DNA of 56,544 bases from a virus, in the IMG/VR virus record IMGVR_UViG_3300042987_000761, positions 1-56,544 of that record. The stretch is one strand, 5' to 3'. The notes under the pieces are model-generated. The model was not told where the DNA came from and made no database searches. It saw only the letters and a list, made by a program, of their open reading frames with translations. Positions 1 to 56,544 of this stretch are shown piece after piece; position 1 is the first letter of the stretch; each line of letters starts with the position of its first letter. The translations under genes and the position numbers were made by a program.

Positions 1-2914
1 GTCCTACATACGTTAAATCACCCGGCCCAATAATACCAGTTGTACCTGTCGTTCCCGTGGTACCTGTCGTTCCGGTAGTTCCGGTAGTTCCCGTGGTACC
101 TGTCGTTCCGGTAGTTCCGGTAGTTCCGGTAGTTCCGGTAGTTCCGGTAGTTCCGGTAGTACCTGTTGTTCCGGTAGTACCTGTTGTTCCGGTAGTACCT
201 GTTGTTCCGGTAGTACCCGATATAATACCCGGCATGACTACACCGAGATTTAAATCTAAATCTTCACTATCGTCTTTCTTTATGTCTGTTGGCTCTTCAG
301 GTTTATTAGTGATATCTTTAGTCTTGGTGAAAATCGTATCTTTACTATCGCTGGGTATTTCAAGACCGATTCGCTGAGCATCAGCGGGGTCTATCGCAAC
401 TGGCACTCCATCGGAGATTCTGAAAAAGCTGGCGTCTGAACCGCCTATCTTGCTGCCTTCGAGAACCTGATATTCGTACTGCTTGGTCTTTTGATCGTAT
501 ATTTGTGCGTAGGTTAATTTTGATCCATCAGGGAGTGTGCGCTCAACGAATTGGCCCTGAATAGGGTTGTCCTGCGCGTCGGTGTAGGACATCAAGCCGT
601 GCTCACCGCGTGTTCCTTTAAATTCGCCGATTACCACGTCGGTGTCGGCTTTGCCAAACAAATCACCGTATTGTATTTTGCCCGTGGCATCGTAACCGGC
701 CAGTTCAGCACCTACTTGAGTCTTGTAGTAGTCATCCACATTTTTGTATGTATCGGACAGATCCGAGACTAGATTTTCTCCTATCGGCGTACCGGTAATC
801 AGCGAACGACTGATAGAATCCGCAGCACCTGCGGCATAGGTAGCCGCTCTGCCGAATTTATCAGGATCCAAATCCGCTACGAATTGTTTAACTTTATCTT
901 TAGCTTGTGCGCCGACGAATGTAGCCGCGAGTGTTAGACCAAATGTCTCTAGAGGATCTTGGTTACCGAGCACCGCTGCGTTGAATCCTGCTGCCAGTGA
1001 TGAAGATATTGCATTCTCAACGGTTTTGGTGGATACCCCAGCTGCATCAGCGAGTTGCTTGATCCTAGTCGCACCTAAAGCCTCATCACCGGCACCCAAT
1101 ACATTTGAGGCTATGGGACCGGACATTGATTGCGCGAACCCGCCAACACCACCAACGATTGCACCTTTGACAGGATCGGCACCCACCAATGCATTAATAC
1201 CAGCATTGAATAAAGCACTACCCACGACATTCGCGGCAGTGCCGGACATTCCAATCGCGGTGCCGATTGCTTGACCCACACCCGGAAAGAACATGGGGAT
1301 CGCCATCGCGATCGTTGCAACCGCGTTGCTCTTGACTTGGTAAGGCGCGTTGTAATAAGTCGGGTCACCTTGTGGCACCAATTTATCACCCATCGCCTTA
1401 TACAATATCGATGCGTGATTGCCGGTGATATCCGGACGGTTCACCGCAGCTGAATCTTGCGGCGCAGTACCCACGGCACCGGACACTCTGTAAAAATCAC
1501 GCGTTCTTTCAGAGACCGCATCATAAAGCGCATTGCGATCAATCTCTGACGACGCTGGTCCATATTGGTATTTGATTTCACGCTTGAAATCATCAGGATT
1601 AATGCCTACCGCTCTCGCCAGTCCTTCGAGGTCCCCGGTGATCTGAGTGGTACCACCCATCGCTGGAACATTACGTTCAACACCGAATGCAGCGTTACCG
1701 CGAGCATATTGAGCGCTGTCCGACGCCGTGTCCCAACCCAGTGCGTTGTCATCGTTTACTGGATCGCCACCACCGATCATGTTAGTTCCGGCGGGTTGAA
1801 ACGCTTTGTCACTGTCGATCAGCTGGTCTAATATCCCGCGATTCAGAATCGGCATGCCATTCACGTTGCCGTATTGACCGCCGACACCGCGACCGGGCTT
1901 GTCGATCGGATCGCCGAGCGGAGTGAATACCGGCCCAAAATAATCACGTACCTGATCGTCTCGTAAGCCTGTCGCGCGAGCGACATCAGCACCAGTCAAA
2001 CCTTTAGATGCTGCATATTCCGCGATCTTGAATGGGTTATCTTCGTTCTCGTAAAAGAAATTATGTACATCACGACCGGAGATGTCTTTGTTTGCACCGA
2101 ACTTCAAGTCGCCGGTCATGTCGTACGAGAATCGACGAGCCATATCGGTCGGCGTGAGTTCACCTGACTTTAACTTTTCCGTCCAATACTGGAATCCGCC
2201 CGGATCGATGTTTTCGGCTCCGGTACCGAGTCCTGCACGACCATATAATCCGTAAATGGCTGCGGCTTGCTCTTCAGGAGTCTTCGGCACCCCAGCAGCA
2301 ACGTCAAATGCAGACACGAATTGATCGGGCGATATGCGGCCACTTTCAAGTTCACCAAGCCAATAATCATAACCCGGCTGGTCGATTGATGTCACGCCGG
2401 TGCCAATACCTGCTCTGCCCAAAACCCCGTATTGTTGCTGTATCAGACGATCTGCAGCAGTCCTATTCAATCCGGCGGTAATTGGTTGGATAGTCGGTGC
2501 GGTGCTTACTGTGGCTAGATTACTCGGTAGAGGACCAGCACTCTGCGTGATAACCGGCCCACCAAGTAAATTAATGGCAGGTGATTGAAGATTTCCACCG
2601 ACGTCAACAGGCGCTGGGGGACCCATAACATCTACCGGCCCACTATAACTCAGCGTTGGGGGCGTGGTGGCGGTTTGCGCTACTGACAATGGTGAGCTAC
2701 CAGATGATGCTACTGACAATGGTGAGCTACTAGATGATGCTACTGACAATGGTGCGGCTTGCGTTATCGGAGCAGAAGATGAGGCGTTTCTTGCTGCTTC
2801 TATCGCGGCTACTTCACGCATGATTGATTGCGCCTGCGCTAATCGCTGAGCACCGTCGGGTAGGCTGGCGAAGTAAGCTGCCGCTGCCGGATCTATATCT
2901 AAGGTAGGCGTCAT
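1..2914 (-). CDS. DUF4214-like, collagen-repeat virion protein (5' part, runs off left edge)
   Basis: An open frame starts at ATG 2914 and stays open to the window edge, giving at least 971 codons with no stop. Residues about 50-80 hold a short repeat (PLSVASS). Residues about 160-265 hold two copies of a pattern like DUF4214 (YG..GRAG.GTG...ID..G..YW...L.SG). Residues about 525-600 are Gly/Ala-rich and hydrophobic, as in membrane-interacting ejection proteins. The last visible part is a collagen-like run of Gly-Thr-Thr triplets. It follows the tail hub gene and, on a circular map, precedes the internal virion proteins at the right edge, so I infer an ejected or tail-tip protein. It may be the N-terminal part of the gene at the right edge. 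Exact function unknown. Confidence 0.85.
38..217 (-). repeat. 9-bp tandem repeat encoding 20 Gly-Thr-Thr triplets
   Basis: Twenty consecutive Gly-Thr-Thr codon triplets (180 bp) are read on the minus strand, flanked by Gly-Ile-Ile triplets on both sides. The codons vary (GGA/GGT, ACT/ACC/ACA/ACG), so the repeat is conserved at protein level rather than being a fresh DNA expansion. Collagen-like Gly-X-Y runs occur in phage tail proteins and form trimeric rods. Confidence 0.95.
2679..2755 (-). repeat. 30-bp tandem repeat, about 2.6 copies
   Basis: Copies begin at 2679, 2709 and 2739, the last truncated. The unit encodes a Pro-Leu-Ser-Val-Ala-Ser linker in the N-terminal part of the DUF4214-like protein. 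The near identity of the copies suggests recent slippage. Confidence 0.9.
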
Positions 2915-2924
2915 TTCTAAACCT

Positions 2925-3173
2925 TTACATTCTAGGGCTTATAATGCCCACCAATGCCTCTGCCCAATTTTCCCAATCGTCGTATTGATACGGATCAGGA
3001 ATCCCCTCGTTCGTGAATACATCTATAGCTTTAAGTCCCGCTGCCCAGTCTTTCCATTTCGTACTTGCTGTAGGAATAGACAAATTCTGTGCCGCGTATA
3101 GTTCGACCATTAGAGATGCCCAAGATTCGAATGTGTGATATCGTGGGTCATAAATAATAGCGACGTCAGTCAT
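2925..3173 (-). CDS. small tail-associated protein
   Basis: 82 aa, with no signal peptide or membrane segment. It is rich in aromatic residues, with a repeated W/A pattern ([29 protein letters not shown]). Proteins of this type commonly sit directly after the tail hub gene in short-tailed phages. The start codon abuts the stop of the tail hub gene (3173), consistent with translational coupling. A virion role is inferred from context; biochemical function unknown. Confidence 0.8.
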
Positions 3174-5149
3174 TAGTAACCTCTCACATCACCGATATCA
3201 GCATTTAGCAAAATGCGACCGGTTTGATATGTACCACCCACCACGTTCGATACAAAGCGGAGTCTCAATTCACGCCGTTGTTCCTTCATGTCGATTTTAT
3301 TCGTGTTTGCATCAAATACGTATGCGCTAGACACTTGGTCTTGTGACTGAGCGTATGGCCTACCGGTTACATATAATGACATTTCTCCGGTCATAATAAA
3401 ATCAGGCTCTACCCTTTCCAGTCTTAACCAGTTATTATCTCCGACTAACGATGGCTGGGACGGACCTCCTGATACCAGACCTAGATCGTTGGTCTCAAAA
3501 TAGCTCTCTATCGCGTATGGGATGTTATTTCGGATCTCATCATTACCAAATTCGTGTTGCCACAGAGATACATAACTCTGGGTGAAATCAACCGTTACTT
3601 GAAAATTCGACCCGCCCGGAATCACTGCAGATAAAACGTCTCCAGCGGTATAAGAGAGGCCTCTATCATCAAGTATCACGGCGGTTACAACACCACCAAC
3701 CACCGTGATGCTTGCGGTCGCACCGGATCCCGTGCCACCGGTTAATGGCAGGTAAGGATATGATCCGTCTGTATATCCCGATCCGGCGTTGCTTAAGGTC
3801 AGGGTACCTATAGCCCCCACACCATTTATGGTGGTTCCAGCGTTTATCGGGTATTGAAATACTTGCGAGAAATAACCCGCTGATCTACCAGCACCTGATG
3901 CTTGACCAGCATCATACCACTTCTGTTCACGCACATTGTATATGATAGCGTCGTTACATTCAGTCGAAGACCCACGTGGATAGAACCACCAAATCTCTCC
4001 GTACCGAGGAACTTTCGTCGCATAAATCTTCTGACGCTGCGAGTAATTTAAGTTATCGAAGAAGTAATTCTGATTAAAATCATTCTCGATCTCTTTGACC
4101 ACACCATTGTAAAGCAAGAAGCGGTCAACGCCACACCAATAATATATACCGTCATATTCGATGACTGATTGGGAAGAAATAATCGAAGACTGGCTCGATA
4201 TAATGTCGTATCGCCAATATTGAGCCGGAGTGCCGACGCCGCCAATAAATGACACGCGCACTAAACTGTCCAAGCTCCAAAACAAGCCAGACGGCGCGTT
4301 ACTACCACCACGCACTGGTAATCCTTTAACGATTTTACCAGTCGCAACGTTGGTTTCATTAGCATCGGCGGACACCCAATCATTAATATTACCCGCTGAG
4401 CAGTTTTTAATCAGCCCATCATTACCGTATATAAACACATATGGATGCAGCACTGCTACCCCACCAGACACCGATATGTTGTTGTCGAACGTAGCAGTGA
4501 TCGTAGCAGAAGCGCTCGCGTTAGCAGACATGGTTACAGTCGTACTGACCACAGACACTACTGTAGTTCCACTCGGGATACCGGTGCCGGATATTGTCTG
4601 ACCCGCCCCGATCAAGATATTCGCGGCAGCAAGAGTTACTGTATTCAGACCGATCGTGGTGGTAACAGTATCTGTAAACACCCCTATCTTCGATAATGAA
4701 GTGCCGGTAATAGGACCCGCTAGAACCGGAGTGTTGAAGGTACTGTCAATGTACTGGAGATTATGACCGGGGTGTGCTAATAAAGTCGCAGCACCACCCG
4801 CAATGTCTGTGAACGAATCGAATTGCCATAAATTTAAATTATCAGGCACGAAATCAGACAACGTAAGATCTATAAGTCCTGAACCCACGCCGTTATTATT
4901 TACTGACAGCGACTGAACACCATCGCGATACCCGTTGAACACTATTGAGAATGCATTCTGCGGTGTTACGTATATACCCCTCGATAGTCCAGCTAAATCA
5001 TTTACTATTTCTCGATAACCACCCATCTTCCGTGGTCGATTTCGCTGAAACCGCACCCACCGCCCATCTGAATAAAATTGTTTATCAAAAACCGTACCAT
5101 CGCGTTGAATTCCAGCGATAGTATCCAATGCGAATACCTTAGCGGTCAT
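3173..5149 (-). CDS. tail hub / head-to-tail stabilisation protein
   Basis: 658 aa. The N-terminus (DGRWVRFQRNRPRKMGGYRE) and later aromatic blade-like segments (YDIISSQSSII, RYGEIWWFYPRG) match the tail hub proteins of P22-like short-tailed phages (gp10-like family). Two inserts interrupt it: a Thr/Val/Ala-rich stretch at about residues 155-225 and a Gly-rich repeat-like segment at about 445-510 (GAGYTDG-type). These look like surface domains added to the hub. ATGA overlap with the upstream gene. Expected location: the tail machine beneath the portal. Confidence 0.75.
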   Translation of the reverse strand: MTAKVFALDTIAGIQRDGTVFDKQFYSDGRWVRFQRNRPRKMGGYREIVNDLAGLSRGIYVTPQNAFSIVFNGYRDGVQSLSVNNNGVGSGLIDLTLSDFVPDNLNLWQFDSFTDIAGGAATLLAHPGHNLQYIDSTFNTPVLAGPITGTSLSKIGVFTDTVTTTIGLNTVTLAAANILIGAGQTISGTGIPSGTTVVSVVSTTVTMSANASASATITATFDNNISVSGGVAVLHPYVFIYGNDGLIKNCSAGNINDWVSADANETNVATGKIVKGLPVRGGSNAPSGLFWSLDSLVRVSFIGGVGTPAQYWRYDIISSQSSIISSQSVIEYDGIYYWCGVDRFLLYNGVVKEIENDFNQNYFFDNLNYSQRQKIYATKVPRYGEIWWFYPRGSSTECNDAIIYNVREQKWYDAGQASGAGRSAGYFSQVFQYPINAGTTINGVGAIGTLTLSNAGSGYTDGSYPYLPLTGGTGSGATASITVVGGVVTAVILDDRGLSYTAGDVLSAVIPGGSNFQVTVDFTQSYVSLWQHEFGNDEIRNNIPYAIESYFETNDLGLVSGGPSQPSLVGDNNWLRLERVEPDFIMTGEMSLYVTGRPYAQSQDQVSSAYVFDANTNKIDMKEQRRELRLRFVSNVVGGTYQTGRILLNADIGDVRGY

Positions 5150-6387
5150 GAGAACACGCCTCCGGTAATGCCCTGAGTGAATGTGCCAGTACCAGTAACC
5201 TCTATCCCGTTGGCGTCTACATCGACGATCTGATTAGTAAGCACTGTAATCCCGAATCGACCCACTCCCGGCCTAAATACACCAGTATTAGTTTCATTTG
5301 CGAAATATAGAGACGGATTGGCTGCTGATCCATTAACTAGCGAGAAACTACTAGCGCCCGACTGCACGGTGTTTGCGTTAAAAAAGTTCGTACCATCGCA
5401 AATCAATGTTGAGCTTTGGCCAGCAGGTACAACGGCGTCTGCACCACCCGGAGCACCCGTGGTGATAGTAAGCGAAAAACCATTACTGGTGACGGTGTTA
5501 TAAATTACGTAGAAGCTCACGACTGGTGGATAAGTGACCACCACGGCACTTGATAAATTACCCACATATTCATGAATGAGGTTCGACGCTTCATTAGCAG
5601 TAAGAGTGTAAGCTCCTCCGGTGACCGATTTTACTAATGCAGAAAAATTATAAGTGGTGCTGCGGCCAAATCCAACAGTCACAAAAGCGGTACCAGTACA
5701 TAATATGAATGCCGAATCTGCTGGCTGGAACGTTTTCGTGGGAAGTCCGTCTATTAATTCACCACCCGTGGTGTTAACCACTAAAGTACCAGTGCCATTG
5801 TTCTTAAGTAATGTAAACCAGTTATTCCCTAAAGTCGTGGCAGCAGGCAGAGTAGCAGACCCAGCACCACTCGCATATACTAAAGTAGATGCCCGATCGG
5901 TCGCCACAAATGTGTAGCCACTTGATATATTGCTAGTTGGGTGCGATTGATTCAGAGTGGCACCAGAAGCAAGAAGTCCTAGCCCGGCGAGACTTGACGC
6001 ATCAGGTGAAGATGTACCAACACCGAAAGCAATGATACCCCAAGTACCTGCCTCGGTCGCATTGGCGGTAATGTAGATATAGCGGGTTTGGCCGGCAGTG
6101 ATAGATGCTATCGTATTACCATCAAAATCTGCTACTGTAAAAGTGTTAGCCCCAGTATTTCGGATGAGTGCATCATTCCCAACCGATGTCTGGTTTGCCG
6201 GTGGCATTCGCAATGTTAGCGATCCTACGGTTGCGTTCACATCCATTATGCGAGCCGCGTAGTTCGGCGTCGCGTTGCCGTTGATGGGCCAAGAAAGTGT
6301 GGTGTTCGCGGATAAAGTTACAGACCGATAAGCTACATCTGTCGGCTGGATGACCTGACCGGTGAATGGAGAAACGTAGGATGTCAT
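5146..6387 (-). CDS. tail fibre-like structural protein
   Basis: 413 aa, rich in Thr, Ser, Gly, Asn and Val, with no membrane segments. It shows repeated short beta patterns such as NNGTGTLVVNTTGGE and SLYFANETNTGVFRPGVGRFG; the latter resembles segments seen near the C-termini of phage tail fibres. It lies between the tail adaptor and tail hub genes and overlaps both by ATGA, so a tail needle, appendage or fibre role is inferred. The receptor is unknown. Confidence 0.7.
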   Translation of the reverse strand: MTSYVSPFTGQVIQPTDVAYRSVTLSANTTLSWPINGNATPNYAARIMDVNATVGSLTLRMPPANQTSVGNDALIRNTGANTFTVADFDGNTIASITAGQTRYIYITANATEAGTWGIIAFGVGTSSPDASSLAGLGLLASGATLNQSHPTSNISSGYTFVATDRASTLVYASGAGSATLPAATTLGNNWFTLLKNNGTGTLVVNTTGGELIDGLPTKTFQPADSAFILCTGTAFVTVGFGRSTTYNFSALVKSVTGGAYTLTANEASNLIHEYVGNLSSAVVVTYPPVVSFYVIYNTVTSNGFSLTITTGAPGGADAVVPAGQSSTLICDGTNFFNANTVQSGASSFSLVNGSAANPSLYFANETNTGVFRPGVGRFGITVLTNQIVDVDANGIEVTGTGTFTQGITGGVFS

Positions 6388-7019
6388 GTATCAAGCACCG
6401 TAGCTTGGCGGTCACCAATGCGGGTGACGTCTTCGTTTTTAAGAGACGCTATCACTTGCGTGTACATAGCCTGCCATAGTGCTACCCGCGAGTCATTCTT
6501 AAGGAATGGCATTGCTTGTAACAAAGAACCATAAAGCATCGCCTGAGGAGCATATTCCGTAAACCAGTTTGACTGATTTGAAGAATCTAACGGTTGAACT
6601 CGCTCGTAATACAATACTTCAAAGTCATAATTGGCGTCCGGCGTTGGACCGACGATCCAGTTTTCAAAGTCATAATCCCCATAGTACAGCGGTGTATCTT
6701 GGCTTGAAGGATTATCAGCATATTCACGGATATACTCATACTTCCTCAGAAATACCGGTTGACGCACACCATTCACGGTGATATTCATCGATACCGTTTT
6801 GCGCCACCGAGCTGGCTTCGCGATGATGGCGGTTCCTTGAACCATCTGAGCGGTCTGCACCGTTAGATTTCCGAGGAATTTGATGTCTGACGCCAGCGTT
6901 TGCTCGGCGAGCATAATGAAAGTAGGAATTTTGTCTACCGTTGCGGTGTCGGTACGCTCCAGATAGCTCTGGATATCGGCCACCAACGAATTGTATGTCA
7001 TCACCGCTGCAGCTGGCAT
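6384..7019 (-). CDS. head-tail adaptor-like protein
   Basis: 211 aa. The start is set at ATG 7019 because AAAGGA lies just upstream; an earlier in-frame codon at 7043 has no ribosome site. Key patterns are YNSLVADIQSYLERTD, IPTFIMLAEQTLASDIKFLG and KPARWRKTVSM, seen in small adaptor-type proteins encoded next to tail hub genes in short-tailed phages. It is the first gene after the lysis cassette and has its own promoter at 7055-7083. Assignment to the adaptor ring is inference. Confidence 0.75.
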   Translation of the reverse strand: MPAAAVMTYNSLVADIQSYLERTDTATVDKIPTFIMLAEQTLASDIKFLGNLTVQTAQMVQGTAIIAKPARWRKTVSMNITVNGVRQPVFLRKYEYIREYADNPSSQDTPLYYGDYDFENWIVGPTPDANYDFEVLYYERVQPLDSSNQSNWFTEYAPQAMLYGSLLQAMPFLKNDSRVALWQAMYTQVIASLKNEDVTRIGDRQATVLDT

Positions 7020-7054
7020 GATGGTCCTTTCGTATCGAAGCAACGGGGTATCAT

Positions 7055-7083
7055 ATTATATCACGCCTTTTGTATATCGGCAA
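7055..7083 (-). promoter_or_regulatory. sigma70-type promoter with extended -10
   Basis: On the minus strand TTGCCG (7078-7083) is separated by exactly 17 nt from TATAAT (7055-7060), with a TGN extended -10. It lies in the gap between the spanin genes and the tail adaptor gene and would start a tail/ejection transcript independent of the lysis genes. Confidence 0.7.
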
Positions 7084-7092
7084 TTCAAGGAA

Positions 7093-7584
7093 TCACTGTT
7101 TTACACTATCGGCCAGCATCTGCCTTACTTGGTTATACTGTCTGACGCACTGGTCGTAGTCGGCTTGGAGCTTTGCGGCTGAGGCACTGTACCCTGCAAG
7201 AAACTCTCCATCTCGGCGAGCCAATTCCGCTCCTGAGGCTGCGACGCAAGCGGGGGTGGTACTGGACACGGTACTTGGGTTACTGGGGCGCTCGGGACGC
7301 TCCGGCCTGTTGCGCAGGCTGCTAGAAAGAGAGGCAAAACGGCTATTAATCTTTTGTATTTCACGATCCTTCTCCAGTCGTATATGTTCGGCCTCATTTT
7401 GCATAATCTGCTCTTTTTTCCGAGCAAGTTCTATTTCTCGGGCGCGGTCTTCTGCTAATTTTCGCATTTGCTCATCCCACTGCTGCTGGACGAACCCTTG
7501 ACCGGCATTATAACCTTTATAATACGAGGCTGAAGCCACCGCCACCAAAGCTACGACCATCGCGAGGAGTTTATACGGATTCAT
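7093..7584 (-). CDS. Rz: i-spanin (Rz-like)
   Basis: 163 aa from ATG 7584, which overlaps the stop of the upstream gene by ATGA. One N-terminal inner-membrane segment (about residues 5-25, LLAMVVALVAVASASYY) is followed by a long charged coiled coil (about 35-90). This is the normal architecture of an inner-membrane spanin. A lipoprotein gene is embedded in another frame inside it, the classic Rz/Rz1 arrangement. With the outer-membrane partner it would fuse the two membranes after endolysin attack, the last step of Gram-negative lysis. Confidence 0.88.
   Translation of the reverse strand: MNPYKLLAMVVALVAVASASYYKGYNAGQGFVQQQWDEQMRKLAEDRAREIELARKKEQIMQNEAEHIRLEKDREIQKINSRFASLSSSLRNRPERPERPSNPSTVSSTTPACVAASGAELARRDGEFLAGYSASAAKLQADYDQCVRQYNQVRQMLADSVKQ
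7125..7364 (-). CDS. Rz1: o-spanin lipoprotein (Rz1-like), embedded in Rz
   Basis: Lies wholly within the Rz gene in another frame. I choose GTG 7364 (79 aa) because GGAG sits 7 nt upstream and gives an ideal lipoprotein signal (KYKRLIAVLPLFLAAC) with lipobox LAAC. Upstream starts at 7397 or 7427 would add an unusual charged leader. The mature part is Pro-rich (SAPVTQVPCPVPPP), typical of Rz1. It would be anchored in the outer membrane and bind the Rz coiled coil. Confidence 0.88.
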   Translation of the reverse strand: MKYKRLIAVLPLFLAACATGRSVPSAPVTQVPCPVPPPLASQPQERNWLAEMESFLQGTVPQPQSSKPTTTSASDSITK

Positions 7585-7769
7585 TTCGGGGGTACTTTTG
7601 TACCGTCGAGCTTCTGATGAATCTTTACGTCCCGACACACCTTAACCACCTTCCCTTTTTTATCCTTCTCTTCGTGACACACTTTCTTGGTTTCAGCAGC
7701 GTGGATCTGAAATACTAAAAACAGGCTTAATAGAACGGTCGCAATCATGCGGGAATATAGCAGGATCAT
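7581..7769 (-). CDS. small secreted protein in lysis cassette
   Basis: 62 aa. GGAG lies 5 nt before ATG 7769, which overlaps the holin-like stop by ATGA. It has a clear signal peptide (hydrophobic to about residue 23, then HAAETKK). The mature part is about 38 aa, very Lys-rich, with two Cys (KKVCHEEKDKK, KVCRDVK). It is probably periplasmic. Its place between holin and spanin genes suggests a lysis accessory role; I recognise no family. Confidence 0.75.
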   Translation of the reverse strand: MILLYSRMIATVLLSLFLVFQIHAAETKKVCHEEKDKKGKVVKVCRDVKIHQKLDGTKVPPK

Positions 7770-8263
7770 GTTATCTCCGGGTGGGGTGGTTGAACAGGGG
7801 CGGGTTTACCGTTATAACCGGTGGACACTGGCGCACCCGCAGATACCGGATCTAGGGTAGGTTCATTCCTTGCCCAATCCGGTGCAGTACCCTTGCTGGT
7901 CCATGTTTCACGTGAACCGCCTGACGATTTCGGTGCCGGTTGTGGCTTGTCTTCGCGCTCTTCTTTGGTGCTCAGATTAGGCGGCACGAACTGCGGAAGA
8001 GCGTCTTTTCCTTTTACCGCCAATAATGTCGCAAGGGATCCTAGGATGTACTTCGACATATCCGACAGGATGAGAAAAAATTGTTTATCGGCAGGAGCCA
8101 TCCCAGACATCGGTTGAGTGACGAACACGACCGAATACAGGCTAACACCCACCATGATGATAACTGTGCAGCAAAAGGTGATCGCGATGCAGAACTTAAT
8201 TACCGCATCGTGTTGTTCCTGTGTCAGGGCAAGAAATTGGCTGATTAGCTTTAGCGGGTTCAT
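7766..8263 (-). CDS. holin-like membrane protein
   Basis: 165 aa. Two hydrophobic helices are visible, about residues 24-50 (FCIAITFCCTVIIMVGVSLY) and 72-84 (YILGSLATLLAV), followed by a Pro-rich polar C-terminal tail of about 75 residues. Size and neighbours (endolysin upstream, spanins downstream) fit a two-helix holin. The long Pro-rich tail is unusual for holins and may regulate timing. Function inferred from topology and context. Confidence 0.7.
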   Translation of the reverse strand: MNPLKLISQFLALTQEQHDAVIKFCIAITFCCTVIIMVGVSLYSVVFVTQPMSGMAPADKQFFLILSDMSKYILGSLATLLAVKGKDALPQFVPPNLSTKEEREDKPQPAPKSSGGSRETWTSKGTAPDWARNEPTLDPVSAGAPVSTGYNGKPAPVQPPHPEIT

Positions 8264-8447
8264 TCTGCTCTACCTTTGCATCCTCGGGTTTAGTCAGCTG
8301 ATCGGGGCAAGTTCCGGTGCTGCTGCAATATGGCCTTTTGCATTCTTTCTTCTCCCAGTTCTCTGGATCCTGACACGGGTACCTGAAACGGTCACACCCG
8401 TTAAGCCATACGACCACCAGAATCAATAATATTAAGCGCAACCGCAT
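8196..8447 (-). CDS. Cys-rich lipoprotein of the lysis region
   Basis: 83 aa from ATG 8447. The N-terminus RLRLILLILVVVWLNGC is a lipoprotein signal with lipobox LNGC. The mature domain is Cys-rich (CDRFRYPCQDPENWEKKEC, then YCSSTGTCPD), consistent with disulphides in the periplasm. It overlaps the endolysin 3' end by 47 nt and the holin-like gene by 68 nt. I recall similar small lipoproteins next to lysis genes in other phages. A superinfection-exclusion or lysis role is possible but unproven. Confidence 0.8.
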   Translation of the reverse strand: MRLRLILLILVVVWLNGCDRFRYPCQDPENWEKKECKRPYCSSTGTCPDQLTKPEDAKVEQNEPAKANQPISCPDTGTTRCGN

Positions 8448-9054
8448 AATGATGTTCCCTATCTTTGAGTCCAATAGTACCACCGTTGATACGTTTTGTC
8501 ATGGTCATGATATCCGCGTCATCGGCCAGCTTGTTCAGTTTATTAGTCTCCCAAAACCAGCATGCACTTTGAGCAGCCCCTTCAAAGGTCTGGGTATATT
8601 CGGCGGCTTCTTCAGGTGTTATCTCCAGTGATGACGCGAACCAGAAGTAATTATCTTTTCCGGTCAGCTGAATCAAACCGCGACCACGGTACCGATACCC
8701 ATCTCCGGAAGCCTCATCACCATTACCCATGCGGTTGGCGTATACTCGATTTGCGATCTTTTCGGGCGACCGAGCGTAGGCCTTGGCGGTCACTTCATCT
8801 TTGAAGTATTTCTCAAATGTTTTCATCAGACCAGAGGCGCTATAATTCAGATTCTCGCTTAGAAATACAAAACCGCCTGATTCGTGGGCGCATTGCGCAA
8901 TGAATGCGGCGATCCTTTTTGGGGTGTTTATCTCATACTCTTCTAGCAGAGATCTACCATTTAGTTCGGTTTGCGGCCCAAATAACGTGTCGAACCACTG
9001 ATCACCATATTTACTGTTTGGTATAAATTTCTTGAATGCCTGACGGGTGATCAT
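8401..9054 (-). CDS. endolysin, GH19 chitinase-like muramidase
   Basis: 217 aa. Motifs of the glycoside hydrolase 19 / lysozyme-like endolysin family: IAAFIAQCAHESGGF (catalytic Glu about 58), LSENLNYSASGL (second acidic residue about 67) and YRYRGRGLIQLTGKDNY (about 119-135). It would cleave the peptidoglycan glycan strand. No signal peptide, so it needs the holin. ATG overlaps the previous stop (ATGA at 9051-9054). Confidence 0.92.
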   Translation of the reverse strand: MITRQAFKKFIPNSKYGDQWFDTLFGPQTELNGRSLLEEYEINTPKRIAAFIAQCAHESGGFVFLSENLNYSASGLMKTFEKYFKDEVTAKAYARSPEKIANRVYANRMGNGDEASGDGYRYRGRGLIQLTGKDNYFWFASSLEITPEEAAEYTQTFEGAAQSACWFWETNKLNKLADDADIMTMTKRINGGTIGLKDREHHYAVALNIIDSGGRMA

Positions 9055-9356
9055 TGTCCGTACATCCTTTCAATCTGTATTTCTTTGCGCAGTTCCCGCA
9101 TCTTCTTGACTTCTTGCACCGCCGCTTGTGTCGCGTAATACATGTCGTAGTACATAAAAGCTAACACCGGCATCACAATGAAAAACATCAGCAGTACAGC
9201 CAGCACTACCACGATAAGTGACCAAGGTACATCCTCTGGATTGCGCTTTTCGTTGTCAGCCACATTAGGAACCCCGCCCAAACTACTACGAAAATTACTG
9301 CTGAAACCCACACCGCTTTTGCCCTGAGTTCCGCTATTCTTCTTTTGCGTCGCCAT
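9051..9356 (-). CDS. membrane protein of unknown function, overlaps previous gene by about 150 nt
   Basis: 101 aa with a polar N-terminus, one strong transmembrane segment at about residues 46-69 (LIVVVLAVLLMFFIVMPVLAF) and a charged helical C-terminus (VQEVKKMRELRKEIQIER). Its first 50 codons overlap the 3' end of the 9206-9901 gene in a different frame. Position just upstream of the endolysin suggests a lysis or tail role. No family recognised. Confidence 0.7.
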   Translation of the reverse strand: MATQKKNSGTQGKSGVGFSSNFRSSLGGVPNVADNEKRNPEDVPWSLIVVVLAVLLMFFIVMPVLAFMYYDMYYATQAAVQEVKKMRELRKEIQIERMYGQ

Positions 9357-9901
9357 CTTGCTATCTGAGCTAACCTCAGTTCCTCTGCGTGGGCTACCTC
9401 CTGTTCAGCGACTATGCGCTGCCACATCTCTTCAAATTTGCTCCACAGACTACCTAACTCCGGCGGGGCTTTGTACACCATCGTCTCTCGAATTTCTGCC
9501 AACATCGCATCTAGCCTTGTCGTAATCAGAATCCGCCTTAACGCTCGTCGCCCGATACTTTCATCACCCTTGTATACCTGTTTGGCTTCTAGCTCTTCTT
9601 TCTGCAACGCCTTGTGGATTGCATCATAAGCATCCATCAATGTACCTAACTGATTGCCTATGTCGGTATACACATCTGCCGGATCAGTCTTGGCTATTTC
9701 TTGCACACGCTGGACTTCTGCGTGGTACTGCTGTTTCTGCGCTGGGGTTGGGTCTACGATCTTTTGATACTGCGACTTCAGATCGTCCAGCACATCCTTA
9801 ACTTCACCCGCCGCACCCTTAATCTCTTTGTAAAGCTGACAGCCCTTTTTTACAGCGGCAACAGCCGCATTTGCTGCGGCTAAAAGGGTAAGCGGGTCAA
9901 T
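9206..9901 (-). CDS. membrane-anchored helical protein; probable ATT start
   Basis: The best N-terminus needs an ATT start at 9901, 6 nt after a GGAG, giving 231 aa that begin with DPLTLLAAANAAVAAVKKGC. No ATG, GTG or TTG exists in frame between the upstream stop (9905-9907) and GTG 9793, yet the extra 36 codons have normal protein character and resemble the N-termini of a phage protein family I recall. The centre is helical and charged (about 40-175), followed by a C-terminal transmembrane segment (VWVSAVIFVVVWAGFLMW). The safe minimal form is 9206-9793 (195 aa). Function unknown; lies between adhesin and lysis genes. Confidence 0.72.
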   Translation of the reverse strand: MDPLTLLAAANAAVAAVKKGCQLYKEIKGAAGEVKDVLDDLKSQYQKIVDPTPAQKQQYHAEVQRVQEIAKTDPADVYTDIGNQLGTLMDAYDAIHKALQKEELEAKQVYKGDESIGRRALRRILITTRLDAMLAEIRETMVYKAPPELGSLWSKFEEMWQRIVAEQEVAHAEELRLAQIARWRRKRRIAELRAKAVWVSAVIFVVVWAGFLMWLTTKSAIQRMYLGHLSW

Positions 9902-9904
9902 TTT

Positions 9905-10093
9905 TTACTCCGACGCATGCTCACTGGCTGGAGCCAAAGTTCCATCTTCTTGCAATACCCAGCCTATTTGCGTATCGGCATCGCAAGGGACAGAGCCTGC
10001 TAAAACATCAGGGTGAAAACAATCTTCAATAGCGAAGCCACCAACTGGACGAAGAATCTCGATTACTATGTTGTCTTTGATTCGCGCTCTCAT
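9905..10093 (-). CDS. small tail fibre-associated protein
   Basis: 62 aa from ATG 10093, with GGAG 8 nt upstream; a GTG at 10102 is the alternative. The end pattern (CDADTQIGWVLQEDGTLAPA) matches short proteins encoded beside tail fibre/adhesin genes. It follows the glycine-rich adhesin gene. May help fibre assembly; inference from position only. Confidence 0.75.
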   Translation of the reverse strand: MRARIKDNIVIEILRPVGGFAIEDCFHPDVLAGSVPCDADTQIGWVLQEDGTLAPASEHASE

Positions 10094-10095
10094 GA

Positions 10096-10857
10096 TTACC
10101 ACTCCACAATAACTAGACCTGCACCGCCGTTAGATGTTGCTCCACCACCACCACCGGGAAATCCGCCTACGCCTCCATTAGCGGTAGCATGATAGCCACC
10201 ACCTCCGCCGTTGATGCCCGGTTGTTGGTACGCACCCCCACCGCCCACACCAATTAAATCAATACTAAAGAACCCATCGAGTCCGCTAGTGGAAAGATTA
10301 AATGGAACGCCACCGCTTGTAGTAATGGTGTAACCACTCCCACCACGACCGATCAATCCGCTTCCACCGTTTGCAGCCGAAGAATTACCAGCGCCGCCTC
10401 CAGACGCACCCGGACTACCAGAAACAGTAGTGGATGCACCATTGCCACCATTACCAAAAATATTTCCAACGCCCCCACCACCGTGCGAACTGCTCCCAGT
10501 GCCGCCTGAAGTATTTGTATCACCGCCTGAACCAGACCCACCGGTACTATTATTAGTACCTCCAGTAGCGCTGACATACGAGCCAAATGAAGATGTGCCG
10601 CCAGTAGATGAAGATGATGTACCACCTGCGCCGACCGTGACCGATACTGACGTTACCCCAGAGAGATCATAAATGGTTCTTATGGCAAATCCTCCGCCAC
10701 CACCAGCATATGCACCGCCACCCCACATACGCGCACGAACCTTACCTATACCAGTCGGCACTGCCCATGTTCCCGACGAAGGAAATACTTGCACGTTACC
10801 AGTGCCAAATACCCCAGTGACTGGGTTATTAATTTGACCTATTTGCGGAATTGACAT
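10096..10857 (-). CDS. glycine-rich tail adhesin
   Basis: 253 aa. After an N-terminal attachment part (VQVFPSSGTWAVPTGIGKVR), the rest is dominated by Gly-rich loops (GGGGAYQQPGINGGGGGY, GGFPGGGGG, GGSGSGGDTNTSGGTG). This is the hallmark of distal tail-fibre adhesins such as the gp38-type polyglycine-helix adhesins of T4-like phages. The variable loops would bind the bacterial surface receptor. Adjacent to the large fibre genes and overlaps the neighbour by 1 nt. Confidence 0.82.
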   Translation of the reverse strand: MSIPQIGQINNPVTGVFGTGNVQVFPSSGTWAVPTGIGKVRARMWGGGAYAGGGGGFAIRTIYDLSGVTSVSVTVGAGGTSSSSTGGTSSFGSYVSATGGTNNSTGGSGSGGDTNTSGGTGSSSHGGGGVGNIFGNGGNGASTTVSGSPGASGGGAGNSSAANGGSGLIGRGGSGYTITTSGGVPFNLSTSGLDGFFSIDLIGVGGGGAYQQPGINGGGGGYHATANGGVGGFPGGGGGATSNGGAGLVIVEW

Positions 10858-12434
10858 TATTGTGCTCCTTGCAAATTAATTGCTCGACCGTTGATGGTTC
10901 CACGTTGCGCCCAATACGAATTGCTCTGGTAATCAAACGCATAACCAGTGGAAACACTTGGATAAGTAGACGGTAAAGCAATACCGCCGTTGGTATAAAT
11001 CAGACCCGAACTACCTGCCGCTGCTGTAGTTGCGCCGATACCGAGGAAGTAGTAACCGTTCGTTGGTGTATAAAATCCTGTGTTCGTCAGCGTTGTCGTG
11101 TTCTGAGTGTAAGTGGCTTGATTTATAGTAATGAATGCAGGTTTACTTGAGTTGAATGCTGCAAAGTATAGCGATCCATTTAACGCGTTGTAAAAGTTAT
11201 TGTATAAGTAGTTGCTCGGAGAAAAACCACTTATGTCACTCTGCGATGAAAGCGCAATTGCTGATGAATTAATAGAAGTAAATCTACTTACATTAAAAAG
11301 TCCTGTGTTGTTATTAAGAACAATCATATAAGCTGAGTTATTTTCAGCACCAACACAAACTTGAATTAAAGTGCTACTAAACCCATTCGCTACACCAGTG
11401 CTAATAATAGTTCCGTTATTAGAAATGGAAATTAACCGACCGTTAGAATTCGCAGTATTTCGGTTACTCATAATAAAACCACCATCATATGCCGCCATAT
11501 TAAACGACTCATTTGGTGAATTATTTATGCTTTGTCGCGCAAGTACTTCAGTTGCGCTGGCAGACATTATGGCATAACTAATATTGTTTGAAAAACTATT
11601 TACTCCAATCGCATAATTCCCATTTGACAGCCCCACAATACCATTGTCATATCCATTGCTAGAACTCGTCAAAGTAAGCTGCCCCAAATAGGCATTAGAG
11701 GAACTATATGATTGCCCATACACTTGCTGGTTACTGTTATTCCCAACAATACCAAAACCGCCGTTAACACCCGCAGCAATACTCATATAGTTTTGAGCGC
11801 TATTTAAAGTTCCAGATAGAGCAGTTTCAGAAGCAGTAACAGTCCCAGCGCTGTCAAAACGCTGGAAATAGGAAAGACTAGTACTTGTATAACAAACCAC
11901 AAAACCACCATCAGTCATAGCACTTATTCCAAGTGCAAGGTTTTGAACACCAGCACTCGTTTGGGTAGAAATTGTAGTGGCGGCTTTTACGGATGCTCCT
12001 GCATTAGTAAATACTGCTATCTTTAAATCGTTAGCTACTGAATCTCTAAAAACCAATGCTATATTTCCGTTGTTCAATACACAGGACTTAAGAGTGCTCG
12101 CATTGTTCGCAGAGACGTTCGTAAACGCTTGAAATATCGTATTTTGAGTGCGCGTGGTTCCTGTATAAGTCGCAGAGGCCGAATAAGGCCCAGACATGAC
12201 TGACGTTGGTGTAAATCCGGTTTGCACTGCACCGTTTACCCTAGTTCCGGCGATATAAGTACTAACCAGTCCAACGCCAATCGTCGAACCAAGATTTCCT
12301 ACTTGGTTATTGCCATAGGCATACACATAATCATTCGGGTTAAACCCAACATTCGTTGCCAACTGCGCCGTGACCAGTTGGTTAGGTGATGCATAACCAG
12401 TAGTTGGGGCGATTAAAGAAAGTGCTCGGCTCAT
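10857..12434 (-). CDS. putative receptor-binding tail fibre/spike protein
   Basis: 525 aa, rich in Asn, Ser, Thr and Gly, without membrane segments. Repeating beta segments of the type GGFVVCYTS..LSYFQRFDSAG, GGFGIVGNNSNQQVYGQSY and NGNYAIGVNSFSNNIS suggest a beta-propeller-like fold. In the fibre cluster, so host recognition is inferred. AT content is higher than in the flanking genes (runs of AAT/AGT codons), suggesting later acquisition by exchange. Confidence 0.7.
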   Translation of the reverse strand: MSRALSLIAPTTGYASPNQLVTAQLATNVGFNPNDYVYAYGNNQVGNLGSTIGVGLVSTYIAGTRVNGAVQTGFTPTSVMSGPYSASATYTGTTRTQNTIFQAFTNVSANNASTLKSCVLNNGNIALVFRDSVANDLKIAVFTNAGASVKAATTISTQTSAGVQNLALGISAMTDGGFVVCYTSTSLSYFQRFDSAGTVTASETALSGTLNSAQNYMSIAAGVNGGFGIVGNNSNQQVYGQSYSSSNAYLGQLTLTSSSNGYDNGIVGLSNGNYAIGVNSFSNNISYAIMSASATEVLARQSINNSPNESFNMAAYDGGFIMSNRNTANSNGRLISISNNGTIISTGVANGFSSTLIQVCVGAENNSAYMIVLNNNTGLFNVSRFTSINSSAIALSSQSDISGFSPSNYLYNNFYNALNGSLYFAAFNSSKPAFITINQATYTQNTTTLTNTGFYTPTNGYYFLGIGATTAAAGSSGLIYTNGGIALPSTYPSVSTGYAFDYQSNSYWAQRGTINGRAINLQGAQ

Positions 12435-12438
12435 GTCT

Positions 12439-12750
12439 TTACTCCTCGTAACCGTAGACGTTGAAGTTTACGTTGGTCGTACTTGCATAGCCGACCACTA
12501 GTTTATTGGCGCTTGCCACTATACCGCCTCGCTCCAACACTCCATTCGGTGGGATGATGGCGTCGTACTCTAAATACTCTCCAGCGGCAGGTGTGCTGGT
12601 TGCACAAACCCCTAGTCGTACCGTTACTGGCGAACCGTTGGTATTGCAGATAGATACGTTGAACGTCGCCGTTTTTGCAGAAGGCACGGTGTACAGCGTC
12701 GTGTTCGTAACGGCACTTGGTGAAGATTGCCCTAATGTTCCAGTAGCCAT
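12439..12750 (-). CDS. small tail fibre-region structural protein
   Basis: 103 aa, beta-rich (TLYTVPSAKTATFNVSICN, NKLVVGYASTTNVNFNVYGYEE), resembling small decoration/fibre-accessory proteins of the 'TVPAGKTATVNVSICN' type. Located between two fibre genes. No catalytic motif. Role inferred from position. Confidence 0.75.
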   Translation of the reverse strand: MATGTLGQSSPSAVTNTTLYTVPSAKTATFNVSICNTNGSPVTVRLGVCATSTPAAGEYLEYDAIIPPNGVLERGGIVASANKLVVGYASTTNVNFNVYGYEE

Positions 12751-12759
12751 GATTGCTCC

Positions 12760-13485
12760 TTAAAATTGTCCCATGAAATAAACTTTGGCTGAAGAAACGC
12801 TACCACCAGATGGAGTTGATGAAACCCATGTTGTGCCATTTGAAGTGAGTATGTTTCCATTTGCTCCCGGCGCTACAAAATTAACTGCGGAAGTGCCATT
12901 GCCTATAATCACATTGTTCGCGGTTAGTGAAGCAACACCAGTACCACCATTTGCTACACCCACAGTGCCAGTTAAACTAATGTCTGGTGTTGCACCGCCA
13001 GAAGACGCCAACGGAGATGAAGCCGTAACAGAAGTTACTGTGCCTGCATTAGTTGCTGCAATTGTGATTGAACCCGAACCATTCGTAATCGAAATTCCAG
13101 ACCCCGCAGTCAGCGTAGACTTGGTGAGTGTGCTGCCGGTGGAATTACCAATCATCAATTGGCCATCGGTATAGGTCGTTTGACCAGTACCGCCATTTGC
13201 TACTGCAAGTGTGCCAGCTAAGGTAATAGTTCCAGAGGTAGTGACAGGACCTCCAGAGGTCGTAAGCCCTGTCGTTCCACCACTAACATCAACTGAGGTA
13301 ACAGAGCCAGATGCCCCTGCTTTCGATGCGATAAGCTGAACAGAGCCGCCGCTGTCTTTGTAATACAGCTTGCCATCATTAATATTGATAGCCAATTCGC
13401 CATTAGCCAGATTACCTGCCGTTGGCGCGGCAGCAGCGGTGGTGCTGTAGTACAGCGAAATTGGTGTATAGCCTGCCTGTGCCAT
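12760..13485 (-). CDS. tail fibre protein with GGTG repeats
   Basis: 241 aa. The N-terminal module (ISLYYSTTAAAAPTAGNLAN, GELAININDGKLYYKDSGG) is common in phage tail fibres. It is followed by repeats of the form ANGGTG...T...IGNG (about residues 95-120 and 172-200) ending in LTSNGTTWVS. Shares its repeat with the 807-aa neighbour, so the two probably build one fibre. Stop and start overlap by 1 nt. Confidence 0.82.
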   Translation of the reverse strand: MAQAGYTPISLYYSTTAAAAPTAGNLANGELAININDGKLYYKDSGGSVQLIASKAGASGSVTSVDVSGGTTGLTTSGGPVTTSGTITLAGTLAVANGGTGQTTYTDGQLMIGNSTGSTLTKSTLTAGSGISITNGSGSITIAATNAGTVTSVTASSPLASSGGATPDISLTGTVGVANGGTGVASLTANNVIIGNGTSAVNFVAPGANGNILTSNGTTWVSSTPSGGSVSSAKVYFMGQF

Positions 13486-15908
13486 TAGAAAGTACCTCCA
13501 AAGATGCCGCTAGTGGCGGTCACAGTTGTGAATGTTCCTGTAGAAGCTATTGTGCCGCCGATTATCGTTCCATCAATTGTGCCACCAGTAATTGCTACAT
13601 TGTTGGCATTTTGGGTAGCCATGCTGCCTAAACCGGTTATATCAGTACTTGGAATAGTCGTCGAGGCGGTCATGGCGCTCGTGCCATTGCCCTTGACATA
13701 CCCAGTCAAAGTGGTGGCTCCAGTACCGCCGTTGGCCACCGGCAGCGCCGTTCCAGACAAACTTACCGCCAAGGTGCCACTAGTCGTAATTGGGTTACCA
13801 CTGACCGATAAGAATGACGGAACCGTCATATCCACTGAGGTCACAGTGCCACCAAATGACGGCGTGGCATCAATCTGAATACCACCGGCAGTATTGGTAA
13901 TCGTGACGTTCGTTCCCGCCGTCAAAGTGCCAAGGGAAAACCCTGTTCCATTACCAATCGGCAACTGACCATTTGTTGGCGTTGCAGTCAACCCAGTACC
14001 ACCGTACCCAACCCCTATGGTGCTTCCATTCCACGTTCCTGCGGTCAGCGTACCCACACCAGTAATACCCGTGTAGGAACCCGTCATACGGCCTGTAGGC
14101 AGCGTTCCTGAGGTGATGTTGGATGCGTTAGTCGTATCGGTCGTCGCGGATGCTGCAAGCCCAGAAACCTGCCCAGAACTGATTGCAATTGACGTATTCG
14201 ATGCAGAGGTTACTTGCCCTTGAGCGTTAATGCCTAAGGTCAGCGTCTGCGATGCCGATCCATACGTTGCCGCAGTGACGCCAGTATTGGCAATATTAAA
14301 AGTGTAAGTAGGCGACTCGGAAAGTCCAGTGCCGGGCGAGTAAGTGATTGGTGCGTTGAACTGAACAAATGTCAGTGCAGTAGTGCCTACAACAATCGGC
14401 AATGGTGTCTGTTGTACCCAAGCGGTTGATGCAAGAGTGCCAGAGATCACCAAGAAATAATCGCCTTGGTCAATCTTATTTACGCCTGCGCCTGCGGTGT
14501 CAAAATCAGTCGCACGAGTGAGAATAAACGGGTTGGAACCATCACCAGCTTGCGTCACTACATACACACCGTTGTACGCAACGTTGCCAGCAGTCTCGTT
14601 CTTCACAAGTACGCGCTGGCCAGCGGTGGGTGACCCACCACCTAAAGACAATGCGCCGTTAGCATTCGCCGTAATTGTCGCGCCTACGCCGCCTGTACCA
14701 TTGTTGTAGGTGTAAGCAGGCAACGCAGCAGTCGAAGCAAAATTAACTGCCTGATGATAATTTAGACCAGCCGCAATGGAATCTGCGTAGTCTTTGTTAA
14801 CAATGTCCGTTGGGTTGGATGGCGTTGTCGATATTGTTCCCGATGTCATTGACACCGAAGTGAACGCACCCGTAGAAGGCGTCAAAGCACCAATAGCCGA
14901 GCCATTTATTGAAGAACCTGTTACTGCTACGCCAGCTACAGTCCCCCCAGTAATGGCTGCAGAATTTGCATTTTGAGTGGACAGTGTACCAAGCCCGGAT
15001 ATATCGGTGTTTGGAATCGTGGCACTCGCAGTCATTGCGGAGGTGCCGTTACCTTTTATATACCCAGTAAGACTGTTTGTACCAGTGCCGCCTGCCAACA
15101 CATTTAGAATACCACCTAACACTACCGCACCACCCGTTGGTGATGATGGAGTGAAACCTGTAGACCCCGCACTAAATGTCTGTACCGCTCCTGCGAGTGA
15201 GAATTGATTCCAACCACCTAATGCATAACCCTCAAATTGGGCAAGATCGGTATTGTATCGTATTTGTCCATCACCACCAACCCCTCGTTGGGCTGTGGTA
15301 CCAACTGGAACGGTGACTGCGGATGTACCCGGCAATATTGGGTTGGTGGCCAAAGCGACCGTGGGATTTCCGGAACCATTCCCGTTAGTAATTGATATTT
15401 GGTTAGTAGTGCCAACAATATTTATGCCAGTTACCGTCGTACCGCCAATTACGGCCAGAATACCCGTGCCACCCAAGTTAGCCAGCGACCCCACGGCGCC
15501 CGATAATGCGAGGGTCGGATTGCCGCCCGTTCCATCAGCATTTGAAATACTTAGCCCCGCTCCGGATACAGCAATCGATCTGGCTGCAACGGTGCTGCTG
15601 CTATTCTTTACTATGATACCACCTGCCGCATTGTTTAGACTGGCTGCAGTACCATCGAGGTCTATCCTGTAAAAGGAAAGAGGACCACCACTGGTCAGAG
15701 TAAGCCCTGAACCAGCCGAAAGATACTCAGAATTAGGCAGTGAAATTTCTTGGTTCTTTGTTAAGAATGTCTGTGTCTGGTTCGGAGATGCGGCAATTGC
15801 CCCAGTGGTCGTCTGGACCGTTTGACCATTTTGAACAATAGGTACGAGTTCCGTTCCGGTGATCGCACCGGCGGCTGGTAACTGCGTAATAGTTACTTGT
15901 GCGGACAT
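13485..15908 (-). CDS. large tail fibre protein
   Basis: 807 aa, rich in Thr, Gly, Ser and Ala. The N-terminal signature (ITQLPAAGAITGTELVPIVQ) is a common fibre attachment module. A central domain at about residues 355-520 (NPTDIVNKDYADSIAAGLNY, RVLVKNETAGNVAYNGVYVV) is found in many fibres. A module of about 60 residues (GYVKGNGTSAMTAS.TIP, GLG..QNAN..AITGGT) occurs twice, near residues 285-345 and 735-800. Several GGTG repeats match the neighbouring fibre gene. Host-range determinant by inference. Confidence 0.85.
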   Translation of the reverse strand: MSAQVTITQLPAAGAITGTELVPIVQNGQTVQTTTGAIAASPNQTQTFLTKNQEISLPNSEYLSAGSGLTLTSGGPLSFYRIDLDGTAASLNNAAGGIIVKNSSSTVAARSIAVSGAGLSISNADGTGGNPTLALSGAVGSLANLGGTGILAVIGGTTVTGINIVGTTNQISITNGNGSGNPTVALATNPILPGTSAVTVPVGTTAQRGVGGDGQIRYNTDLAQFEGYALGGWNQFSLAGAVQTFSAGSTGFTPSSPTGGAVVLGGILNVLAGGTGTNSLTGYIKGNGTSAMTASATIPNTDISGLGTLSTQNANSAAITGGTVAGVAVTGSSINGSAIGALTPSTGAFTSVSMTSGTISTTPSNPTDIVNKDYADSIAAGLNYHQAVNFASTAALPAYTYNNGTGGVGATITANANGALSLGGGSPTAGQRVLVKNETAGNVAYNGVYVVTQAGDGSNPFILTRATDFDTAGAGVNKIDQGDYFLVISGTLASTAWVQQTPLPIVVGTTALTFVQFNAPITYSPGTGLSESPTYTFNIANTGVTAATYGSASQTLTLGINAQGQVTSASNTSIAISSGQVSGLAASATTDTTNASNITSGTLPTGRMTGSYTGITGVGTLTAGTWNGSTIGVGYGGTGLTATPTNGQLPIGNGTGFSLGTLTAGTNVTITNTAGGIQIDATPSFGGTVTSVDMTVPSFLSVSGNPITTSGTLAVSLSGTALPVANGGTGATTLTGYVKGNGTSAMTASTTIPSTDITGLGSMATQNANNVAITGGTIDGTIIGGTIASTGTFTTVTATSGIFGGTF

Positions 15909-16268
15909 TTAATTACCCGATTCATTAGGTGGACTTGGTGCGATAGTATCTAAATTTCCGCTCTCTTCAGGCACTTGCGTGTTCTGTTCAGTGGAAATAT
16001 ACACAGTACCATATCCGGTGGTGATTAAATAGTCGTCATTGGTCGCAACACTCACATCTGGTCGTGGAAACCGCAGAGCGATCTTTTCAGTCTTTCTAGC
16101 TGGTAATCGATAAGGGTCAAACTGGTCTTTGCAGCCCTGATCACACACTCGAAGACCCGGAAAATTAGGGTCTGATTCTAACACCGCTAATGGACGCTTC
16201 ATCTTGCAACGGTCGCACACTCCAATCGCGATTGTCGAATACCCCGAAGTGTCAATGAATCGTGGCAT
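15909..16268 (-). CDS. small zinc-ribbon structural-region protein
   Basis: 119 aa. Two Cys pairs near the N-terminus (CDRCKMKRPL, then RVCDQGC) form a probable zinc ribbon, followed by FDPYRLPARK and a Pro/Ser-rich acidic tail. Similar proteins with one zinc ribbon are encoded among head-tail connector genes in short-tailed phages. It lies between the fibre and adaptor genes. Function not known. Confidence 0.75.
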   Translation of the reverse strand: MPRFIDTSGYSTIAIGVCDRCKMKRPLAVLESDPNFPGLRVCDQGCKDQFDPYRLPARKTEKIALRFPRPDVSVATNDDYLITTGYGTVYISTEQNTQVPEESGNLDTIAPSPPNESGN

Positions 16269-16270
16269 GA

Positions 16271-17329
16271 CTACCTCGTATATACCGCGATATTTGGAGC
16301 AAAGTATATTGGCGATTTGTCGCGTTCTTCTTGTTCAGCTTGATATAGATATTCGTCAGCCTGACCCTTAAGCATCAATATCCGATCCATAGGGACTTGC
16401 GGTAATTCAAGACTCATTTGATGCGCGAGCATTGACTGAATAGCTAAAAACCATCTTTGAGGTATCTCAAGATCACCAGATAGTGCGCCCACGTCCTGAA
16501 TTTGTCTCGAATACCAAGCGACTATCTGCACGAATGCAGTAGAAGGCACCGGCCATAGGTTTAGAGATGGTCGTGGAATGGTTCTTTCAAAATAAAATTG
16601 ATATGGCTGGTTAGCTATGAAATTCTTGTTGGGTAACGAAGTATAGTCATCACGATTCAACCGAGCCATCGGAACTTCACGAGACATATTTCCGACATAG
16701 AATTCGCGCACATTCAGAGTGTTCCCACCAGTCTCACGCATTCTGTAATAGGTTACCGACGCACCGGGTTCTATTTCATACCAGAGCCATGTGTTGTTAA
16801 CCCACGTCGTAACCCCGCAGTCCTCAAGCAAGCTCCACGTGGAACCATCTTCGGACGTTTCTAAAAGTATATGAAAGCTGCCCGATACCCCCGGTAATAT
16901 TCCGATAGACCCTGAATATATTGGGTTTGTGGCCCCGAAATTTACCGCGATATTCCCGTTGGGTGATGACTGTATACATGCAGTATCAGTGTTACCATCG
17001 AAAGCATTCGCAGCCACGCCGGAAGACGCCGAATACGCGCCGGTGGGTCGGTTCATGGTCCGGTAAAGGACATTCAGCGCGTCGATCGAGCCTTCAGGAA
17101 GGTAATATCTTGCTTGTTCGGGTTTGGTGCCAAATATCTCGGTGCCAATCGCCCAGTATTGGATACCCCGATTAGCGAGGTTAGACAGCAAGAAGAATAA
17201 CGATTCTTTTGCCGATAATACTTGCTCTGATGTTAGTTCTTCGGCGAGTTTACCACACCGACGAGCGCCATGGTCGATGAGTGTTTGTACCGATATTTGA
17301 GTGGCTCCGACAGTGCCTGAAGTATTCAT
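16271..17329 (-). CDS. tail adaptor-like protein with inserted discoidin-like domain
   Basis: 352 aa from ATG 17329 (a TTG lies one codon before). The N-terminal ~90 residues (HGARRCGKLAEELTSEQVLS) and C-terminal ~135 residues (RLNRDDYTSLPNKNF, PRPSLNLWPVPS, EIPQRWFLAIQSMLAHQMS) read as one adaptor-type protein of podovirus tails. Between them, about residues 95-215, sits a segment like an F5/8 type C (discoidin) carbohydrate-binding domain (NAFDGNTDTACIQSS, LLETSEDGSTWSLLED, YYRMRETGG). The insert may decorate the neck and bind glycans. Assignment by pattern only. Confidence 0.75.
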   Translation of the reverse strand: MNTSGTVGATQISVQTLIDHGARRCGKLAEELTSEQVLSAKESLFFLLSNLANRGIQYWAIGTEIFGTKPEQARYYLPEGSIDALNVLYRTMNRPTGAYSASSGVAANAFDGNTDTACIQSSPNGNIAVNFGATNPIYSGSIGILPGVSGSFHILLETSEDGSTWSLLEDCGVTTWVNNTWLWYEIEPGASVTYYRMRETGGNTLNVREFYVGNMSREVPMARLNRDDYTSLPNKNFIANQPYQFYFERTIPRPSLNLWPVPSTAFVQIVAWYSRQIQDVGALSGDLEIPQRWFLAIQSMLAHQMSLELPQVPMDRILMLKGQADEYLYQAEQEERDKSPIYFAPNIAVYTR

Positions 17330-17332
17330 CAA

Positions 17333-17881
17333 TTACCATCCCGGACAATTCCAACGCTTCATCGACGCTCTTGCACGAGAACCCTCATCCGACTTTTTAG
17401 CCACCGGACCCATACGAGCACAAAACGAATCCCGTCTTGGACCACCCTGAGGCTGCGGAGCTTTGAGGTTAGATCCCGTCTCGCGATTATACTTTGCTCT
17501 ACCCTTTTCCGTCAACCCTGCGCCGCGCTCGACGGGCATTTTCTCGCCTCGACCGATGGCAAGCGATACGTTCCCGCCTTTGGCCATCTTCGCGGTCTTC
17601 GCGGACTCTTTGAATGCCTTCTCGGTGGGTGCTCCGGCGGTACCGGGTTTGCGCATCTTCTCGCCCGATCCTTTGGCGATCCGCTCACGCTTAGCATTAA
17701 TATTCTCGTATAACCCACCCGAAGCCATCTTGTCCGGCAGCTTGCTATATGATTTTTTGCCGACATTGCTAGACGTGTATTCAGCCGCGACGTCCTGCGA
17801 AATACCAGTGCGCTTTGCCAGTTTAGGATTATGCTCCACCGCCTTCATAAAGCGGAATTGGGCTTTAGAGGTCGCTGGCAT
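17333..17881 (-). CDS. basic GG-motif virion-region protein
   Basis: 182 aa, strongly basic and low complexity. N-terminal SKAQFRFMKAVEHNPKLAKR and further Lys/Arg-rich segments recall proteins encoded in head regions of some phages. It carries KMASGG and KMAKGGNVS, related to FAxGGxV motifs in other late proteins here. It ends in Cys-containing RWNCPGW. It could bind nucleic acid or scaffold DNA inside the head; no family recognised. Confidence 0.7.
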   Translation of the reverse strand: MPATSKAQFRFMKAVEHNPKLAKRTGISQDVAAEYTSSNVGKKSYSKLPDKMASGGLYENINAKRERIAKGSGEKMRKPGTAGAPTEKAFKESAKTAKMAKGGNVSLAIGRGEKMPVERGAGLTEKGRAKYNRETGSNLKAPQPQGGPRRDSFCARMGPVAKKSDEGSRARASMKRWNCPGW

Positions 17882-18466
17882 TTAGGCCACCTGAATCATC
17901 GCTGCAATGACTGAAGGGATCGCGGGGAAAGCTGGCGTAACACTAACTGGTAAATGCTCTAATGTTACCGTGGTCGATGTAGGTACCCAGTATATCTCAA
18001 CGTAATCGTTTGCATTAAGATCGAGCAAGAACGTCAACGCCACTACACCATAACCGAAAATTGATGCACTTTTTCTAGCGGGTATCGTATATTGGGTCGC
18101 AGAATTAGCAAGGTCTGCACCATTAATTCTTAGCCACACCGTCGCATCTTGCTGCGCATTGTCCACATTTTTGTACTGCGCACTAAATTGCAGATTGTAC
18201 TTTCCATCTGCAGGAACGGTTATACGACTACCACTTGCTAGAGTCACGCCATCCGACACATCAACTGTGTTGAAGGTAATCGCGACACCAGCGGAAACAT
18301 TTCCCGTCTGGTCGGTCGAATCGCTGAAAGCGCCATATGCAGCATCATATGCGCGGATAAAATCTAATGTGGCTTTAACGTTAGCGCCGCCTTGGACCAT
18401 CGGAATTAGTTCGGCACCAGTCAGTGTGGTGGCAGACGGCATTGCGGATATCTTCTGATCAGCCAT
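17882..18466 (-). CDS. C1q-like jelly-roll structural protein
   Basis: 194 aa. The N-terminus (ISAMPSATTLTGAELIPMVQ) is a phage-fibre attachment module also seen in the large fibre. Residues about 45-165 have the pattern of a C1q/TNF-like jelly roll (ITFNTVDVSDGV, SRITVPADGKYNLQFSAQYK, ANDYVEIYWVP). Likely a trimeric decoration or fibre tip. One-nt overlaps on both sides. Confidence 0.78.
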   Translation of the reverse strand: MADQKISAMPSATTLTGAELIPMVQGGANVKATLDFIRAYDAAYGAFSDSTDQTGNVSAGVAITFNTVDVSDGVTLASGSRITVPADGKYNLQFSAQYKNVDNAQQDATVWLRINGADLANSATQYTIPARKSASIFGYGVVALTFLLDLNANDYVEIYWVPTSTTVTLEHLPVSVTPAFPAIPSVIAAMIQVA

Positions 18467-18705
18467 TATGAGGCCTCCAACACTATTTTATCATCGTTTT
18501 CTTGTAACACATACCCGGGCGATGTTTCATCCAGAATGTAGAATGTAGTTTCGGGTGTTGCGCCATAAACATCCACGACACCATCGTCACCAACGTCTAA
18601 TCCGAAATCAGTGCCACCTATGACATTCTGCGCACCAATACCAAGAGCAAACCCGTCTGAAGTGTTTGCTTGATTGGCAACGCCTGAATATCCGACTTTC
18701 CCCAT
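18466..18705 (-). CDS. small head/tail-region protein
   Basis: 79 aa, acidic and Gly-rich (FGLDVGDDGVVDVYGATPET). No membrane segment, signal or catalytic motif. Its 1-nt overlaps with both neighbours place it in the same translationally coupled late operon. A virion component by context only. Confidence 0.65.
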   Translation of the reverse strand: MGKVGYSGVANQANTSDGFALGIGAQNVIGGTDFGLDVGDDGVVDVYGATPETTFYILDETSPGYVLQENDDKIVLEAS

Positions 18706-19007
18706 CAGATACCAGCCTGAACGAGCTTCAGAGTCGCGGTACCTGACCCACTGTTCACCAAGACTTTAATACCGGTCACTGGAAACGCATAGTTGCCGTC
18801 GGCATTAGCGACCTCGCCAGCCACCGTCGGGTGCGAAAACCAAGTAGAGAATCCCACCGCCGGATCATCAAAGGTATGCTGTACTGTGTAATCGACAGTT
18901 CCATCTGCTATAACGCCAAATCCGACGTTAAACGGGGTGACGTTGGTATTCATCACCAATGCACTGCTACTACCAACACCAGTTTTAGATACGGTCTGAA
19001 CTTTCAT
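18705..19007 (-). CDS. small structural-region beta protein
   Basis: 100 aa, beta-rich, with pattern NVGFGVIADGTVDYTVQHTFDD and FSHPTVAGEVANADGNYAFP. Similar short proteins lie near decoration proteins in phage head regions. It is the first gene after the strong terminator at 19021-19046, so its expression depends on readthrough. Function unknown. Confidence 0.7.
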   Translation of the reverse strand: MKVQTVSKTGVGSSSALVMNTNVTPFNVGFGVIADGTVDYTVQHTFDDPAVGFSTWFSHPTVAGEVANADGNYAFPVTGIKVLVNSGSGTATLKLVQAGI

Positions 19008-19020
19008 TTCAAAGCCCCAT

Positions 19021-19046
19021 AAAAAACGGGAGGCCGAAGCCCCCCG
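19021..19046 (-). terminator. Rho-independent terminator with UUCG loop
   Basis: On the minus strand, an 8-bp GC stem (CGGGGGGC / GCCTCCCG, one G-U pair) closed by TTCG is followed directly by TTTTTT. It lies 6 nt past the stop of the 19053-19586 gene and would make most transcripts from the capsid genes end here. Confidence 0.9.
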
Positions 19047-19052
19047 CCGTGC

Positions 19053-19586
19053 TTAACAAGCCATACCACCGCGTACTTTACCGCCCTTACGGAATGTTCC
19101 GGCCAAACGGTCTATACTCACTGGAGCAGACTTCTTGCGTTCGGGCATTGCCACGGGAGCACCCGTCTTAACTTCTCCCCCCGTGGCGTAGGCTTTTTTT
19201 GCTGCACCACCATGCTTGTAACCGCCTTGACCGTTTACCACGCCGCCAGTCTTGTAGCCGCCCTGACCTTTTACTACGCCGCCCGTCTTTAGACCTTTAT
19301 GACCTTTCGAAGCTGGCATATCTGCATGCTTGCTAAGCTTCTTCTCGACGTTTGAAATAGCTTTCTTTTCCTTAGCATGCATTAATGGCGACTCCATCTC
19401 GCCACCGTCTTTCATGCGACCCGGTGTCAGGCCCGAAATCTTACGAGCGACAGCCGGAGGCATTGAACGCGGCATGCCGCCACTAGCCATTTTCTTCGGA
19501 TTAGCTACGGTGCCGCCATTTTTAAGCTTCAGAATCACGGAAGGTTCCGTGGTCATCATCTTTACCATCGGTTTAAACTCAGCCAT
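19053..19586 (-). CDS. basic repeat protein with KTGGVV/GQGGYK repeats
   Basis: 177 aa, very basic. Between residues about 100 and 145 it holds tandem repeats of the form GYKTGGVVNGQG (three to four degenerate copies), and it ends in FRKGGKVRGGMAC. KMASGG occurs near residue 33. These GG-x-V motifs recur in several late proteins in this genome. Positioned between a decoration-like gene and a terminator, it may be abundant. Could bind DNA or capsid; function unknown. Confidence 0.72.
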   Translation of the reverse strand: MAEFKPMVKMMTTEPSVILKLKNGGTVANPKKMASGGMPRSMPPAVARKISGLTPGRMKDGGEMESPLMHAKEKKAISNVEKKLSKHADMPASKGHKGLKTGGVVKGQGGYKTGGVVNGQGGYKHGGAAKKAYATGGEVKTGAPVAMPERKKSAPVSIDRLAGTFRKGGKVRGGMAC

Positions 19587-19597
19587 TTTAAGTCTCC

Positions 19598-20047
19598 TTA
19601 AACTTTTTGAGCATAGACGACGGTTAGACGAACGATCGCCTGAGTCGTAGAAATAGTACCATCCGGGTCTAGCGTAATTACTACTGACTGGTTGGTACTG
19701 ATGTCTGCCATTGCAGCAAGCTGCGCAGCAGTGAAGGTTAGAGCAATCCGACCGCCAGCGATAACGTCTGTCGAGGACACATACTGTGTACCTGCAGCAG
19801 CAGTTCCGATGGTCATTGCAATTGCGGTTGCTGTACCGCCACCCACTACCTCATTCTGGACCACATCGACGTAAAAATCGATAATCTGGGCCGAGGCTGG
19901 AAGGGTGAGAGTGGCGCTAGTAGCAGTACCCGCAGCTGCAGTGGTGACTGTAGTGGTTTGGCTTACAACTACAAAACCACCGTCCGTCGTGTCAGTCAGC
20001 GTACCCGAACCGGTTCTAAGAGTAGAACCAATATAGGTTTGAGCCAT
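19598..20047 (-). CDS. putative head decoration protein
   Basis: 149 aa, Thr/Ala/Val-rich beta protein (TTAAAGTATSATLTLPASAQ, IDFYVDVVQNEVVGGG), no membrane segment. Directly downstream of the major capsid gene, separated by a hairpin terminator at 20058-20083. Position and composition fit a capsid decoration or head-fibre protein. Confidence 0.72.
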   Translation of the reverse strand: MAQTYIGSTLRTGSGTLTDTTDGGFVVVSQTTTVTTAAAGTATSATLTLPASAQIIDFYVDVVQNEVVGGGTATAIAMTIGTAAAGTQYVSSTDVIAGGRIALTFTAAQLAAMADISTNQSVVITLDPDGTISTTQAIVRLTVVYAQKV

Positions 20048-20057
20048 TTTTATCTCC

Positions 20058-20083
20058 GAAAATAACGGGGGGACTAGCCCCCC
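20058..20083 (-). terminator. hairpin terminator/attenuator after major capsid gene
   Basis: On the minus strand six G and six C form a stem around a CTAGT loop (20067-20083), followed by GTTATTTT. It lies just after the capsid stop at 20090 and likely tunes capsid versus downstream gene levels. The U-tract is interrupted, so partial termination is expected. Confidence 0.75.
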
Positions 20084-20089
20084 ATGAGA

Positions 20090-21004
20090 TTACACACCCG
20101 GGGTGCCGTACATTGCTCGCCAATCGGTAAAGCCAACGTCGTAACGCTCAGTCGCCTTGTAGCGCATTGAGTCAGTTTCGAAGTCACCTTCCATGGTCTT
20201 CTCCAGACGACGACGCATCAAGAGCTTCATACCCTCTGGTGCATCAGTCTGAACCCACCATGCGGTAGCCGAAGTCAAACGAGACATGACAGTCGCGCCT
20301 TCGTCCAGCAGACCGATCGATTTGATCGGGTTGACGTCGTTGTTTGCGGTGCCTGCACGTAGAACCGACTTCAGCAGCACTTCGGCTTGGAACACGTTGC
20401 CCGGAGCCACGACCAACTGCTTCGGAACTAGACGGATTTTTTTGCCGTTGTTGTCTACTGCTTGACGGATCTGGATCAGCATCTGTTCGAGCGAAGTCTG
20501 CGACAAGTTAGCCGCAGTGCTTAACAGGTTAGATGCAGTACCATTTACGATCGGATGCGAAGCCGAGTTCAGCTGCACACCATCGCCGCCCGGATACGAC
20601 GCGTTAAACGCGTAGTTCAGAACGTTTGCCGATAGCGTCTCTTTGGTTTCGACCAGCGACTGCGCCAAGTGTTTGGCGTAGGTCTGACCAATACGGATGT
20701 GATCGCCATCTTCGACCAGCACTTTGGTCAACGCGAAGGCCAAGCCATACACGTTGTACACATAGCGCTTGAGGAAGAGTACACCACCCTGCTGATACGT
20801 TACCGGAGTACCGTCAGGCAGTTGAGGTGCAGCGCCAAATCCGTACAGGACTGGCTCTTCATGGTAGTTACGTGGGATACCGGTCTGCTCGCGGAAAACA
20901 CGCGACCATTCGTCGGCACGTTGATCGTAGACACCATCGAATGCTTCGTTTAGAATAGGTTCGACGATGCTACGAAAGTCTGTACTTCTCATCGGGGCTG
21001 CCAT
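20090..21004 (-). CDS. major capsid protein
   Basis: 304 aa. Segments MRSTDFRSIVEPILNEAF, LAQSLVETKETLSANVLNYA, SASHPIVNGTASNLLSTAAN and KKIRLVPKQLVVAP match the Mu gpT-like / HK97-fold major head subunit pattern. Context agrees: scaffold-like gene upstream, terminator downstream. AAGGAGGG lies upstream of ATG 21004, a strong ribosome site suited to an abundant protein. No protease domain is visible. Confidence 0.9.
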   Translation of the reverse strand: MAAPMRSTDFRSIVEPILNEAFDGVYDQRADEWSRVFREQTGIPRNYHEEPVLYGFGAAPQLPDGTPVTYQQGGVLFLKRYVYNVYGLAFALTKVLVEDGDHIRIGQTYAKHLAQSLVETKETLSANVLNYAFNASYPGGDGVQLNSASHPIVNGTASNLLSTAANLSQTSLEQMLIQIRQAVDNNGKKIRLVPKQLVVAPGNVFQAEVLLKSVLRAGTANNDVNPIKSIGLLDEGATVMSRLTSATAWWVQTDAPEGMKLLMRRRLEKTMEGDFETDSMRYKATERYDVGFTDWRAMYGTPGV

Positions 21005-21018
21005 AGTTCAGACCCTCC

Positions 21019-21591
21019 TTAAATGCCAGTGTACGCTGCCGTGACCTGCGACTTGCTGATCTGGGCGCGAACGATTACATAGGAATCACCCCAAGCGTTG
21101 TCAGGGTACGGAGCAATGTTTAGGATCTGCATTTGACCCTGCACACCCGATGCCTTCAAAGTCGAAGACAGAGTGGCCTGTGAGAGACCGGTGGTCGTCG
21201 AACCCGCAGTGGTGTTCGACAAATCGGCTTCTGCACCAATCGATGACTGGGCTACAGTACCATCGGTCTGAATCTCGTAAACGATATTCGGATCTTGGTA
21301 GAAGTAGGTATTGCAAGAACCGGTTACATATGCGGTATTTGCAGGCCAGTAGTTAGAAACACGACGACGGCCAGTGGTGTCAGTCCACTCGACGCCAGAG
21401 AAAGCACCAACGAATGCGTCACCAGCCGATGCGGGTAGAATTACACCAGCAGTGTCTAGCTTCACAGGTTGGCCTTTGAGAATCGACGAGCCATAGCCCG
21501 ACGTAATACCGTCCACGATCATTGTCGCACGATCCAAACCACTCGGATGGAAGGCAGGGCGCAGACCGAACGGAGCAGAGGTAGCACTCAT
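21019..21591 (-). CDS. capsid-associated protein
   Basis: 190 aa (SATSAPFGLRPAFHPSGLDR, then ILKGQPVKLDTAGVILPASA). Proteins with this opening are commonly encoded immediately upstream of the major capsid gene in phages and thought to be minor head or decoration proteins. Beta-rich with no membrane segment. Same operon as the capsid gene, 14-nt gap. Confidence 0.8.
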   Translation of the reverse strand: MSATSAPFGLRPAFHPSGLDRATMIVDGITSGYGSSILKGQPVKLDTAGVILPASAGDAFVGAFSGVEWTDTTGRRRVSNYWPANTAYVTGSCNTYFYQDPNIVYEIQTDGTVAQSSIGAEADLSNTTAGSTTTGLSQATLSSTLKASGVQGQMQILNIAPYPDNAWGDSYVIVRAQISKSQVTAAYTGI

Positions 21592-21616
21592 ATTAACTCC
21601 TAATCAGTAATACCCG

Positions 21617-22165
21617 TCACTCAAAGTGAGGTACGGGCGCACGGTTGTCAATGCTATTCATGCCATCACCCTCGACACTGCCAAGACGCCGACCATTGTT
21701 GTCACGTACCGATTGCAGCTGCTCAACCGAAACGCGGATTTTATCCGCTTCCTCTTGAGGCGCGTAATGGTGGACTTCTGCCATAAGCTGCTGATAAATC
21801 TCCATCGGCATCTTATACAGCACCATCTCGTTACATGACACGAATCCGGCATGCTCACCTGATTTTACCTTGTACGTCTCAAAGCCGGGTAGCTCTTCGG
21901 CTTTTACTGGTTCGTATCCAAGGCGGATGCGCTTGTGGATCGGGTCGTAAGAATTAGTAGTGGAAAGCCAGCACAAATGATAGCCCGGTATTTCCGGTGG
22001 AGTGGGCAGCGCCTCTTGGATCCACTCATTGCGGAACATCTTACGACGTTCTTCGCTGCTTGCGAGTTCAGCGTCGGCACCTGTCGTTCTATCGTCTTGC
22101 ATTGCGCGAGACTCTCGGCCACCGGCGTTTAGATTCTTTTTCAGTCGTTCATCTCTCATGTTCAT
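21617..22165 (-). CDS. conserved head-region protein of unknown function
   Basis: 182 aa. Charged N-terminus, then a globular part (PEIPGYHLCWLSTTNSYDPI, RLGYEPVKAEELPGFETYKV) and a C-terminal helical part. Usually found between scaffold and capsid genes in phages with this head module. ATG 22165 overlaps the scaffold stop by ATGA, so translation is coupled. Role in head assembly inferred. Confidence 0.75.
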   Translation of the reverse strand: MNMRDERLKKNLNAGGRESRAMQDDRTTGADAELASSEERRKMFRNEWIQEALPTPPEIPGYHLCWLSTTNSYDPIHKRIRLGYEPVKAEELPGFETYKVKSGEHAGFVSCNEMVLYKMPMEIYQQLMAEVHHYAPQEEADKIRVSVEQLQSVRDNNGRRLGSVEGDGMNSIDNRAPVPHFE

Positions 22166-23151
22166 CCCCTTTGACTACGGTCATATTCAACATACTTTTT
22201 GATCATCTTCTGACGCTCTGCGGGGTCATCCCACATACCAGCTTCTTTGATGGCCCGGACTCTCTCAGGTGAAAGTCTAATCTCATTGGCCTTCGAACTA
22301 CTTGAAGCTTCGCGTCCAGAACTGGTCTGTATGCTGCGAGGTGTACGATTGTTCGACGAACGATCTGACTGACCACGATTATACCTGTGTGGTAAATACT
22401 TTGTCAAGCGTTCGTCGAGTTCCTCCCAGTAGTCATCGGTAGTCGGATCCCACCCTTCGGACGACAAAATCTCGTCGATCTTGACGGCGACGGCAGAATC
22501 GGCATCCTTCCCCTCGGGGTCGTACCAACTATTTCGCTCCATCCAAGCGGCGGCTTTGCGTTGCATCCGGACGTCCGGCGCTTTAGGCACCCCTTGCTGG
22601 TCCTGAGCGGTCGCCGCCCGACGCTTGATCTGCTCCAGTGCTTCGACCTGCCTCCGAGCTTCGTACCAGTCCTCTTGAGCTTGGACCAGCCGGGCACCAT
22701 CTCGGGCGTCCGAAGCCTCGGCGATCTTAATCTTGGCGAATTTGAGCTTTAGATGCGCGTCCTCGATGGCCTTTTCCATCCGAGCGAGGTCTGCACCCGC
22801 CGACTTTTTCTCCAGAGCCGCCAACCGCTCGGCCATAGCTTCATTTTGCCGCTTCAGCGAATCGATGAGGTGGTTAGACTCGCGAGCCTTCTCACGTTGA
22901 ATCTGCTTTTTGAGCTTCCTCTCCTCTCGCCGCGCAACCCGAATCGCTTCTCGCTCCTCTTCAGTACGCCCCGAAGCCTGTGCTTCAGCCTCATCAGCCT
23001 CCGCATGAGCAGCGTCGTCGTTATCTTCCGACCTCTCATTTGAGGCCTCCTTGTCATCGATGATTACCTCGGGGTCACCCTCGATTTTGACCACCGCAGA
23101 CCCATCCGGATCCTCGGCTACCTGCATCTCTAACTTATCAGTCGCGTTCAT
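22162..23151 (-). CDS. scaffold-like head assembly protein
   Basis: 329 aa. Strongly acidic N-terminal third (residues about 1-70), a long charged coiled coil (about 70-190, EEERKLKKQIQREKARESN type) and a basic C-terminal region (about 260-329). This charge layout is typical of phage scaffold proteins. Lies between the portal-side genes and the capsid gene. It would guide procapsid assembly and leave before DNA packaging. Confidence 0.78.
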   Translation of the reverse strand: MNATDKLEMQVAEDPDGSAVVKIEGDPEVIIDDKEASNERSEDNDDAAHAEADEAEAQASGRTEEEREAIRVARREERKLKKQIQREKARESNHLIDSLKRQNEAMAERLAALEKKSAGADLARMEKAIEDAHLKLKFAKIKIAEASDARDGARLVQAQEDWYEARRQVEALEQIKRRAATAQDQQGVPKAPDVRMQRKAAAWMERNSWYDPEGKDADSAVAVKIDEILSSEGWDPTTDDYWEELDERLTKYLPHRYNRGQSDRSSNNRTPRSIQTSSGREASSSSKANEIRLSPERVRAIKEAGMWDDPAERQKMIKKYVEYDRSQRG

Positions 23152-23161
23152 GTGAATCCTC

Positions 23162-23587
23162 TCATAGAAACGCTTTAACCTTCAACGGGTCACCAGTGAC
23201 TTTAGCAATCACCTCGTGGTCGTTGAAGATACTAAATAGTGCCACCTCGTCATCATTCATTGGCACCTCCCATCGATCGCCGCCCCATTTGGGCATCCGA
23301 ACGAAATCCCCGACATCGACCCAATTACCCTCGGGCCAAGGTTCGAGCGTATCGCGTTTCTTGAAAGCCAGTGGTCCCACCGCGATGACCTTCGCCACCT
23401 GATTGTTCCACTTTTCGGTTTCTTTAGTTTCCTCCACCAATACGATTCCGGATTTGGTCGTCGTACGCGGAGTCTGTCTCCACTGAACCAAAATGCGGCC
23501 ACCTACTGGTAATGCACCGGGATCTACCTCAGGAAATGCTTCCTTTAACGCTGCTTCATGCGAAGCTACCGGTTCTTCAATCATCAT
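23162..23587 (-). CDS. GroES-like co-chaperonin
   Basis: 141 aa from ATG 23587 or 23584. The core (PVGGRILVQW, SGIVLVEETK, QVAKVIAVGPLAFK, VGDFVRMPKWGGDR, EVALFSIFNDHEVIAKV) has the beta-barrel pattern of chaperonin-10/GroES, with a loop between strands where the mobile loop would sit. Encoded between portal and scaffold, like phage GroES-type proteins that help fold the capsid protein with host GroEL. ATGA overlap with the upstream gene. Confidence 0.8.
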   Translation of the reverse strand: MMIEEPVASHEAALKEAFPEVDPGALPVGGRILVQWRQTPRTTTKSGIVLVEETKETEKWNNQVAKVIAVGPLAFKKRDTLEPWPEGNWVDVGDFVRMPKWGGDRWEVPMNDDEVALFSIFNDHEVIAKVTGDPLKVKAFL

Positions 23588-23762
23588 TATCCTTTTCTTC
23601 CAAAAGGTCATTTATAATATCCAAAGCCATCTGTAGACCTTGGCGCTGTCCTACCAAATTACGGTAGGAATCATAAGAGGACGCTACTCCGTCCCCCAAT
23701 GAATTCGTGATCTCATTCCGTCGCTTTTCGATCAAAGCGATCAGCTGGCCGACTTCGACCAT
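23577..23762 (-). CDS. small helical head-region protein
   Basis: 61 aa, almost all helix (LIALIEKRRNEITNSLGD, GQRQGLQMALDIINDLLEEK). No known domain. It overlaps the GroES-like gene by 11 nt and follows the 46-aa gene, inside the portal-scaffold segment. Possibly an assembly cofactor; function unknown. Confidence 0.75.
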   Translation of the reverse strand: MVEVGQLIALIEKRRNEITNSLGDGVASSYDSYRNLVGQRQGLQMALDIINDLLEEKDNDD

Positions 23763-23765
23763 AAA

Positions 23766-23906
23766 TCAGTAATTAATAGGGCGCGATGGCGCCGGACCCG
23801 GAATGCCACCCGCTGGCACTTTGGTGCCGGTAGATGGAACATCCTGAGCCAGTCGTTTGTGCTGCGGCACTGCTGCCGACTGCTGGGCTTGATCGGTATT
23901 AGCCAT
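23766..23906 (-). CDS. 46-aa Pro/Ala/Gln-rich small protein
   Basis: A short gene with a perfect AGGAGG ribosome site 5 nt before ATG 23906, overlapping the portal stop by 8 nt. The product is polar and unstructured-looking (NTDQAQQSAAVPQHKRLAQD, then PAGGIPGPAPSRPINY). No membrane segment or domain. The strong ribosome site and coupling to the portal gene argue that it is translated. Function unknown. Confidence 0.7.
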   Translation of the reverse strand: MANTDQAQQSAAVPQHKRLAQDVPSTGTKVPAGGIPGPAPSRPINY

Positions 23907-26397
23907 TTAAACCTCCTAGGGTGGATTGTGCCTCTTTCAAGGCGGTGATAGCAGTTTTTTCCTGCTCATGCTTTAAAACATCTGCGTCATGCGAAAGCTC
24001 CGCAGTCTTGATGCGCTCATCGGTCAGATTATCTGCCGCATCCATCGCGACACGAATCTGCTGATCCTTGACACGCAACAATGCATCGGTATCTGCTTTC
24101 TCTTCCATTATCTGCAGTTCTTTTGCATCACGCATAGTCTTGCGTTGAGTCTCAGCCAGTGATGTCTCTTTGTAGACCTGTGACGCAGGGTCAAGCGGTG
24201 GTTGTGGTGCGTACGTTGCCGCGATTTGAGCCATCTGCTGCAATACCGGCATCAGCCTTGCGAATGCTTGCTGTGCATCCATGTTCACCAACTGCGAACC
24301 GAGACCAAATAACTTATCCACTTGATCGGTGATTTCCGGCATATCATAATCTTTAACCGGCGATCCTAGTGCTCCTTCCACATACTGACGCATACGATTA
24401 GAGTACCAAAGCACCAAATGCTGCTTTATGTGTTCCATCGCGCTGGGTGTGAACGATGGTGCAATCAATGGATTCGACCCGTAGATCGGGTTCATTGCAT
24501 AATCGAGGTGTGTCTGCAGATGCGCGAGGTGATTTTGATGCGGGTACGCAAACGCTCGACGGCCAAGTGACATTGCGACATTTTCTTCAGCGGCATTTAG
24601 CTCTTCCGGCTCCGGCAAGTTCGGCATCAATTCTTTGATATTTGGAACTTTCAACTGCTTCAGTGACCGCGTGACGATCGCCGTCGGGTCCATCACACCC
24701 GGATACGCTTTGTCCAGCTGGATGATCGCCATATTCTGCGCCATCCGTTGAGTTTCCGAGAATATGTGCGGATCCGACACCGGAATCACGTCGGTATTGC
24801 GTACGAAATCCTCGCGGCGAATAGGTAATTCGGCCACCAAATCGCCCTTGCGCATATCCTCCAGATACCAGCGATTGATGCGTCCAAGTACTTTCAGTAG
24901 CCTCGATTGCGATGCATGCAGACGTGCGTGAATCGATGAGAATACGTGTGCACCCTGTTCAATCAACGCTTGCGTAGTGCCAACTGGCGCATTTGAGTTC
25001 ACATCCGCGATCTTCTCTTCCGACGTCGTTACAACGCCCTTCGCGGCATCGGTGAGCCACCCGAGTAACTGGAAAAGTATCGGCGATGGCGGGTTAAACG
25101 GCATCGGCATCGCAATCTTGCGAATATCATCGACACCCGGCGCACCCTCGATTTCGGTCACTTGGGTGACTTCGACCTGCTGCGACTGACCAGAGATTCG
25201 TGCGCCTTTAAGCTTAAGCATGGTTGCGGCGTTCGAAATATGCGCCGAATCCATCAATGCACGTAGCGAACCGGTTAACGCTGCCGATAACCCGCCGATC
25301 AAATGCGGCAGACCGATCGCGAGTGCTCCACGCCACGGGATGAATTTGAATTCGACGATCCAGTCCAGCTTGGTCATCGTCTCGTCTTCTTCTTCCCAGT
25401 TCCGATATAAGCCCACCACCGTGCGATCGACCTCATCGATCATCATGATGTATGGCGCGGATTCGCCTTTCGAATATTTGTCGTCCTCTTCTTCTAGGTG
25501 TACATATACATGGTAGACCGTACGCACCCCGTCGATATTCTCATCGGCATTCTTGCCCTCGATCTTGCGGTTCGCTTTTTCCGGAGGCGTCGGATCAGGG
25601 TCCTCGGTAGCACGAATTACCGACACATCGCGATAAAGGCCCGACGACACGCGACGCTCGAATTCTTGCTGTGTGATGTGATGCGCTTCAGCCGCCCGTT
25701 GCGCGGTATAAAAATTTGCCGCCGAGAATGGTATGATCATGTTGTCGATCGGAATGAATTCGGCACAAGGGCGCTTCTTCTGATCGTCATACCACAGCTT
25801 CATGTATTGCGAGCCACCGAGCGGCAACTGAGTGAGCATCTGCTCCATCTCGTCGCGGAATTCCTCGATCTGCTCGGTCAACTGCCAATTCATGTAATCG
25901 CGTTTACGTTCGGCGACTTCAGTCTTATCTTCAGTGGCCTCGCCCATCACCTGCGTCCGCACCGGACCATCTGGTGGAAACAGTTCTTTAATGGCGCGAG
26001 ACATGAAATCGATACACGCTTCGGCCATCACTGGGTGCACGACCTTGCTCGCGCCTTGGAAATTCGCACCACCCGGCGCGTCGTTACCTAGACCAGTGCG
26101 TCGAATGCCTTCCTCGTACTGCTCGTCGCGCTTCTTACGTGCCTCTTTGTCCTTCTCGATCAGATTCAGGTATTTCAATGCCATGCCGGATAACTTGCTC
26201 TCCGACATCTTCTCGGCCATATTCGAATAAAAGTCTTCATTCTCGTCTGGACCGCCTAGCTCCATCTTGACGATAGCCGAACCGTCGGGTAGTTCCTCGA
26301 CCTCGGACTCTTCCATATCGAATTCGACGAGCATGCCCTCTTCGTCTTCGGGACCTGCAGCCATCTCCGGTGGCAAAGCGGGTAGTAACTCGTCCAT
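23899..26397 (-). CDS. portal protein
   Basis: 832 aa. Acidic N-terminus, then segments matching the large portal family of P22-like podoviruses (AACIDFMSRAIKELFPPDGP-like region near 135, RDYMNWQLTEQIEEFRDEME, GSQYMKLWYDDQKKRPCAEF, DNMIIPFSAANF, then LPHLIGGLSAALTGSLRALM). The C-terminal ~200 residues are helical and Gln/Ala-rich, like a portal barrel. It forms the dodecameric DNA entry ring. Downstream of the terminase and polyvalent genes. Confidence 0.88.
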   Translation of the reverse strand: MDELLPALPPEMAAGPEDEEGMLVEFDMEESEVEELPDGSAIVKMELGGPDENEDFYSNMAEKMSESKLSGMALKYLNLIEKDKEARKKRDEQYEEGIRRTGLGNDAPGGANFQGASKVVHPVMAEACIDFMSRAIKELFPPDGPVRTQVMGEATEDKTEVAERKRDYMNWQLTEQIEEFRDEMEQMLTQLPLGGSQYMKLWYDDQKKRPCAEFIPIDNMIIPFSAANFYTAQRAAEAHHITQQEFERRVSSGLYRDVSVIRATEDPDPTPPEKANRKIEGKNADENIDGVRTVYHVYVHLEEEDDKYSKGESAPYIMMIDEVDRTVVGLYRNWEEEDETMTKLDWIVEFKFIPWRGALAIGLPHLIGGLSAALTGSLRALMDSAHISNAATMLKLKGARISGQSQQVEVTQVTEIEGAPGVDDIRKIAMPMPFNPPSPILFQLLGWLTDAAKGVVTTSEEKIADVNSNAPVGTTQALIEQGAHVFSSIHARLHASQSRLLKVLGRINRWYLEDMRKGDLVAELPIRREDFVRNTDVIPVSDPHIFSETQRMAQNMAIIQLDKAYPGVMDPTAIVTRSLKQLKVPNIKELMPNLPEPEELNAAEENVAMSLGRRAFAYPHQNHLAHLQTHLDYAMNPIYGSNPLIAPSFTPSAMEHIKQHLVLWYSNRMRQYVEGALGSPVKDYDMPEITDQVDKLFGLGSQLVNMDAQQAFARLMPVLQQMAQIAATYAPQPPLDPASQVYKETSLAETQRKTMRDAKELQIMEEKADTDALLRVKDQQIRVAMDAADNLTDERIKTAELSHDADVLKHEQEKTAITALKEAQSTLGGLNG

Positions 26398-26417
26398 AAT
26401 CGTCCTTATCGTGTGTA

Positions 26418-26639
26418 TTATTTGTCTACTTTGGCGTCTAGACGATCAAAGATTTTATTCAGCATATCTTTGATGTCGCGCATATCTTCGCGATAATCGT
26501 CGCGATTCACATATTGGTGCGGCATCGAACGTACATCATTATCTAGCTTTTCCAGCGAGCGGTGGATGTTGTTTAGAATCCATCCTCCGAATGCACTGGC
26601 GATCGCCACCGCTATGTTAAAAAACACTTGCATATCCAT
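26418..26639 (-). CDS. small membrane protein with coiled coil
   Basis: 73 aa. N-terminal membrane segment (about 5-25, FFNIAVAIASAFGGWILNNI), then a charged coiled coil (about 26-73, DDYREDMRDIKDMLNKIFDR). This type is frequent beside portal genes in podovirus-like genomes, sometimes called holin-like, but there is no direct lysis context here. Membrane or virion role unknown. Confidence 0.75.
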   Translation of the reverse strand: MDMQVFFNIAVAIASAFGGWILNNIHRSLEKLDNDVRSMPHQYVNRDDYREDMRDIKDMLNKIFDRLDAKVDK

Positions 26640-26641
26640 TA

Positions 26642-28654
26642 TTATCGTCCGAAATAAATAGCTCGCAATGAATCTACCGAGCCGCCCTCTGCAAACTCGG
26701 GCGGTGTGTAATTTTTAATAGTGTCCACCAATGATCGTTCTTTGCCGCTCAGTATTGATTCATAAATAGTGCCTAAATTTTTGACATACTCCGCCATATA
26801 GGGTTCGCTAAGATTATCATAATCCATACCATGCTCTTTAGCTATCTGTCGAAGTTCCGAACTCCGCATTAATTTTCCACCCACATCATACAGATCAGTA
26901 TGTCCGATATCTCCGATTTCTGGGTGCCACTCGCCACGGCGTATGAAATCAGCGATGTAGGGCTGGTAATCTTCAACCGGACGCGCGTTCTGCTTACCCT
27001 TGATCTGAGTTATTTTAGCAGGCCCATCGCTTATCTTTTTCACGAATCCAAGTGCATACTGTTTAACTGGGCCTTCGGCGTTTTCTGCTAACCATTTGTA
27101 ATAATCTTCTATTTTTGCTTCACTACCTACTTCTCTGTACATTCTGTCTTCAAGAGGCGTGTTTGTTCCGACAAGTTCGTCGAGTATGTCATAATCATAC
27201 TTAGTGGGAACGTTCGGTTGTAACACTTCGACCGTTGCGTGTGGCCGACCTTTGTCGTCGATCAGCGAATACACCTTGGCGCGACCGCTCTTGATCGCCT
27301 CCCAGCCACCATGACCATACGACTCAGACCCCGAAGTACCCGAAGCTTCTACCCAGTCAGGGTGACCTTTTGGTGGTTCGTATCCGCGTACTGAATGACC
27401 CATGGCGTCTGACTCCGCTGCAAATGCGCCCGGTTTATTAAGCTCGACCCACTTGTAACCAGTCTTGTACTCTTTGTGCACCGGCAGACCCGAGCGGAAT
27501 GCGGCCTTCTCCGCGTCCATCTTGGCGGCAAGTTCTTGGTCGTACTGGTGGGTGCGACGCACCGCCTGTTCCATCGAAATCTTCGACACTTGCTCGGGTC
27601 GAATGCGACCGGCAGCAAGGTCCTCACGCAGGACGTCAACGATATGCTCAAAGCCCATATTTCGGGTACCCGGAGCATAAACATTCGTGCCCTCAGGTAG
27701 CTTCGCCATCCAGTCGGGCATTTTATTACCAGCTAATTCAAATGCTTCAGCAGTCTCCGGATGTCCAGCCACATAGGGTTCACCGACCGCGTAGTCAGCG
27801 ACATTCTCGTACCTGCGAGCCTCGTCTGACACGCCCATACCCCACGTCGGAAACCCGGCTGAATCTCTCAGCTTCCGCTGGTATGCACTTGAAGCGGCAT
27901 ACAGAGGATCGAATTGCCTGTGCACGATCCCTTCCTCGGCCAACAGTCGTACCGGGTCTTCAGGCGTTCCCATGTCGCGCTTGATGTACTTCGCGAGCGG
28001 GCCTTGGACCCAATTCTTGATCGCGACCTCATTTTTGAGTTCATTTATTGCATTTTCGAACCCCGCACGATCGGTGAATGACTCTGGTGCACCTGCAAGA
28101 GTAGTCTCAAGCTGCGCCAGTGTGCCTTCGGGATTTTGACGACGGTAAAACCGACTAAGTTCTTCGCGCAATCCGGTGTCAATTGTCTGTGACCCGCGAG
28201 TGCGCATCACGTGTGGTGCACCGAGCGCCGATGCTTTTGCGAATTCGGTCGCGCCATGCTTGATGGCACCGGGGATTGCGGCTACTGCTTTAAGTGGAGC
28301 CGTCGCCACGCGGCTGGGTAGTGGTGCGAATTGGCCGAGAGTACCCATGACTTTCGCCTCTTGGCTCGGACCCGCTGACGGCAAAACGCGGTTGAAATAC
28401 TCATAGCCGTACGGAATGTCGGACCCGCCCAACTGCTTGACGCGCAGCAGATTCAGGATGTCGGCGGGTGCTCCAAGCGTTCCAGCCGTCGATCCGCGCA
28501 GGAATCCGGCTCCAGCATCCATCAGCGCTCGCATAGGCTCGGAGATAGTCTCCGTGAGCCGGGAAGCGGCCTCCGAGATGCTGGTGGGCGCTGGGCGCTG
28601 CTGACCCGCATAACGCCCGAAGTAGACCTCGCGGAGCTTATCGGTATCGGCCAT
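26642..28654 (-). CDS. large polyvalent/ejection-like protein
   Basis: 670 aa. A helical hydrophobic N-terminal third (about 20-130, GAGFLRGSTAGTLGAPADIL, FAPLPSRVATAPLKAVAAIP) precedes a globular part with patterns such as GYKWVELNKPGAFAAESDAM, YSLIDDKGRPHATVEVL, reminiscent of polyvalent-protein (LPD) domains. N- and C-terminus carry the same signature (LREVYFGRY at 7-15, LRAIYFGR at the end), the latter after FAEGGSV. Such proteins are thought to enter the host with DNA. Function inferred. Confidence 0.7.
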   Translation of the reverse strand: MADTDKLREVYFGRYAGQQRPAPTSISEAASRLTETISEPMRALMDAGAGFLRGSTAGTLGAPADILNLLRVKQLGGSDIPYGYEYFNRVLPSAGPSQEAKVMGTLGQFAPLPSRVATAPLKAVAAIPGAIKHGATEFAKASALGAPHVMRTRGSQTIDTGLREELSRFYRRQNPEGTLAQLETTLAGAPESFTDRAGFENAINELKNEVAIKNWVQGPLAKYIKRDMGTPEDPVRLLAEEGIVHRQFDPLYAASSAYQRKLRDSAGFPTWGMGVSDEARRYENVADYAVGEPYVAGHPETAEAFELAGNKMPDWMAKLPEGTNVYAPGTRNMGFEHIVDVLREDLAAGRIRPEQVSKISMEQAVRRTHQYDQELAAKMDAEKAAFRSGLPVHKEYKTGYKWVELNKPGAFAAESDAMGHSVRGYEPPKGHPDWVEASGTSGSESYGHGGWEAIKSGRAKVYSLIDDKGRPHATVEVLQPNVPTKYDYDILDELVGTNTPLEDRMYREVGSEAKIEDYYKWLAENAEGPVKQYALGFVKKISDGPAKITQIKGKQNARPVEDYQPYIADFIRRGEWHPEIGDIGHTDLYDVGGKLMRSSELRQIAKEHGMDYDNLSEPYMAEYVKNLGTIYESILSGKERSLVDTIKNYTPPEFAEGGSVDSLRAIYFGR

Positions 28655-30258
28655 TATTTCACTCCGTAACGACTCATTGCATACATCAACGATGCGCCGG
28701 GATCAAATGCCGGAACGTCAACCGATCCACCACCAGCAAAACCGGGTAGTGACTGGCCCTGACCCTCGAGAATCTCTTGCCGGGCCTCAGGTGAAATCTT
28801 GATCTTGTGATAGGCGGTAGCGGGACCTTCTGCGGCTTCATAGGTCACTGGCTCTACACTCACGCCGGGTATTCTTTGCAGCGGCTCGATACCGTGACGC
28901 ACGACTTCTTGATCGTAGATCGGCGCGAATGACTCTTGAGTGTAACTGGGTCTGATATGCGCGATGGTTCGAGCGGTCGGCATGTAAATGGTGTCATGGC
29001 CTTGCTCTAGCGCATGTTGAACCGCTGCCTTAAATGCGGTGGCATGCGGCTGATGCAAAATTCCCGCCGCCGGAGCTATTTTGTTCGCATCGGATTGTAA
29101 CTCTTCGATCAAGAATGAATTCGGATCCATGCGAATGTCGCTATCGTCCGGCATTCTCATACGTGCTCCGCCTCCGGTACCACGAAAATGAGAAGTCAGC
29201 GGCTCATCCGATTCTGGGTAATGACGGTAGCTGGCTGGCGCATCAGGATGCGACACACCTTTTTCAACATACGCGCCAACGGTATCGGGGTCGTAAGTAT
29301 CCGCAAGTAGTCGCTGATAGTCGCGATGTGAATAATCGCCGGGCAGAGCATGGTCTGCATAATACGTTCGCAGGTATTCGAGGTTAGTGTCGAAAAGGTC
29401 GGTATGGAATTCCTCAAACCATGTACCCAATTTACCTGCGTTAACATTACCGTTTGACATCAATATGCCGCTTTTTTCCAAAGTAGCACGAGTCTCAGGC
29501 GATATTTGGCTTAGAGCTTCCTGAACAACCGGTTTTGTTAAATCGGAATACCCGTAAATCATATCGAGGGCATGGGATGCGTGAGGATCGTCAGCTACGC
29601 CTATATATTCCGCAAATTTTTCCCACAATTCGGGGTCATTCCCAGTCATGTATTCCGCTTCATTTTCCAAGTGAGCCATGGCGTCATCCGCCGCACCCTT
29701 CAAATCGACGATGTTGTATTTTGAAGGCTCGAATGCGTTCTCGACGTAATCCTTGGTGACCACCGCGTTCTGGTCCATCTTCTTAAGCGAGGCGAGTGCA
29801 CCCTCTTTGCCTTCCTTGGTCAGGCCCTTCATGCCGTTGATCTGCTTGATGAAATCACCGACCTTCTGCTTTTCTGGACCTTTAAGATGAGAGGCCAATA
29901 CCGATGGCCGCAGATTCAAATTTCCGACGGGTTTGACCACCATGCCGATCGGCATATTCTTAGTGGCGCGTATTAGTGGACCGGCGGCAGGTGCAAGATT
30001 GAGCGCACCCTCGATCGCGCCTTTGGTGTCGGGGGTTAGCTGCCGCGCAGTGCCGGTGCCATAGGTGAGTGGTGAGCCGTAGTTGATATTCTCGACCGTG
30101 CGAGTGAGCGCCGGTATCTGCAGCAGATCGGAAATCATCGCCGCTGGCGGATTTTCGTAACCGAAAGGCTTTCGTGCGAATTCGTCGGCCTTCGATACTG
30201 CACGGCCTAATGCACCAAGCAGCGGGTATTGTTCAGCACGTGCGGTAAATTCGGCCAT
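28654..30258 (-). CDS. large polyvalent-like protein
   Basis: 534 aa. Residues about 390-450 carry a motif of phage/plasmid polyvalent proteins (FLIEELQSDANKIAP, then FKAAVQHALEQGHDTIYMP), seen in large ejected proteins. It ends with FAGGGSVDVPAFDPGASL, a tag-like sequence similar to the neighbouring gene's end. Placed between large terminase and portal. Probably a virion-carried early effector; the target is unknown. Confidence 0.7.
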   Translation of the reverse strand: MAEFTARAEQYPLLGALGRAVSKADEFARKPFGYENPPAAMISDLLQIPALTRTVENINYGSPLTYGTGTARQLTPDTKGAIEGALNLAPAAGPLIRATKNMPIGMVVKPVGNLNLRPSVLASHLKGPEKQKVGDFIKQINGMKGLTKEGKEGALASLKKMDQNAVVTKDYVENAFEPSKYNIVDLKGAADDAMAHLENEAEYMTGNDPELWEKFAEYIGVADDPHASHALDMIYGYSDLTKPVVQEALSQISPETRATLEKSGILMSNGNVNAGKLGTWFEEFHTDLFDTNLEYLRTYYADHALPGDYSHRDYQRLLADTYDPDTVGAYVEKGVSHPDAPASYRHYPESDEPLTSHFRGTGGGARMRMPDDSDIRMDPNSFLIEELQSDANKIAPAAGILHQPHATAFKAAVQHALEQGHDTIYMPTARTIAHIRPSYTQESFAPIYDQEVVRHGIEPLQRIPGVSVEPVTYEAAEGPATAYHKIKISPEARQEILEGQGQSLPGFAGGGSVDVPAFDPGASLMYAMSRYGVK

Positions 30259-30260
30259 GA

Positions 30261-31697
30261 TCAGATCGCGTATGGGTTAATACGGCGCGGTTGCGTGTCA
30301 TCGACGTACAAGTCGTCGTTATCCCGAGGCAGGTCAACCGTGATCAAACTCATATCACGCAAAAGGCGCAACGCCTGCGACGTGGTGTCTATTAAATCAT
30401 CCCTTTCGCTTTCTGGGAAGGAACATATCTGCGAGATGAGTTTTTCAGCCCAGTCCCGAGGCTGGCCTCGTTTGAGCGTCGATTCAGGCACGTAAACCCT
30501 GCCGCGCTCGATGATGTTGGCGATCAACGCCAGTCGCTGGGTCTTGTCCGCTCGACCGGGGTTGTACCCGCGAACAGGAATACCGGACCGCTGCAAGTCC
30601 TGAATGAGCGACAGCCCTGATGCCTTCTCTTCTATCAGCACCTGATCGACCTTCTTACCCGGATCACCATAAACCGAGTCGTACTCCTCGATCATTTTGC
30701 TCTTGAGGTCGGGGTAAATCATGAACTCTTCCCAGCAGTCGATCAGCATAACCGACATGGGCTTGTCATCCGATGGTCGAAACACGCCCCAGACCGAGCA
30801 TGCGGTCGGGTCATTGATCGTCTTGTCGGTGTAGGCGGGGTCGTACGACTGGAGGATGTAGACGAACTCGGGAAATGGCTTGTCCGCCGACCAGAGACGG
30901 AACCACTCGCGTTTAACGATACCGTAGTCTTCCGGATCGATAAGCTCGGCATATAGTTCCTGCCGCCCGAGACGCGTTCCCTCGTACTCGGAGATGATTT
31001 CGTCACGAAAGGTCGGCGCGAGATTCGCGAAGTTCTCGTGGGTGGTTCCCGTGGTCACGAGAGTACGTGGGTCGTCCACCAATTTGCGGATGATCGGAAT
31101 GGGCTTTGGCGTGGTGGTCACGCAGCCGCGAGGCTTCTGGCCGAGACGGAGACCGAACATCAGGTTCGACCACACCGAGTCCGGATTCTTGTATTTCGCA
31201 AGCTCGTCGCACCAGAACAAATCGTGCTGCGGACCACGCAGCGCTTCAGGGTCGGCGTCAGAATAGATGGTGGCGATCGCACCGTTTGGCCATTCTAGGC
31301 GGCGCTTAGATGGTACGAAATTCGGGCGGCAACTGGGGTGCGAAATGGCCAGAATGCCGGATTCACCCTCGACCATCACGTCACGAGCGTCGCCCGCGTC
31401 TTCGGCGATCAGCGCCACCCGACCTGCGAGACCGCGCTCGACATGCCAACGGACGAATTCGGCACCACAGCGCGTTTTGCCCCAGCCGCGACCGGCCAGA
31501 ATCATCCAGATGGTCCACCAGTCCTCTTCGACCGGCACCTGCTGATTAGCCCGACCCCACGTGTGCCAGTCGTAAAATAGCTCTATCGCTTCCTGATCGG
31601 AGAGTTCAGACACGAACTCGTCAAGGTTCGACGGGTCAATTATCGTCTGAGGCTTCTGCCTTTGCTTTCGCCCGGAGCCGCTCTGCAAGTTTGTCAC
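30261..31697 (-). CDS. terL: terminase large subunit
   Basis: 478 aa from GTG 31697, the only good start: GAGGGA lies 5 nt upstream and no ATG occurs before the ATPase. Walker A is LAGRGWGKT (residues 67-75), Walker B LFWCDE (160-165), followed by TTT coupling motif GCVTTTPKP. C-terminal RNase H-like nuclease acidic residues lie in LQSYDPAYTDK, VLIEEKASG and DDLIDTTSQAL. It pumps DNA into the procapsid and cuts it. Overlaps small terminase by 62 nt. Confidence 0.95.
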   Translation of the reverse strand: MTNLQSGSGRKQRQKPQTIIDPSNLDEFVSELSDQEAIELFYDWHTWGRANQQVPVEEDWWTIWMILAGRGWGKTRCGAEFVRWHVERGLAGRVALIAEDAGDARDVMVEGESGILAISHPSCRPNFVPSKRRLEWPNGAIATIYSDADPEALRGPQHDLFWCDELAKYKNPDSVWSNLMFGLRLGQKPRGCVTTTPKPIPIIRKLVDDPRTLVTTGTTHENFANLAPTFRDEIISEYEGTRLGRQELYAELIDPEDYGIVKREWFRLWSADKPFPEFVYILQSYDPAYTDKTINDPTACSVWGVFRPSDDKPMSVMLIDCWEEFMIYPDLKSKMIEEYDSVYGDPGKKVDQVLIEEKASGLSLIQDLQRSGIPVRGYNPGRADKTQRLALIANIIERGRVYVPESTLKRGQPRDWAEKLISQICSFPESERDDLIDTTSQALRLLRDMSLITVDLPRDNDDLYVDDTQPRRINPYAI

Positions 31698-32313
31698 GCA
31701 GTCCCTCTATATTGACGTTAGAGTCGATCGACCCTGAGTGATTTAGTGCGATTTCCTGCTTGCGGAATTTCGCATCGTAGCCCATAAGCGTGAACTGCAA
31801 AAGGGTATCCGAAAATTTCTTGACCGTTTCGCCGGTCTTCATGCCTTGGTGCACCAGAGGCTCGTCGTGACCGACCACCGCGCGTCGGTAGGCTTCGTTC
31901 CTGATCGTCTCGACCATTTCGGCCTGAACCGACTCGATACATGATGAAAACAGCGGGTAAATTTCGCGCCACTTAATAACGGTCATCGCGGAGACACCGA
32001 CCCGCTTGTATGCGCCACTCAGCGAATAATGGTACTCGCCTTTGTCATTGTCACCCCGATAATACGACAAAATCTGCAGCATCAGCCATGCGCGGGTTTC
32101 CTCACGGCGCTTGAGGTCGCCCTCTGCGCGGACCGTCGGATCGACGCACGACACCGAATTAGGCGAGTTTGACGAGTTACCCTCGGCTAAACGCTCACGA
32201 CCGGCTACGATGTCGGCCAGCAGTTCACCGAGCGTACAACCGGCGCGAGCCTCGTGAAAGGCAACCGTGTCGGCACCCAACTGCTCAAACGTGATCAAAT
32301 CGTACTTGGCCAT
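31636..32313 (-). CDS. terS: terminase small subunit
   Basis: 225 aa from ATG 32313; a TTG at 32349 is an alternative. A central helix-turn-helix (SGAYKRVGVSAMTVIKWREI) and the C-terminal helical segment (QEIALNHSGSIDSNVNIEGL) fit a small terminase. It precedes and overlaps the large terminase. It would bind the packaging site, possibly in the repeat-rich gap just upstream. The ribosome site is weak. Confidence 0.8.
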   Translation of the reverse strand: MAKYDLITFEQLGADTVAFHEARAGCTLGELLADIVAGRERLAEGNSSNSPNSVSCVDPTVRAEGDLKRREETRAWLMLQILSYYRGDNDKGEYHYSLSGAYKRVGVSAMTVIKWREIYPLFSSCIESVQAEMVETIRNEAYRRAVVGHDEPLVHQGMKTGETVKKFSDTLLQFTLMGYDAKFRKQEIALNHSGSIDSNVNIEGLRDKLAERLRAKAKAEASDDN

Positions 32314-32396
32314 GGCGCGAATTAAAACACCACAAATTTCACCCGTCAATTATCCACTCTACAACACCGAGCTTGTATCCGGCAGGTGGAACAACC

Positions 32397-32444
32397 ATTC
32401 ACGTCGTTTATAATGCTGCGCCGCATATATTCACGTCGTTTATA
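32397..32444 (-). repeat. 16-bp direct repeat upstream of small terminase
   Basis: The sequence TATAAACGACGTGAAT (minus strand) occurs at 32397-32412 and 32429-32444, 32 bp apart, i.e. three helical turns. No consensus -35 is present, so these may be operator or activator sites for late transcription. Confidence 0.75.
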
Positions 32445-32471
32445 GAACTTATCACTTTGATAACGATTTTG

Positions 32472-32752
32472 TATCCGTTGTATCCGTATTATCAGCTTAC
32501 TAACGGATACAGAAAGTTAGTGACCGCTAACTCCAAGCGCGAAGCCACACACGTACGTGAGAAGCACCCCGATTGTTTGTATCCGTTGTATCCGCCGTTC
32601 TGTCGTCTAGAACTTTCCTGTCGCAAGCTTGCGACAAGAATTTGACCCGCGCGTGTGCGGATACAACGGATACAGAACCCCGTTTTTTCGACTGGGAGAG
32701 GGTGTTCCATGAGGTGTTCCATGAGGGGGGTCTGGACCGGATACAGCGGATA
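32472..32752. repeat. iteron-like module, copy A
   Basis: TATCCG pairs at 32472/32481 and 32580/32589, a single CGGATA at 32504, CGGATA pairs at 32658/32667 and 32738/32747, each pair spaced 9 bp. TGTTCCATGAG occurs at 32703 and 32715. The order and distances mirror copy B (51051-51327) in reverse complement almost exactly. Confidence 0.9.
32619..32636. repeat. perfect 18-bp palindrome, copy A
   Basis: TGTCGCAAGCTTGCGACA is its own reverse complement and is identical to the palindrome at 51161-51178. It sits at the centre of the iteron module and is a likely dimeric protein binding site or cruciform. Confidence 0.95.
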
Positions 32753-32826
32753 CAGACCTCTTTGAACTTCTGGTGCGCCGCAACAAGACCTTCGATGCGG
32801 ACCCGGTGCTGCAGGGTGTTTGTATT

Positions 32827-33261
32827 CTACCGTGCTCTGAGCAGCGCGTCAATGATGTCTAAATCACTCGCCTTTTGCAGGTCTACCGCTACCGCCGCCA
32901 TCCTGAATTCCGGAGCCGCCATTCCTTCGAACAGCGCCAGCGCCAGTCTCGACGGGAACACGTACATCATATCTTGGTGCTGTACGGCAATCCATGATTT
33001 GGTGCCAAATTCGCGTCGGGTCCAGTGCCAGTTCGCTTGCCACGCCGTGTAGTGCGGCACCTTTACTACGGTCTTGTTCCATTTCGGAAACTCCGGCAGC
33101 ACCTTGAGTTCGATCCAGCCGTGAAGCTGCGGAGACACGCCGAAATACACATCCGGCATGCCTTGCAGCAGCTTATTCTCTACTCGATCTGCTCGCCAGC
33201 GGGTACCCATCACCTTACACAGCCGATCCCACAACGCTTGTTCCGGTTTCCTCATACCCAC
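32827..33261 (-). CDS. VRR-NUC-type nuclease
   Basis: 144 aa from GTG 33261 (GGAG upstream); ATG 33255 is the alternative. The core shows the PD-(D/E)XK-type VRR-NUC signature: VENKLLQGMPDVYFG followed by GWIELKV (acidic D at about 37, E-x-K at about 51-53). Stand-alone phage VRR-NUC proteins are thought to cut branched or replication-intermediate DNA. It is the last gene before region A, at the end of the early/accessory operon. Confidence 0.82.
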   Translation of the reverse strand: MGMRKPEQALWDRLCKVMGTRWRADRVENKLLQGMPDVYFGVSPQLHGWIELKVLPEFPKWNKTVVKVPHYTAWQANWHWTRREFGTKSWIAVQHQDMMYVFPSRLALALFEGMAAPEFRMAAVAVDLQKASDLDIIDALLRAR

Positions 33262-33307
33262 GGGAGCCTCTCCTTGGTACTTTCCTTGCCTTTAGGCATT
33301 GGGGTAG

Positions 33308-33595
33308 CTATATTAGTAGCTGGTAACTATCCAGAAGCGCTTTTCGGGCCTCTTCTGGCGTCCTTCCAGCCTTGAATGGTGACTGCCTATCACCTTTATA
33401 ATCCACAAAATACGCCAAGCTGACGTGTGGTTCTTGGTCTATTTTAACATCCACGCCCGAGGTCTGCTCGATCGCCTCGCAGTCCGGGCATTGCAAAAGG
33501 CTCCCATCGGAGGAGGGGTCGCCGACCCGCTGGACCTCCTCGTCCCAACAGATCGACCCGCATTCGAGGCACTTTGAGAATTCGAACTTATGCAT
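33308..33595 (-). CDS. small zinc-ribbon protein
   Basis: 95 aa from ATG 33595, where GAGGAG follows the upstream stop with 6-7 nt spacing. Cys pairs CLECGSIC and CPDCE form a probable zinc ribbon in residues about 9-45. The C-terminal half (GDRQSPFKAGRTPEEARKAL) is a small alpha/beta tail. Function unknown; accessory region. Confidence 0.75.
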   Translation of the reverse strand: MHKFEFSKCLECGSICWDEEVQRVGDPSSDGSLLQCPDCEAIEQTSGVDVKIDQEPHVSLAYFVDYKGDRQSPFKAGRTPEEARKALLDSYQLLI

Positions 33596-33605
33596 TTTGC
33601 TCTCC

Positions 33606-34460
33606 TCACCAGCCATATCGTCCGGCACAGATTGGGCCGATCCCGCGTTCGATGCTTTCTTTGTTCGTCAGCTTTGCTCCGCAGCAGGAGCAGACTCCGG
33701 TGCGCATGCCAAATGCCACAGCCGCCATCTTCGGATCTGATGCCACCTGCAATACCTGCTGCTCAGTGGTGTCGTCGCATTCGCGGACCTTGAAGAATCG
33801 GCCAGCGGATATCTTACCCAAATATTGATCGCCGGATTTCACGTAGATCGCACCCGCATTCTTCGATGCGTCGGATGCCGGGGAGAAGATGAAGTCGGCC
33901 AGCCGGAGCTTCGGGAATTTCAGGCCTGATGATTTCGCATTGGCGAATGCGGTCTCGATGGTGGTGATATCGACCGAAGGGGCGGAGGCTTGGCGCTCGG
34001 CTCGCTCGGATTCGATGCGGATTTTGCGCTCGGCGGATTGCGCGGTCAGGCGCTGGACGGTAGCCATCTGCTTCTCGGTCAGGGAGCCGAATTTATACAG
34101 CGCCACCAGCATCGATTGAGCGAATTCGAATGTGGGTGCGGATTCGTTCATCCACTTGAATTCCGCAGGGAAAGAATCGGTCCACTGGATGACCTGCTGC
34201 GCGAGCACCTCGGCGGCGGCTTCCTTGCGACGGGCTGCGCTGGCCTTCGCTTTGGCGCGATGCTCAGGCGACGTCTTGAATTCATGCTTGCCCTGGCCAT
34301 CGCATGCGAAGCATTTGGCTGATCGGACGTATGTGTATCCGATCGTGACGATGCCTTTGCCGCCACATTTCTTGCATGGCTCGGTGAACACTGTCCGACC
34401 TTCCTTGATGGGCGTCGCGGTGAGCGGTGTATCTAGATCGTCGAATGTGATGGTATTCAT
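33606..34460 (-). CDS. DUF6011-like protein with DnaJ-type zinc knuckles
   Basis: 284 aa. N-terminal CKKCGGKG and CFACDGQGK (about 29-56) resemble the Cys-rich region of DnaJ. A helical middle is followed by a C-terminal domain ending GVCSCCGAKLTNKESIERGI, the zinc-binding DUF6011 signature. Common in phages, often near replication genes. Likely binds nucleic acid or proteins via zinc fingers; exact role not known. Preceded by the ATAGACGATAGAGGAG-like leader. Confidence 0.82.
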   Translation of the reverse strand: MNTITFDDLDTPLTATPIKEGRTVFTEPCKKCGGKGIVTIGYTYVRSAKCFACDGQGKHEFKTSPEHRAKAKASAARRKEAAAEVLAQQVIQWTDSFPAEFKWMNESAPTFEFAQSMLVALYKFGSLTEKQMATVQRLTAQSAERKIRIESERAERQASAPSVDITTIETAFANAKSSGLKFPKLRLADFIFSPASDASKNAGAIYVKSGDQYLGKISAGRFFKVRECDDTTEQQVLQVASDPKMAAVAFGMRTGVCSCCGAKLTNKESIERGIGPICAGRYGW

Positions 34461-34482
34461 GGTCGGTCTCCTCTATCGTCTA

Positions 34483-34803
34483 TCAGGCGGTGGCTTGGGA
34501 TTGGGCGATGAATGCTTGGGCTTGCTTGATGCGGCGGTCGAGGCCCCACATCGCGATCATGAGGTCGCCGCGCTTGACTGCCTTCTCTGCGCACATTTTG
34601 TACAGCATCAGCTGATATTCGGAATCGAATATGGAATGAGAAAAATCCGCATCGCGCCCGTTCGCTACTATCTCCTCGCGCAACCTGAGGTATTTGGCCA
34701 CCATGCCATTCGGGTTGAATGCGTGGAATTGTGCCCTCTGGCGATTGGTCCAGCTGGACTTGGTGCAGGTCGCGATTTCGGTCACTGTCTTGAGCTTTGC
34801 CAT
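34483..34803 (-). CDS. hypothetical accessory protein
   Basis: 106 aa, helical (SSWTNRQRAQFHAFNPNGMV, YKMCAEKAVKRGDLMIAMWG). No recognised domain. Its start is preceded by the conserved leader (34811-34826), so it belongs to the accessory regulon driven by the promoter at 35062-35090. Confidence 0.75.
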   Translation of the reverse strand: MAKLKTVTEIATCTKSSWTNRQRAQFHAFNPNGMVAKYLRLREEIVANGRDADFSHSIFDSEYQLMLYKMCAEKAVKRGDLMIAMWGLDRRIKQAQAFIAQSQATA

Positions 34804-34825
34804 TTTGCTTCTCCTCTATCGTCTA

Positions 34826-35014
34826 TTAGATGGTACCTGCGTTGATGTCGTCGTGACCGAATGTGGTGCGAGCGATATCAGCGGCTATATCCACACCCTC
34901 GGTCAGCAGCGAATCGGTCCAAGCTGGCGATTGCCCCAATTCGAGCGTGTCGATCACGTCATCGGTCACATCGATCGTCTGGCCGGTGGTATTGTCGATT
35001 ATCACGAATTTCAT
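34826..35014 (-). CDS. small acidic hypothetical protein
   Basis: 62 aa, acidic (KFVIIDNTTGQTIDVTDDVI, then DIARTTFGHDDINAG). First gene after the 35062-35090 promoter, with 5' hairpin and conserved leader upstream. No domain recognised. Small acidic early proteins are often inhibitors of host enzymes, but that is only a possibility here. Confidence 0.72.
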   Translation of the reverse strand: MKFVIIDNTTGQTIDVTDDVIDTLELGQSPAWTDSLLTEGVDIAADIARTTFGHDDINAGTI

Positions 35015-35061
35015 TTTGCTTCTCCTCTATCGTCTATCCGGTGAAATCCACCGTGAGACAA

Positions 35062-35090
35062 ATTATACCACCACTGGAGTAATCTGTCAA
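35062..35090 (-). promoter_or_regulatory. consensus sigma70 promoter (module 1)
   Basis: Minus strand TTGACA (35085-35090), 17-nt spacer, TGG then TATAAT (35062-35067): a perfect consensus with extended -10. It is followed by a hairpin (35039-35053, CGGTG/CACCG) and the conserved leader ATAGACGATAGAGGAG (about 35022-35038). Drives 34826-35014 and downstream genes. Confidence 0.92.
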
Positions 35091-35107
35091 TATATTTCTT
35101 TGCATTA

Positions 35108-35332
35108 TCAGGACAATAATGGGTCAGGCTCGGCCAGCATGCGCTTAATCTCGTGAATCGGAAGTCCGGTGGCGTCGTGGACGCGCAGGATCCATTCGGG
35201 TCCAAAAGCGATGGTGCCGTTACGCAGCTTGCAGATATTCGGGGGTAGCACTCCGAGTGCCAGCGCCAATCGGCGGTCGTTCTTGAGCCGGTAGCGGCGC
35301 TTGAGGTAATTTAGGACTGAGGCGGTAGACAT
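35108..35332 (-). CDS. small HTH DNA-binding protein (Cro/XRE-like)
   Basis: 74 aa. A helix-turn-helix is visible at about residues 19-45 (DRRLALALGVLPPNICKLRN), then a second helical part (RVHDATGLPIHEIKRML). Size and fold pattern fit a Cro-like repressor. ATG follows the upstream TAG directly. May control the accessory promoters, which lie immediately downstream. Confidence 0.78.
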   Translation of the reverse strand: MSTASVLNYLKRRYRLKNDRRLALALGVLPPNICKLRNGTIAFGPEWILRVHDATGLPIHEIKRMLAEPDPLLS

Positions 35333-35554
35333 CTACGCATTTCCGAATGGTTCGTGGACCATCTCCTCACCACCGAGGATCAGGACCGACATTTCGAGTT
35401 CACCGATCATCTCGTGGTAGAGTCGATCCAGTTCGGCGAGGGTGGTATTTTGCACGGGTCGGAGGCTCTCGTCGATCGCGCAGTCGTACTTCTGGACTGC
35501 CGCCACCAGTGCTCGTAGCTGCCAACGATATGGATTGTCGCGGAATGTGGTCAT
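35333..35554 (-). CDS. hypothetical helical protein
   Basis: 73 aa (NPYRWQLRALVAAVQKYDCA, ELDRLYHEMIGELEMSVLIL). No membrane segment or known motif. The stop codon abuts the start of the HTH gene. Its first 155 nt overlap the 3' half of the 35400-35675 frame. The amino acid make-up looks natural, so this is probably the real gene in the overlap. Confidence 0.68.
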   Translation of the reverse strand: MTTFRDNPYRWQLRALVAAVQKYDCAIDESLRPVQNTTLAELDRLYHEMIGELEMSVLILGGEEMVHEPFGNA

Positions 35555-35675
35555 GGGTCGTCTCTCGAAGTATCAACGCGTATATTAGAACACCGGCCAC
35601 GCCGATGAACAACCCAATGCCGATCAGCCCTCCGGCCAGCATCAGCATGAATTCAGCAAGTACATACGCGTTCAT
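35400..35675 (-). CDS. small membrane protein, C-terminal part uncertain
   Basis: 91 aa. Residues about 5-34 form a strong membrane segment (MLMLAGGLIGIGLFIGVAGV). After residue 36 the sequence becomes Arg/Pro/Ser-rich and overlaps the 35333-35554 gene in another frame for 155 nt, so this tail may be a by-product of the overlap. ATG overlaps the upstream stop (ATGA). Function unknown. Confidence 0.55.
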   Translation of the reverse strand: MNAYVLAEFMLMLAGGLIGIGLFIGVAGVLIYALILRETTHDHIPRQSISLAATSTGGGSPEVRLRDRREPPTRAKYHPRRTGSTLPRDDR

Positions 35676-35935
35676 ATGACCACCTTATTTCGTATAGCGG
35701 CAGCGATCGCCAACGTTCCATACCCTTCGATTCCCATCTGTTCGACCAATGTTGCGTTAAGCTCCCGCGCTACATGAAATCCTTCCCTGTAGCCTTCGTA
35801 GTGCGCGAGCCACTTGCCATTCAATGCGTCTTCACTCATCGGGTCTACTTCACCGCTCTTCATGCCTTCGATGTACGCGTCTTTGCGGTTAGTAGCGAAT
35901 GCTGCAGCCAGTAGGTGTAGATCATCGTCATCCAC
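35672..35935 (-). CDS. hypothetical accessory protein
   Basis: 87 aa (DDDDLHLLAAAFATNRKDAY, NGKWLAHYEGYREGFHVARE). Acidic N-terminus and helical remainder; no known motif. Overlaps both neighbours by 4-8 nt within the accessory operon. Confidence 0.7.
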   Translation of the reverse strand: MDDDDLHLLAAAFATNRKDAYIEGMKSGEVDPMSEDALNGKWLAHYEGYREGFHVARELNATLVEQMGIEGYGTLAIAAAIRNKVVI

Positions 35936-36242
35936 TGTTCTTCTCCTTTAGCTTGGCTTCGATGGCGCGACCGAGGCTGTACTTCTTTCCTTCGTGGCTT
36001 TGCCCATAGATCATCATCATCTCCTCATCCGTCAACCCTTGCCATTCGCGCTGTAATCTACCTTTCTCATACCCCTGCGCCCAAGCGTTACTCACCTCGT
36101 GCTTCCACCATTGCTCTGAGCGTTGCTCTGGCTGCGCTAGTCGGGCGCGTAGGGATTCGATTGTGTCGCTGTAAATTTCTTTAGCATCACCCACATATGT
36201 CAACGCATACAGCGCCTCTTGCATTAGCTCTTTGTCGGTCAT
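35928..36242 (-). CDS. hypothetical accessory protein
   Basis: 104 aa. Contains QEALYALTYVGDAKEIYSDT and LTDEEMMMIYGQSHEG; such segments occur in many small phage accessory proteins of unknown function. Helical with a Lys-rich end. ATGA overlap with the upstream gene shows coupling. Confidence 0.72.
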   Translation of the reverse strand: MTDKELMQEALYALTYVGDAKEIYSDTIESLRARLAQPEQRSEQWWKHEVSNAWAQGYEKGRLQREWQGLTDEEMMMIYGQSHEGKKYSLGRAIEAKLKEKNSG

Positions 36243-36448
36243 GACGCACCCCTCTCGCGGATAGCAGAAGCGCAGTCTGCTGGATTCGCGTCAGCGTACT
36301 CATCGCCTAATCTGTCACAGACTGCTGCACACGCCTCGCGCTCCGCTTCTGCTACCAGCTTGGCAAAGCGTTCAAGACTAGGGTGTGAATAGTCATACAT
36401 CACCAGCCCAGCTTCCCGCGCCATGCGGACAATGTCATCTCTAGTCAT
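36239..36448 (-). CDS. hypothetical accessory protein
   Basis: 69 aa (TRDDIVRMAREAGLVMYDYS, KLVAEAEREACAAVCDRLGD). This pattern, with a Glu/Cys-rich helix, is widespread in phage and prophage small genes; no activity known. Overlaps its neighbours by 4-8 nt. Confidence 0.72.
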   Translation of the reverse strand: MTRDDIVRMAREAGLVMYDYSHPSLERFAKLVAEAEREACAAVCDRLGDEYADANPADCASAIRERGAS

Positions 36449-36638
36449 AGTGACCCCGAGGTGAAAATTTTACATCGCGCTTGGCGCTCATGTATTGACT
36501 GATGGTCTTACGTTCAAGGCATGGCTTGCACACCCAACGGGGTACGCCTCGGGTCGGTTTGACAACGCCACCTTCAGTAGATCGGACCGCTTGGCAGGAC
36601 GTGCAGAATCGGGTTTCAACGGTGGTGTCGGTCGTCAT
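36441..36638 (-). CDS. small zinc-ribbon protein
   Basis: 65 aa. CTSC (about 12-15) and CKPC (about 37-40) pairs, separated by a basic loop (VVKPTRGVPRWV), form a four-Cys zinc ribbon as in small phage HNH-like or transcription-associated zinc proteins, but no nuclease His residues are present. The C-terminus is basic. Probably binds nucleic acid. Confidence 0.75.
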   Translation of the reverse strand: MTTDTTVETRFCTSCQAVRSTEGGVVKPTRGVPRWVCKPCLERKTISQYMSAKRDVKFSPRGHYD

Positions 36639-36774
36639 ATGCGTCTTTCAGTAAGATGTAAGATATTCCGGCCATGCACATCAGCCAGAACCATTCGCTC
36701 GATTCGAGCGCCAGATAGAATCCGGCAGCGGATACCGCAGATGCGATGAACATATCCCAGTCCTCCATGCTCAT
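36616..36774 (-). CDS. 52-aa small membrane protein
   Basis: A short gene fills the 36639-36770 gap. ATG 36774 overlaps the upstream TGA by ATGA, and GGAG occurs nearby. Two hydrophobic helices (MFIASAVSAAGFYLAL and WFWLMCMAGISYILLK) are joined by a short polar turn, and the end is charged (DAYDDRHHR). It overlaps the zinc-ribbon gene by 23 nt. Probably an inner-membrane protein; function unknown. Confidence 0.65.
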   Translation of the reverse strand: MSMEDWDMFIASAVSAAGFYLALESSEWFWLMCMAGISYILLKDAYDDRHHR

Positions 36775-37127
36775 TCGAGATTCATCTTTTTGATCGCATT
36801 TCGCACCCGCATGACCCCGACGCCCTTATTCGGCGCGTCCAAGTACAGCGAGTGCGATAGGCCGTACCGATCGCACAGGACCGAGGGTGGCTCGGACGGA
36901 CCGGAAGGTACCTTCGTGGCCTTCGGCTCCACGGCGGGTACTGATGTATTCACCCGACCCGTCACGCGTCCCGCAGATACCGTCACGCCGCTCTTGGTGG
37001 TATACGACGTGTTCATCTTCTCGCCGTGCGGAGGCTTGGCCCACCACGGCACGTAATTCGGGTCGTTGAATGACCGGGGCTGGTGCTCCAGCAGCACCTG
37101 CTCGACGATTTCCTGATCAGTCGCCAT
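36771..37127 (-). CDS. hypothetical protein
   Basis: 118 aa starting at ATG 37127, which overlaps the upstream stop; longer upstream frames overlap the previous gene and look non-coding. N-terminal helix (TDQEIVEQVLLEHQPRS), Pro/Thr/Ser-rich middle, and C-terminal basic part (CDRYGLSHSLYLDAPNKGVG, RVRNAIKKMNLE). No domain recognised. Confidence 0.7.
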   Translation of the reverse strand: MATDQEIVEQVLLEHQPRSFNDPNYVPWWAKPPHGEKMNTSYTTKSGVTVSAGRVTGRVNTSVPAVEPKATKVPSGPSEPPSVLCDRYGLSHSLYLDAPNKGVGVMRVRNAIKKMNLE

Positions 37128-37308
37128 TGACGATGGCCTCCAATGCCTTGAATAGTTCCATGTCCGAGATGGGTGGTTTACCCTCGGGCTGCTCGAATGA
37201 CGCCTGTAGGCCCCGCTCATTTCGCAGCGCCCAGAATTTCACGATGAAGCGGCCATTGAATAACATCTCGCCGCTGAATTCACCATCAAAGATTCGGATT
37301 TTAGTCAT
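37117..37308 (-). CDS. small hypothetical protein
   Basis: 63 aa from ATG 37308, placed 7 nt after GGGAG and overlapping the upstream TAA. Beta-rich N-terminus (TKIRIFDGEFSGEMLFNGRF) and a short C-terminal helix. Compact single domain, unknown role. Confidence 0.7.
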   Translation of the reverse strand: MTKIRIFDGEFSGEMLFNGRFIVKFWALRNERGLQASFEQPEGKPPISDMELFKALEAIVNGD

Positions 37309-37510
37309 CGCCATACTCCCGCTCATATTGGTCCCATGCAAGGTCTGCTGCAGCCGCTTCATGTCTCGCCCAAGCCGAATCCAGCGCCATCTCGCGCAGG
37401 ACCCGACGCGCATCGGCTTCAGAGTCGAATGTCCAGTCGCCATTCATGTGAATGGTGGCATGAGTGATCTGGAATCGACCTTCGGGGGTGGTGATTACGG
37501 AATAAGTCAT
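37301..37510 (-). CDS. small hypothetical protein
   Basis: 69 aa. Beta N-terminus (SVITTPEGRFQITHATIHMN) then a charged helix (SEADARRVLREMALDSAWAR), acidic end. First gene after the 37559-37587 promoter, with the conserved leader (37518-37533) before its start. Confidence 0.72.
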   Translation of the reverse strand: MTYSVITTPEGRFQITHATIHMNGDWTFDSEADARRVLREMALDSAWARHEAAAADLAWDQYEREYGDD

Positions 37511-37558
37511 TGAAAATCTCCTCTATCATCTATGGGGTGCCGGATCGCCAGCACCCCT

Positions 37559-37587
37559 ATTATAGCACGGGTGTAGTATTTTGTCAA
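37559..37587 (-). promoter_or_regulatory. consensus sigma70 promoter (module 2)
   Basis: Minus strand TTGACA (37582-37587), 17-nt spacer, TGC then TATAAT (37559-37564). The transcript would begin with a 7-bp hairpin (GGGGTGC/GCACCCC, 37534-37557) and then the conserved leader. The -35 overlaps the stop of the upstream gene. Confidence 0.92.
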
Positions 37588-38054
37588 GCACCACGGAGAG
37601 CCTTGCGGATCATATTGCCGAGATTCATGCGCTGCATGCCGACATTCAGACCCTCATATTTCGCCTTCAGCGCGGTCGGCTTGATGTCCACCAGCTTGGC
37701 CGCGAATGCGTATACCTCGTCGATCGTCATGGCGCGGAGCTTGGCCGCGACTTCATCGCCGCAATCCAGTGCTCGCTTGAGCGATCCATCGGCGCGGGTC
37801 ACGCGGTTCGCCACATATTGCGGCAGGTAGAGGGAATCGACCACGCCATTCTTGCGCTCATTGATGTCGATCACCTTGCGAGCTTTCGGCTCGGCCTTCT
37901 TAACCGGCAGCGCTGCTGCCTCATGGACGTCGGTCACTTCGGTGCTTCGCACAGATACCTCCTTTTTGTCGTGCTGGCGGATGCGGACCCAGCCACGCGA
38001 TACTGTCAGGATTTCAACTGCTTTGCCGGTCTTGGTGTAGGTAGCGATTTGCAT
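37584..38054 (-). CDS. hypothetical basic protein
   Basis: 156 aa. N-terminal small beta domain (EILTVSRGWVRIRQHDKK), Lys/Ala-rich linker, and a C-terminal helical domain (DEVYAFAAKLVDIKPTALKA, NLGNMIRKAL). The basic linker and helical end suggest nucleic-acid binding. First gene after module 3 promoter, with leader at 38062-38077. No family recognised. Confidence 0.75.
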   Translation of the reverse strand: MQIATYTKTGKAVEILTVSRGWVRIRQHDKKEVSVRSTEVTDVHEAAALPVKKAEPKARKVIDINERKNGVVDSLYLPQYVANRVTRADGSLKRALDCGDEVAAKLRAMTIDEVYAFAAKLVDIKPTALKAKYEGLNVGMQRMNLGNMIRKALRGA

Positions 38055-38101
38055 TTTGTTTCTCCTCTATCATCTATGCTGGGAAAATCCCCAGTAACTA
38101 T

Positions 38102-38130
38102 ATTATACCACGGGTACGATACTTTGTCAA
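38102..38130 (-). promoter_or_regulatory. consensus sigma70 promoter (module 3)
   Basis: Minus strand TTGACA (38125-38130), 17-nt spacer ending TGG, then TATAAT (38102-38107). Hairpin CTGGG/CCCAG at 38079-38094 follows, then the conserved leader. The spacer (AAGTATCGTACCCGTGG) is nearly identical to that of module 4. Confidence 0.92.
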
Positions 38131-38366
38131 GTATTTGCGTGAGACTGTTGTTTCGGTGCAACAAGCGGGTCGAATTGAAATTCGCACATTTTGCCGAGTC
38201 TCGCCGCCGATCCCTCGCCGAACCACTCGTCGTAGTACCGCTCGACCATCGCAAGCGACATACGACTGAAATCCGGAAATTCGACATCGGGAGACGTATC
38301 TTCGATTTCCATCTCCATGATCCGCTTTTCCATCCACACGCGACGCATTTTTCTGGACATTCCCAT
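38127..38366 (-). CDS. small hypothetical protein
   Basis: 79 aa from ATG 38366, chosen because GAGGTGAT precedes it and the conserved leader lies just upstream; longer frames reach back into the upstream gene. Basic N-terminus (GMSRKMRRVWMEKRIMEMEI), then an acidic helix (SLAMVERYYDEWFGEG). Unknown function. Confidence 0.68.
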   Translation of the reverse strand: MGMSRKMRRVWMEKRIMEMEIEDTSPDVEFPDFSRMSLAMVERYYDEWFGEGSAARLGKMCEFQFDPLVAPKQQSHANT

Positions 38367-38395
38367 TTCATCACCTCTATCGTCTAAAATGTCAT

Positions 38396-38722
38396 TCATT
38401 TGCGATTCTGCCACGCTTTTTTGATGGCTTCCCACACCCCGGCCCATCCGACCGGCTCCACCTTCTGTATCGGCTCCGGATCGGCTGATCGGACCCCGAC
38501 GATTTCGCCGTACTTGATCTGCGGCACGAATGCGGTGGTCTTGGCCGCGATCGTCTCTTTACGCTTCTTCGACGCCGCTTTACGCTTTTTCTTGCCCACA
38601 ACCCACCGGGCGGTGTATACCTGCTGGCGGGTCAAGCCAAGTGCCTCGGCGACCACTTTCGATGGCGCTTTGGGATTCGCTTCGAGGTACGTTCGTACTC
38701 GATTGGTGATAGATGTCTTCAT
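38396..38722 (-). CDS. HTH DNA-binding protein
   Basis: 108 aa. An N-terminal winged-helix-like HTH (about 5-45: NRVRTYLEANPKAPSKVVAE, LGLTRQQVYTARWVV) is followed by a Lys/Arg-rich segment (GKKKRKAASKKRKE) and a polar tail. A nucleic-acid binding regulator is likely. It lies between promoter modules 3 and 4. Confidence 0.78.
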   Translation of the reverse strand: MKTSITNRVRTYLEANPKAPSKVVAEALGLTRQQVYTARWVVGKKKRKAASKKRKETIAAKTTAFVPQIKYGEIVGVRSADPEPIQKVEPVGWAGVWEAIKKAWQNRK

Positions 38723-38723
38723 G

Positions 38724-38966
38724 TCAGTCCTTCACGAAATAGAGGACGCAGACCGTGATCACGGACAGGATGATTCCCCATTCGAGGACTTCGATCCAGA
38801 TGTTGTGTCGCAGTGGCTGATCCTTCGGCAGCAGCACCCCTTGAATCATTCGCTCGTCATCGGACGGTACGAATCGAGGCTGCTCATATCGGATGCCGAT
38901 CTTGATTTTGCCCGTGTCGTACGGTACCAGCTTCGGCGTGTTGGTGGTGAAGTGTTCGTCGTTCAT
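38724..38966 (-). CDS. small C-tail-anchored membrane protein
   Basis: 80 aa. A polar N-terminal ~58 residues is followed by a single C-terminal membrane segment (EVLEWGIILSVITVCVLYFV) and a short charged end. Likely anchored in the inner membrane with the N-terminus in the cytoplasm. Unknown function. Confidence 0.75.
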   Translation of the reverse strand: MNDEHFTTNTPKLVPYDTGKIKIGIRYEQPRFVPSDDERMIQGVLLPKDQPLRHNIWIEVLEWGIILSVITVCVLYFVKD

Positions 38967-39250
38967 CAGACTAGCTCCATCGTCTTGATATTCATCTGCT
39001 CAGATGGCTTCATGAATTCCGGTAGCTTCTTCGGTCCGATGAATGCACGGACCTTTTCGGAATCCAGTATCATCTTGCTGGTGAAGGTAATCTCCACCGC
39101 GCAGTTCTTCGATGAGTAGGTGGCGGCACCACCCTCGCGGAACATCTCCTTCAGCTCCTTCTCGCGAGCGGTCAAGGCGCGTAGCTTCTCGCGCACGGTG
39201 ACCAATTCATCGACCATATCTTCGGTGATCACTACTTTAGACTTTGCCAT
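38966..39250 (-). CDS. hypothetical coiled-coil protein
   Basis: 94 aa. N-terminal helix (TVREKLRALTAREKELKEMF) then a beta part (SSKNCAVEITFTSKMILDSE) and FIGPKKLPEFMKPS. Similar small proteins are common near phage replication genes and sometimes annotated as nuclease-inhibitor-like, but I cannot assign activity. First gene after promoter module 4. Confidence 0.75.
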   Translation of the reverse strand: MAKSKVVITEDMVDELVTVREKLRALTAREKELKEMFREGGAATYSSKNCAVEITFTSKMILDSEKVRAFIGPKKLPEFMKPSEQMNIKTMELV

Positions 39251-39293
39251 TTTACCCTCTATTCGCTATGTTCGGGAAGTCCCCGTGATATGA

Positions 39294-39322
39294 ATTATAC
39301 CACGGGTACCATACCTTGTCAA
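39294..39322 (-). promoter_or_regulatory. consensus sigma70 promoter (module 4)
   Basis: Minus strand TTGACA (39317-39322), 17-nt spacer ending TGG, TATAAT (39294-39299), followed by a small hairpin (CGGG/CCCG, 39273-39285) and a diverged leader (ATAGAGGG). Lies directly after the DUF6378-like gene and starts the accessory operon. Confidence 0.9.
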
Positions 39323-39326
39323 GTAT

Positions 39327-39692
39327 CTACCACGTGACGGTGGTCGAAACGGTGTGACCATTATCAGACTGATAAGTCTTTACCAACGGCTCGTCGTGTG
39401 GACCGAGCAATTTGTCAAGCTCTAGATCGTCGGTCAGCCGGTCCCGCGCCAGCTGCGCGTAGCCCACTAGATCGACCCATGAATCCGGGTATCTCGGGTC
39501 GCCATTTACGATCCGCGCCATCTTGTGGCAGATCATATCAAGCGATTCTTTCATGTACGACGGCATGAATTCGTACGACCGGCCATGCCGGATTATATCC
39601 TTCAGATCGATCGCGAGTTTCGCCTGTTCGCGAAAGTCACCATAATTCTTAGCACGTTCACTTATGATCTTGTGTATTGACTCTTGACTCAT
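39327..39692 (-). CDS. DUF6378-like protein
   Basis: 121 aa. The conserved pattern ISERAKNYGDFREQAKLAID ... KESLDMICHKMARIVNGD ... DSWVDLVGYAQLARD matches DUF6378, a small helical phage family with conserved His/Asp that may be related to all-alpha nucleotide pyrophosphatases. GGGAG precedes ATG 39692. It is the last gene of the Z-nucleotide cluster, so a nucleotide-handling role is a reasonable but untested inference. Confidence 0.8.
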   Translation of the reverse strand: MSQESIHKIISERAKNYGDFREQAKLAIDLKDIIRHGRSYEFMPSYMKESLDMICHKMARIVNGDPRYPDSWVDLVGYAQLARDRLTDDLELDKLLGPHDEPLVKTYQSDNGHTVSTTVTW

Positions 39693-39825
39693 CGATTTTC
39701 TCCCTAGTGGTCATACGATGTTTGCATTTCACGTTCTTACACTCACGACGACGCTTTATCGAGTTATCAACATTTTTGTATGTCAATATCACGTGCGTCG
39801 CCGAATCACACTTCACACATTTCAT
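39658..39825 (-). CDS. NrdR-like zinc-ribbon small protein
   Basis: 55 aa. ATG 39825 overlaps the DatZ stop by ATGA, and the gene overlaps the DUF6378 start by 35 nt. The sequence (KCVKCDSATHVILTY, then IKRRRECKNVKCKHRMTTRE) matches the N-terminal zinc ribbon of NrdR (CxxC, RRReC, C, R-(F/M)-TT-x-E), but the ATP-cone that follows in NrdR is absent. NrdR represses ribonucleotide reductase operons. Here it could recognise DNA near nrd genes or act as a decoy; this is inference. Coupling to datZ suggests a nucleotide-pool role. Confidence 0.78.
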   Translation of the reverse strand: MKCVKCDSATHVILTYKNVDNSIKRRRECKNVKCKHRMTTREKIDESRVNTQDHK

Positions 39826-40358
39826 ATACCCATTTCCTTTCGGACTTCGAACAATCCCGATCGAATTTTCAAATCCGGATAGTCCTTCTCATACCGATCG
39901 ATCATATCATACATGGTATCATATAGGCCAGATAGTACATTTTTGGCGTGATCGCCGATGCCGTTATCCTTTAAGAACCAGATCGCTTCGAGTATGTCTG
40001 CAAGCTTCACTATCATACCATGCACAGTGCCTTCGGCTTGACGATACATGCCACCGTACTCGGGCATGAATTCTTGCTCGGCATCCAGCATATTCGCACC
40101 GCGTGATTCCAATGCACGTTTGAATGGCGTCGGCATATCACCGGTGTAAATCTCTACGATATCGTGCGACATCGCCCAAGATATCAAATCCAGCTGCTGC
40201 GCATAATGAAACCGGCCATTCCACTCGATCGCGGTAGCGATTCGCATCGCGATGCCGATCACGTTGAATGAATGCTCCGCTACCGATTGCGATTTTATCG
40301 TATTTACTATCGTCCATCGTTTGGTGTACGACGCACGTAACCACTCATTCGCTTTCAT
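39822..40358 (-). CDS. datZ: DatZ-like HD-domain dATP phosphohydrolase
   Basis: 178 aa from ATG 40358 (a GTG lies one codon before). HD-domain metal ligands are visible: H29 (SQSVAEHSFNV), H65-D66 (SHDIVEIYTGDMPTPFK) and D121 (KLADILEAIWFL). Length and motifs fit the YfbR/DatZ family. In Z-genome phages DatZ removes dATP so that the polymerase inserts 2-aminoadenine. YfbR-type 5'-nucleotidase is the alternative, but the location two genes after purZ supports DatZ. Overlaps neighbours on both sides. Confidence 0.9.
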   Translation of the reverse strand: MKANEWLRASYTKRWTIVNTIKSQSVAEHSFNVIGIAMRIATAIEWNGRFHYAQQLDLISWAMSHDIVEIYTGDMPTPFKRALESRGANMLDAEQEFMPEYGGMYRQAEGTVHGMIVKLADILEAIWFLKDNGIGDHAKNVLSGLYDTMYDMIDRYEKDYPDLKIRSGLFEVRKEMGI

Positions 40359-40590
40359 CACGTACTTTCATCATTGCATCTGCTTGTGCATATGCAGTTC
40401 GAGCATTTGATTCGAGATGATGCGGTTCGACATACCCTTTATTGTTTATCACTAGACTCTGTACTATCTTCGCTGCGAAGTAATCGCGCAATGTCATGCC
40501 GGTGTGCACATAACGCTGATTACTCTGCGGATGGTCGAATGTGAGTGGGAATGCTAGATACTCTTCTTTAGGTTCTACGTTATCAGACAT
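40345..40590 (-). CDS. unknown protein between mazZ and datZ
   Basis: 81 aa (FPLTFDHPQSNQRYVHTGMT, LRDYFAAKIVQSLVINNKGY). The GMTLRDYFAAK core is found in many small phage/prophage proteins of unknown function. It overlaps MazZ by 8 nt and DatZ by 14 nt, so it is translated with them. A role in the Z pathway is possible but its family also occurs outside Z phages. Confidence 0.78.
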   Translation of the reverse strand: MSDNVEPKEEYLAFPLTFDHPQSNQRYVHTGMTLRDYFAAKIVQSLVINNKGYVEPHHLESNARTAYAQADAMMKVRDESE

Positions 40591-41077
40591 GGCGCATAAT
40601 CCTCGTATTTTGGTCTACTCTCCAAGACCGTTGTTCATTAATATCCATCTTGTCCATGATGGCCTTCTGTATATCGATGCCGTTCATATGCGCGACATCG
40701 AGCAGCAGTATCATGATATCGCCGAATTCAAGTGGTGATTTCGGATCACGCGCATACTCACCAAGTTCCTCGTACAGCTTAAGCAGAACATCTGCGGTCG
40801 TGCGATTCGGGAAGTTCGAATCTGCCCATTCGACGATACGATCCTGCAGCTGCTTAATATCGGCACCAGTGCGCTTGTGGTATGCAGACACTGCTCGCAA
40901 TGCGAAATCGGCATTGATGTCGCACGAACCAGTTACACCCTTGTATATATCGCGTGTCTCGAAATCCGCGACCGGCAAGCCATTGGCATCGACCAGCAAT
41001 GCGGGATTGCCTTCGTGCTTGCGCCATGGTAGCGGGTTCATCTCATCGGTGTACCCGATCGCCTCAAAAATCGGCAT
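40583..41077 (-). CDS. mazZ: MazZ-like MazG pyrophosphohydrolase with extra N-terminal domain
   Basis: 164 aa. ATG 41077 follows AGGGAG with 7-nt spacing and overlaps the end of purZ. The MazG signature is at residues 103-120: EELGE, then EFGD (ExxE ... ExxD metal site). In phage S-2L-type systems MazZ turns (d)GTP into dGMP, the PurZ substrate. About 80 N-terminal residues (NPALLVDANGLPVADFET, CDINADFALRAVSAYHK) form a separate small domain that is not part of the MazG core. The substrate is inferred from the PurZ context. Confidence 0.85.
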   Translation of the reverse strand: MPIFEAIGYTDEMNPLPWRKHEGNPALLVDANGLPVADFETRDIYKGVTGSCDINADFALRAVSAYHKRTGADIKQLQDRIVEWADSNFPNRTTADVLLKLYEELGEYARDPKSPLEFGDIMILLLDVAHMNGIDIQKAIMDKMDINEQRSWRVDQNTRIMRHV

Positions 41078-42086
41078 AATCAATCTCCCTAATATCTGCG
41101 TCATCCGGACCGAAGCAAAGGTAATCCGGTCCCCATCCAGTACCGTGCATCCTACGAATGATGTCGGTCAGTGTGTCCTCGTTACAATAATCCGCGAATG
41201 TCAGCACCGTCTTGGTCGATAAACCCGCGCAGTGTAGCATCGCGTGTTGGTATTGTACATCCGAGAATTCGAAGATGCGACGCGGCAGCTTGGTCACCGT
41301 GGTGAGTTCAGGCTCGCGGCCCAAATCGCCCCACGATATCTCTTTCTGCCCCGGATACGCCGGACCCGATGTGCCATCACGATTGTTCACGCGAATCGGG
41401 AACGTACGCGCCACCATCCATACTGTGATTGCTGGTGCCCACACGAACGGTAATCCACAGTCTGCCGCGATCTGCCACGGCGTCACGTCGCGTGATGTGC
41501 AGTACGGCCAGTCACCATGATACAGCGACAGCCCGAATCCTTGTGCGCCTTCGACCAGCAGCGTCCTCGACTCGTTCAGGATGCGGTCGTATTCGAATCT
41601 ATCGACCACGAACTGCCCCAATGGGTGATTCGCGAATCCGAGCTTGGCTACCGCTTTCGAATCCGGATCGCGCATGATCCGATCGACCATCGCCGCGCCC
41701 ACGCCTTTGGTGGTGGATCCAATTTTGGTCATGCCGAGCGATTTCTCGCGCTCCGCGTGGTCATCACGCACTACCGCCGCGTGTTCATGAATCACCAGCC
41801 GCTGACCGCCGGTCATATACTGTTGTATTTCTCGCTGCAGGGTACCCGCATGAATCAGCGATCCCGGTCCGAGCATGACGGTCTTCACCGTCGGACCCGA
41901 TACGCCGACCGGCAGCTGCTGCACCATCATCTTCAGGCCCCGTGCGCGGTCATTGTAGGTATGACCAGCTTGTGTGCCATACGAACATACCACCGTGTCA
42001 TACGGTACGCGCTTGGCGAGCCAGCCGGACACGCCGCCCTTGCCACACGAACCCCACATGCCGTCCATCGTTAAATCGATCTTCAT
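41064..42086 (-). CDS. purZ: PurZ, N6-succino-2-amino-2'-deoxyadenylate synthase
   Basis: 340 aa, adenylosuccinate synthetase family. The key P-loop region reads MWGSCGKGGVSG: Ser13 stands where PurA has its catalytic Asp (WGDEGKG), the change that defines PurZ and lets it use dGMP instead of IMP. His42 (GTQAGHTYND) is the general acid. Other family motifs: GSTTKGVGAA (123-132), EGAQG (179-183), SRDVTP and TKLPRRIFEFSD (265-276). It joins Asp to dGMP to make the precursor of 2-aminoadenine (Z); host PurB then finishes it. About 90 residues shorter than bacterial PurA, as usual for phage PurZ. AGAGGG lies before the ATG. Confidence 0.96.
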   Translation of the reverse strand: MKIDLTMDGMWGSCGKGGVSGWLAKRVPYDTVVCSYGTQAGHTYNDRARGLKMMVQQLPVGVSGPTVKTVMLGPGSLIHAGTLQREIQQYMTGGQRLVIHEHAAVVRDDHAEREKSLGMTKIGSTTKGVGAAMVDRIMRDPDSKAVAKLGFANHPLGQFVVDRFEYDRILNESRTLLVEGAQGFGLSLYHGDWPYCTSRDVTPWQIAADCGLPFVWAPAITVWMVARTFPIRVNNRDGTSGPAYPGQKEISWGDLGREPELTTVTKLPRRIFEFSDVQYQHAMLHCAGLSTKTVLTFADYCNEDTLTDIIRRMHGTGWGPDYLCFGPDDADIREIDYADF

Positions 42087-42113
42087 GAATGCCCTCTATA
42101 GGTTAGAATGTGT

Positions 42114-42122
42114 ATTATAACA
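42114..42122 (-). promoter_or_regulatory. possible extended -10 promoter for purZ
   Basis: Minus strand TG-T-TATAAT (42114-42122) lies in the 58-nt gap between the DNA polymerase gene and purZ. No good -35 hexamer is found 16-18 nt upstream, so it would rely on the extended -10. It could give the Z cassette its own transcript. Confidence 0.4.
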
Positions 42123-42144
42123 TAATCGTACGGGTGACGTAGTA

Positions 42145-43965
42145 TCAGCCTTTCGCCGTGTACCAGTTGTCACCCACACCCCAATCGCAGGTGATCGGCA
42201 CCCGGAACCGCATTTCGCACGACTCTCCGTCGAATGTCGTATATATCTTCGCTATCGCCTCCGGATTCGCGTCCTTTTCGAGCGATATCCCGACTTCATC
42301 ATGTACGGTCAGCAGCAGCCGCCCCGCGTCATGCTCGGTCAGATACCTGTCGATTTCGATGAGTTTGACCTTCATCGCATCGGCGCTGGTGCCTTGGTAG
42401 ATCAGCCCCGACGCCTTGTGCGTAAACTGCCCACCCGGAAACCGGATGTGACGACCCATCATGGTCTGCACGTACCCCCGCTGTTTAGCGATCGCGGATG
42501 CCTTCTGCTGCATGTTGCGCATTCCCGGATTCGCGGTGTGGTACTTCTCGAAGATCGCCAGCGCCTCCGGTCCGGGCTTCACGAATGGCCGACCATCCGG
42601 CATCGTCTCTTCGGTGCACGGTAGTCCGATTTCCTGCGCCAATCGACCAGCGCCCATGTTGAATGCCAGCCCGAGATTAATCGCTTTGGACGATGGGCCA
42701 CCCGCATATTCCGCATTTCGAGGAATTCCGGTCATGTCGGATACTAGCTGGTGGAAATCCAAGTTCGGGTTGTCCTTGTATGCCTTGAGAATGGCGGGGA
42801 CTTGCCCGTAGTGATTAGCGACTCGAAACTCGAACTGCGACCAATCCATACCAAGCCATGCTGCTCCTTCGTCCGGGAGAAAAATGGGGCGTACCAGCGA
42901 CTTGATTTCTTTATCCCGAGACGGTATCTGCTGCAATGCAGGATTAGTAACTGATAGCCGACCGGTTCCGGTGCCAGCTTCAGCGTCGTTTTTAGTCTGG
43001 TTATAGTTACAGTGAATAACACCGTCATTGTGATGTCCCAATATGTGACCAGACAGGAATGTGTCGCGGGTTTTAAGCATTTTGCGCAGGTCGAGGATCA
43101 TCTTCGCCGCCGGATGCTTCATGCGCCGCAAGCACTCTGCATTGATCGACGCCTTGCCTCCTTCGGTCTTATCAGCGCGGGTTCCGTCATTCAGGTACCA
43201 CTCACCGTCTATCTCCAGCTTCGGCTCGAATAGCTTCGCAATCGATCCGGAAGGGTTCGGGTTGACCTCGAATCCGGCCATGGTATTCAGATCCCGCTGA
43301 GCGGTCTCGATGCGCTTCGTGAGGCCACGGACGGCCTCCTCTGCCCGATCGATGTCCACCCGCACACCGCCCTCTTCCATCCGGATGATGACCGGCAGCA
43401 GCCGACGCTCCAGCTGATGAACCTTCGACAGCTTGCCGATTTCACCTTCCTGCCACCGGTACAGCTTCATCGTCGCGAGCGCATCCTGTTTCGCATACCG
43501 TGCCACCATGTCCTCAGGCGCACGAGATATATTTGGCATCTGAGCGTTGCGAGTAGCACGACCACCGAAAAGGGTAGCCATCTCCTCATATATCTCCGAA
43601 TCCTTGCGAGTACCTGCATATTTACGAGCCAAGAAATCAAGTTCATAGGTAGGTTCGTGTTCGGATATCAGAGCGGCGCGGATCATGGTGCAATCGATCC
43701 GATCGTCCGGCAGCTGCACCCCCGCCTCGCGCAGGAAGTGGTAGTCGAACTTCAGATTATGCCCGACCCACACCGTGCGCGGATTGTTCGCGATCAGATC
43801 ACTTAGCCAATCGATAAATTGAGGAGCCGTTCGAACATCGAAATACCAAGTATCTTCGGTCTCCGTACACAGCGAAACCCCAAAAACGCGGTCGTTCCAC
43901 CAGTGCAGCCCGGTCGTCTCCGTGTCGATCACCAACACTTTCGGATTCTCTATGCGCGGAAACAT
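42145..43965 (-). CDS. dpoZ: family A DNA polymerase with 3'-5' exonuclease (DpoZ candidate)
   Basis: 606 aa. Exonuclease motifs: D14-x-E16 (VIDTETTGL), D74 (HNLKFDYHF), Y157-x3-D161 (RYAKQDA). Polymerase motifs: GTGRLSVTNPALQQIPSR (333-350), motif A D374-x4-E379 (MDWSQFEFR), O-helix K427 (SSKAINLGLAFNMG), motif C VHDEVG (554-559). There is no 5'-3' exonuclease domain. In the O-helix, Pol I Phe762 is Leu431, Tyr766 is Phe435 and the Arg754 position is Gly423. Adjacent to purZ, it fits the DpoZ polymerases of Z phages that favour dZTP. The substrate preference is inferred. Confidence 0.92.
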   Translation of the reverse strand: MFPRIENPKVLVIDTETTGLHWWNDRVFGVSLCTETEDTWYFDVRTAPQFIDWLSDLIANNPRTVWVGHNLKFDYHFLREAGVQLPDDRIDCTMIRAALISEHEPTYELDFLARKYAGTRKDSEIYEEMATLFGGRATRNAQMPNISRAPEDMVARYAKQDALATMKLYRWQEGEIGKLSKVHQLERRLLPVIIRMEEGGVRVDIDRAEEAVRGLTKRIETAQRDLNTMAGFEVNPNPSGSIAKLFEPKLEIDGEWYLNDGTRADKTEGGKASINAECLRRMKHPAAKMILDLRKMLKTRDTFLSGHILGHHNDGVIHCNYNQTKNDAEAGTGTGRLSVTNPALQQIPSRDKEIKSLVRPIFLPDEGAAWLGMDWSQFEFRVANHYGQVPAILKAYKDNPNLDFHQLVSDMTGIPRNAEYAGGPSSKAINLGLAFNMGAGRLAQEIGLPCTEETMPDGRPFVKPGPEALAIFEKYHTANPGMRNMQQKASAIAKQRGYVQTMMGRHIRFPGGQFTHKASGLIYQGTSADAMKVKLIEIDRYLTEHDAGRLLLTVHDEVGISLEKDANPEAIAKIYTTFDGESCEMRFRVPITCDWGVGDNWYTAKG

Positions 43966-43970
43966 AGCGA

Positions 43971-44240
43971 TCAGAATGGTAGGTCATCGTAGAATTCCTT
44001 GCCCACTTCGCGACTGGTCGTGCTGGCCGAAGGCGGTGGGTCCTTGCGATTGATCGCGATCGAGAAGTATTTCTGCCCATCGAGCTTCGATCCGGGTCTG
44101 CCTTCCTTAACCCACGCGGACATCCAGTATTCGACGCCCTCGACGTTGATGGTGCCGGTATACTCGGGATGCGTGTCCTTCTCTTTGCGCTTGTTACGAG
44201 CGAGCATGCCGGAATTGGTGTTGTCGTATTCTTTGTTCAT
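43971..44240 (-). CDS. short protein with SSB-like C-terminal tail
   Basis: 89 aa from ATG 44240 (GGAG 8 nt upstream). Lys-rich N-terminus, a small beta core (TGTINVEGVEYWMSAWVKEG, KYFSIAINRKD) that could be an OB-type fold, then EFYDDLPF at the C-terminus. The last residues copy the acidic tip of bacterial SSB (DDDIPF) that recruits replication proteins. Located between the UvrD-like helicase and DNA polymerase. Candidate mini-SSB or SSB-tip mimic. Confidence 0.75.
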   Translation of the reverse strand: MNKEYDNTNSGMLARNKRKEKDTHPEYTGTINVEGVEYWMSAWVKEGRPGSKLDGQKYFSIAINRKDPPPSASTTSREVGKEFYDDLPF

Positions 44241-44254
44241 ATGCTAATCTCCAG

Positions 44255-45670
44255 TTAAATTTTATACCCATTAAGACCTTCGACGATATCTAGGGTATGC
44301 TTAGCTCTCGTCATCCCGACATACCAGACGCGAATCTCGTCATCGGGCTTTTTCTCCGCAGTTTCGGTCACTTTCTGCGTAGTATCCGTAAGTAATATGA
44401 CTCTATCGGCTTCATGACCTTTTGATGCATGAATAGTAGAAAGCCGCAGACGAGGCACACTATCGAGATTAGCATCACGATAAAAGTCAATAACCCTAAA
44501 TGGAATATCGAGTGCAATATAGAACGGCTTAGATAGTATGGCCTCATAATCGTTCTTCTCAAGATGTCCTCTAGTCTCTGGCGTCGCCACGTTATATAAC
44601 GCGGTGCGTTCGGATTCCTGCAATATCGCGCCACTCTTTAACTTGTTATACGCCATCACGCCCTTGGCATATTTATTCTGATACATGCCCGGTCTGCCCG
44701 ATTCTCGCAGATAAGGAATGCGTCTGTCAATCAGGTCCTTTTCGATCTCTCGCAAGACCGAATGCGTCCGTCCCAACAATAGGATATCCTCTTGTGGTGA
44801 TATCGCCACCGAGTTGATGTTACCGTGTACCTGTACGGATCCCATATCCGGTCGGGGATTGAACTCCTTATCGACGCGCAGAGTGATTCGACGTATGAGC
44901 GCTTGCGATCTTTGGTGCACACTAACAGGTAATCGATGTGATACCGATAACACTTGGCTATCACCGCTGTGCTTCGCGATGAATCGAGCCATGCCGTGTG
45001 GATCGGCCCCCGACCATGCGAAGATCGCCTGATCGTCATCACCCGCGATATGGATTTCTTCTGCACCTTTCGCAAAGCAGTCGATGACCCGCCACTGAAG
45101 AGGTGATAAATCCTGTGCTTCATCGACGAATATAATTTCGGCGTCAGGGTGCGACTTCTTTTTGGCGACTCGCTCCAGCATGTCGGTGAAGTCGTAAAAT
45201 CCATAAGTATCCTTCCAGTCAGAATACGCTCGAAGAAACATATTGAACTCGGCGCGGGTTCCGGGTCTGGTGCTGTAGTCATACACGATCGCAGGATCAG
45301 TGAAGGTATTCCGTGCATAATTGATGATGTCCAGATAAGAATCGCCGTCTGCTCGTTCTTCGTCGTCCTCGGGTGACTTGCCGATCACCGGCACACCGAC
45401 GAGTGACGAGAATTCGCGCAGCTTTGCAGGGTCCACCACCTGTGACTGCTTGAGATTCAGCAGACGGAAGCACATCGAGTGAATGGTGGATACATTGTTG
45501 CTACGTTTAAGGCCCAAGCGTGACAATGCCTCGCTCGCCGCCGCACGTGTGAATGACACGAATGCGATACGCTCGGCTTGGACACCGGATGACTTGGCTT
45601 CGGCGACGCGACGTAACATCTCGGTCGTCTTACCAGTCCCCGGTGGGCCGTAGATAGCGTAGACTTGCAC
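44255..45670 (-). CDS. UvrD/PcrA-like SF1 DNA helicase
   Basis: 471 aa from GTG 45670, which overlaps the upstream TAG. Motifs: Walker A IYGPPGTGKTT (6-16), Ia VSFTRAAASEAL, motif II IFVDEAQD, motif III IAGDDDQAIFAWSGADP, motif IV/V region and VI (STIHASKGHEADRVILL, YVGMTRAKHTL). It is a 3'-5' SF1A helicase, shorter than UvrD and lacking most of the 1B/2B inserts. Probably unwinds the replication fork together with the SNF2-like protein. Confidence 0.92.
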   Translation of the reverse strand: MQVYAIYGPPGTGKTTEMLRRVAEAKSSGVQAERIAFVSFTRAAASEALSRLGLKRSNNVSTIHSMCFRLLNLKQSQVVDPAKLREFSSLVGVPVIGKSPEDDEERADGDSYLDIINYARNTFTDPAIVYDYSTRPGTRAEFNMFLRAYSDWKDTYGFYDFTDMLERVAKKKSHPDAEIIFVDEAQDLSPLQWRVIDCFAKGAEEIHIAGDDDQAIFAWSGADPHGMARFIAKHSGDSQVLSVSHRLPVSVHQRSQALIRRITLRVDKEFNPRPDMGSVQVHGNINSVAISPQEDILLLGRTHSVLREIEKDLIDRRIPYLRESGRPGMYQNKYAKGVMAYNKLKSGAILQESERTALYNVATPETRGHLEKNDYEAILSKPFYIALDIPFRVIDFYRDANLDSVPRLRLSTIHASKGHEADRVILLTDTTQKVTETAEKKPDDEIRVWYVGMTRAKHTLDIVEGLNGYKI

Positions 45671-45954
45671 TAGCGGTACCTCGGTACGCAGGTCACATCG
45701 ACCACCACATCTGCGGTGTAATTCGACACTTTACGCTTGCTGAACACCATCGCGGCTCGCAGACCACTCGACTCGCATTCCTGCACCGCGAGAATGACTT
45801 CATTCCTGCTCATCGGGTGAATGCTCTTATCGAGTATCAAGTCTTGTGTTCCATCGGTGTTGCTGCTGGCGTAATATTTACTCGGCTTGTCGGATGAACA
45901 TCCATACATGATGAAGATGAATAGCATCACGCAGCATAAAAATAATATTCTCAT
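45670..45954 (-). CDS. early-region lipoprotein
   Basis: 94 aa. Signal RILFLCCVMLFIFIMYGC with lipobox MYGC and +2 Ser; mature domain about 75 aa with two Cys (VQECESSGL, VDVTCVPRY). GAGG lies 6 nt before ATG 45954. Unusual among replication genes. Early-expressed phage lipoproteins often block superinfection, which is a candidate role here; no direct sign. Confidence 0.78.
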   Translation of the reverse strand: MRILFLCCVMLFIFIMYGCSSDKPSKYYASSNTDGTQDLILDKSIHPMSRNEVILAVQECESSGLRAAMVFSKRKVSNYTADVVVDVTCVPRYR

Positions 45955-46049
45955 ATCTATCCTCTAGTAGTAGGTGGGGTACTCACCGCACAGGATTTAT
46001 CCTTAACAATCGTGGTTGACGTTAAGCAAGTGCAGCTTTCCCCCGTACA

Positions 46050-46787
46050 TCAGAACTCTTCTGCGACCTCTGCAGATTCGTCGTAATCAGCGTTGACCTT
46101 CACGCCGCCCTTCGAGATAACCTCGTACAGCTTCTCGGCGCGGTCGTATATCTCCTTCGACACGAATCCGATCGGGGTTACGTTGAAGTTATGATACTGT
46201 TCATTCCGAGCGTTGGTCTCGACGACCGAAGACAGCTTGTACGCACGTGAGAATGAGTCGGTCTCGGTCAGGCGCATGAGCGAATTCCAGCGCTTGGACA
46301 CTTTGACCTTCGACTTGGCCATCGATACCACTGCTTCCGACCATTTGTCACCATGCAGGACCAGCACGAAATGCTGCGCGGTATCCGAGATTTCGAGACC
46401 TTCCTCGTTCAGACCCGCGATCGCGGCTTCCGCGTCTGATCGGGTGTTGAATGCTCCACGGAATCCGTTGGTGCCGCCACCCATCTTGCGATCCTTCCAT
46501 ACCAAGAACTGCTTCTGGTAGTACACCGGAACGACCATCACTTCGAGACCGTATAACTCGCGTGTGACGTTGTTGAACATCATGCCCTCATCCGCACCTT
46601 CGATGTAGGCAGGGTCCGATTTCTTTCTAGCCGGTGATAGCGCCTGAATGAGTTCGATTCGCGGAATGATGACGTCTTCGGATCCGACGTTTTCAGCTCC
46701 TCGATTCGACCCCTTCTTCAGAAATTCTGGTATGTCGTCGGTCACTGCGAATGCTTCAACCTTCGTCACTGCGTTGCTTTTAGCCAT
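46050..46787 (-). CDS. putative replication-associated protein with acidic tail
   Basis: 245 aa. Pattern SEDVIIPRIELIQALSPARK, EVMVVPVYYQKQFLVWKDRK, VVSMAKSKVKVSKRWNSLMR is a phage family near helicase/primase genes with no agreed name. The C-terminus (DYDESAEVAEEF) is acidic and ends in Phe like T7 gp2.5-type single-strand binding proteins, so ssDNA binding is a reasonable guess. AAGGAG precedes the ATG. Not confirmed by fold. Confidence 0.72.
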   Translation of the reverse strand: MAKSNAVTKVEAFAVTDDIPEFLKKGSNRGAENVGSEDVIIPRIELIQALSPARKKSDPAYIEGADEGMMFNNVTRELYGLEVMVVPVYYQKQFLVWKDRKMGGGTNGFRGAFNTRSDAEAAIAGLNEEGLEISDTAQHFVLVLHGDKWSEAVVSMAKSKVKVSKRWNSLMRLTETDSFSRAYKLSSVVETNARNEQYHNFNVTPIGFVSKEIYDRAEKLYEVISKGGVKVNADYDESAEVAEEF

Positions 46788-46817
46788 GTTAATTCTCCTT
46801 AAATGGCGTGGATATCA

Positions 46818-46835
46818 GACACACCGAAGTGTGCC
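46818..46835 (-). other. UUCG-loop hairpin in replication operon
   Basis: In the 70-nt gap between 46050-46787 and 46858-47292, minus strand GGCACAC-TTCG-GTGTGTC forms a 7-bp stem with a very stable tetraloop. No U-run follows, so it is more likely an mRNA stability or processing element than a terminator. Confidence 0.7.
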
Positions 46836-46857
46836 ACTTACTACCGCTTGCGCGGAT

Positions 46858-47292
46858 TCAAGACTTGGTGATCGATGCACGAGTGAATGGTGACACATTC
46901 AACAGCTCTTCCGGCACTACTTCACCCTCGCGGACCATGTTCTTAACGGTTGCCTTCAACGTGCTTGGATTGATATTCGGCTGTATCAGATCGCCGCGCC
47001 CATTATCGCGTAGCCATGTGTAGAACAGCTCCTTGCTGCCCTCCTTGATCGATACATGCATATCTGCGGTGAGCGACACACGCCCCACGCCCTCGACATT
47101 CAAATTACGAATACCTTGATCTTCCATCTCTTGCGGTATCTTGGTGATACGCAGAAAGTCGAAATGCTTATTAAATCTCTTGAGTTCAGCCTCGGCGTTG
47201 TCCTTGTCGGTCTGCACACGACGCATCTCGCGGATGAGTTCCATCAGCGTCATGCCGTCGTACATCGAGAATTCGTTAGTATCAAATGACAT
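46858..47292 (-). CDS. conserved small replication-region protein
   Basis: 144 aa. N-terminal coiled coil (LMELIREMRRVQTDKDNAEA), then RNLNVEGVGRVSLTADMHVS and YTWLRDNGRGDLIQPNINPS, a pattern I recall from small proteins in phage replication operons with no assigned activity. Overlaps the upstream gene by 11 nt. Confidence 0.75.
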   Translation of the reverse strand: MSFDTNEFSMYDGMTLMELIREMRRVQTDKDNAEAELKRFNKHFDFLRITKIPQEMEDQGIRNLNVEGVGRVSLTADMHVSIKEGSKELFYTWLRDNGRGDLIQPNINPSTLKATVKNMVREGEVVPEELLNVSPFTRASITKS

Positions 47293-47617
47293 CGCGATCC
47301 CCTTCGAGGTCTATGCGAATCGGAGTGTATGTGTGATCGCGGTTGTTCCACTTCAGGAAATTGAACGAGCTGCCCTTTTCACGCGCAAGCGCCATAGCAA
47401 TGCAAGCGATGATAGGGCTACCAGATGGAGCGAGGTAATCTTCAGCCGGATTAAAATTTCTAAGACGGTCGCGAATATTGTTGACAAGTTTAACATTATG
47501 TAATGAACTCAGTGAACCGGAAACTTCTGAAGCGCATAAGAATACGACATCACCATAACGCTCGGCTGGGCGATAATTGGCAACGGCGACTTCCTGCGTG
47601 ATGTATACTGTAGGCAT
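47282..47617 (-). CDS. hypothetical protein with own promoter
   Basis: 111 aa from ATG 47617, set by GAGGATAGAG just upstream; the upstream extension lies in the promoter. Sequence (YITQEVAVANYRPAERYGDV, VVFLCASEVSGSLSSLHNVK) is alpha/beta, no known domain. It is the first gene after the promoter at 47639-47667. Confidence 0.75.
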   Translation of the reverse strand: MPTVYITQEVAVANYRPAERYGDVVFLCASEVSGSLSSLHNVKLVNNIRDRLRNFNPAEDYLAPSGSPIIACIAMALAREKGSSFNFLKWNNRDHTYTPIRIDLEGDRDVI

Positions 47618-47638
47618 CTCTATCCTCTCGGTGGAATA

Positions 47639-47667
47639 ATTATAGCACATTATGCTCAAGCGATCAA
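47639..47667 (-). promoter_or_regulatory. sigma70-type promoter with extended -10
   Basis: Minus strand TTGATC (47662-47667), 17-nt spacer ending TGC, TATAAT (47639-47644). It starts inside the 3' end of the helicase gene and gives internal transcription of the replication operon. Confidence 0.75.
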
Positions 47668-49383
47668 TGCCTCGACGTTTTTACTATTGATGCTCTCGCG
47701 TACGAACTCCGATACATTCTTTTTGTCTTGCAAAGCGGACAATATCGCGCCATCGACCGACTTCTCCATCACCAGATCGATGTACAACACCGACTTGGTC
47801 TGACCGATCCGATGCGCACGATCTTCCGACTGATCGCGTTCGACGTAATTGAACGAATTGCTAAAATACACTACTAATTCGGCGGCGGTCATATTCAGAC
47901 CGGTGCCCCCGGTCGCCGCGTTCCCGACCAGAAATCGTGCCTTCTTCTTCTGGAATAGCTCCTGCACGTTGTGATCGCGATCCTTTTCGGACACCTGACC
48001 GTATATCTCGACCACTTGGTCGTGACCATACTTGGCGCGTAGAGCCTCGGACACCATATGAATCTCTTCGATGAATCGGCACCACACGATAGTGGACACT
48101 TGATATTCCTCGGCGATACTGAGCAGTTCCTCTATCTTCGGATTCCGACCGGGGATTCGCGAGTGTTCGTACTTTGAGGGATTGAACAAATCCGGATTCC
48201 TTTCAAATGTGACGATACCTCCGCATATCTCTTGGAGTCGTAGCATTCTCTCCAACACCGTATTGACTGTGAGTCCTCGATCCCCCACGACTGCACGGTT
48301 TTTCTTAGCAATGTCTGTATACAGGCTTTTCTGCTCTTCATTAAACTGCACTTCTCGGATTTCATACACTTTCGGTGGTAATTCGGTTAATACTTCGGAT
48401 TTACGTACTTGATACACATATGGTGACACTAACTCGATCAACTCCTCCATATTCTGATAGCCGATGATCTGCTTACCCTCGAACCCGCCCATTACCGCGT
48501 AGCGGTTCCTGAATGAGAAGAAGTCGCCGCTGCCGATGATATTCTCATCGAGGAATTCGAACTGCATATACAGGTCGAGTGGCGCATTCGCGATCGGAGT
48601 GCCGGTCATGACCAGCTTGTACTTGGCACCACGCCCGATCTTAACCGCATTCTTGGCTCGCACCGCATTATGGGTCTTAATCATATGCGCTTCATCAACG
48701 ATCATGCCAACGCGAGTGGACGTGTTCACGAATCTCTCGGCGTAAGTAGCTGCCGATCCCGCAGCCAGCGATTCAGTACCGACTATCAGTACCTTCAAAG
48801 CGTCGGTGGTGCTGGTGTTGAATGCGTCGAATATTTTAGGCTTGGTGGTGTCCAGTACCATCACTTCATACGGCACCGGGCAGTGAATCGCGAATTCGCG
48901 CTCCCAGTTCATGCGAGTCGAGAACTTGGTCACCACCAACAATCGATCTACATCGCCTTCCATATGATACGCCGAGAATAGATCGATCGAAGTCTTGGTC
49001 TTACCAGTACCCATATCCATGTAGTACGCGAATGACTCCTTTTTCCACGAGTACGACAGCGCTTTAAGCTGATACGCTCGCGGCAGCGTCTTGAATGGAT
49101 ACGTCGATGGGAATTCAGCGATCGGCGCGATCGACTTTACCTGTACAGCATTTCTGGCAACGTCATATGCCTCTTTAGACCAGAACTGATTAGGAAAGCG
49201 GTCAAGCATATAGGCGGCATTTGTTCGCAGCGCAGGTGCGGTCCAAACGCGACGCTTTGCATCCCAACGACGGTTAGGAATGGCACGAATGTGATCAATC
49301 GACCAAGGCGGCGATATGATGATGAACCGACCTGATTTCGGGTCATACGTGATATCAATATTCTGGCGTGAAGTCTGGAGCAT
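47656..49383 (-). CDS. SNF2-like SF2 helicase/ATPase
   Basis: 575 aa from ATG 49383 (GGGAGAAG upstream), overlapping the primase by 29 nt. N-terminal ~60 residues look like a small HARP-type domain (GRFIIISPPW, RRWDAKRRVWTAP). Walker A MGTGKTKTSID (124-134), DEAH (230-233), motif III VMTGTPIANAPLDL, motifs V-VI GGTGLNMT and ERDQSEDRAHRIGQTK. This is SNF2/SWI-type architecture, common in phages as annealing or fork-remodelling helicase. Coupled to the primase. Confidence 0.9.
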   Translation of the reverse strand: MLQTSRQNIDITYDPKSGRFIIISPPWSIDHIRAIPNRRWDAKRRVWTAPALRTNAAYMLDRFPNQFWSKEAYDVARNAVQVKSIAPIAEFPSTYPFKTLPRAYQLKALSYSWKKESFAYYMDMGTGKTKTSIDLFSAYHMEGDVDRLLVVTKFSTRMNWEREFAIHCPVPYEVMVLDTTKPKIFDAFNTSTTDALKVLIVGTESLAAGSAATYAERFVNTSTRVGMIVDEAHMIKTHNAVRAKNAVKIGRGAKYKLVMTGTPIANAPLDLYMQFEFLDENIIGSGDFFSFRNRYAVMGGFEGKQIIGYQNMEELIELVSPYVYQVRKSEVLTELPPKVYEIREVQFNEEQKSLYTDIAKKNRAVVGDRGLTVNTVLERMLRLQEICGGIVTFERNPDLFNPSKYEHSRIPGRNPKIEELLSIAEEYQVSTIVWCRFIEEIHMVSEALRAKYGHDQVVEIYGQVSEKDRDHNVQELFQKKKARFLVGNAATGGTGLNMTAAELVVYFSNSFNYVERDQSEDRAHRIGQTKSVLYIDLVMEKSVDGAILSALQDKKNVSEFVRESINSKNVEALIA

Positions 49384-50911
49384 CCACTTCTCCCTCTATG
49401 TCGTCGCTAATCGGAGCATACCACACGTTAATCGGGTACGAATGACCCGGAATACGCATCTTGGTATGCGCGGCACCACATTCCCGCCGCAGCGTGGTCC
49501 AAAGGTCCATACCCTGCTGCAGCTCGGCCTTGTTACGCTTCAAGAATTCGGAGAATGCGATACCCTTGAATACTATGCAGCGAATGCCGTCCAGCTCCTG
49601 CACCACCGGAATGTTGCGAGTCAATGCCTTGCGCTCGTGCGGATCCTTACCGTCTGATGTCAGATCGGCTTTCTGCATGAATTCGTGGAACTTCTGCTCG
49701 ATGATACCTGATGCTGATGCCTCCTTCGGTACTTCGATCACGCGGATATTCGGCACCAACGGATCTAGGATTCTTTTTCGCCACGCGTCCTGCGAAATCT
49801 TCGGAATATTGATTTTAAGTTGCTCGAAGATGAGAGTACCCATGGCGTTAGGATCACGGAGTACTACAGTAGGAATATTAGAAATAAGCTTACCGTTAAC
49901 GTGAAGTCCCCAGCGGGGAGGGTCCGACTGGTATTCGATAAGGTCGGTAAAACTAGGAAGGGAATCATACGCCTCCAATGCTTTAGCTTCGTCGGTGGAT
50001 ATTCCATATTCGCGTGTGACACACACTTTGCGATCACACAGCGACTTGCACGGGTCTTCACCACACTTGTACTGGTACTCGCGCCGCGATGCCGAGCGAA
50101 TGACCTTCCGCGCCTCCTGATTATTCAACGGTTTGTCGAACATCGTCCGATTCAGCGCCATCGCGTCATCGAAGAATGTCTCCGGTCGTGCGCGTTTGAG
50201 ATAGATGACCACGTTATACATGGCCTCATTACGAGCACCCGACTCAACACCAGTATGAATCATCTTCTGGATGCAGGGTGGTGCCTCCAAATGCTCACGA
50301 TTCGCCAGCGCGTTCAGCTCTTCGACCGTCAGGCGCTTCGATTGTGCATACTGGATGAACAATTCGAACGACAGGCGCTTGCCGTCCTGATCAAACGCGT
50401 ACCGGTTGGTGTCATCGCCGCCGAAGTAGCAGAGATTCAACCAGTTGCCGAGCGACTTCTCGCCGGATTTGGTCACCACCGAGTCCTGTTTCGGGAATAT
50501 CTCGGTCTTGTGCGGAATCTGCAGGATGTCGCGCCACGATGACAGCAGCCGGATTACCACTTTCGCCGGTAGCCACTCCGAACCGAACAGGTAGCAATGA
50601 GCACCCCCGCGCTTGGACCGACATACCACCAACGGCAATCGGTGCTGCTCGATCTTCCTGATTAGTGCCAGATGATCGATATCCTCCGAACTCTCGTGGG
50701 CGTCCACATCGATCGCCCCGAACATAACAGTGCCGCCATCGGAAATCGGTACGATCCCGAGGCCCATCGTGCCTTCGATATGCGCCTGATAATGGTCAAT
50801 CGTCGGCTCGCCCTTCTCGGTCACCGCCCGATCGGTTTTAGCGTCGTACTGACCGAACGACCGCAGATTTCCCGCGAACAACGCTGCATAATCATTGATT
50901 AAGCTGGACAT
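49355..50911 (-). CDS. AEP-family primase-polymerase
   Basis: 518 aa. Archaeo-eukaryotic primase motifs: DVD (68-70, FGAIDVDAHES), RSKRGGAHCYLFG (98-110, motif II His105) and EIFPKQ ... GNWLNLCYFGGDD (138-168). A four-Cys cluster at C284, C289, C293, C298 (CGEDPCKSLCDRKVC) follows, then a helical C-terminal part. Resembles the PrimPol/TOTE-type primases. It would make primers for the family A polymerase. First gene after region B; promoter at 50941-50969. Confidence 0.9.
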   Translation of the reverse strand: MSSLINDYAALFAGNLRSFGQYDAKTDRAVTEKGEPTIDHYQAHIEGTMGLGIVPISDGGTVMFGAIDVDAHESSEDIDHLALIRKIEQHRLPLVVCRSKRGGAHCYLFGSEWLPAKVVIRLLSSWRDILQIPHKTEIFPKQDSVVTKSGEKSLGNWLNLCYFGGDDTNRYAFDQDGKRLSFELFIQYAQSKRLTVEELNALANREHLEAPPCIQKMIHTGVESGARNEAMYNVVIYLKRARPETFFDDAMALNRTMFDKPLNNQEARKVIRSASRREYQYKCGEDPCKSLCDRKVCVTREYGISTDEAKALEAYDSLPSFTDLIEYQSDPPRWGLHVNGKLISNIPTVVLRDPNAMGTLIFEQLKINIPKISQDAWRKRILDPLVPNIRVIEVPKEASASGIIEQKFHEFMQKADLTSDGKDPHERKALTRNIPVVQELDGIRCIVFKGIAFSEFLKRNKAELQQGMDLWTTLRRECGAAHTKMRIPGHSYPINVWYAPISDDIEGEVDAPDFTPEY

Positions 50912-50940
50912 GGTTTCCTCTAGTGTGCTCTATGCGACGC

Positions 50941-50969
50941 ATTATACCACAACTGCCACCCATTGACTA
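50941..50969 (-). promoter_or_regulatory. promoter of primase/replication operon
   Basis: Minus strand TAGTCA (50964-50969, 4 of 6 consensus), 17-nt spacer ending TGG, TATAAT (50941-50946). Its -35 overlaps that of a plus-strand promoter (50963-50991), so the two are back-to-back and may compete. Confidence 0.75.
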
Positions 50970-50991
50970 GTAGTAGCCATTGTGGTACACT
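50963..50991 (+). promoter_or_regulatory. divergent plus-strand promoter
   Basis: TTGACT (50963-50968), 17-nt spacer ending TGG, TACACT (50986-50991). It points away from the primase into the iteron module and is the only convincing plus-strand transcription signal in the window. Start expected near 50998. Confidence 0.6.
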
Positions 50992-50997
50992 ATATGG

Positions 50998-51042
50998 GTC
51001 GGGTTCCGCGCAACGCGGGTCTCAGTATCATTTCTTCCCGAC
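50998..51042 (+). ncRNA. candidate structured RNA at 5' end of plus-strand transcript
   Basis: Beginning at the predicted start, GTCGGG (50998-51003) can pair with CCCGAC (51037-51042) and, inside, CCGCG (51006-51010) with CGCGG (51014-51018) across a CAA loop. No convincing gene follows on this strand. Could be an origin primer RNA or an antisense regulator. Speculative. Confidence 0.35.
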
Positions 51043-51050
51043 AATGGCTG

Positions 51051-51327
51051 TATCCGCTGTATCCGGCATAATGGAACAGGTCATGGAACGGCGAGAATCA
51101 AGACGGACGCGGCTCTTGGGCATTTGTATCCGCTGTTCCACGCGCGTGACCCCCTTATCCTGTCGCAAGCTTGCGACAGAGAACTTCCAGACGACAGAAC
51201 ACCGGATACAACGGATACAAGAAAACTGGAATATGTCTCACGTATGTGCGTGTATTAAGTCTCAAGAGAAGTGAGCGCTAATTAGCCTGTATCCGTTAGC
51301 AGCCTTATAATACGGATACAACGGATA
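51051..51327. repeat. iteron-like module, copy B (inverted relative to copy A); intergenic region B
   Basis: The gap 50912-51440 holds TATCCG pair 51051/51060, ATGGAAC pair 51071/51083 (12-bp spacing), TATCCG 51127, the 18-bp palindrome at 51161, CGGATA pair 51203/51212, TATCCG 51290 and CGGATA pair 51313/51322. Read in reverse complement the order and spacing follow copy A over about 280 bp. No convincing gene lies here; a 76-codon plus-strand frame is not conserved in frame with copy A. Confidence 0.9.
51161..51178. repeat. perfect 18-bp palindrome, copy B
   Basis: TGTCGCAAGCTTGCGACA, identical to 32619-32636. It is centred in the module in both copies. Confidence 0.95.
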
Positions 51328-51375
51328 CAGACTTGGGGTATCCGCCGTGCCGTGAGTGACCCCTGAATAAGAAGA

Positions 51376-51411
51376 CGCCCCCGAGAGACCACGGAAGATA
51401 TCTCGGAGGCG
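51376..51411 (-). terminator. hairpin terminator after internal virion genes
   Basis: On the minus strand CGCCTCCGAGA pairs with TCTCGGGGGCG (11 bp, one T-G) around a 14-nt loop, followed by TCTTCTTATTC. It lies 30 nt past the stop at 51441 and would end the structural transcript before region B. Confidence 0.7.
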
Positions 51412-51440
51412 CTGGAAAGGAGGGATAGCTACTAATATAG

Positions 51441-52982
51441 CTATGGTGCCATGACTGGCAAGGAGAAGCCCTCCTGAGGAGCTGCCGAAGATTGTTTTTT
51501 CTTAGCAATATTTGCTCGTATGCCCTGTTCGACCTCTTGGAGGCTCTGTAACATCCCTTCGGTCAGCTGCATTGGGGTGAATGGTTGATTTCGACGATTA
51601 CGGATGTAGTCGGTGATCGCCATGGTGAGGGGTGATGCGACCGCCATAGCAGTCCCCGGTCCGGCAGTCTTTGGGAACATCGACATCGCAGCCCCCAAGG
51701 TACCCGTGGCGCCCAAGGCAGTCCCCGGCATGTCACCGGCCAAATATCTCTCGCCTGTTTCCGCACCCATTGCACCCACTCCCGCACCACCCACTAGACC
51801 GGACAGAATCGGGTGACGCAGGACCGTCTGGGTCGCGGCCTGACCAAAGCGTCTGAGTGGTGACATACTTGGAGGTTCTACCGGAGGAATCGGCGCAGTT
51901 CTGGCTCCACGCGGTCCGCTCCCGACTTGTTCAGGTAGCATAAGGTCGGCGCGTTCTGGCACCATGCGGTAGCCGGGTCCGATCTTGGCTTCGGCTTCGG
52001 CGACCTGTCGAGCGATGTCGTAGTGGCCACCGGGAGCCTTGGACATATTCGCGGCGCGAGCTGCATCAAAATCGGACAATCCGAATGCTTTACCGTAGTT
52101 GAACGTTCCTTTGCCGCCAACCGGAGTACGACTGACTGGTCCTTGGGGTGGCGGTAATGGACCTCCGCGACCGGATGCAACCGGACCTGCGCCGGGACGA
52201 CCCTCGGCGAAAGCATCTGCGGCTCGGGTGATGGCCTGTTGTAATTTAGCTGCCCCTTTACCCGCACCATATATTGCTTTAGACGTTCCCAGCGCCGCGC
52301 CGGTTGGACCACCAAACGTCGCTCCAGCTACCATAGCGGACGGCGAGAATCCATATTCTTTAGGAGCGCTCTCTTGCGACCAGTCTCTCCAAGCTTGGGC
52401 CATCCCCTCCCCCCGATCACGAATATCTAGATCGGGTGAACCATAGGATTCTTCGGACGGGGCTTCAGCGATCGGTGCTTCAACCGGTGCAGGTGGAGCT
52501 TCAGCAGGAGCTTCTTCGGCCATTTTAGCGGCTTCAGGATTTAATAACCCACCAGTCAGAACGTTGAAATCATGCGCATACTGCACAGCTTCTGGCGATA
52601 TATCGTCTTTACTACCGGTCTTGAAATATGTAGAATTTGGCCCATCATGGTAAGCGACCACCAATTTTAATGGATCATATCCTACTTGTTTGTTTTTCAG
52701 CAGGTCATCAATGTATTTTATACCACACCGAACATTATCACCTAAATTTTCGCGGTCGCAATTGTAGGTTTTAGCGGTTGCTTTGGTGAGTTGCATGACA
52801 CCACGTGCACCGGTTTCAGATGTCTTACTTTGATCAAAAGTGCTCTCGATCCATGCCATCCCTAGTACGATGTCTGGATTTACACCCTGACGCCGAGATT
52901 CCTCGATGATCATCTTGGCGATCTTCGCCTGTTCGGGCGTGAGCTTATCCGGATCCCAACTAGTCACTACTTTAGAGGCCAT
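51441..52982 (-). CDS. internal virion protein with lytic transglycosylase domain
   Basis: 513 aa. Residues about 15-125 form an SLT (lytic transglycosylase) domain: IVLGMAWIESTFDQSK (catalytic Glu46), TGARGVMQLTKATAKTY, GIKYIDDLL, VVAYHDGPN. The rest is Pro/Ala/Gly-rich with hydrophobic stretches (SGLVGGAGVGAMGAETG) that may insert in membranes. Fits an ejection protein that opens peptidoglycan during DNA entry, like the internal transglycosylases of T7-like phages. Last gene before region B. Confidence 0.88.
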   Translation of the reverse strand: MASKVVTSWDPDKLTPEQAKIAKMIIEESRRQGVNPDIVLGMAWIESTFDQSKTSETGARGVMQLTKATAKTYNCDRENLGDNVRCGIKYIDDLLKNKQVGYDPLKLVVAYHDGPNSTYFKTGSKDDISPEAVQYAHDFNVLTGGLLNPEAAKMAEEAPAEAPPAPVEAPIAEAPSEESYGSPDLDIRDRGEGMAQAWRDWSQESAPKEYGFSPSAMVAGATFGGPTGAALGTSKAIYGAGKGAAKLQQAITRAADAFAEGRPGAGPVASGRGGPLPPPQGPVSRTPVGGKGTFNYGKAFGLSDFDAARAANMSKAPGGHYDIARQVAEAEAKIGPGYRMVPERADLMLPEQVGSGPRGARTAPIPPVEPPSMSPLRRFGQAATQTVLRHPILSGLVGGAGVGAMGAETGERYLAGDMPGTALGATGTLGAAMSMFPKTAGPGTAMAVASPLTMAITDYIRNRRNQPFTPMQLTEGMLQSLQEVEQGIRANIAKKKQSSAAPQEGFSLPVMAP

Positions 52983-52990
52983 GATAGTCC

Positions 52991-54712
52991 TTACTTGAGC
53001 TTACCTTCTTTTTCGAGCTTGTCAATCGCGTCTTGTACGCTCTGCGTGGTCAGCGGTCGAAGCGGTTTATCTCTTTTGGTCTTACTAGGTTTTTGGGGTT
53101 TACCTTCTTCTTCAGCTATGCGCTGTAGATCCGGTGTACGACTTCCGGCCATGCGTGGTTCGACAATCGCAGCTGAGGCTTCCCCTGTTTCTTTCTTCCT
53201 GAATGGAATGCCTAGGTTCTCATTCGCCCAACGCTCGGCACCTTCGACCAGTCGTGCGTATCGACCATCGGCTTTGTCGCCCTTGAACTGTTCGAGAGTC
53301 TTGTACTGATTGCCCGGTTTATTACGATAATCGCGGAATGCGGCGGCGATATCCATGTCCAGATCGAAGCCTCGGGCCACCATCGCCATTTTCTGCTGAA
53401 TGGCTTTTGGCGTGTCGTATTTGCTACCCAGAACGTCTTTGATGGGCTGACCTTCGAGGTTTGATACTGAACCCATACCGGATCCGGCGTAGGTCTGACG
53501 ACGAAGCCCAAGCTCCATGCGAGCCAAGTTCCCAACGAAGATGTCCAGATCGGTGAAGTCGGAAATCTTAAAATTCTTATCCAGCTTCTGCAGCGTTTTT
53601 TCGATGTCGGCTTTGGTGACGTTCACATCGACGCCGGACGTCCCAGCCTTGGCGTGGCCGGTCATCGCATCTTGCACTAGTGACCACAATGCATTACCAA
53701 CACCGGGCTTATTCAAATAGCCGAATATCTTCGGATTACGACGTACTATTTCGAGGTTCTGAGCGGCTGCGGCTCTCGACATCCGATGTTCATCGGCTTG
53801 TAATAAGAATTTATTAGTCGCTTCAGCCTGCTCGCGAGCGGTGATCGTAGCGGCTTCTTTTTTAGCGGCAGATTCGGCTTCTCGGCCAGACACTGTAATA
53901 TCTGACGGCGCACTCGGAGGCGCGGCTCCCGTTTCATCACGTGGTCCTACGCCCTGAATATAGCGATCGAGGATGTCGTATACGGCCTTTTTATTATTAG
54001 ATTTCCGCGCCGCCCGAATAGCAATAATATCCTCGGGAGACATCGCGATATCACCCTTGAGTTCGGGCACGTATTCCTTGACCATCTCCCGACCCGGAAA
54101 TGGTGTGAATTCGCCGGTGAGCTTATTATAAGTACCGCTGGGTTGCGACCCCATGGTCTCCAGCTGCAACCTGTACTGAGTCTCCAATGCCTCGCCGAAG
54201 TCCTTGTCGATCAGTTTTGCTTTCGCGATCATGGCCGGTGTCATCATGCGACCCTGCACCATCATCGCCGGACCTGACGCGTCTCCCTTGACGGGACCAA
54301 CACCGCCTTCAGGAGTTATACCCTGTTGCAATGATGTGAATTCTTTAAATGCTTGCGACCGACGTGCGCGATCAAGAGGAATCTGCGCCATCTGCATTTG
54401 CATCATCGCATCTTCGATGTCGCGCTTTTCTTCGGCCAGCTGCGCGGCAGAATAAGCTTTTGCTCCACGACCAATTGCTTCGAATGCGCCACCGGTACGA
54501 CCGGGATCGAGGAGTTCTCCGGCCAGTGCGAGCATTTTAGGATCGAGTCTAAACCCGCCATCTTCGCCCATTCCGGTGCGACGATTCTGCAACATCATCA
54601 TCAACCGATCTTCGGCTTCTTGTGCCGCTCGGTATTTTTGATCGTACTCGGTACCTTCGCCTCCGAAAAATTCGGGCGGTATCATCGAGGCCGATTTTAG
54701 TGCTGAAGCCAT
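52991..54712 (-). CDS. putative internal virion/ejection protein
   Basis: 573 aa, mainly helical. Segments AAQEAEDRLMMMLQNRRTGM, KAYSAAQLAEEKRDIEDAMM and LFVGNLARMELGLRRQTYAG-like helices; the C-terminus is Lys/Pro-rich. No catalytic motif. It lies directly upstream of the transglycosylase gene and resembles the large helical internal proteins of podoviruses in size and composition. Function inferred from position. Confidence 0.75.
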   Translation of the reverse strand: MASALKSASMIPPEFFGGEGTEYDQKYRAAQEAEDRLMMMLQNRRTGMGEDGGFRLDPKMLALAGELLDPGRTGGAFEAIGRGAKAYSAAQLAEEKRDIEDAMMQMQMAQIPLDRARRSQAFKEFTSLQQGITPEGGVGPVKGDASGPAMMVQGRMMTPAMIAKAKLIDKDFGEALETQYRLQLETMGSQPSGTYNKLTGEFTPFPGREMVKEYVPELKGDIAMSPEDIIAIRAARKSNNKKAVYDILDRYIQGVGPRDETGAAPPSAPSDITVSGREAESAAKKEAATITAREQAEATNKFLLQADEHRMSRAAAAQNLEIVRRNPKIFGYLNKPGVGNALWSLVQDAMTGHAKAGTSGVDVNVTKADIEKTLQKLDKNFKISDFTDLDIFVGNLARMELGLRRQTYAGSGMGSVSNLEGQPIKDVLGSKYDTPKAIQQKMAMVARGFDLDMDIAAAFRDYRNKPGNQYKTLEQFKGDKADGRYARLVEGAERWANENLGIPFRKKETGEASAAIVEPRMAGSRTPDLQRIAEEEGKPQKPSKTKRDKPLRPLTTQSVQDAIDKLEKEGKLK

Positions 54713-54723
54713 GGTGTCACCAT

Positions 54724-55650
54724 TCAGATAATGTCGCCGGTGCCGAAGTCACCAAAATCAGGGAGATATTGCGAAAAGTTTATGCCACCTAGGAATTTAC
54801 CGATGCCCTCGATCGGACTTGAACCGCCTCTCTGAGATGCAAACAGAGAGCCTAAGCCGAGAATAGCCTGCAACGGCGACGTACCATACGCACCCGGCAT
54901 CGGACCTGTGAATGTCTGAGTAGTACCAAGTGGCACCTGATATCCGCGCATTAATTGCGCTGCGTTGCTAGCCATCTTAAGTGGTGCCTCGATCTTTGCT
55001 TGGTCTAACGCTTGCTGGAGAGCACCGGCATCTAGTAATGACTTCGCTCCAGTAAGACCCATTTCTTGTTCTAGCTTACCCATTCCGGCGAGCGCTTGAG
55101 CACCCTCTCGTTGAATGCCTAGATTGCGGAGGGCAGATTCCACGGCGGTGTTGTAGCCTGATTCCAATGCCTTGGTCTGTTGGCCGGTAAGTGCTGCCTG
55201 AATATCGGCGAGCGTCTGCCCGGTCGCGCCCATCATCCGCTGCGAACCATAGCCCCCCGAACCCGCGAATGCCCCTTTGAGACCCGGTAGAATATTTCGC
55301 TGCACGTTTTGCTGCGACAATCTGGCCATTTCGTCCACCACACTTTTGGTGTACGGGTTCATAAAGCTCTGAATTTGCGTTGGTGTGACACCACGCGCCA
55401 CGTCGGTCGCCGTCAGCTGAGCCGACGTTACTGACGGCATCCCGTAACCCGCCGCGTCTTCGGTTGACTTTAACCCTTTAGTTTGAAGATCCGAGAACGC
55501 CGCGACCATCTTGGTCGGGTCCATCGTGGTAGCAGTCTGACCGGCTTTGGCCAGTTCGGTCAGATAGTTCGTGTAATAGTCCGGCGCAGTGGTTAGCTGC
55601 GTGGTGGTGGTTTTTACGTCTGGTAGCGGATCACCCTGAAGGATAGCCAT
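54724..55650 (-). CDS. putative internal virion/ejection protein
   Basis: 308 aa, Ala/Gln/Gly-rich helices (DEMARLSQQNVQRNILPGLK, FAGSGGYGSQRMMGATGQTL, YNTAVESALRNLGIQREGAQ) with a Gly/Phe-rich C-terminus. This composition is typical of ejection proteins in podovirus-like phages, encoded in sets of three. No known catalytic motif. Confidence 0.75.
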   Translation of the reverse strand: MAILQGDPLPDVKTTTTQLTTAPDYYTNYLTELAKAGQTATTMDPTKMVAAFSDLQTKGLKSTEDAAGYGMPSVTSAQLTATDVARGVTPTQIQSFMNPYTKSVVDEMARLSQQNVQRNILPGLKGAFAGSGGYGSQRMMGATGQTLADIQAALTGQQTKALESGYNTAVESALRNLGIQREGAQALAGMGKLEQEMGLTGAKSLLDAGALQQALDQAKIEAPLKMASNAAQLMRGYQVPLGTTQTFTGPMPGAYGTSPLQAILGLGSLFASQRGGSSPIEGIGKFLGGINFSQYLPDFGDFGTGDII

Positions 55651-56544
55651 TTATCTTACCTCTTTGAGATATGCTAAAGGCGATTTCGCCTTAGGCGGTA
55701 TTTTATCATTAGAAGCACTTCTTTTGTGTTTCCTTATAGCCTCTCGCATTTTGTCGAGACGTCTCGCGCCCTCAGCGTTAGACCCGTCACCGAGAGCTGC
55801 CACCACGTCGGCATCGAAGACGTATTCTCCGTCGGCCAGTCGCGCGTCGATTAAGTCATCTTGACCGCCCCCGGCGCCTTGCACATAATGCGACCCCTTA
55901 TGAGGCACACCCGAACCACCTGCCGCCATCAAAGGTGTGGCTAAGACGTTTCCACCATCAGCAAATGCGGCCAACCCACCGCGTTTCATGAGCATCCTGC
56001 CCGGCTCAGGCACGGGTTCTATTTCATCATCTATCGCGCCATATGAATAATAGGACGGAGTGTCACCCGACAGCATAGCAATCAACTGCTCTAAAGTGGG
56101 TTCAGGCGTGGTGGCGTCTGGCGCGGAAGTAGCAGGGTATTCCATATCAGCCTCAGTATCAATGCTAGTGGGTATAGTGACGAGTTCAGACGTCCGTTTA
56201 ATAGGATCAAATACTGATTCGAATTTGTTCGGTAGTATGCTCGAAGTTAAATATTTATCAAACCATTCGCGGTTAGCTGGAGCGTTGGCGGATGATTCAC
56301 TCAGCGTCAACGGATTGATAGAAATCGACTGAGGCTGCGTCAAGTCTACTTCGGTGTCTGGTGTCTCTGGGGGCTTTTTGTCATCTGGTGGAGTCAGCGG
56401 GAATTCCTGCGTGGGGATTTCAGGGATTTCATCATCAGGAGGATCTACGATCACGACCGGACCCTCACCGCCGGGACCCTCACCGCCGGGACCCTCACCG
56501 CCGGGACCCTCACCGCCGGGACCCTCACCGCCGGGTAAATGCGG
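55651..56544 (-). CDS. Pro-rich virion protein, 3' part (runs in from right edge)
   Basis: Open from the right edge to the stop at 55651, 297 codons, with GTG 56454 as the first usable internal start. It begins with five GGEGP repeats, then an acidic Pro-rich part (DPPDDEIPEIPTQEFPLTPP) and a globular end with FADGGNV, HYVQGAGGGQDDLIDARLAD and GEYVFDADVVAALGDGSNAE, a pattern I recall from phage virion proteins. May be the C-terminal half of the gene cut at the left edge; a direct join is out of frame by one base. Confidence 0.8.
   Translation of the reverse strand, partial: PHLPGGEGPGGEGPGGEGPGGEGPGGEGPVVIVDPPDDEIPEIPTQEFPLTPPDDKKPPETPDTEVDLTQPQSISINPLTLSESSANAPANREWFDKYLTSSILPNKFESVFDPIKRTSELVTIPTSIDTEADMEYPATSAPDATTPEPTLEQLIAMLSGDTPSYYSYGAIDDEIEPVPEPGRMLMKRGGLAAFADGGNVLATPLMAAGGSGVPHKGSHYVQGAGGGQDDLIDARLADGEYVFDADVVAALGDGSNAEGARRLDKMREAIRKHKRSASNDKIPPKAKSPLAYLKEVR
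56461..56535 (-). repeat. 15-bp tandem repeat, five identical copies
   Basis: Five perfect copies of a GC-rich 15-mer, read on the minus strand as Gly-Gly-Glu-Gly-Pro. The window ends 9 nt after the repeat, so an assembly break caused by the repeat is likely. Confidence 0.95.

Follow-up and report, generated by a model that had tools for sequence, protein, structure and literature searches.

The window analysed here, all 56,544 nucleotides of IMG/VR record IMGVR_UViG_3300042987_000761, very probably encodes a working 2-aminoadenine (Z) genome system, and its virion backbone is also found in non-Z phages. Gene content, residues, selection, phylogeny, a difference in one gene block and a palindrome footprint, all observed directly, make up the evidence. 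The source is plausibly, from its virion genes, an uncultivated, near-complete and podovirus-like phage, in agreement with the preliminary description. A broader reading, which we regard as evenly poised, is that one widespread podovirus-like backbone, with near-identical capsids, comes with either a Z or a non-Z version of a ~20-kb block of terminase, replication and Z-enzyme genes, that PurZ has been exchanged inside this block, and that relaxed avoidance of A-containing 6-mers is confined to the Z phages, with GC-only 6-mers still avoided.

The Z cassette and its enzymes

The cassette lies on the minus strand, like all features described below, and spans positions 43965 to 39822, with DpoZ, PurZ, MazZ, an 81–amino acid (aa) open reading frame (ORF) and DatZ in transcription order. 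All reading frames are intact by an open-frame check, and the family matches are far beyond what chance would predict. Catalytic and specificity residues, compared with those in PMC8342488, PMC8065100, PMC8599892 and PMC12884076, are retained across the four enzymes except for one pocket residue of PurZ. The clustering of Z genes reported in the preliminary description is thus real, but its details needed revision. The low coordinate is 39822 rather than 39658. Ends do overlap from PurZ through DatZ (PurZ/MazZ by 41 nt, MazZ/81-aa ORF by 8 nt and 81-aa ORF/DatZ by 17 nt), whereas a gap of 58 nt separates DpoZ from PurZ. The polymerase does come first in transcription order, but the four genes are not consecutive, the extra 81-aa gene standing between MazZ and DatZ; and the four-gene set omitted the flanking genes for a single-strand DNA-binding protein (SSB), a UvrD-like helicase and a DUF6378 protein. 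DpoZ, PurZ, MazZ and DatZ are under purifying selection, with omega of ~0.01 to 0.15 in most usable comparisons and 0.25 in one.

The dpoZ gene (42145..43965; 606 aa) encodes a family A DNA polymerase with a 3′-5′ exonuclease, assigned to the Z-preferring clade by NCBIfam, PDB and residue comparisons. It scores 812 bits against NCBIfam phage_DpoZ_1 (cutoff 500), and its best PDB match is phiVC8 DpoZ (7pbk, E 3e-140). L455, F459, G548 and insertions 2 and 3 in the fingers are retained (compared with PMC8599892), as are the D-E-D-D exonuclease tetrad and the D, K and HD polymerase motifs.

The mazZ gene (40583..41104; 173 aa) is predicted to encode a (d)GTP pyrophosphohydrolase of the MazZ-1 type. 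Behind an N-terminal extension of ~80 aa, residues 81 to 173 find S-2L MazZ as the best PDB match (7ody, E 1.8e-13); the protein also matches Pfam PF04447 and retains the equivalents of metal-binding E35, E38, E50 and D53, of guanine-specific I56 and D60, and of R83 (compared with PMC8342488). The predicted HD-domain dATP triphosphohydrolase gene datZ (39822..40361; 179 aa, GTG start) matches phrog_7076 (7.5e-31) and, as its best PDB hit, S-2L DatZ (6zpa, E 1e-13). Equivalents of R19, W20, I22, P79 and K81 are present (compared with PMC8065100), together with the HD metal ligands and the equivalents of H34, H66, D67, E70 and D119. The 81-aa ORF (40345..40590; phrog_2201) was rejected as a Z gene, being missing from much of the clade.

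The purZ gene (41064..42086; 340 aa) is predicted to encode a (d)GMP-aspartate ligase, with matches to phrog_1211 (E 9e-64) and PDB 6fm1/7odx. Its score against NCBIfam PurZ, 278 bits, is slightly below the cutoff of 300, and its Pfam family, PF00709, is common to PurA and PurZ. Both observations would also suit a phage PurA that converts IMP to adenylosuccinate, in which case the hydrolases would merely balance nucleotide pools and virion DNA would be ordinary. We consider this highly improbable. The motif WGSCGKGG has Ser in place of the catalytic Asp13 of PurA, at the position of S-2L S23, and in the tree the protein is nested within phage PurZ (SH-aLRT of 98 to 99 for the phage PurZ clades), with E. 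coli and archaeal PurA and PurZ0 outside. The preliminary description had named clustering with PurA as one outcome that would speak against it; no such clustering was seen. Conserved association with DpoZ, DatZ and MazZ, which adjoin PurZ in nearly all loci, and the palindrome footprint described below also argue against a PurA.

Among the dGMP base-pocket positions (S-2L G22, S23, N49, A50, T132, Q190 and V241), all are retained except N49, a first-shell position occupied by Gln across the whole clade to which this PurZ belongs. The substitution was rejected as a trait unique to this clade: Gln also occurs in L092 to L095, L107 and archaeal PurZ-like proteins. PurZ was exchanged inside an otherwise retained cassette (AU p of 6e-5 and 6e-4), which shows this core enzyme to be swappable between lineages.

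Characterised relatives are the guide to the individual enzyme activities, the host steps and the presence of Z in virion DNA, and from them we infer the following pathway. MazZ would convert (d)GTP to (d)GMP, PurZ would join dGMP and aspartate into succino-amino-dAMP, and host PurB and kinases would complete dZTP. DatZ would remove dATP, and DpoZ would copy DNA with Z replacing A, whereby A-containing restriction sites would be protected.

A full Z set had been described as uncommon. Relatives of PurZ, however, turned up on at least 574 contigs of IMG/VR; MazZ and DpoZ are also present in nearly all of the 95 loci with PurZ and DatZ, where the order DpoZ-PurZ-MazZ-DatZ is likewise kept in nearly all, and Z podoviruses (phiVC8, ZP6 and vB_OspP_OH) are already known. 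By these counts the four-gene set is not uncommon, and the phage is a further member of established Z systems.

Virion backbone and the exchanged block

The head module (MCP, GroES-like protein and portal; 20090..26397) is common to non-Z phages. MCP identity is 87.5% to MW202545, 77% to Caulobacter phage RW and 91 to 94% to non-Z contigs; 18 of the 19 contigs sharing the capsid module at this last level are without PurZ, DatZ or any family A polymerase. The window and these non-Z contigs differ in the block from terminase to primase, the ~20-kb replication block in which the Z set is carried. The identity of TerL, encoded with the small subunit at 30261..32349, tracks Z state, at 73 to 88% in Z relatives on the same backbone (except G001/G002) and 37 to 58% in non-Z phages. 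Upstream of dpoZ lie genes for the SSB (43971..44240; phrog_18154/7364), which is syntenic in other Z phages, and for a UvrD/PcrA-like helicase (44255..45670; PF00580, 2e-29; phrog_1967). Profile matches at 46050..49383 identify Pam3 gp34-like, Pam3 gp33-like, phrog_5888 and SNF2-type helicase genes, which are matched in Z relatives but not in non-Z backbone contigs. The primase gene (49355..50911; phrog_21866) stands at the right side of the exchanged block. A Z myovirus, suggested by the Pam3 matches, was rejected: the virion genes include no sheath or tube, and their matches are to podovirus-like relatives.

The Z genomes on this backbone probably descend from few acquisition events, which counts against the main reading. 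The enzymes are already known; the value of the system lies in comparing the benefit of Z on a single backbone: phages with a common capsid and different replication blocks constitute a natural experiment. If the block reading is true, the terminase may be matched to Z-DNA.

Palindrome footprint

Z and non-Z genomes, matched by backbone rather than by host, were compared for palindrome avoidance. The observed/expected ratio of A-containing palindromic 6-mers was 0.84 in Z and 0.62 in same-backbone non-Z genomes (p 2e-5), while GC-only 6-mers gave 0.33 and 0.32 (p 0.7) and composition-matched non-palindromes ~1.0 in both. In homologous virion genes alone, the A-containing ratios were 0.80 and 0.60 (p 2e-5; GC-only, p 1), and the A-specific difference persisted at cluster level (p 5e-4) and after GC-content adjustment (t 7.3). 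The window itself has A-containing 6-mers at 0.86 and GC-only 6-mers at 0.12 of expectation. Established Z phages agreed, with A-containing ratios of 0.88 (phiVC8), 0.91 (SH-Ab) and 0.92 (S-2L); vibriophage VP4, by contrast, had 0.57. The restriction resistance foreseen in the preliminary description is thus reflected in the genomes, and the A-specific relaxation suggests, indirectly, that Z is incorporated in DNA and protects against restriction in nature, relieving wild genomes of pressure from enzymes with A-holding sites. GC-only palindromic 4-mers are also relaxed (0.96 in Z and 0.78 in non-Z genomes, p 2.5e-5), an observation that counts against this interpretation, since it goes beyond what shielding of A-containing sites would by itself account for.

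The pattern could instead arise because Z and non-Z phages differ in their hosts or restriction repertoires. Besides the matching by backbone rather than by host and the 4-mer result, the wide range of GC-only avoidance among non-Z members (0 to 0.9) is in line with that explanation. We nevertheless judge it rather unlikely: established Z phages and Z phages with other backbones show the same pattern, GC-only 6-mers are unchanged, and the effect survives the virion-gene, cluster and GC controls. Still less likely is that dZTP is made but replaces dATP only partially, giving mixed A/Z DNA because the PurZ of this clade, with Gln for Asn, is weak. Residual avoidance of A-containing 6-mers (0.74 to 0.92, below 1) and the clade-wide Gln would fit, but DatZ and DpoZ are intact and selected, and the established Z phages show similar residual avoidance. 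If Z protection is indeed the cause, restriction would be the selective force behind Z in nature, and Z phages would be recognisable from genome sequence. The footprint can also serve to examine, from sequence alone, other phages suspected of carrying modified DNA.

Comparison with known systems

The DUF6378 gene (39327..39692; PF19905), a recurrent downstream neighbour of datZ that follows it in many Z phages, possibly encodes a further helical nucleotide hydrolase. DUF6378 is found in 57 of the 95 loci with PurZ and DatZ and DUF5664 in 7, never both together. The idea of a fifth enzyme dedicated to Z was rejected and the gene kept as a lead: its 242 phage records include non-Z phages (e.g., CRP-901), hhalign gave no link to DUF5664 or MazZ, and the best PDB matches of its AF2 model, all S-2L MazZ, are weak (E 0.14 to 0.58, TM 0.3 to 0.4).

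The Caulobacter phage RW group and Manatee Spring phage MW202545 share the virion module (MCP 77 to 88%, portal 47 to 62% identical) but are without PurZ, DatZ, MazZ, DUF6378 and a DpoZ-type polymerase, and have other replication genes and a TerL only 41 to 44% identical. Cyanophage S-2L has the purZ-mazZ-datZ order, MazZ-1 and DatZ (PDB 7odx, 7ody and 6zpa); it differs in having PrimPol instead of DpoZ, siphovirus-type virion genes and another genome layout. The podoviruses Vibrio phage phiVC8 and Alteromonas phage ZP6 resemble the window in encoding DpoZ, PurZ (38 to 40% identical), a MazG-type enzyme and DatZ followed by DUF6378, but have MazZ-2 instead of MazZ-1, a primase between DpoZ and PurZ, and no match to its capsid or portal. 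Acinetobacter phage SH-Ab 15497 and the Klebsiella/Salmonella PMBT28-type Z siphoviruses differ in their siphovirus-type virion genes, in a DUF5664 domain fused to MazZ with no DUF6378 gene, and in an SSB placed after DpoZ; like the window, they have a block of UvrD-like helicase, DpoZ, SSB, PurZ, MazZ-1 and DatZ, with 45 to 50% identity in DpoZ and 39 to 42% in PurZ.

Organization of the Z gene cassette

The preliminary description had placed a full four-part Z gene set at 39658-43965. The set itself is confirmed: DpoZ (43965-42145), PurZ (42086-41064), MazZ (41104-40583), and DatZ (40361-39822) are all encoded on the minus strand. The low coordinate was wrong, as the set stops at 39822. In transcription order, the four genes are preceded by genes for a UvrD-like helicase (45670-44255) and SSB (44240-43971); an 81-aa open reading frame (40590-40345) lies between MazZ and DatZ, and a DUF6378 gene (39692-39327) follows DatZ, all on the same strand. 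The overlapping ends reported earlier are found from PurZ through DatZ but not between DpoZ and PurZ, which are separated by 58 nt. The interpretation of the set as a Z system is supported, except for its supposed rarity.

The record is a single 56,544-base IMG/VR entry. The window is near-complete but not closed, probably because both termini (1-230 and 56451-56544) break within virion-protein genes at stretches of low-complexity coding sequence made up of TGT repeats and GGEGP repeats.

A DUF6378 gene is located after datZ in many PurZ phages (the window, L029, L030, L035, L036, L039, and ~50 IMG/VR loci) and is also present in non-Z phages. Among 95 loci, it never co-occurs with DUF5664. 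The best PDB matches of an AF2 model of the predicted protein are all S-2L MazZ, though weak.

Cassette enzymes retain most characteristic residues

DpoZ scored 812 bits against the NCBIfam DpoZ model (cutoff, 500), and its nearest solved relative is phiVC8 DpoZ. Checked against PMC8599892, it contains L455, F459, G548, and insertions 2 and 3 and retains the exonuclease tetrad and polymerase catalytic residues. PurZ matches PHROG 1211 (E = 9e-64) and the phiVC8 and S-2L PurZ structures, has Ser in place of Asp13, and scores 278 bits, slightly under the NCBIfam cutoff of 300. The S-2L dGMP-pocket residues G22, S23, A50, T132, Q190, and V241 are conserved; the sole difference is at Asn49, which is Gln throughout the clade. 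Gln at this position is also seen in archaeal PurZ-like proteins (L049, L050, L051, and L053; Nanoarchaeota and Aenigmatarchaeota) encoded without adjoining DpoZ or DatZ. MazZ is of the MazZ-1 type, with metal and guanine-specific residues retained, and carries an ~80-residue N-terminal extension; N-terminal fusions are frequent in MazZ-1 (PMC8342488). DatZ retains the metal ligands as well as the residues that PMC8065100 identifies as contacting the base and the phosphates.

Where dS could be used, dN/dS of the four genes across relatives was mostly ~0.01-0.15 (maximum, 0.25); several distant comparisons yielded no value because dS was saturated. Judged from sequence, the cassette genes are intact, selected, and correctly equipped, and the genome carries a footprint. 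By analogy with characterized relatives, MazZ would produce (d)GMP, PurZ would convert it to succino-amino-dAMP, and host PurB and kinases would complete dZTP, while DatZ would clear dATP and DpoZ would favor dZTP.

The four-part set is common, and PurZ was exchanged within it

In a 112-protein PurZ/PurA tree (quick method, SH-aLRT support only), the window protein is nested within phage PurZ, with E. coli PurA, archaeal PurA, and PurZ0 outside. Its subclade comprises 33 sequences from environmental contigs and no isolates. PurZ relatives are encoded on at least 574 IMG/VR contigs. The full set had been considered uncommon; however, MazZ and DpoZ are also encoded at nearly all of the 95 loci that have PurZ together with DatZ, and the full set is therefore the rule. 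The window system joins a known type, and the points for specialists are the paired Z/non-Z backbone and the footprint. PurZ, DpoZ, and DatZ cassettes also occur on contigs binned into bacterial MAGs (L046, L047, L048, L076, and L077; Verrucomicrobia, Gaiellales, Gammaproteobacteria, and Gottesmanbacteria), which may be prophages or stray phage contigs.

In relatives such as G025 and G055, DpoZ is 73-76% identical to that of the window versus only 44-46% for PurZ. The window clusters with L116-L150 in the DpoZ tree (support, 100) and with L089-L111 in the PurZ tree (support, 99). Forcing the grouping of the other gene was rejected for both genes (AU P = 6e-5 and 6e-4, somewhat optimistic values since the groups were named only after the trees were seen). 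These comparisons indicate that PurZ was exchanged within the cassette.

One virion backbone occurs with and without the Z genes

The virion genes are most similar to those of MW202545 (MCP, 87.5%) and Caulobacter phage RW (MCP, 77%). Unlike the window, both lack PurZ, DatZ, MazZ, and a DpoZ-type polymerase. All three carry a GroES-like co-chaperonin gene (23162-23611 in the window head module). An alphaproteobacterial host might be guessed, since among cultured phages those of Caulobacter have the most closely related virion genes.

An MCP scan revealed at least 598 related contigs. Among the matches listed, we compared 19 contigs longer than 42 kb with MCPs 91-94% identical: 1 has PurZ, DatZ, and a family A polymerase, while 18 lack all three. 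Absence from any single contig is weak evidence because some records may be fragments, but a pattern repeated in 18 contigs is not weak. In gene-by-gene comparison, the head genes resemble those of Z and non-Z relatives to about the same degree. From the terminase small subunit to the primase, most genes match Z relatives and have no match in the non-Z contigs compared, apart from a single weak SNF2 match in Caulobacter phage RW.

TerL (30261-31697) was 73-75% identical in two Z members versus 43-52% in three non-Z members; it is 74-88% identical across other Z members of the backbone and 37-58% across all non-Z members. In relatives with MCPs 88-96% identical, TerL identity follows Z state (73-88% in Z versus 37-58% in non-Z) and not capsid identity. 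The exception is a pair of distant Z relatives, G001 and G002 (MCP, 77%; TerL, 37-43%).

The gene at 32827-33261 matches phrog_2165, labeled DNA helicase. Several Z phages have relatives of this gene next to datZ; the tested non-Z backbone contigs have none. In ZP6, a VRR-NUC nuclease is annotated adjoining datZ.

Avoidance of A-containing palindromes is relaxed in Z genomes

Replacement of A by Z would relax selection against restriction sites at A-containing palindromes, while selection would persist at GC-only ones. Our literature search, covering part of the literature, found no prior palindrome test on Z phages. We calculated observed counts of palindromic 6-mers over maximum-order Markov expectation in 13 same-backbone Z, 20 non-Z, and 16 other-backbone Z genomes. 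Group medians were 0.84, 0.62, and 0.84, respectively, for A-containing 6-mers and 0.33, 0.32, and 0.41 for GC-only ones; composition-matched non-palindromes gave 0.92-1.01. The window itself gave ratios of 0.12 for GC-only and 0.86 for A-containing palindromic 6-mers.

In homologous virion genes alone, A-containing values were 0.80 in Z versus 0.60 in non-Z genomes (P = 2e-5), with P = 1 for GC-only 6-mers. The contrast held for k-mer clusters (7 Z versus 15 non-Z; P = 5e-4) and persisted after adjustment for GC content (t = 7.3). The effect had been seen in a first test of 9 versus 9 genomes; the larger set includes those 18 and is not an independent replication. Z genomes also show weaker avoidance of GC-only palindromic 4-mers (0.96 versus 0.78 in non-Z genomes), which protection of A sites by itself does not account for and which speaks against a simple reading of the footprint.

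Among individual phages, A-containing 6-mers were at 0.88-0.92 in phiVC8, SH-Ab, and S-2L, the last being uninformative on the A versus GC contrast because its GC-only 6-mers are unavoided too (1.00). The corresponding values were 0.72 in Wayne, which encodes PurZ0, and 0.57 in vibriophage VP4.

Follow-up and report, generated by a model that had tools for sequence, protein, structure and literature searches.

The window, which is the whole 56,544-base stretch of DNA analysed, encodes on its minus strand a protein that is very likely the PurZ of a phage replacing adenine with 2-aminoadenine (Z); its Ser13 is the standard PurZ state and its phosphate-donor site is unusual. Judged by the residues of that site, the lineage is a new PurZ variant.

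The purZ gene and its neighbours

The purZ gene lies within a series of genes on the same strand:

39822..40361, minus strand: datZ, HD-domain dATP triphosphohydrolase (phrog_7076, E 7.5e-31; PF12917)
40345..40590, minus strand: ORF of 81 aa between mazZ and datZ (phrog_2201; similarity match in 7 of 16 window-clade loci)
40583..41104, minus strand: mazZ, dATP/dGTP pyrophosphohydrolase-like (PF04447, E 5e-11; phrog_801)
41064..42086, minus strand: purZ, succino-amino-deoxyadenylate synthase, 340 aa (NF038379, phrog_1211, PF00709; PDB 6FM1/6FKO/7ODX best by sequence and fold)
42145..43965, minus strand: dpoZ, aminoadenine-incorporating family A DNA polymerase (NF038380, 812 bits, above the curated cut-off of 500)
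43971..44240, minus strand: single-strand DNA binding protein (phrog_18154)
44255..45670, minus strand: UvrD-like helicase (phrog_1967, PF00580)

The 340-residue PurZ protein (ORF 41064–42086, minus strand) begins MKIDLTMDGMWGSCGKGG and matches phrog_1211 (E 8.8e-64) as well as PF00709. Its best PDB matches by sequence, the phiVC8 enzyme (6FM1, 6FKO) and S-2L PurZ (7ODX), are about 40% and 37% identical to it, respectively, over the structural alignment and have the same fold. An AlphaFold2 model of the window PurZ (45 aligned rows; mean pLDDT 93.2, pTM 0.92) gives Z scores of 45.4 against 6TNH and 6FM1 and 43.9 against 7ODX, versus 37.7 or less against PurA entries (the highest being Pyrococcus horikoshii PurA with GTP and IMP, 5K7X, which shares the fold) and 37.1 against PurZ0, where scores within 1 of each other are taken as tied. 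The P. horikoshii and E. coli PurA enzymes use IMP and are not accompanied by a phage Z cluster. Together with the neighbouring DpoZ, MazZ and DatZ, the sequence and fold matches uphold the assignment of the gene to PurZ in the preliminary description.

NF038379 is the top NCBIfam match at 278.3 bits, below the curated cut-off of 300, which is an annotation threshold and not a biochemical feature. The phiVC8 (397), S-2L (350) and L045 (309) proteins pass it, as does the PurZ0 of Gordonia phage Archimedes, and the sister protein L210 likewise falls under it (259.4 bits).

In the trees, the window PurZ is a member of the PurZ clade and is separated from PurZ0 and PurA. Membership in PurZ0 is ruled out by this position and by the neighbours, which are of the DatZ/MazZ and not the DutZ/DmtZ types. 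The actinophage PurZ0 of Archimedes (PDB 7VF6) shares Ser13 and a donor-site Asp with the window protein but is about 30% identical to it, has a GSEAKG P-loop and dUTPase-type neighbours instead of DatZ/MazZ, and groups with archaeal rows. What is established here for the window PurZ is its sequence, alignment, clade, synteny and the fold of its model; a chemistry using dGMP and aspartate, with a role in Z-DNA, is what we infer.

Matches to DpoZ, MazZ and DatZ are present in 16/16 window-clade loci and in all seven fetched loci of the related L210 group, which represent four contigs, some fetched twice. With the chosen start codon the mazZ frame overlaps the 3′ end of purZ, and the MazZ-like protein (40583–41104) has about 75 additional N-terminal residues ahead of its Pfam match; in two other loci (L014 and L015) the MazZ match begins after purZ. 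The 56,544-base virus record also has genes for terminase, primase and helicase, together with weak similarity to internal virion and ejection proteins, and the phage is probably podovirus-like. No tRNA genes were found in the 56,544-base window, and a near-identity DNA search of phage records returned no match to window positions 36000–56000.

The phosphate-donor site

Residues were compared across 168 distinct homologs, comprising E. coli PurA, 11 window-clade, 76 other PurZ-type, 4 PurZ0 and 76 cellular rows; the other PurZ-type rows include 74 from phage or viral records and two from MAG contigs (L110 and L111). Three codons of the window gene specify residues that depart from those of the other PurZ enzymes at the donor and base sites:

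41190..41192, minus strand: Asp299 codon (Asn in 75 and Gln in 1 of the 76 other PurZ-type rows; Q308 in S-2L)
41199..41201, minus strand: Thr296 codon (Asn in 76/76 other PurZ-type rows, where S-2L N305 contacts the donor adenine; Thr in E. coli PurA)
41970..41972, minus strand: Gln39 codon (Asn in 75/76 other PurZ-type rows; S-2L N49, in the dGMP base pocket)

The window clade deviates from near-invariant PurZ residues at positions 10 (Met for Gln), 14 (Cys for Thr), 39 (Gln for Asn), 296 (Thr for Asn) and 299 (Asp for Asn), as well as at 18, 193, 246, 294 and 324. The preliminary description had stated that all other family motifs were kept; His42 and EGAQG are indeed retained, but the statement is wrong for donor-site residues 296 and 299, for Asn39, and for Glu14 of GDEGKG, which is Cys. 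The window protein has Ser at the Asp13 position, His42, a TTVTK loop and MazZ/DatZ-type neighbours in common with the phiVC8 and S-2L PurZ enzymes. In those two the donor site carries Asn/Gln and Asn, the Ser is followed by Thr and residue 39 is Asn; the window has Asp299, Thr296, Cys14 and Gln39. The window PurZ does not fit the ATP-using subtype, whose donor base site carries Asn and either Asn or Gln (N305 and Q308 in S-2L).

Both Asp299 and Thr296 are present in 11/11 distinct window-clade rows, which share 71–99% identity. An Asp also occupies column 299 in all four PurZ0 rows, in E. coli PurA (Asp333) and in most cellular relatives. The placement of the PurZ0 Asp in this column is reproduced by hhalign independently of MAFFT, while the match to E. 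coli Asp333 is that of the MAFFT alignment, the hhalign alignment with E. coli having ended at residue 233. E. coli PurA thus shares the donor-site Thr and Asp with the window protein but has the catalytic Asp13 that the latter does not. The pocket reverts only partly, with Phe297 kept where E. coli PurA has Lys. The L210 group (L210 and L213–L215, four contigs, 53% identical) has Gln39, Asp299 and either Ser or Thr at 296.

PurZ0 was reportedly found by Tong et al. in 2023 to use GTP as its donor. For E. coli PurA, the substitution Asp333Asn shifts specificity from GTP to XTP, as Kang et al. 1994 state in their title. In published descriptions of S-2L PurZ, N305 and Q308 contact the adenine of the phosphate donor, and both the introduction of PMC12884076 and the work on phiVC8 and S-2L give ATP as the PurZ donor; section 24 of PMC12884076 prints the PurZ0/PurZ donors as ATP/GTP, which looks swapped relative to its own introduction, and ATP is taken here as the PurZ donor. 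Searches of the open-licence literature, which most subscription papers fall outside, found no description of an Asp-type donor site within PurZ. The pair Asp299/Thr296 would restore a guanine-recognising Asp of the PurA/PurZ0 type where other phage PurZ enzymes hold the adenine of ATP. Because Asp299 aligns with the GTP-specifying Asp333 of E. coli, we lean slightly towards the prediction that GTP or dGTP is the phosphate donor of the window PurZ.

There is a substantial, although less than even, probability that the window PurZ is an ordinary ATP-using enzyme, with Asp299/Thr296 a tolerated drift and ATP or dATP used as in phiVC8 and S-2L. Such use would agree with the best trees, where the window lineage is nested among Asn-type PurZ enzymes, and with the retention of Phe297 and Gly326-Pro327, which match the S-2L stacking and backbone contacts. 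However, both adenine-contacting side chains have changed together and are held in all 11 rows, T/S296 and D299 recur in the 53%-identical L210 group, and the residues gained are ones that GTP-using enzymes have.

History of the donor-site aspartate

Phylogenetic trees were computed without columns 13, 14, 39, 296 and 299. The Asp clade forms one group with supports of 100/96 (72 rows), 88/99.8 (67 rows) and 100/100 (64 rows), and it is nested in a larger, otherwise Asn-type clade of 35 rows (100/100, 72-row tree) or 25 rows (100/100, 64-row tree). As the Asp clade nests inside Asn-type PurZ, the trees suggest that Asp299 is more probably a reversion than a retained residue. We tentatively propose, at a confidence somewhat short of even, that PurZ of the window lineage and the L210 group, in phages with DatZ, MazZ and DpoZ, switched donor from ATP to GTP by regaining the PurA-type Asp.

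It is unlikely that the Asp is instead ancestral, the window lineage being the deepest PurZ branch that kept GTP while other PurZ enzymes moved to ATP. The AU tests had as their alternative a tree with all Asp rows standing together, the Asp being retained from the outgroup. An initial result against retention (p 0.0066; 25 rows including the odd row L342) was weakened by other row sets, with p 0.335 when L342 and four other long rows were left out and p 0.059 when seven deep cellular rows were added and others thinned; rejection is thus not firm. The minimum numbers of donor-residue changes in these three sets are 3, 2 and 2. PurZ0 and most cellular relatives carry Asp, and an ancestor with Asp would be PurZ0-like or archaeal-like. 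Set against ancestral Asp are the 100/100-supported placements of the Asp clade inside the Asn-type clade and the earlier branching of the Asn-type rows L116, L028/L114/L115, L113 and L112 in the 64-row tree.

Two further viral PurZ-like proteins have atypical motifs. A PurZ of the window's larger clade (L226:3803–4858) has a PurZ0-like P-loop (GSEAKGS), SAGHTY and the donor motif LTFCNY, and no MazZ match was found next to its purZ. The divergent L342 has GSTGKG and the donor motif GFCDY, and may have acquired a donor-site Asp independently.

Serine 13

The residue to which the preliminary description drew attention is encoded within 42045–42052, which covers the Ser13 and Cys14 codons and two bases of the Gly12 codon:

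42045..42047, minus strand: Cys14 codon, TGT (Thr in 75/76 other PurZ-type rows; Glu in E. coli PurA and PurZ0)
42048..42050, minus strand: Ser13 codon, TCG, at the place of the PurA catalytic Asp13 (alignment)

Translation gives the P-loop GSCGKG and not GDEGKG, as had been read, and MAFFT places Ser13 on the Asp of E. coli PurA GDEGKG, in agreement with the described replacement of the catalytic Asp. All 21 coding sequences of the lineage, 18 of them distinct, encode Ser13, and between them they use every one of the six Ser codons (TCN and AGY). Because six codons spell one invariant Ser, residue 13 is under selection and is no error; sequencing error or decay at this residue is ruled out, and the claim that the gene is not a decayed PurA holds. 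A PurA or decayed PurA with IMP activity, for which PF00709 family kinship could be cited, is very improbable given the replacement of Asp13 by Ser, the PurZ identity of the nearest structures, the position of the gene between DpoZ and MazZ/DatZ, and the invariance of active-site residues while codons change silently.

The Ser13 of phage PurZ is already known and is the standard PurZ state: PMC12884076 (2026) includes a comparison in which Ser is at the PurA Asp13 position in 147/147 phage PurZ (100%), and Asp13 is 99% conserved in the E. coli-type PurA group. In a viral scan with patterns outside the P-loop, located in the C-terminal half, Ser13 was present in 79/79 loci (69 distinct sequences), the best 80 of 393 relatives having been kept. 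In the homolog alignment it is present in 11/11 window-clade, 76/76 other PurZ-type and 4/4 PurZ0 rows, and in 71/76 cellular rows (4 Gly, 1 gap); this last figure is not a frequency, since one of the two patterns used in the cellular scan (best 80 of 463) demanded GS. The claim that the substitution separates PurZ from PurA therefore stands for phage PurZ versus canonical PurA and fails for the cellular homologs collected, most of which share Ser13.

The further claim that Ser13 explains the use of dGMP is too strong, although a partial role is plausible. In the S-2L PurZ structure as described in PMC8342488, a distance of 3.7 Å separates the Ser hydroxyl from the 2-amino group, more than the postulated hydrogen bond would allow; the polarity of the Ser may still contribute, and V241 together with a displaced Arg/Lys is held responsible for discrimination against ribose. 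Ser13 would give the 2-amino group room and a polar environment, as one determinant among several. It neither defines PurZ nor alone explains dGMP use.

Chromosomal Ser13 paralogs in bacteria

Twelve bacterial genomes that had supplied loci to the cellular scan were searched with PF00709. Each of the 12 has a full-length match with the canonical PurA P-loop GDEGKG and, in addition, a chromosomal paralog whose P-loop is GSEGKG. As these paralogs coexist with PurA, Ser13 alone does not separate PurZ from cellular PurA-like proteins; its use as a PurZ diagnostic was dropped, and Ser at position 13 cannot by itself be used to call Z-genome genes. The GSEGKG paralogs (e.g. Nostoc L168, Terriglobus L136) share Ser13 and the donor-site Asp with the window protein but are on another branch of the tree and lie in cellular gene clusters, where their companions are genes for a nucleotide kinase, a dCTP-deaminase-like protein or DUF7002.

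These genes recur in bacterial clusters (L168:2897–7155, L143:2920–7703, L146, L125, L166 and others), with an RNase_H_2/nucleotide-kinase-like gene upstream of the Ser13 gene in L168. Grouped by similarity, a dCTP-deaminase-like gene is downstream of the Ser13 gene in 28/78 loci, and a deoxynucleoside kinase is present in 11/78. A second cluster type (L132:929–4579, L136, L142, L158, L174 and others) includes an IrrE/M78 peptidase-like gene (14/78 loci), a DUF7002 gene (18/78) and, in L132, a kinase–PurA-like fusion with Ser13. For the chromosomal Ser13 clusters PADLOC gave no more than weak matches, and a literature search found nothing on the GSEGKG clusters; they are possibly a nucleotide-based system of their own. 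A separate PurZ-like group of about 437 residues occurs in gut Clostridia MAGs (L137, L139, L140, L145, L147, L161, L163, L165, L167, L173), with a P-loop GMWGSCGKGK, of which GMWGSCGKG is identical to that of the window, but its residue 39 is Asn and its donor site has Gln/Glu.

Proposed Z-DNA metabolism and phosphate donor

From homology and synteny, MazZ would make dGMP from dGTP, PurZ would join dGMP and aspartate to give N6-succino-2-amino-dAMP, and host enzymes would make dZTP; DatZ would remove dATP and DpoZ would polymerise dZTP. If GTP is used as the donor, a side activity reported for S-2L PurZ, the consumption of dATP, would be lost in the window enzyme, and dATP removal would be left to DatZ. 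If the proposed switch is true, the GTP-to-ATP step suggested for PurZ0-to-PurZ evolution would be reversible. Sister PurZ enzymes that are about 50–54% identical and share the same gene cluster differ at the residue that sets GTP versus XTP use in E. coli PurA, and provide a natural comparison. The donor-site Asp makes it testable whether phage PurZ enzymes use ATP as a fixed adaptation to the metabolism of Z-DNA.
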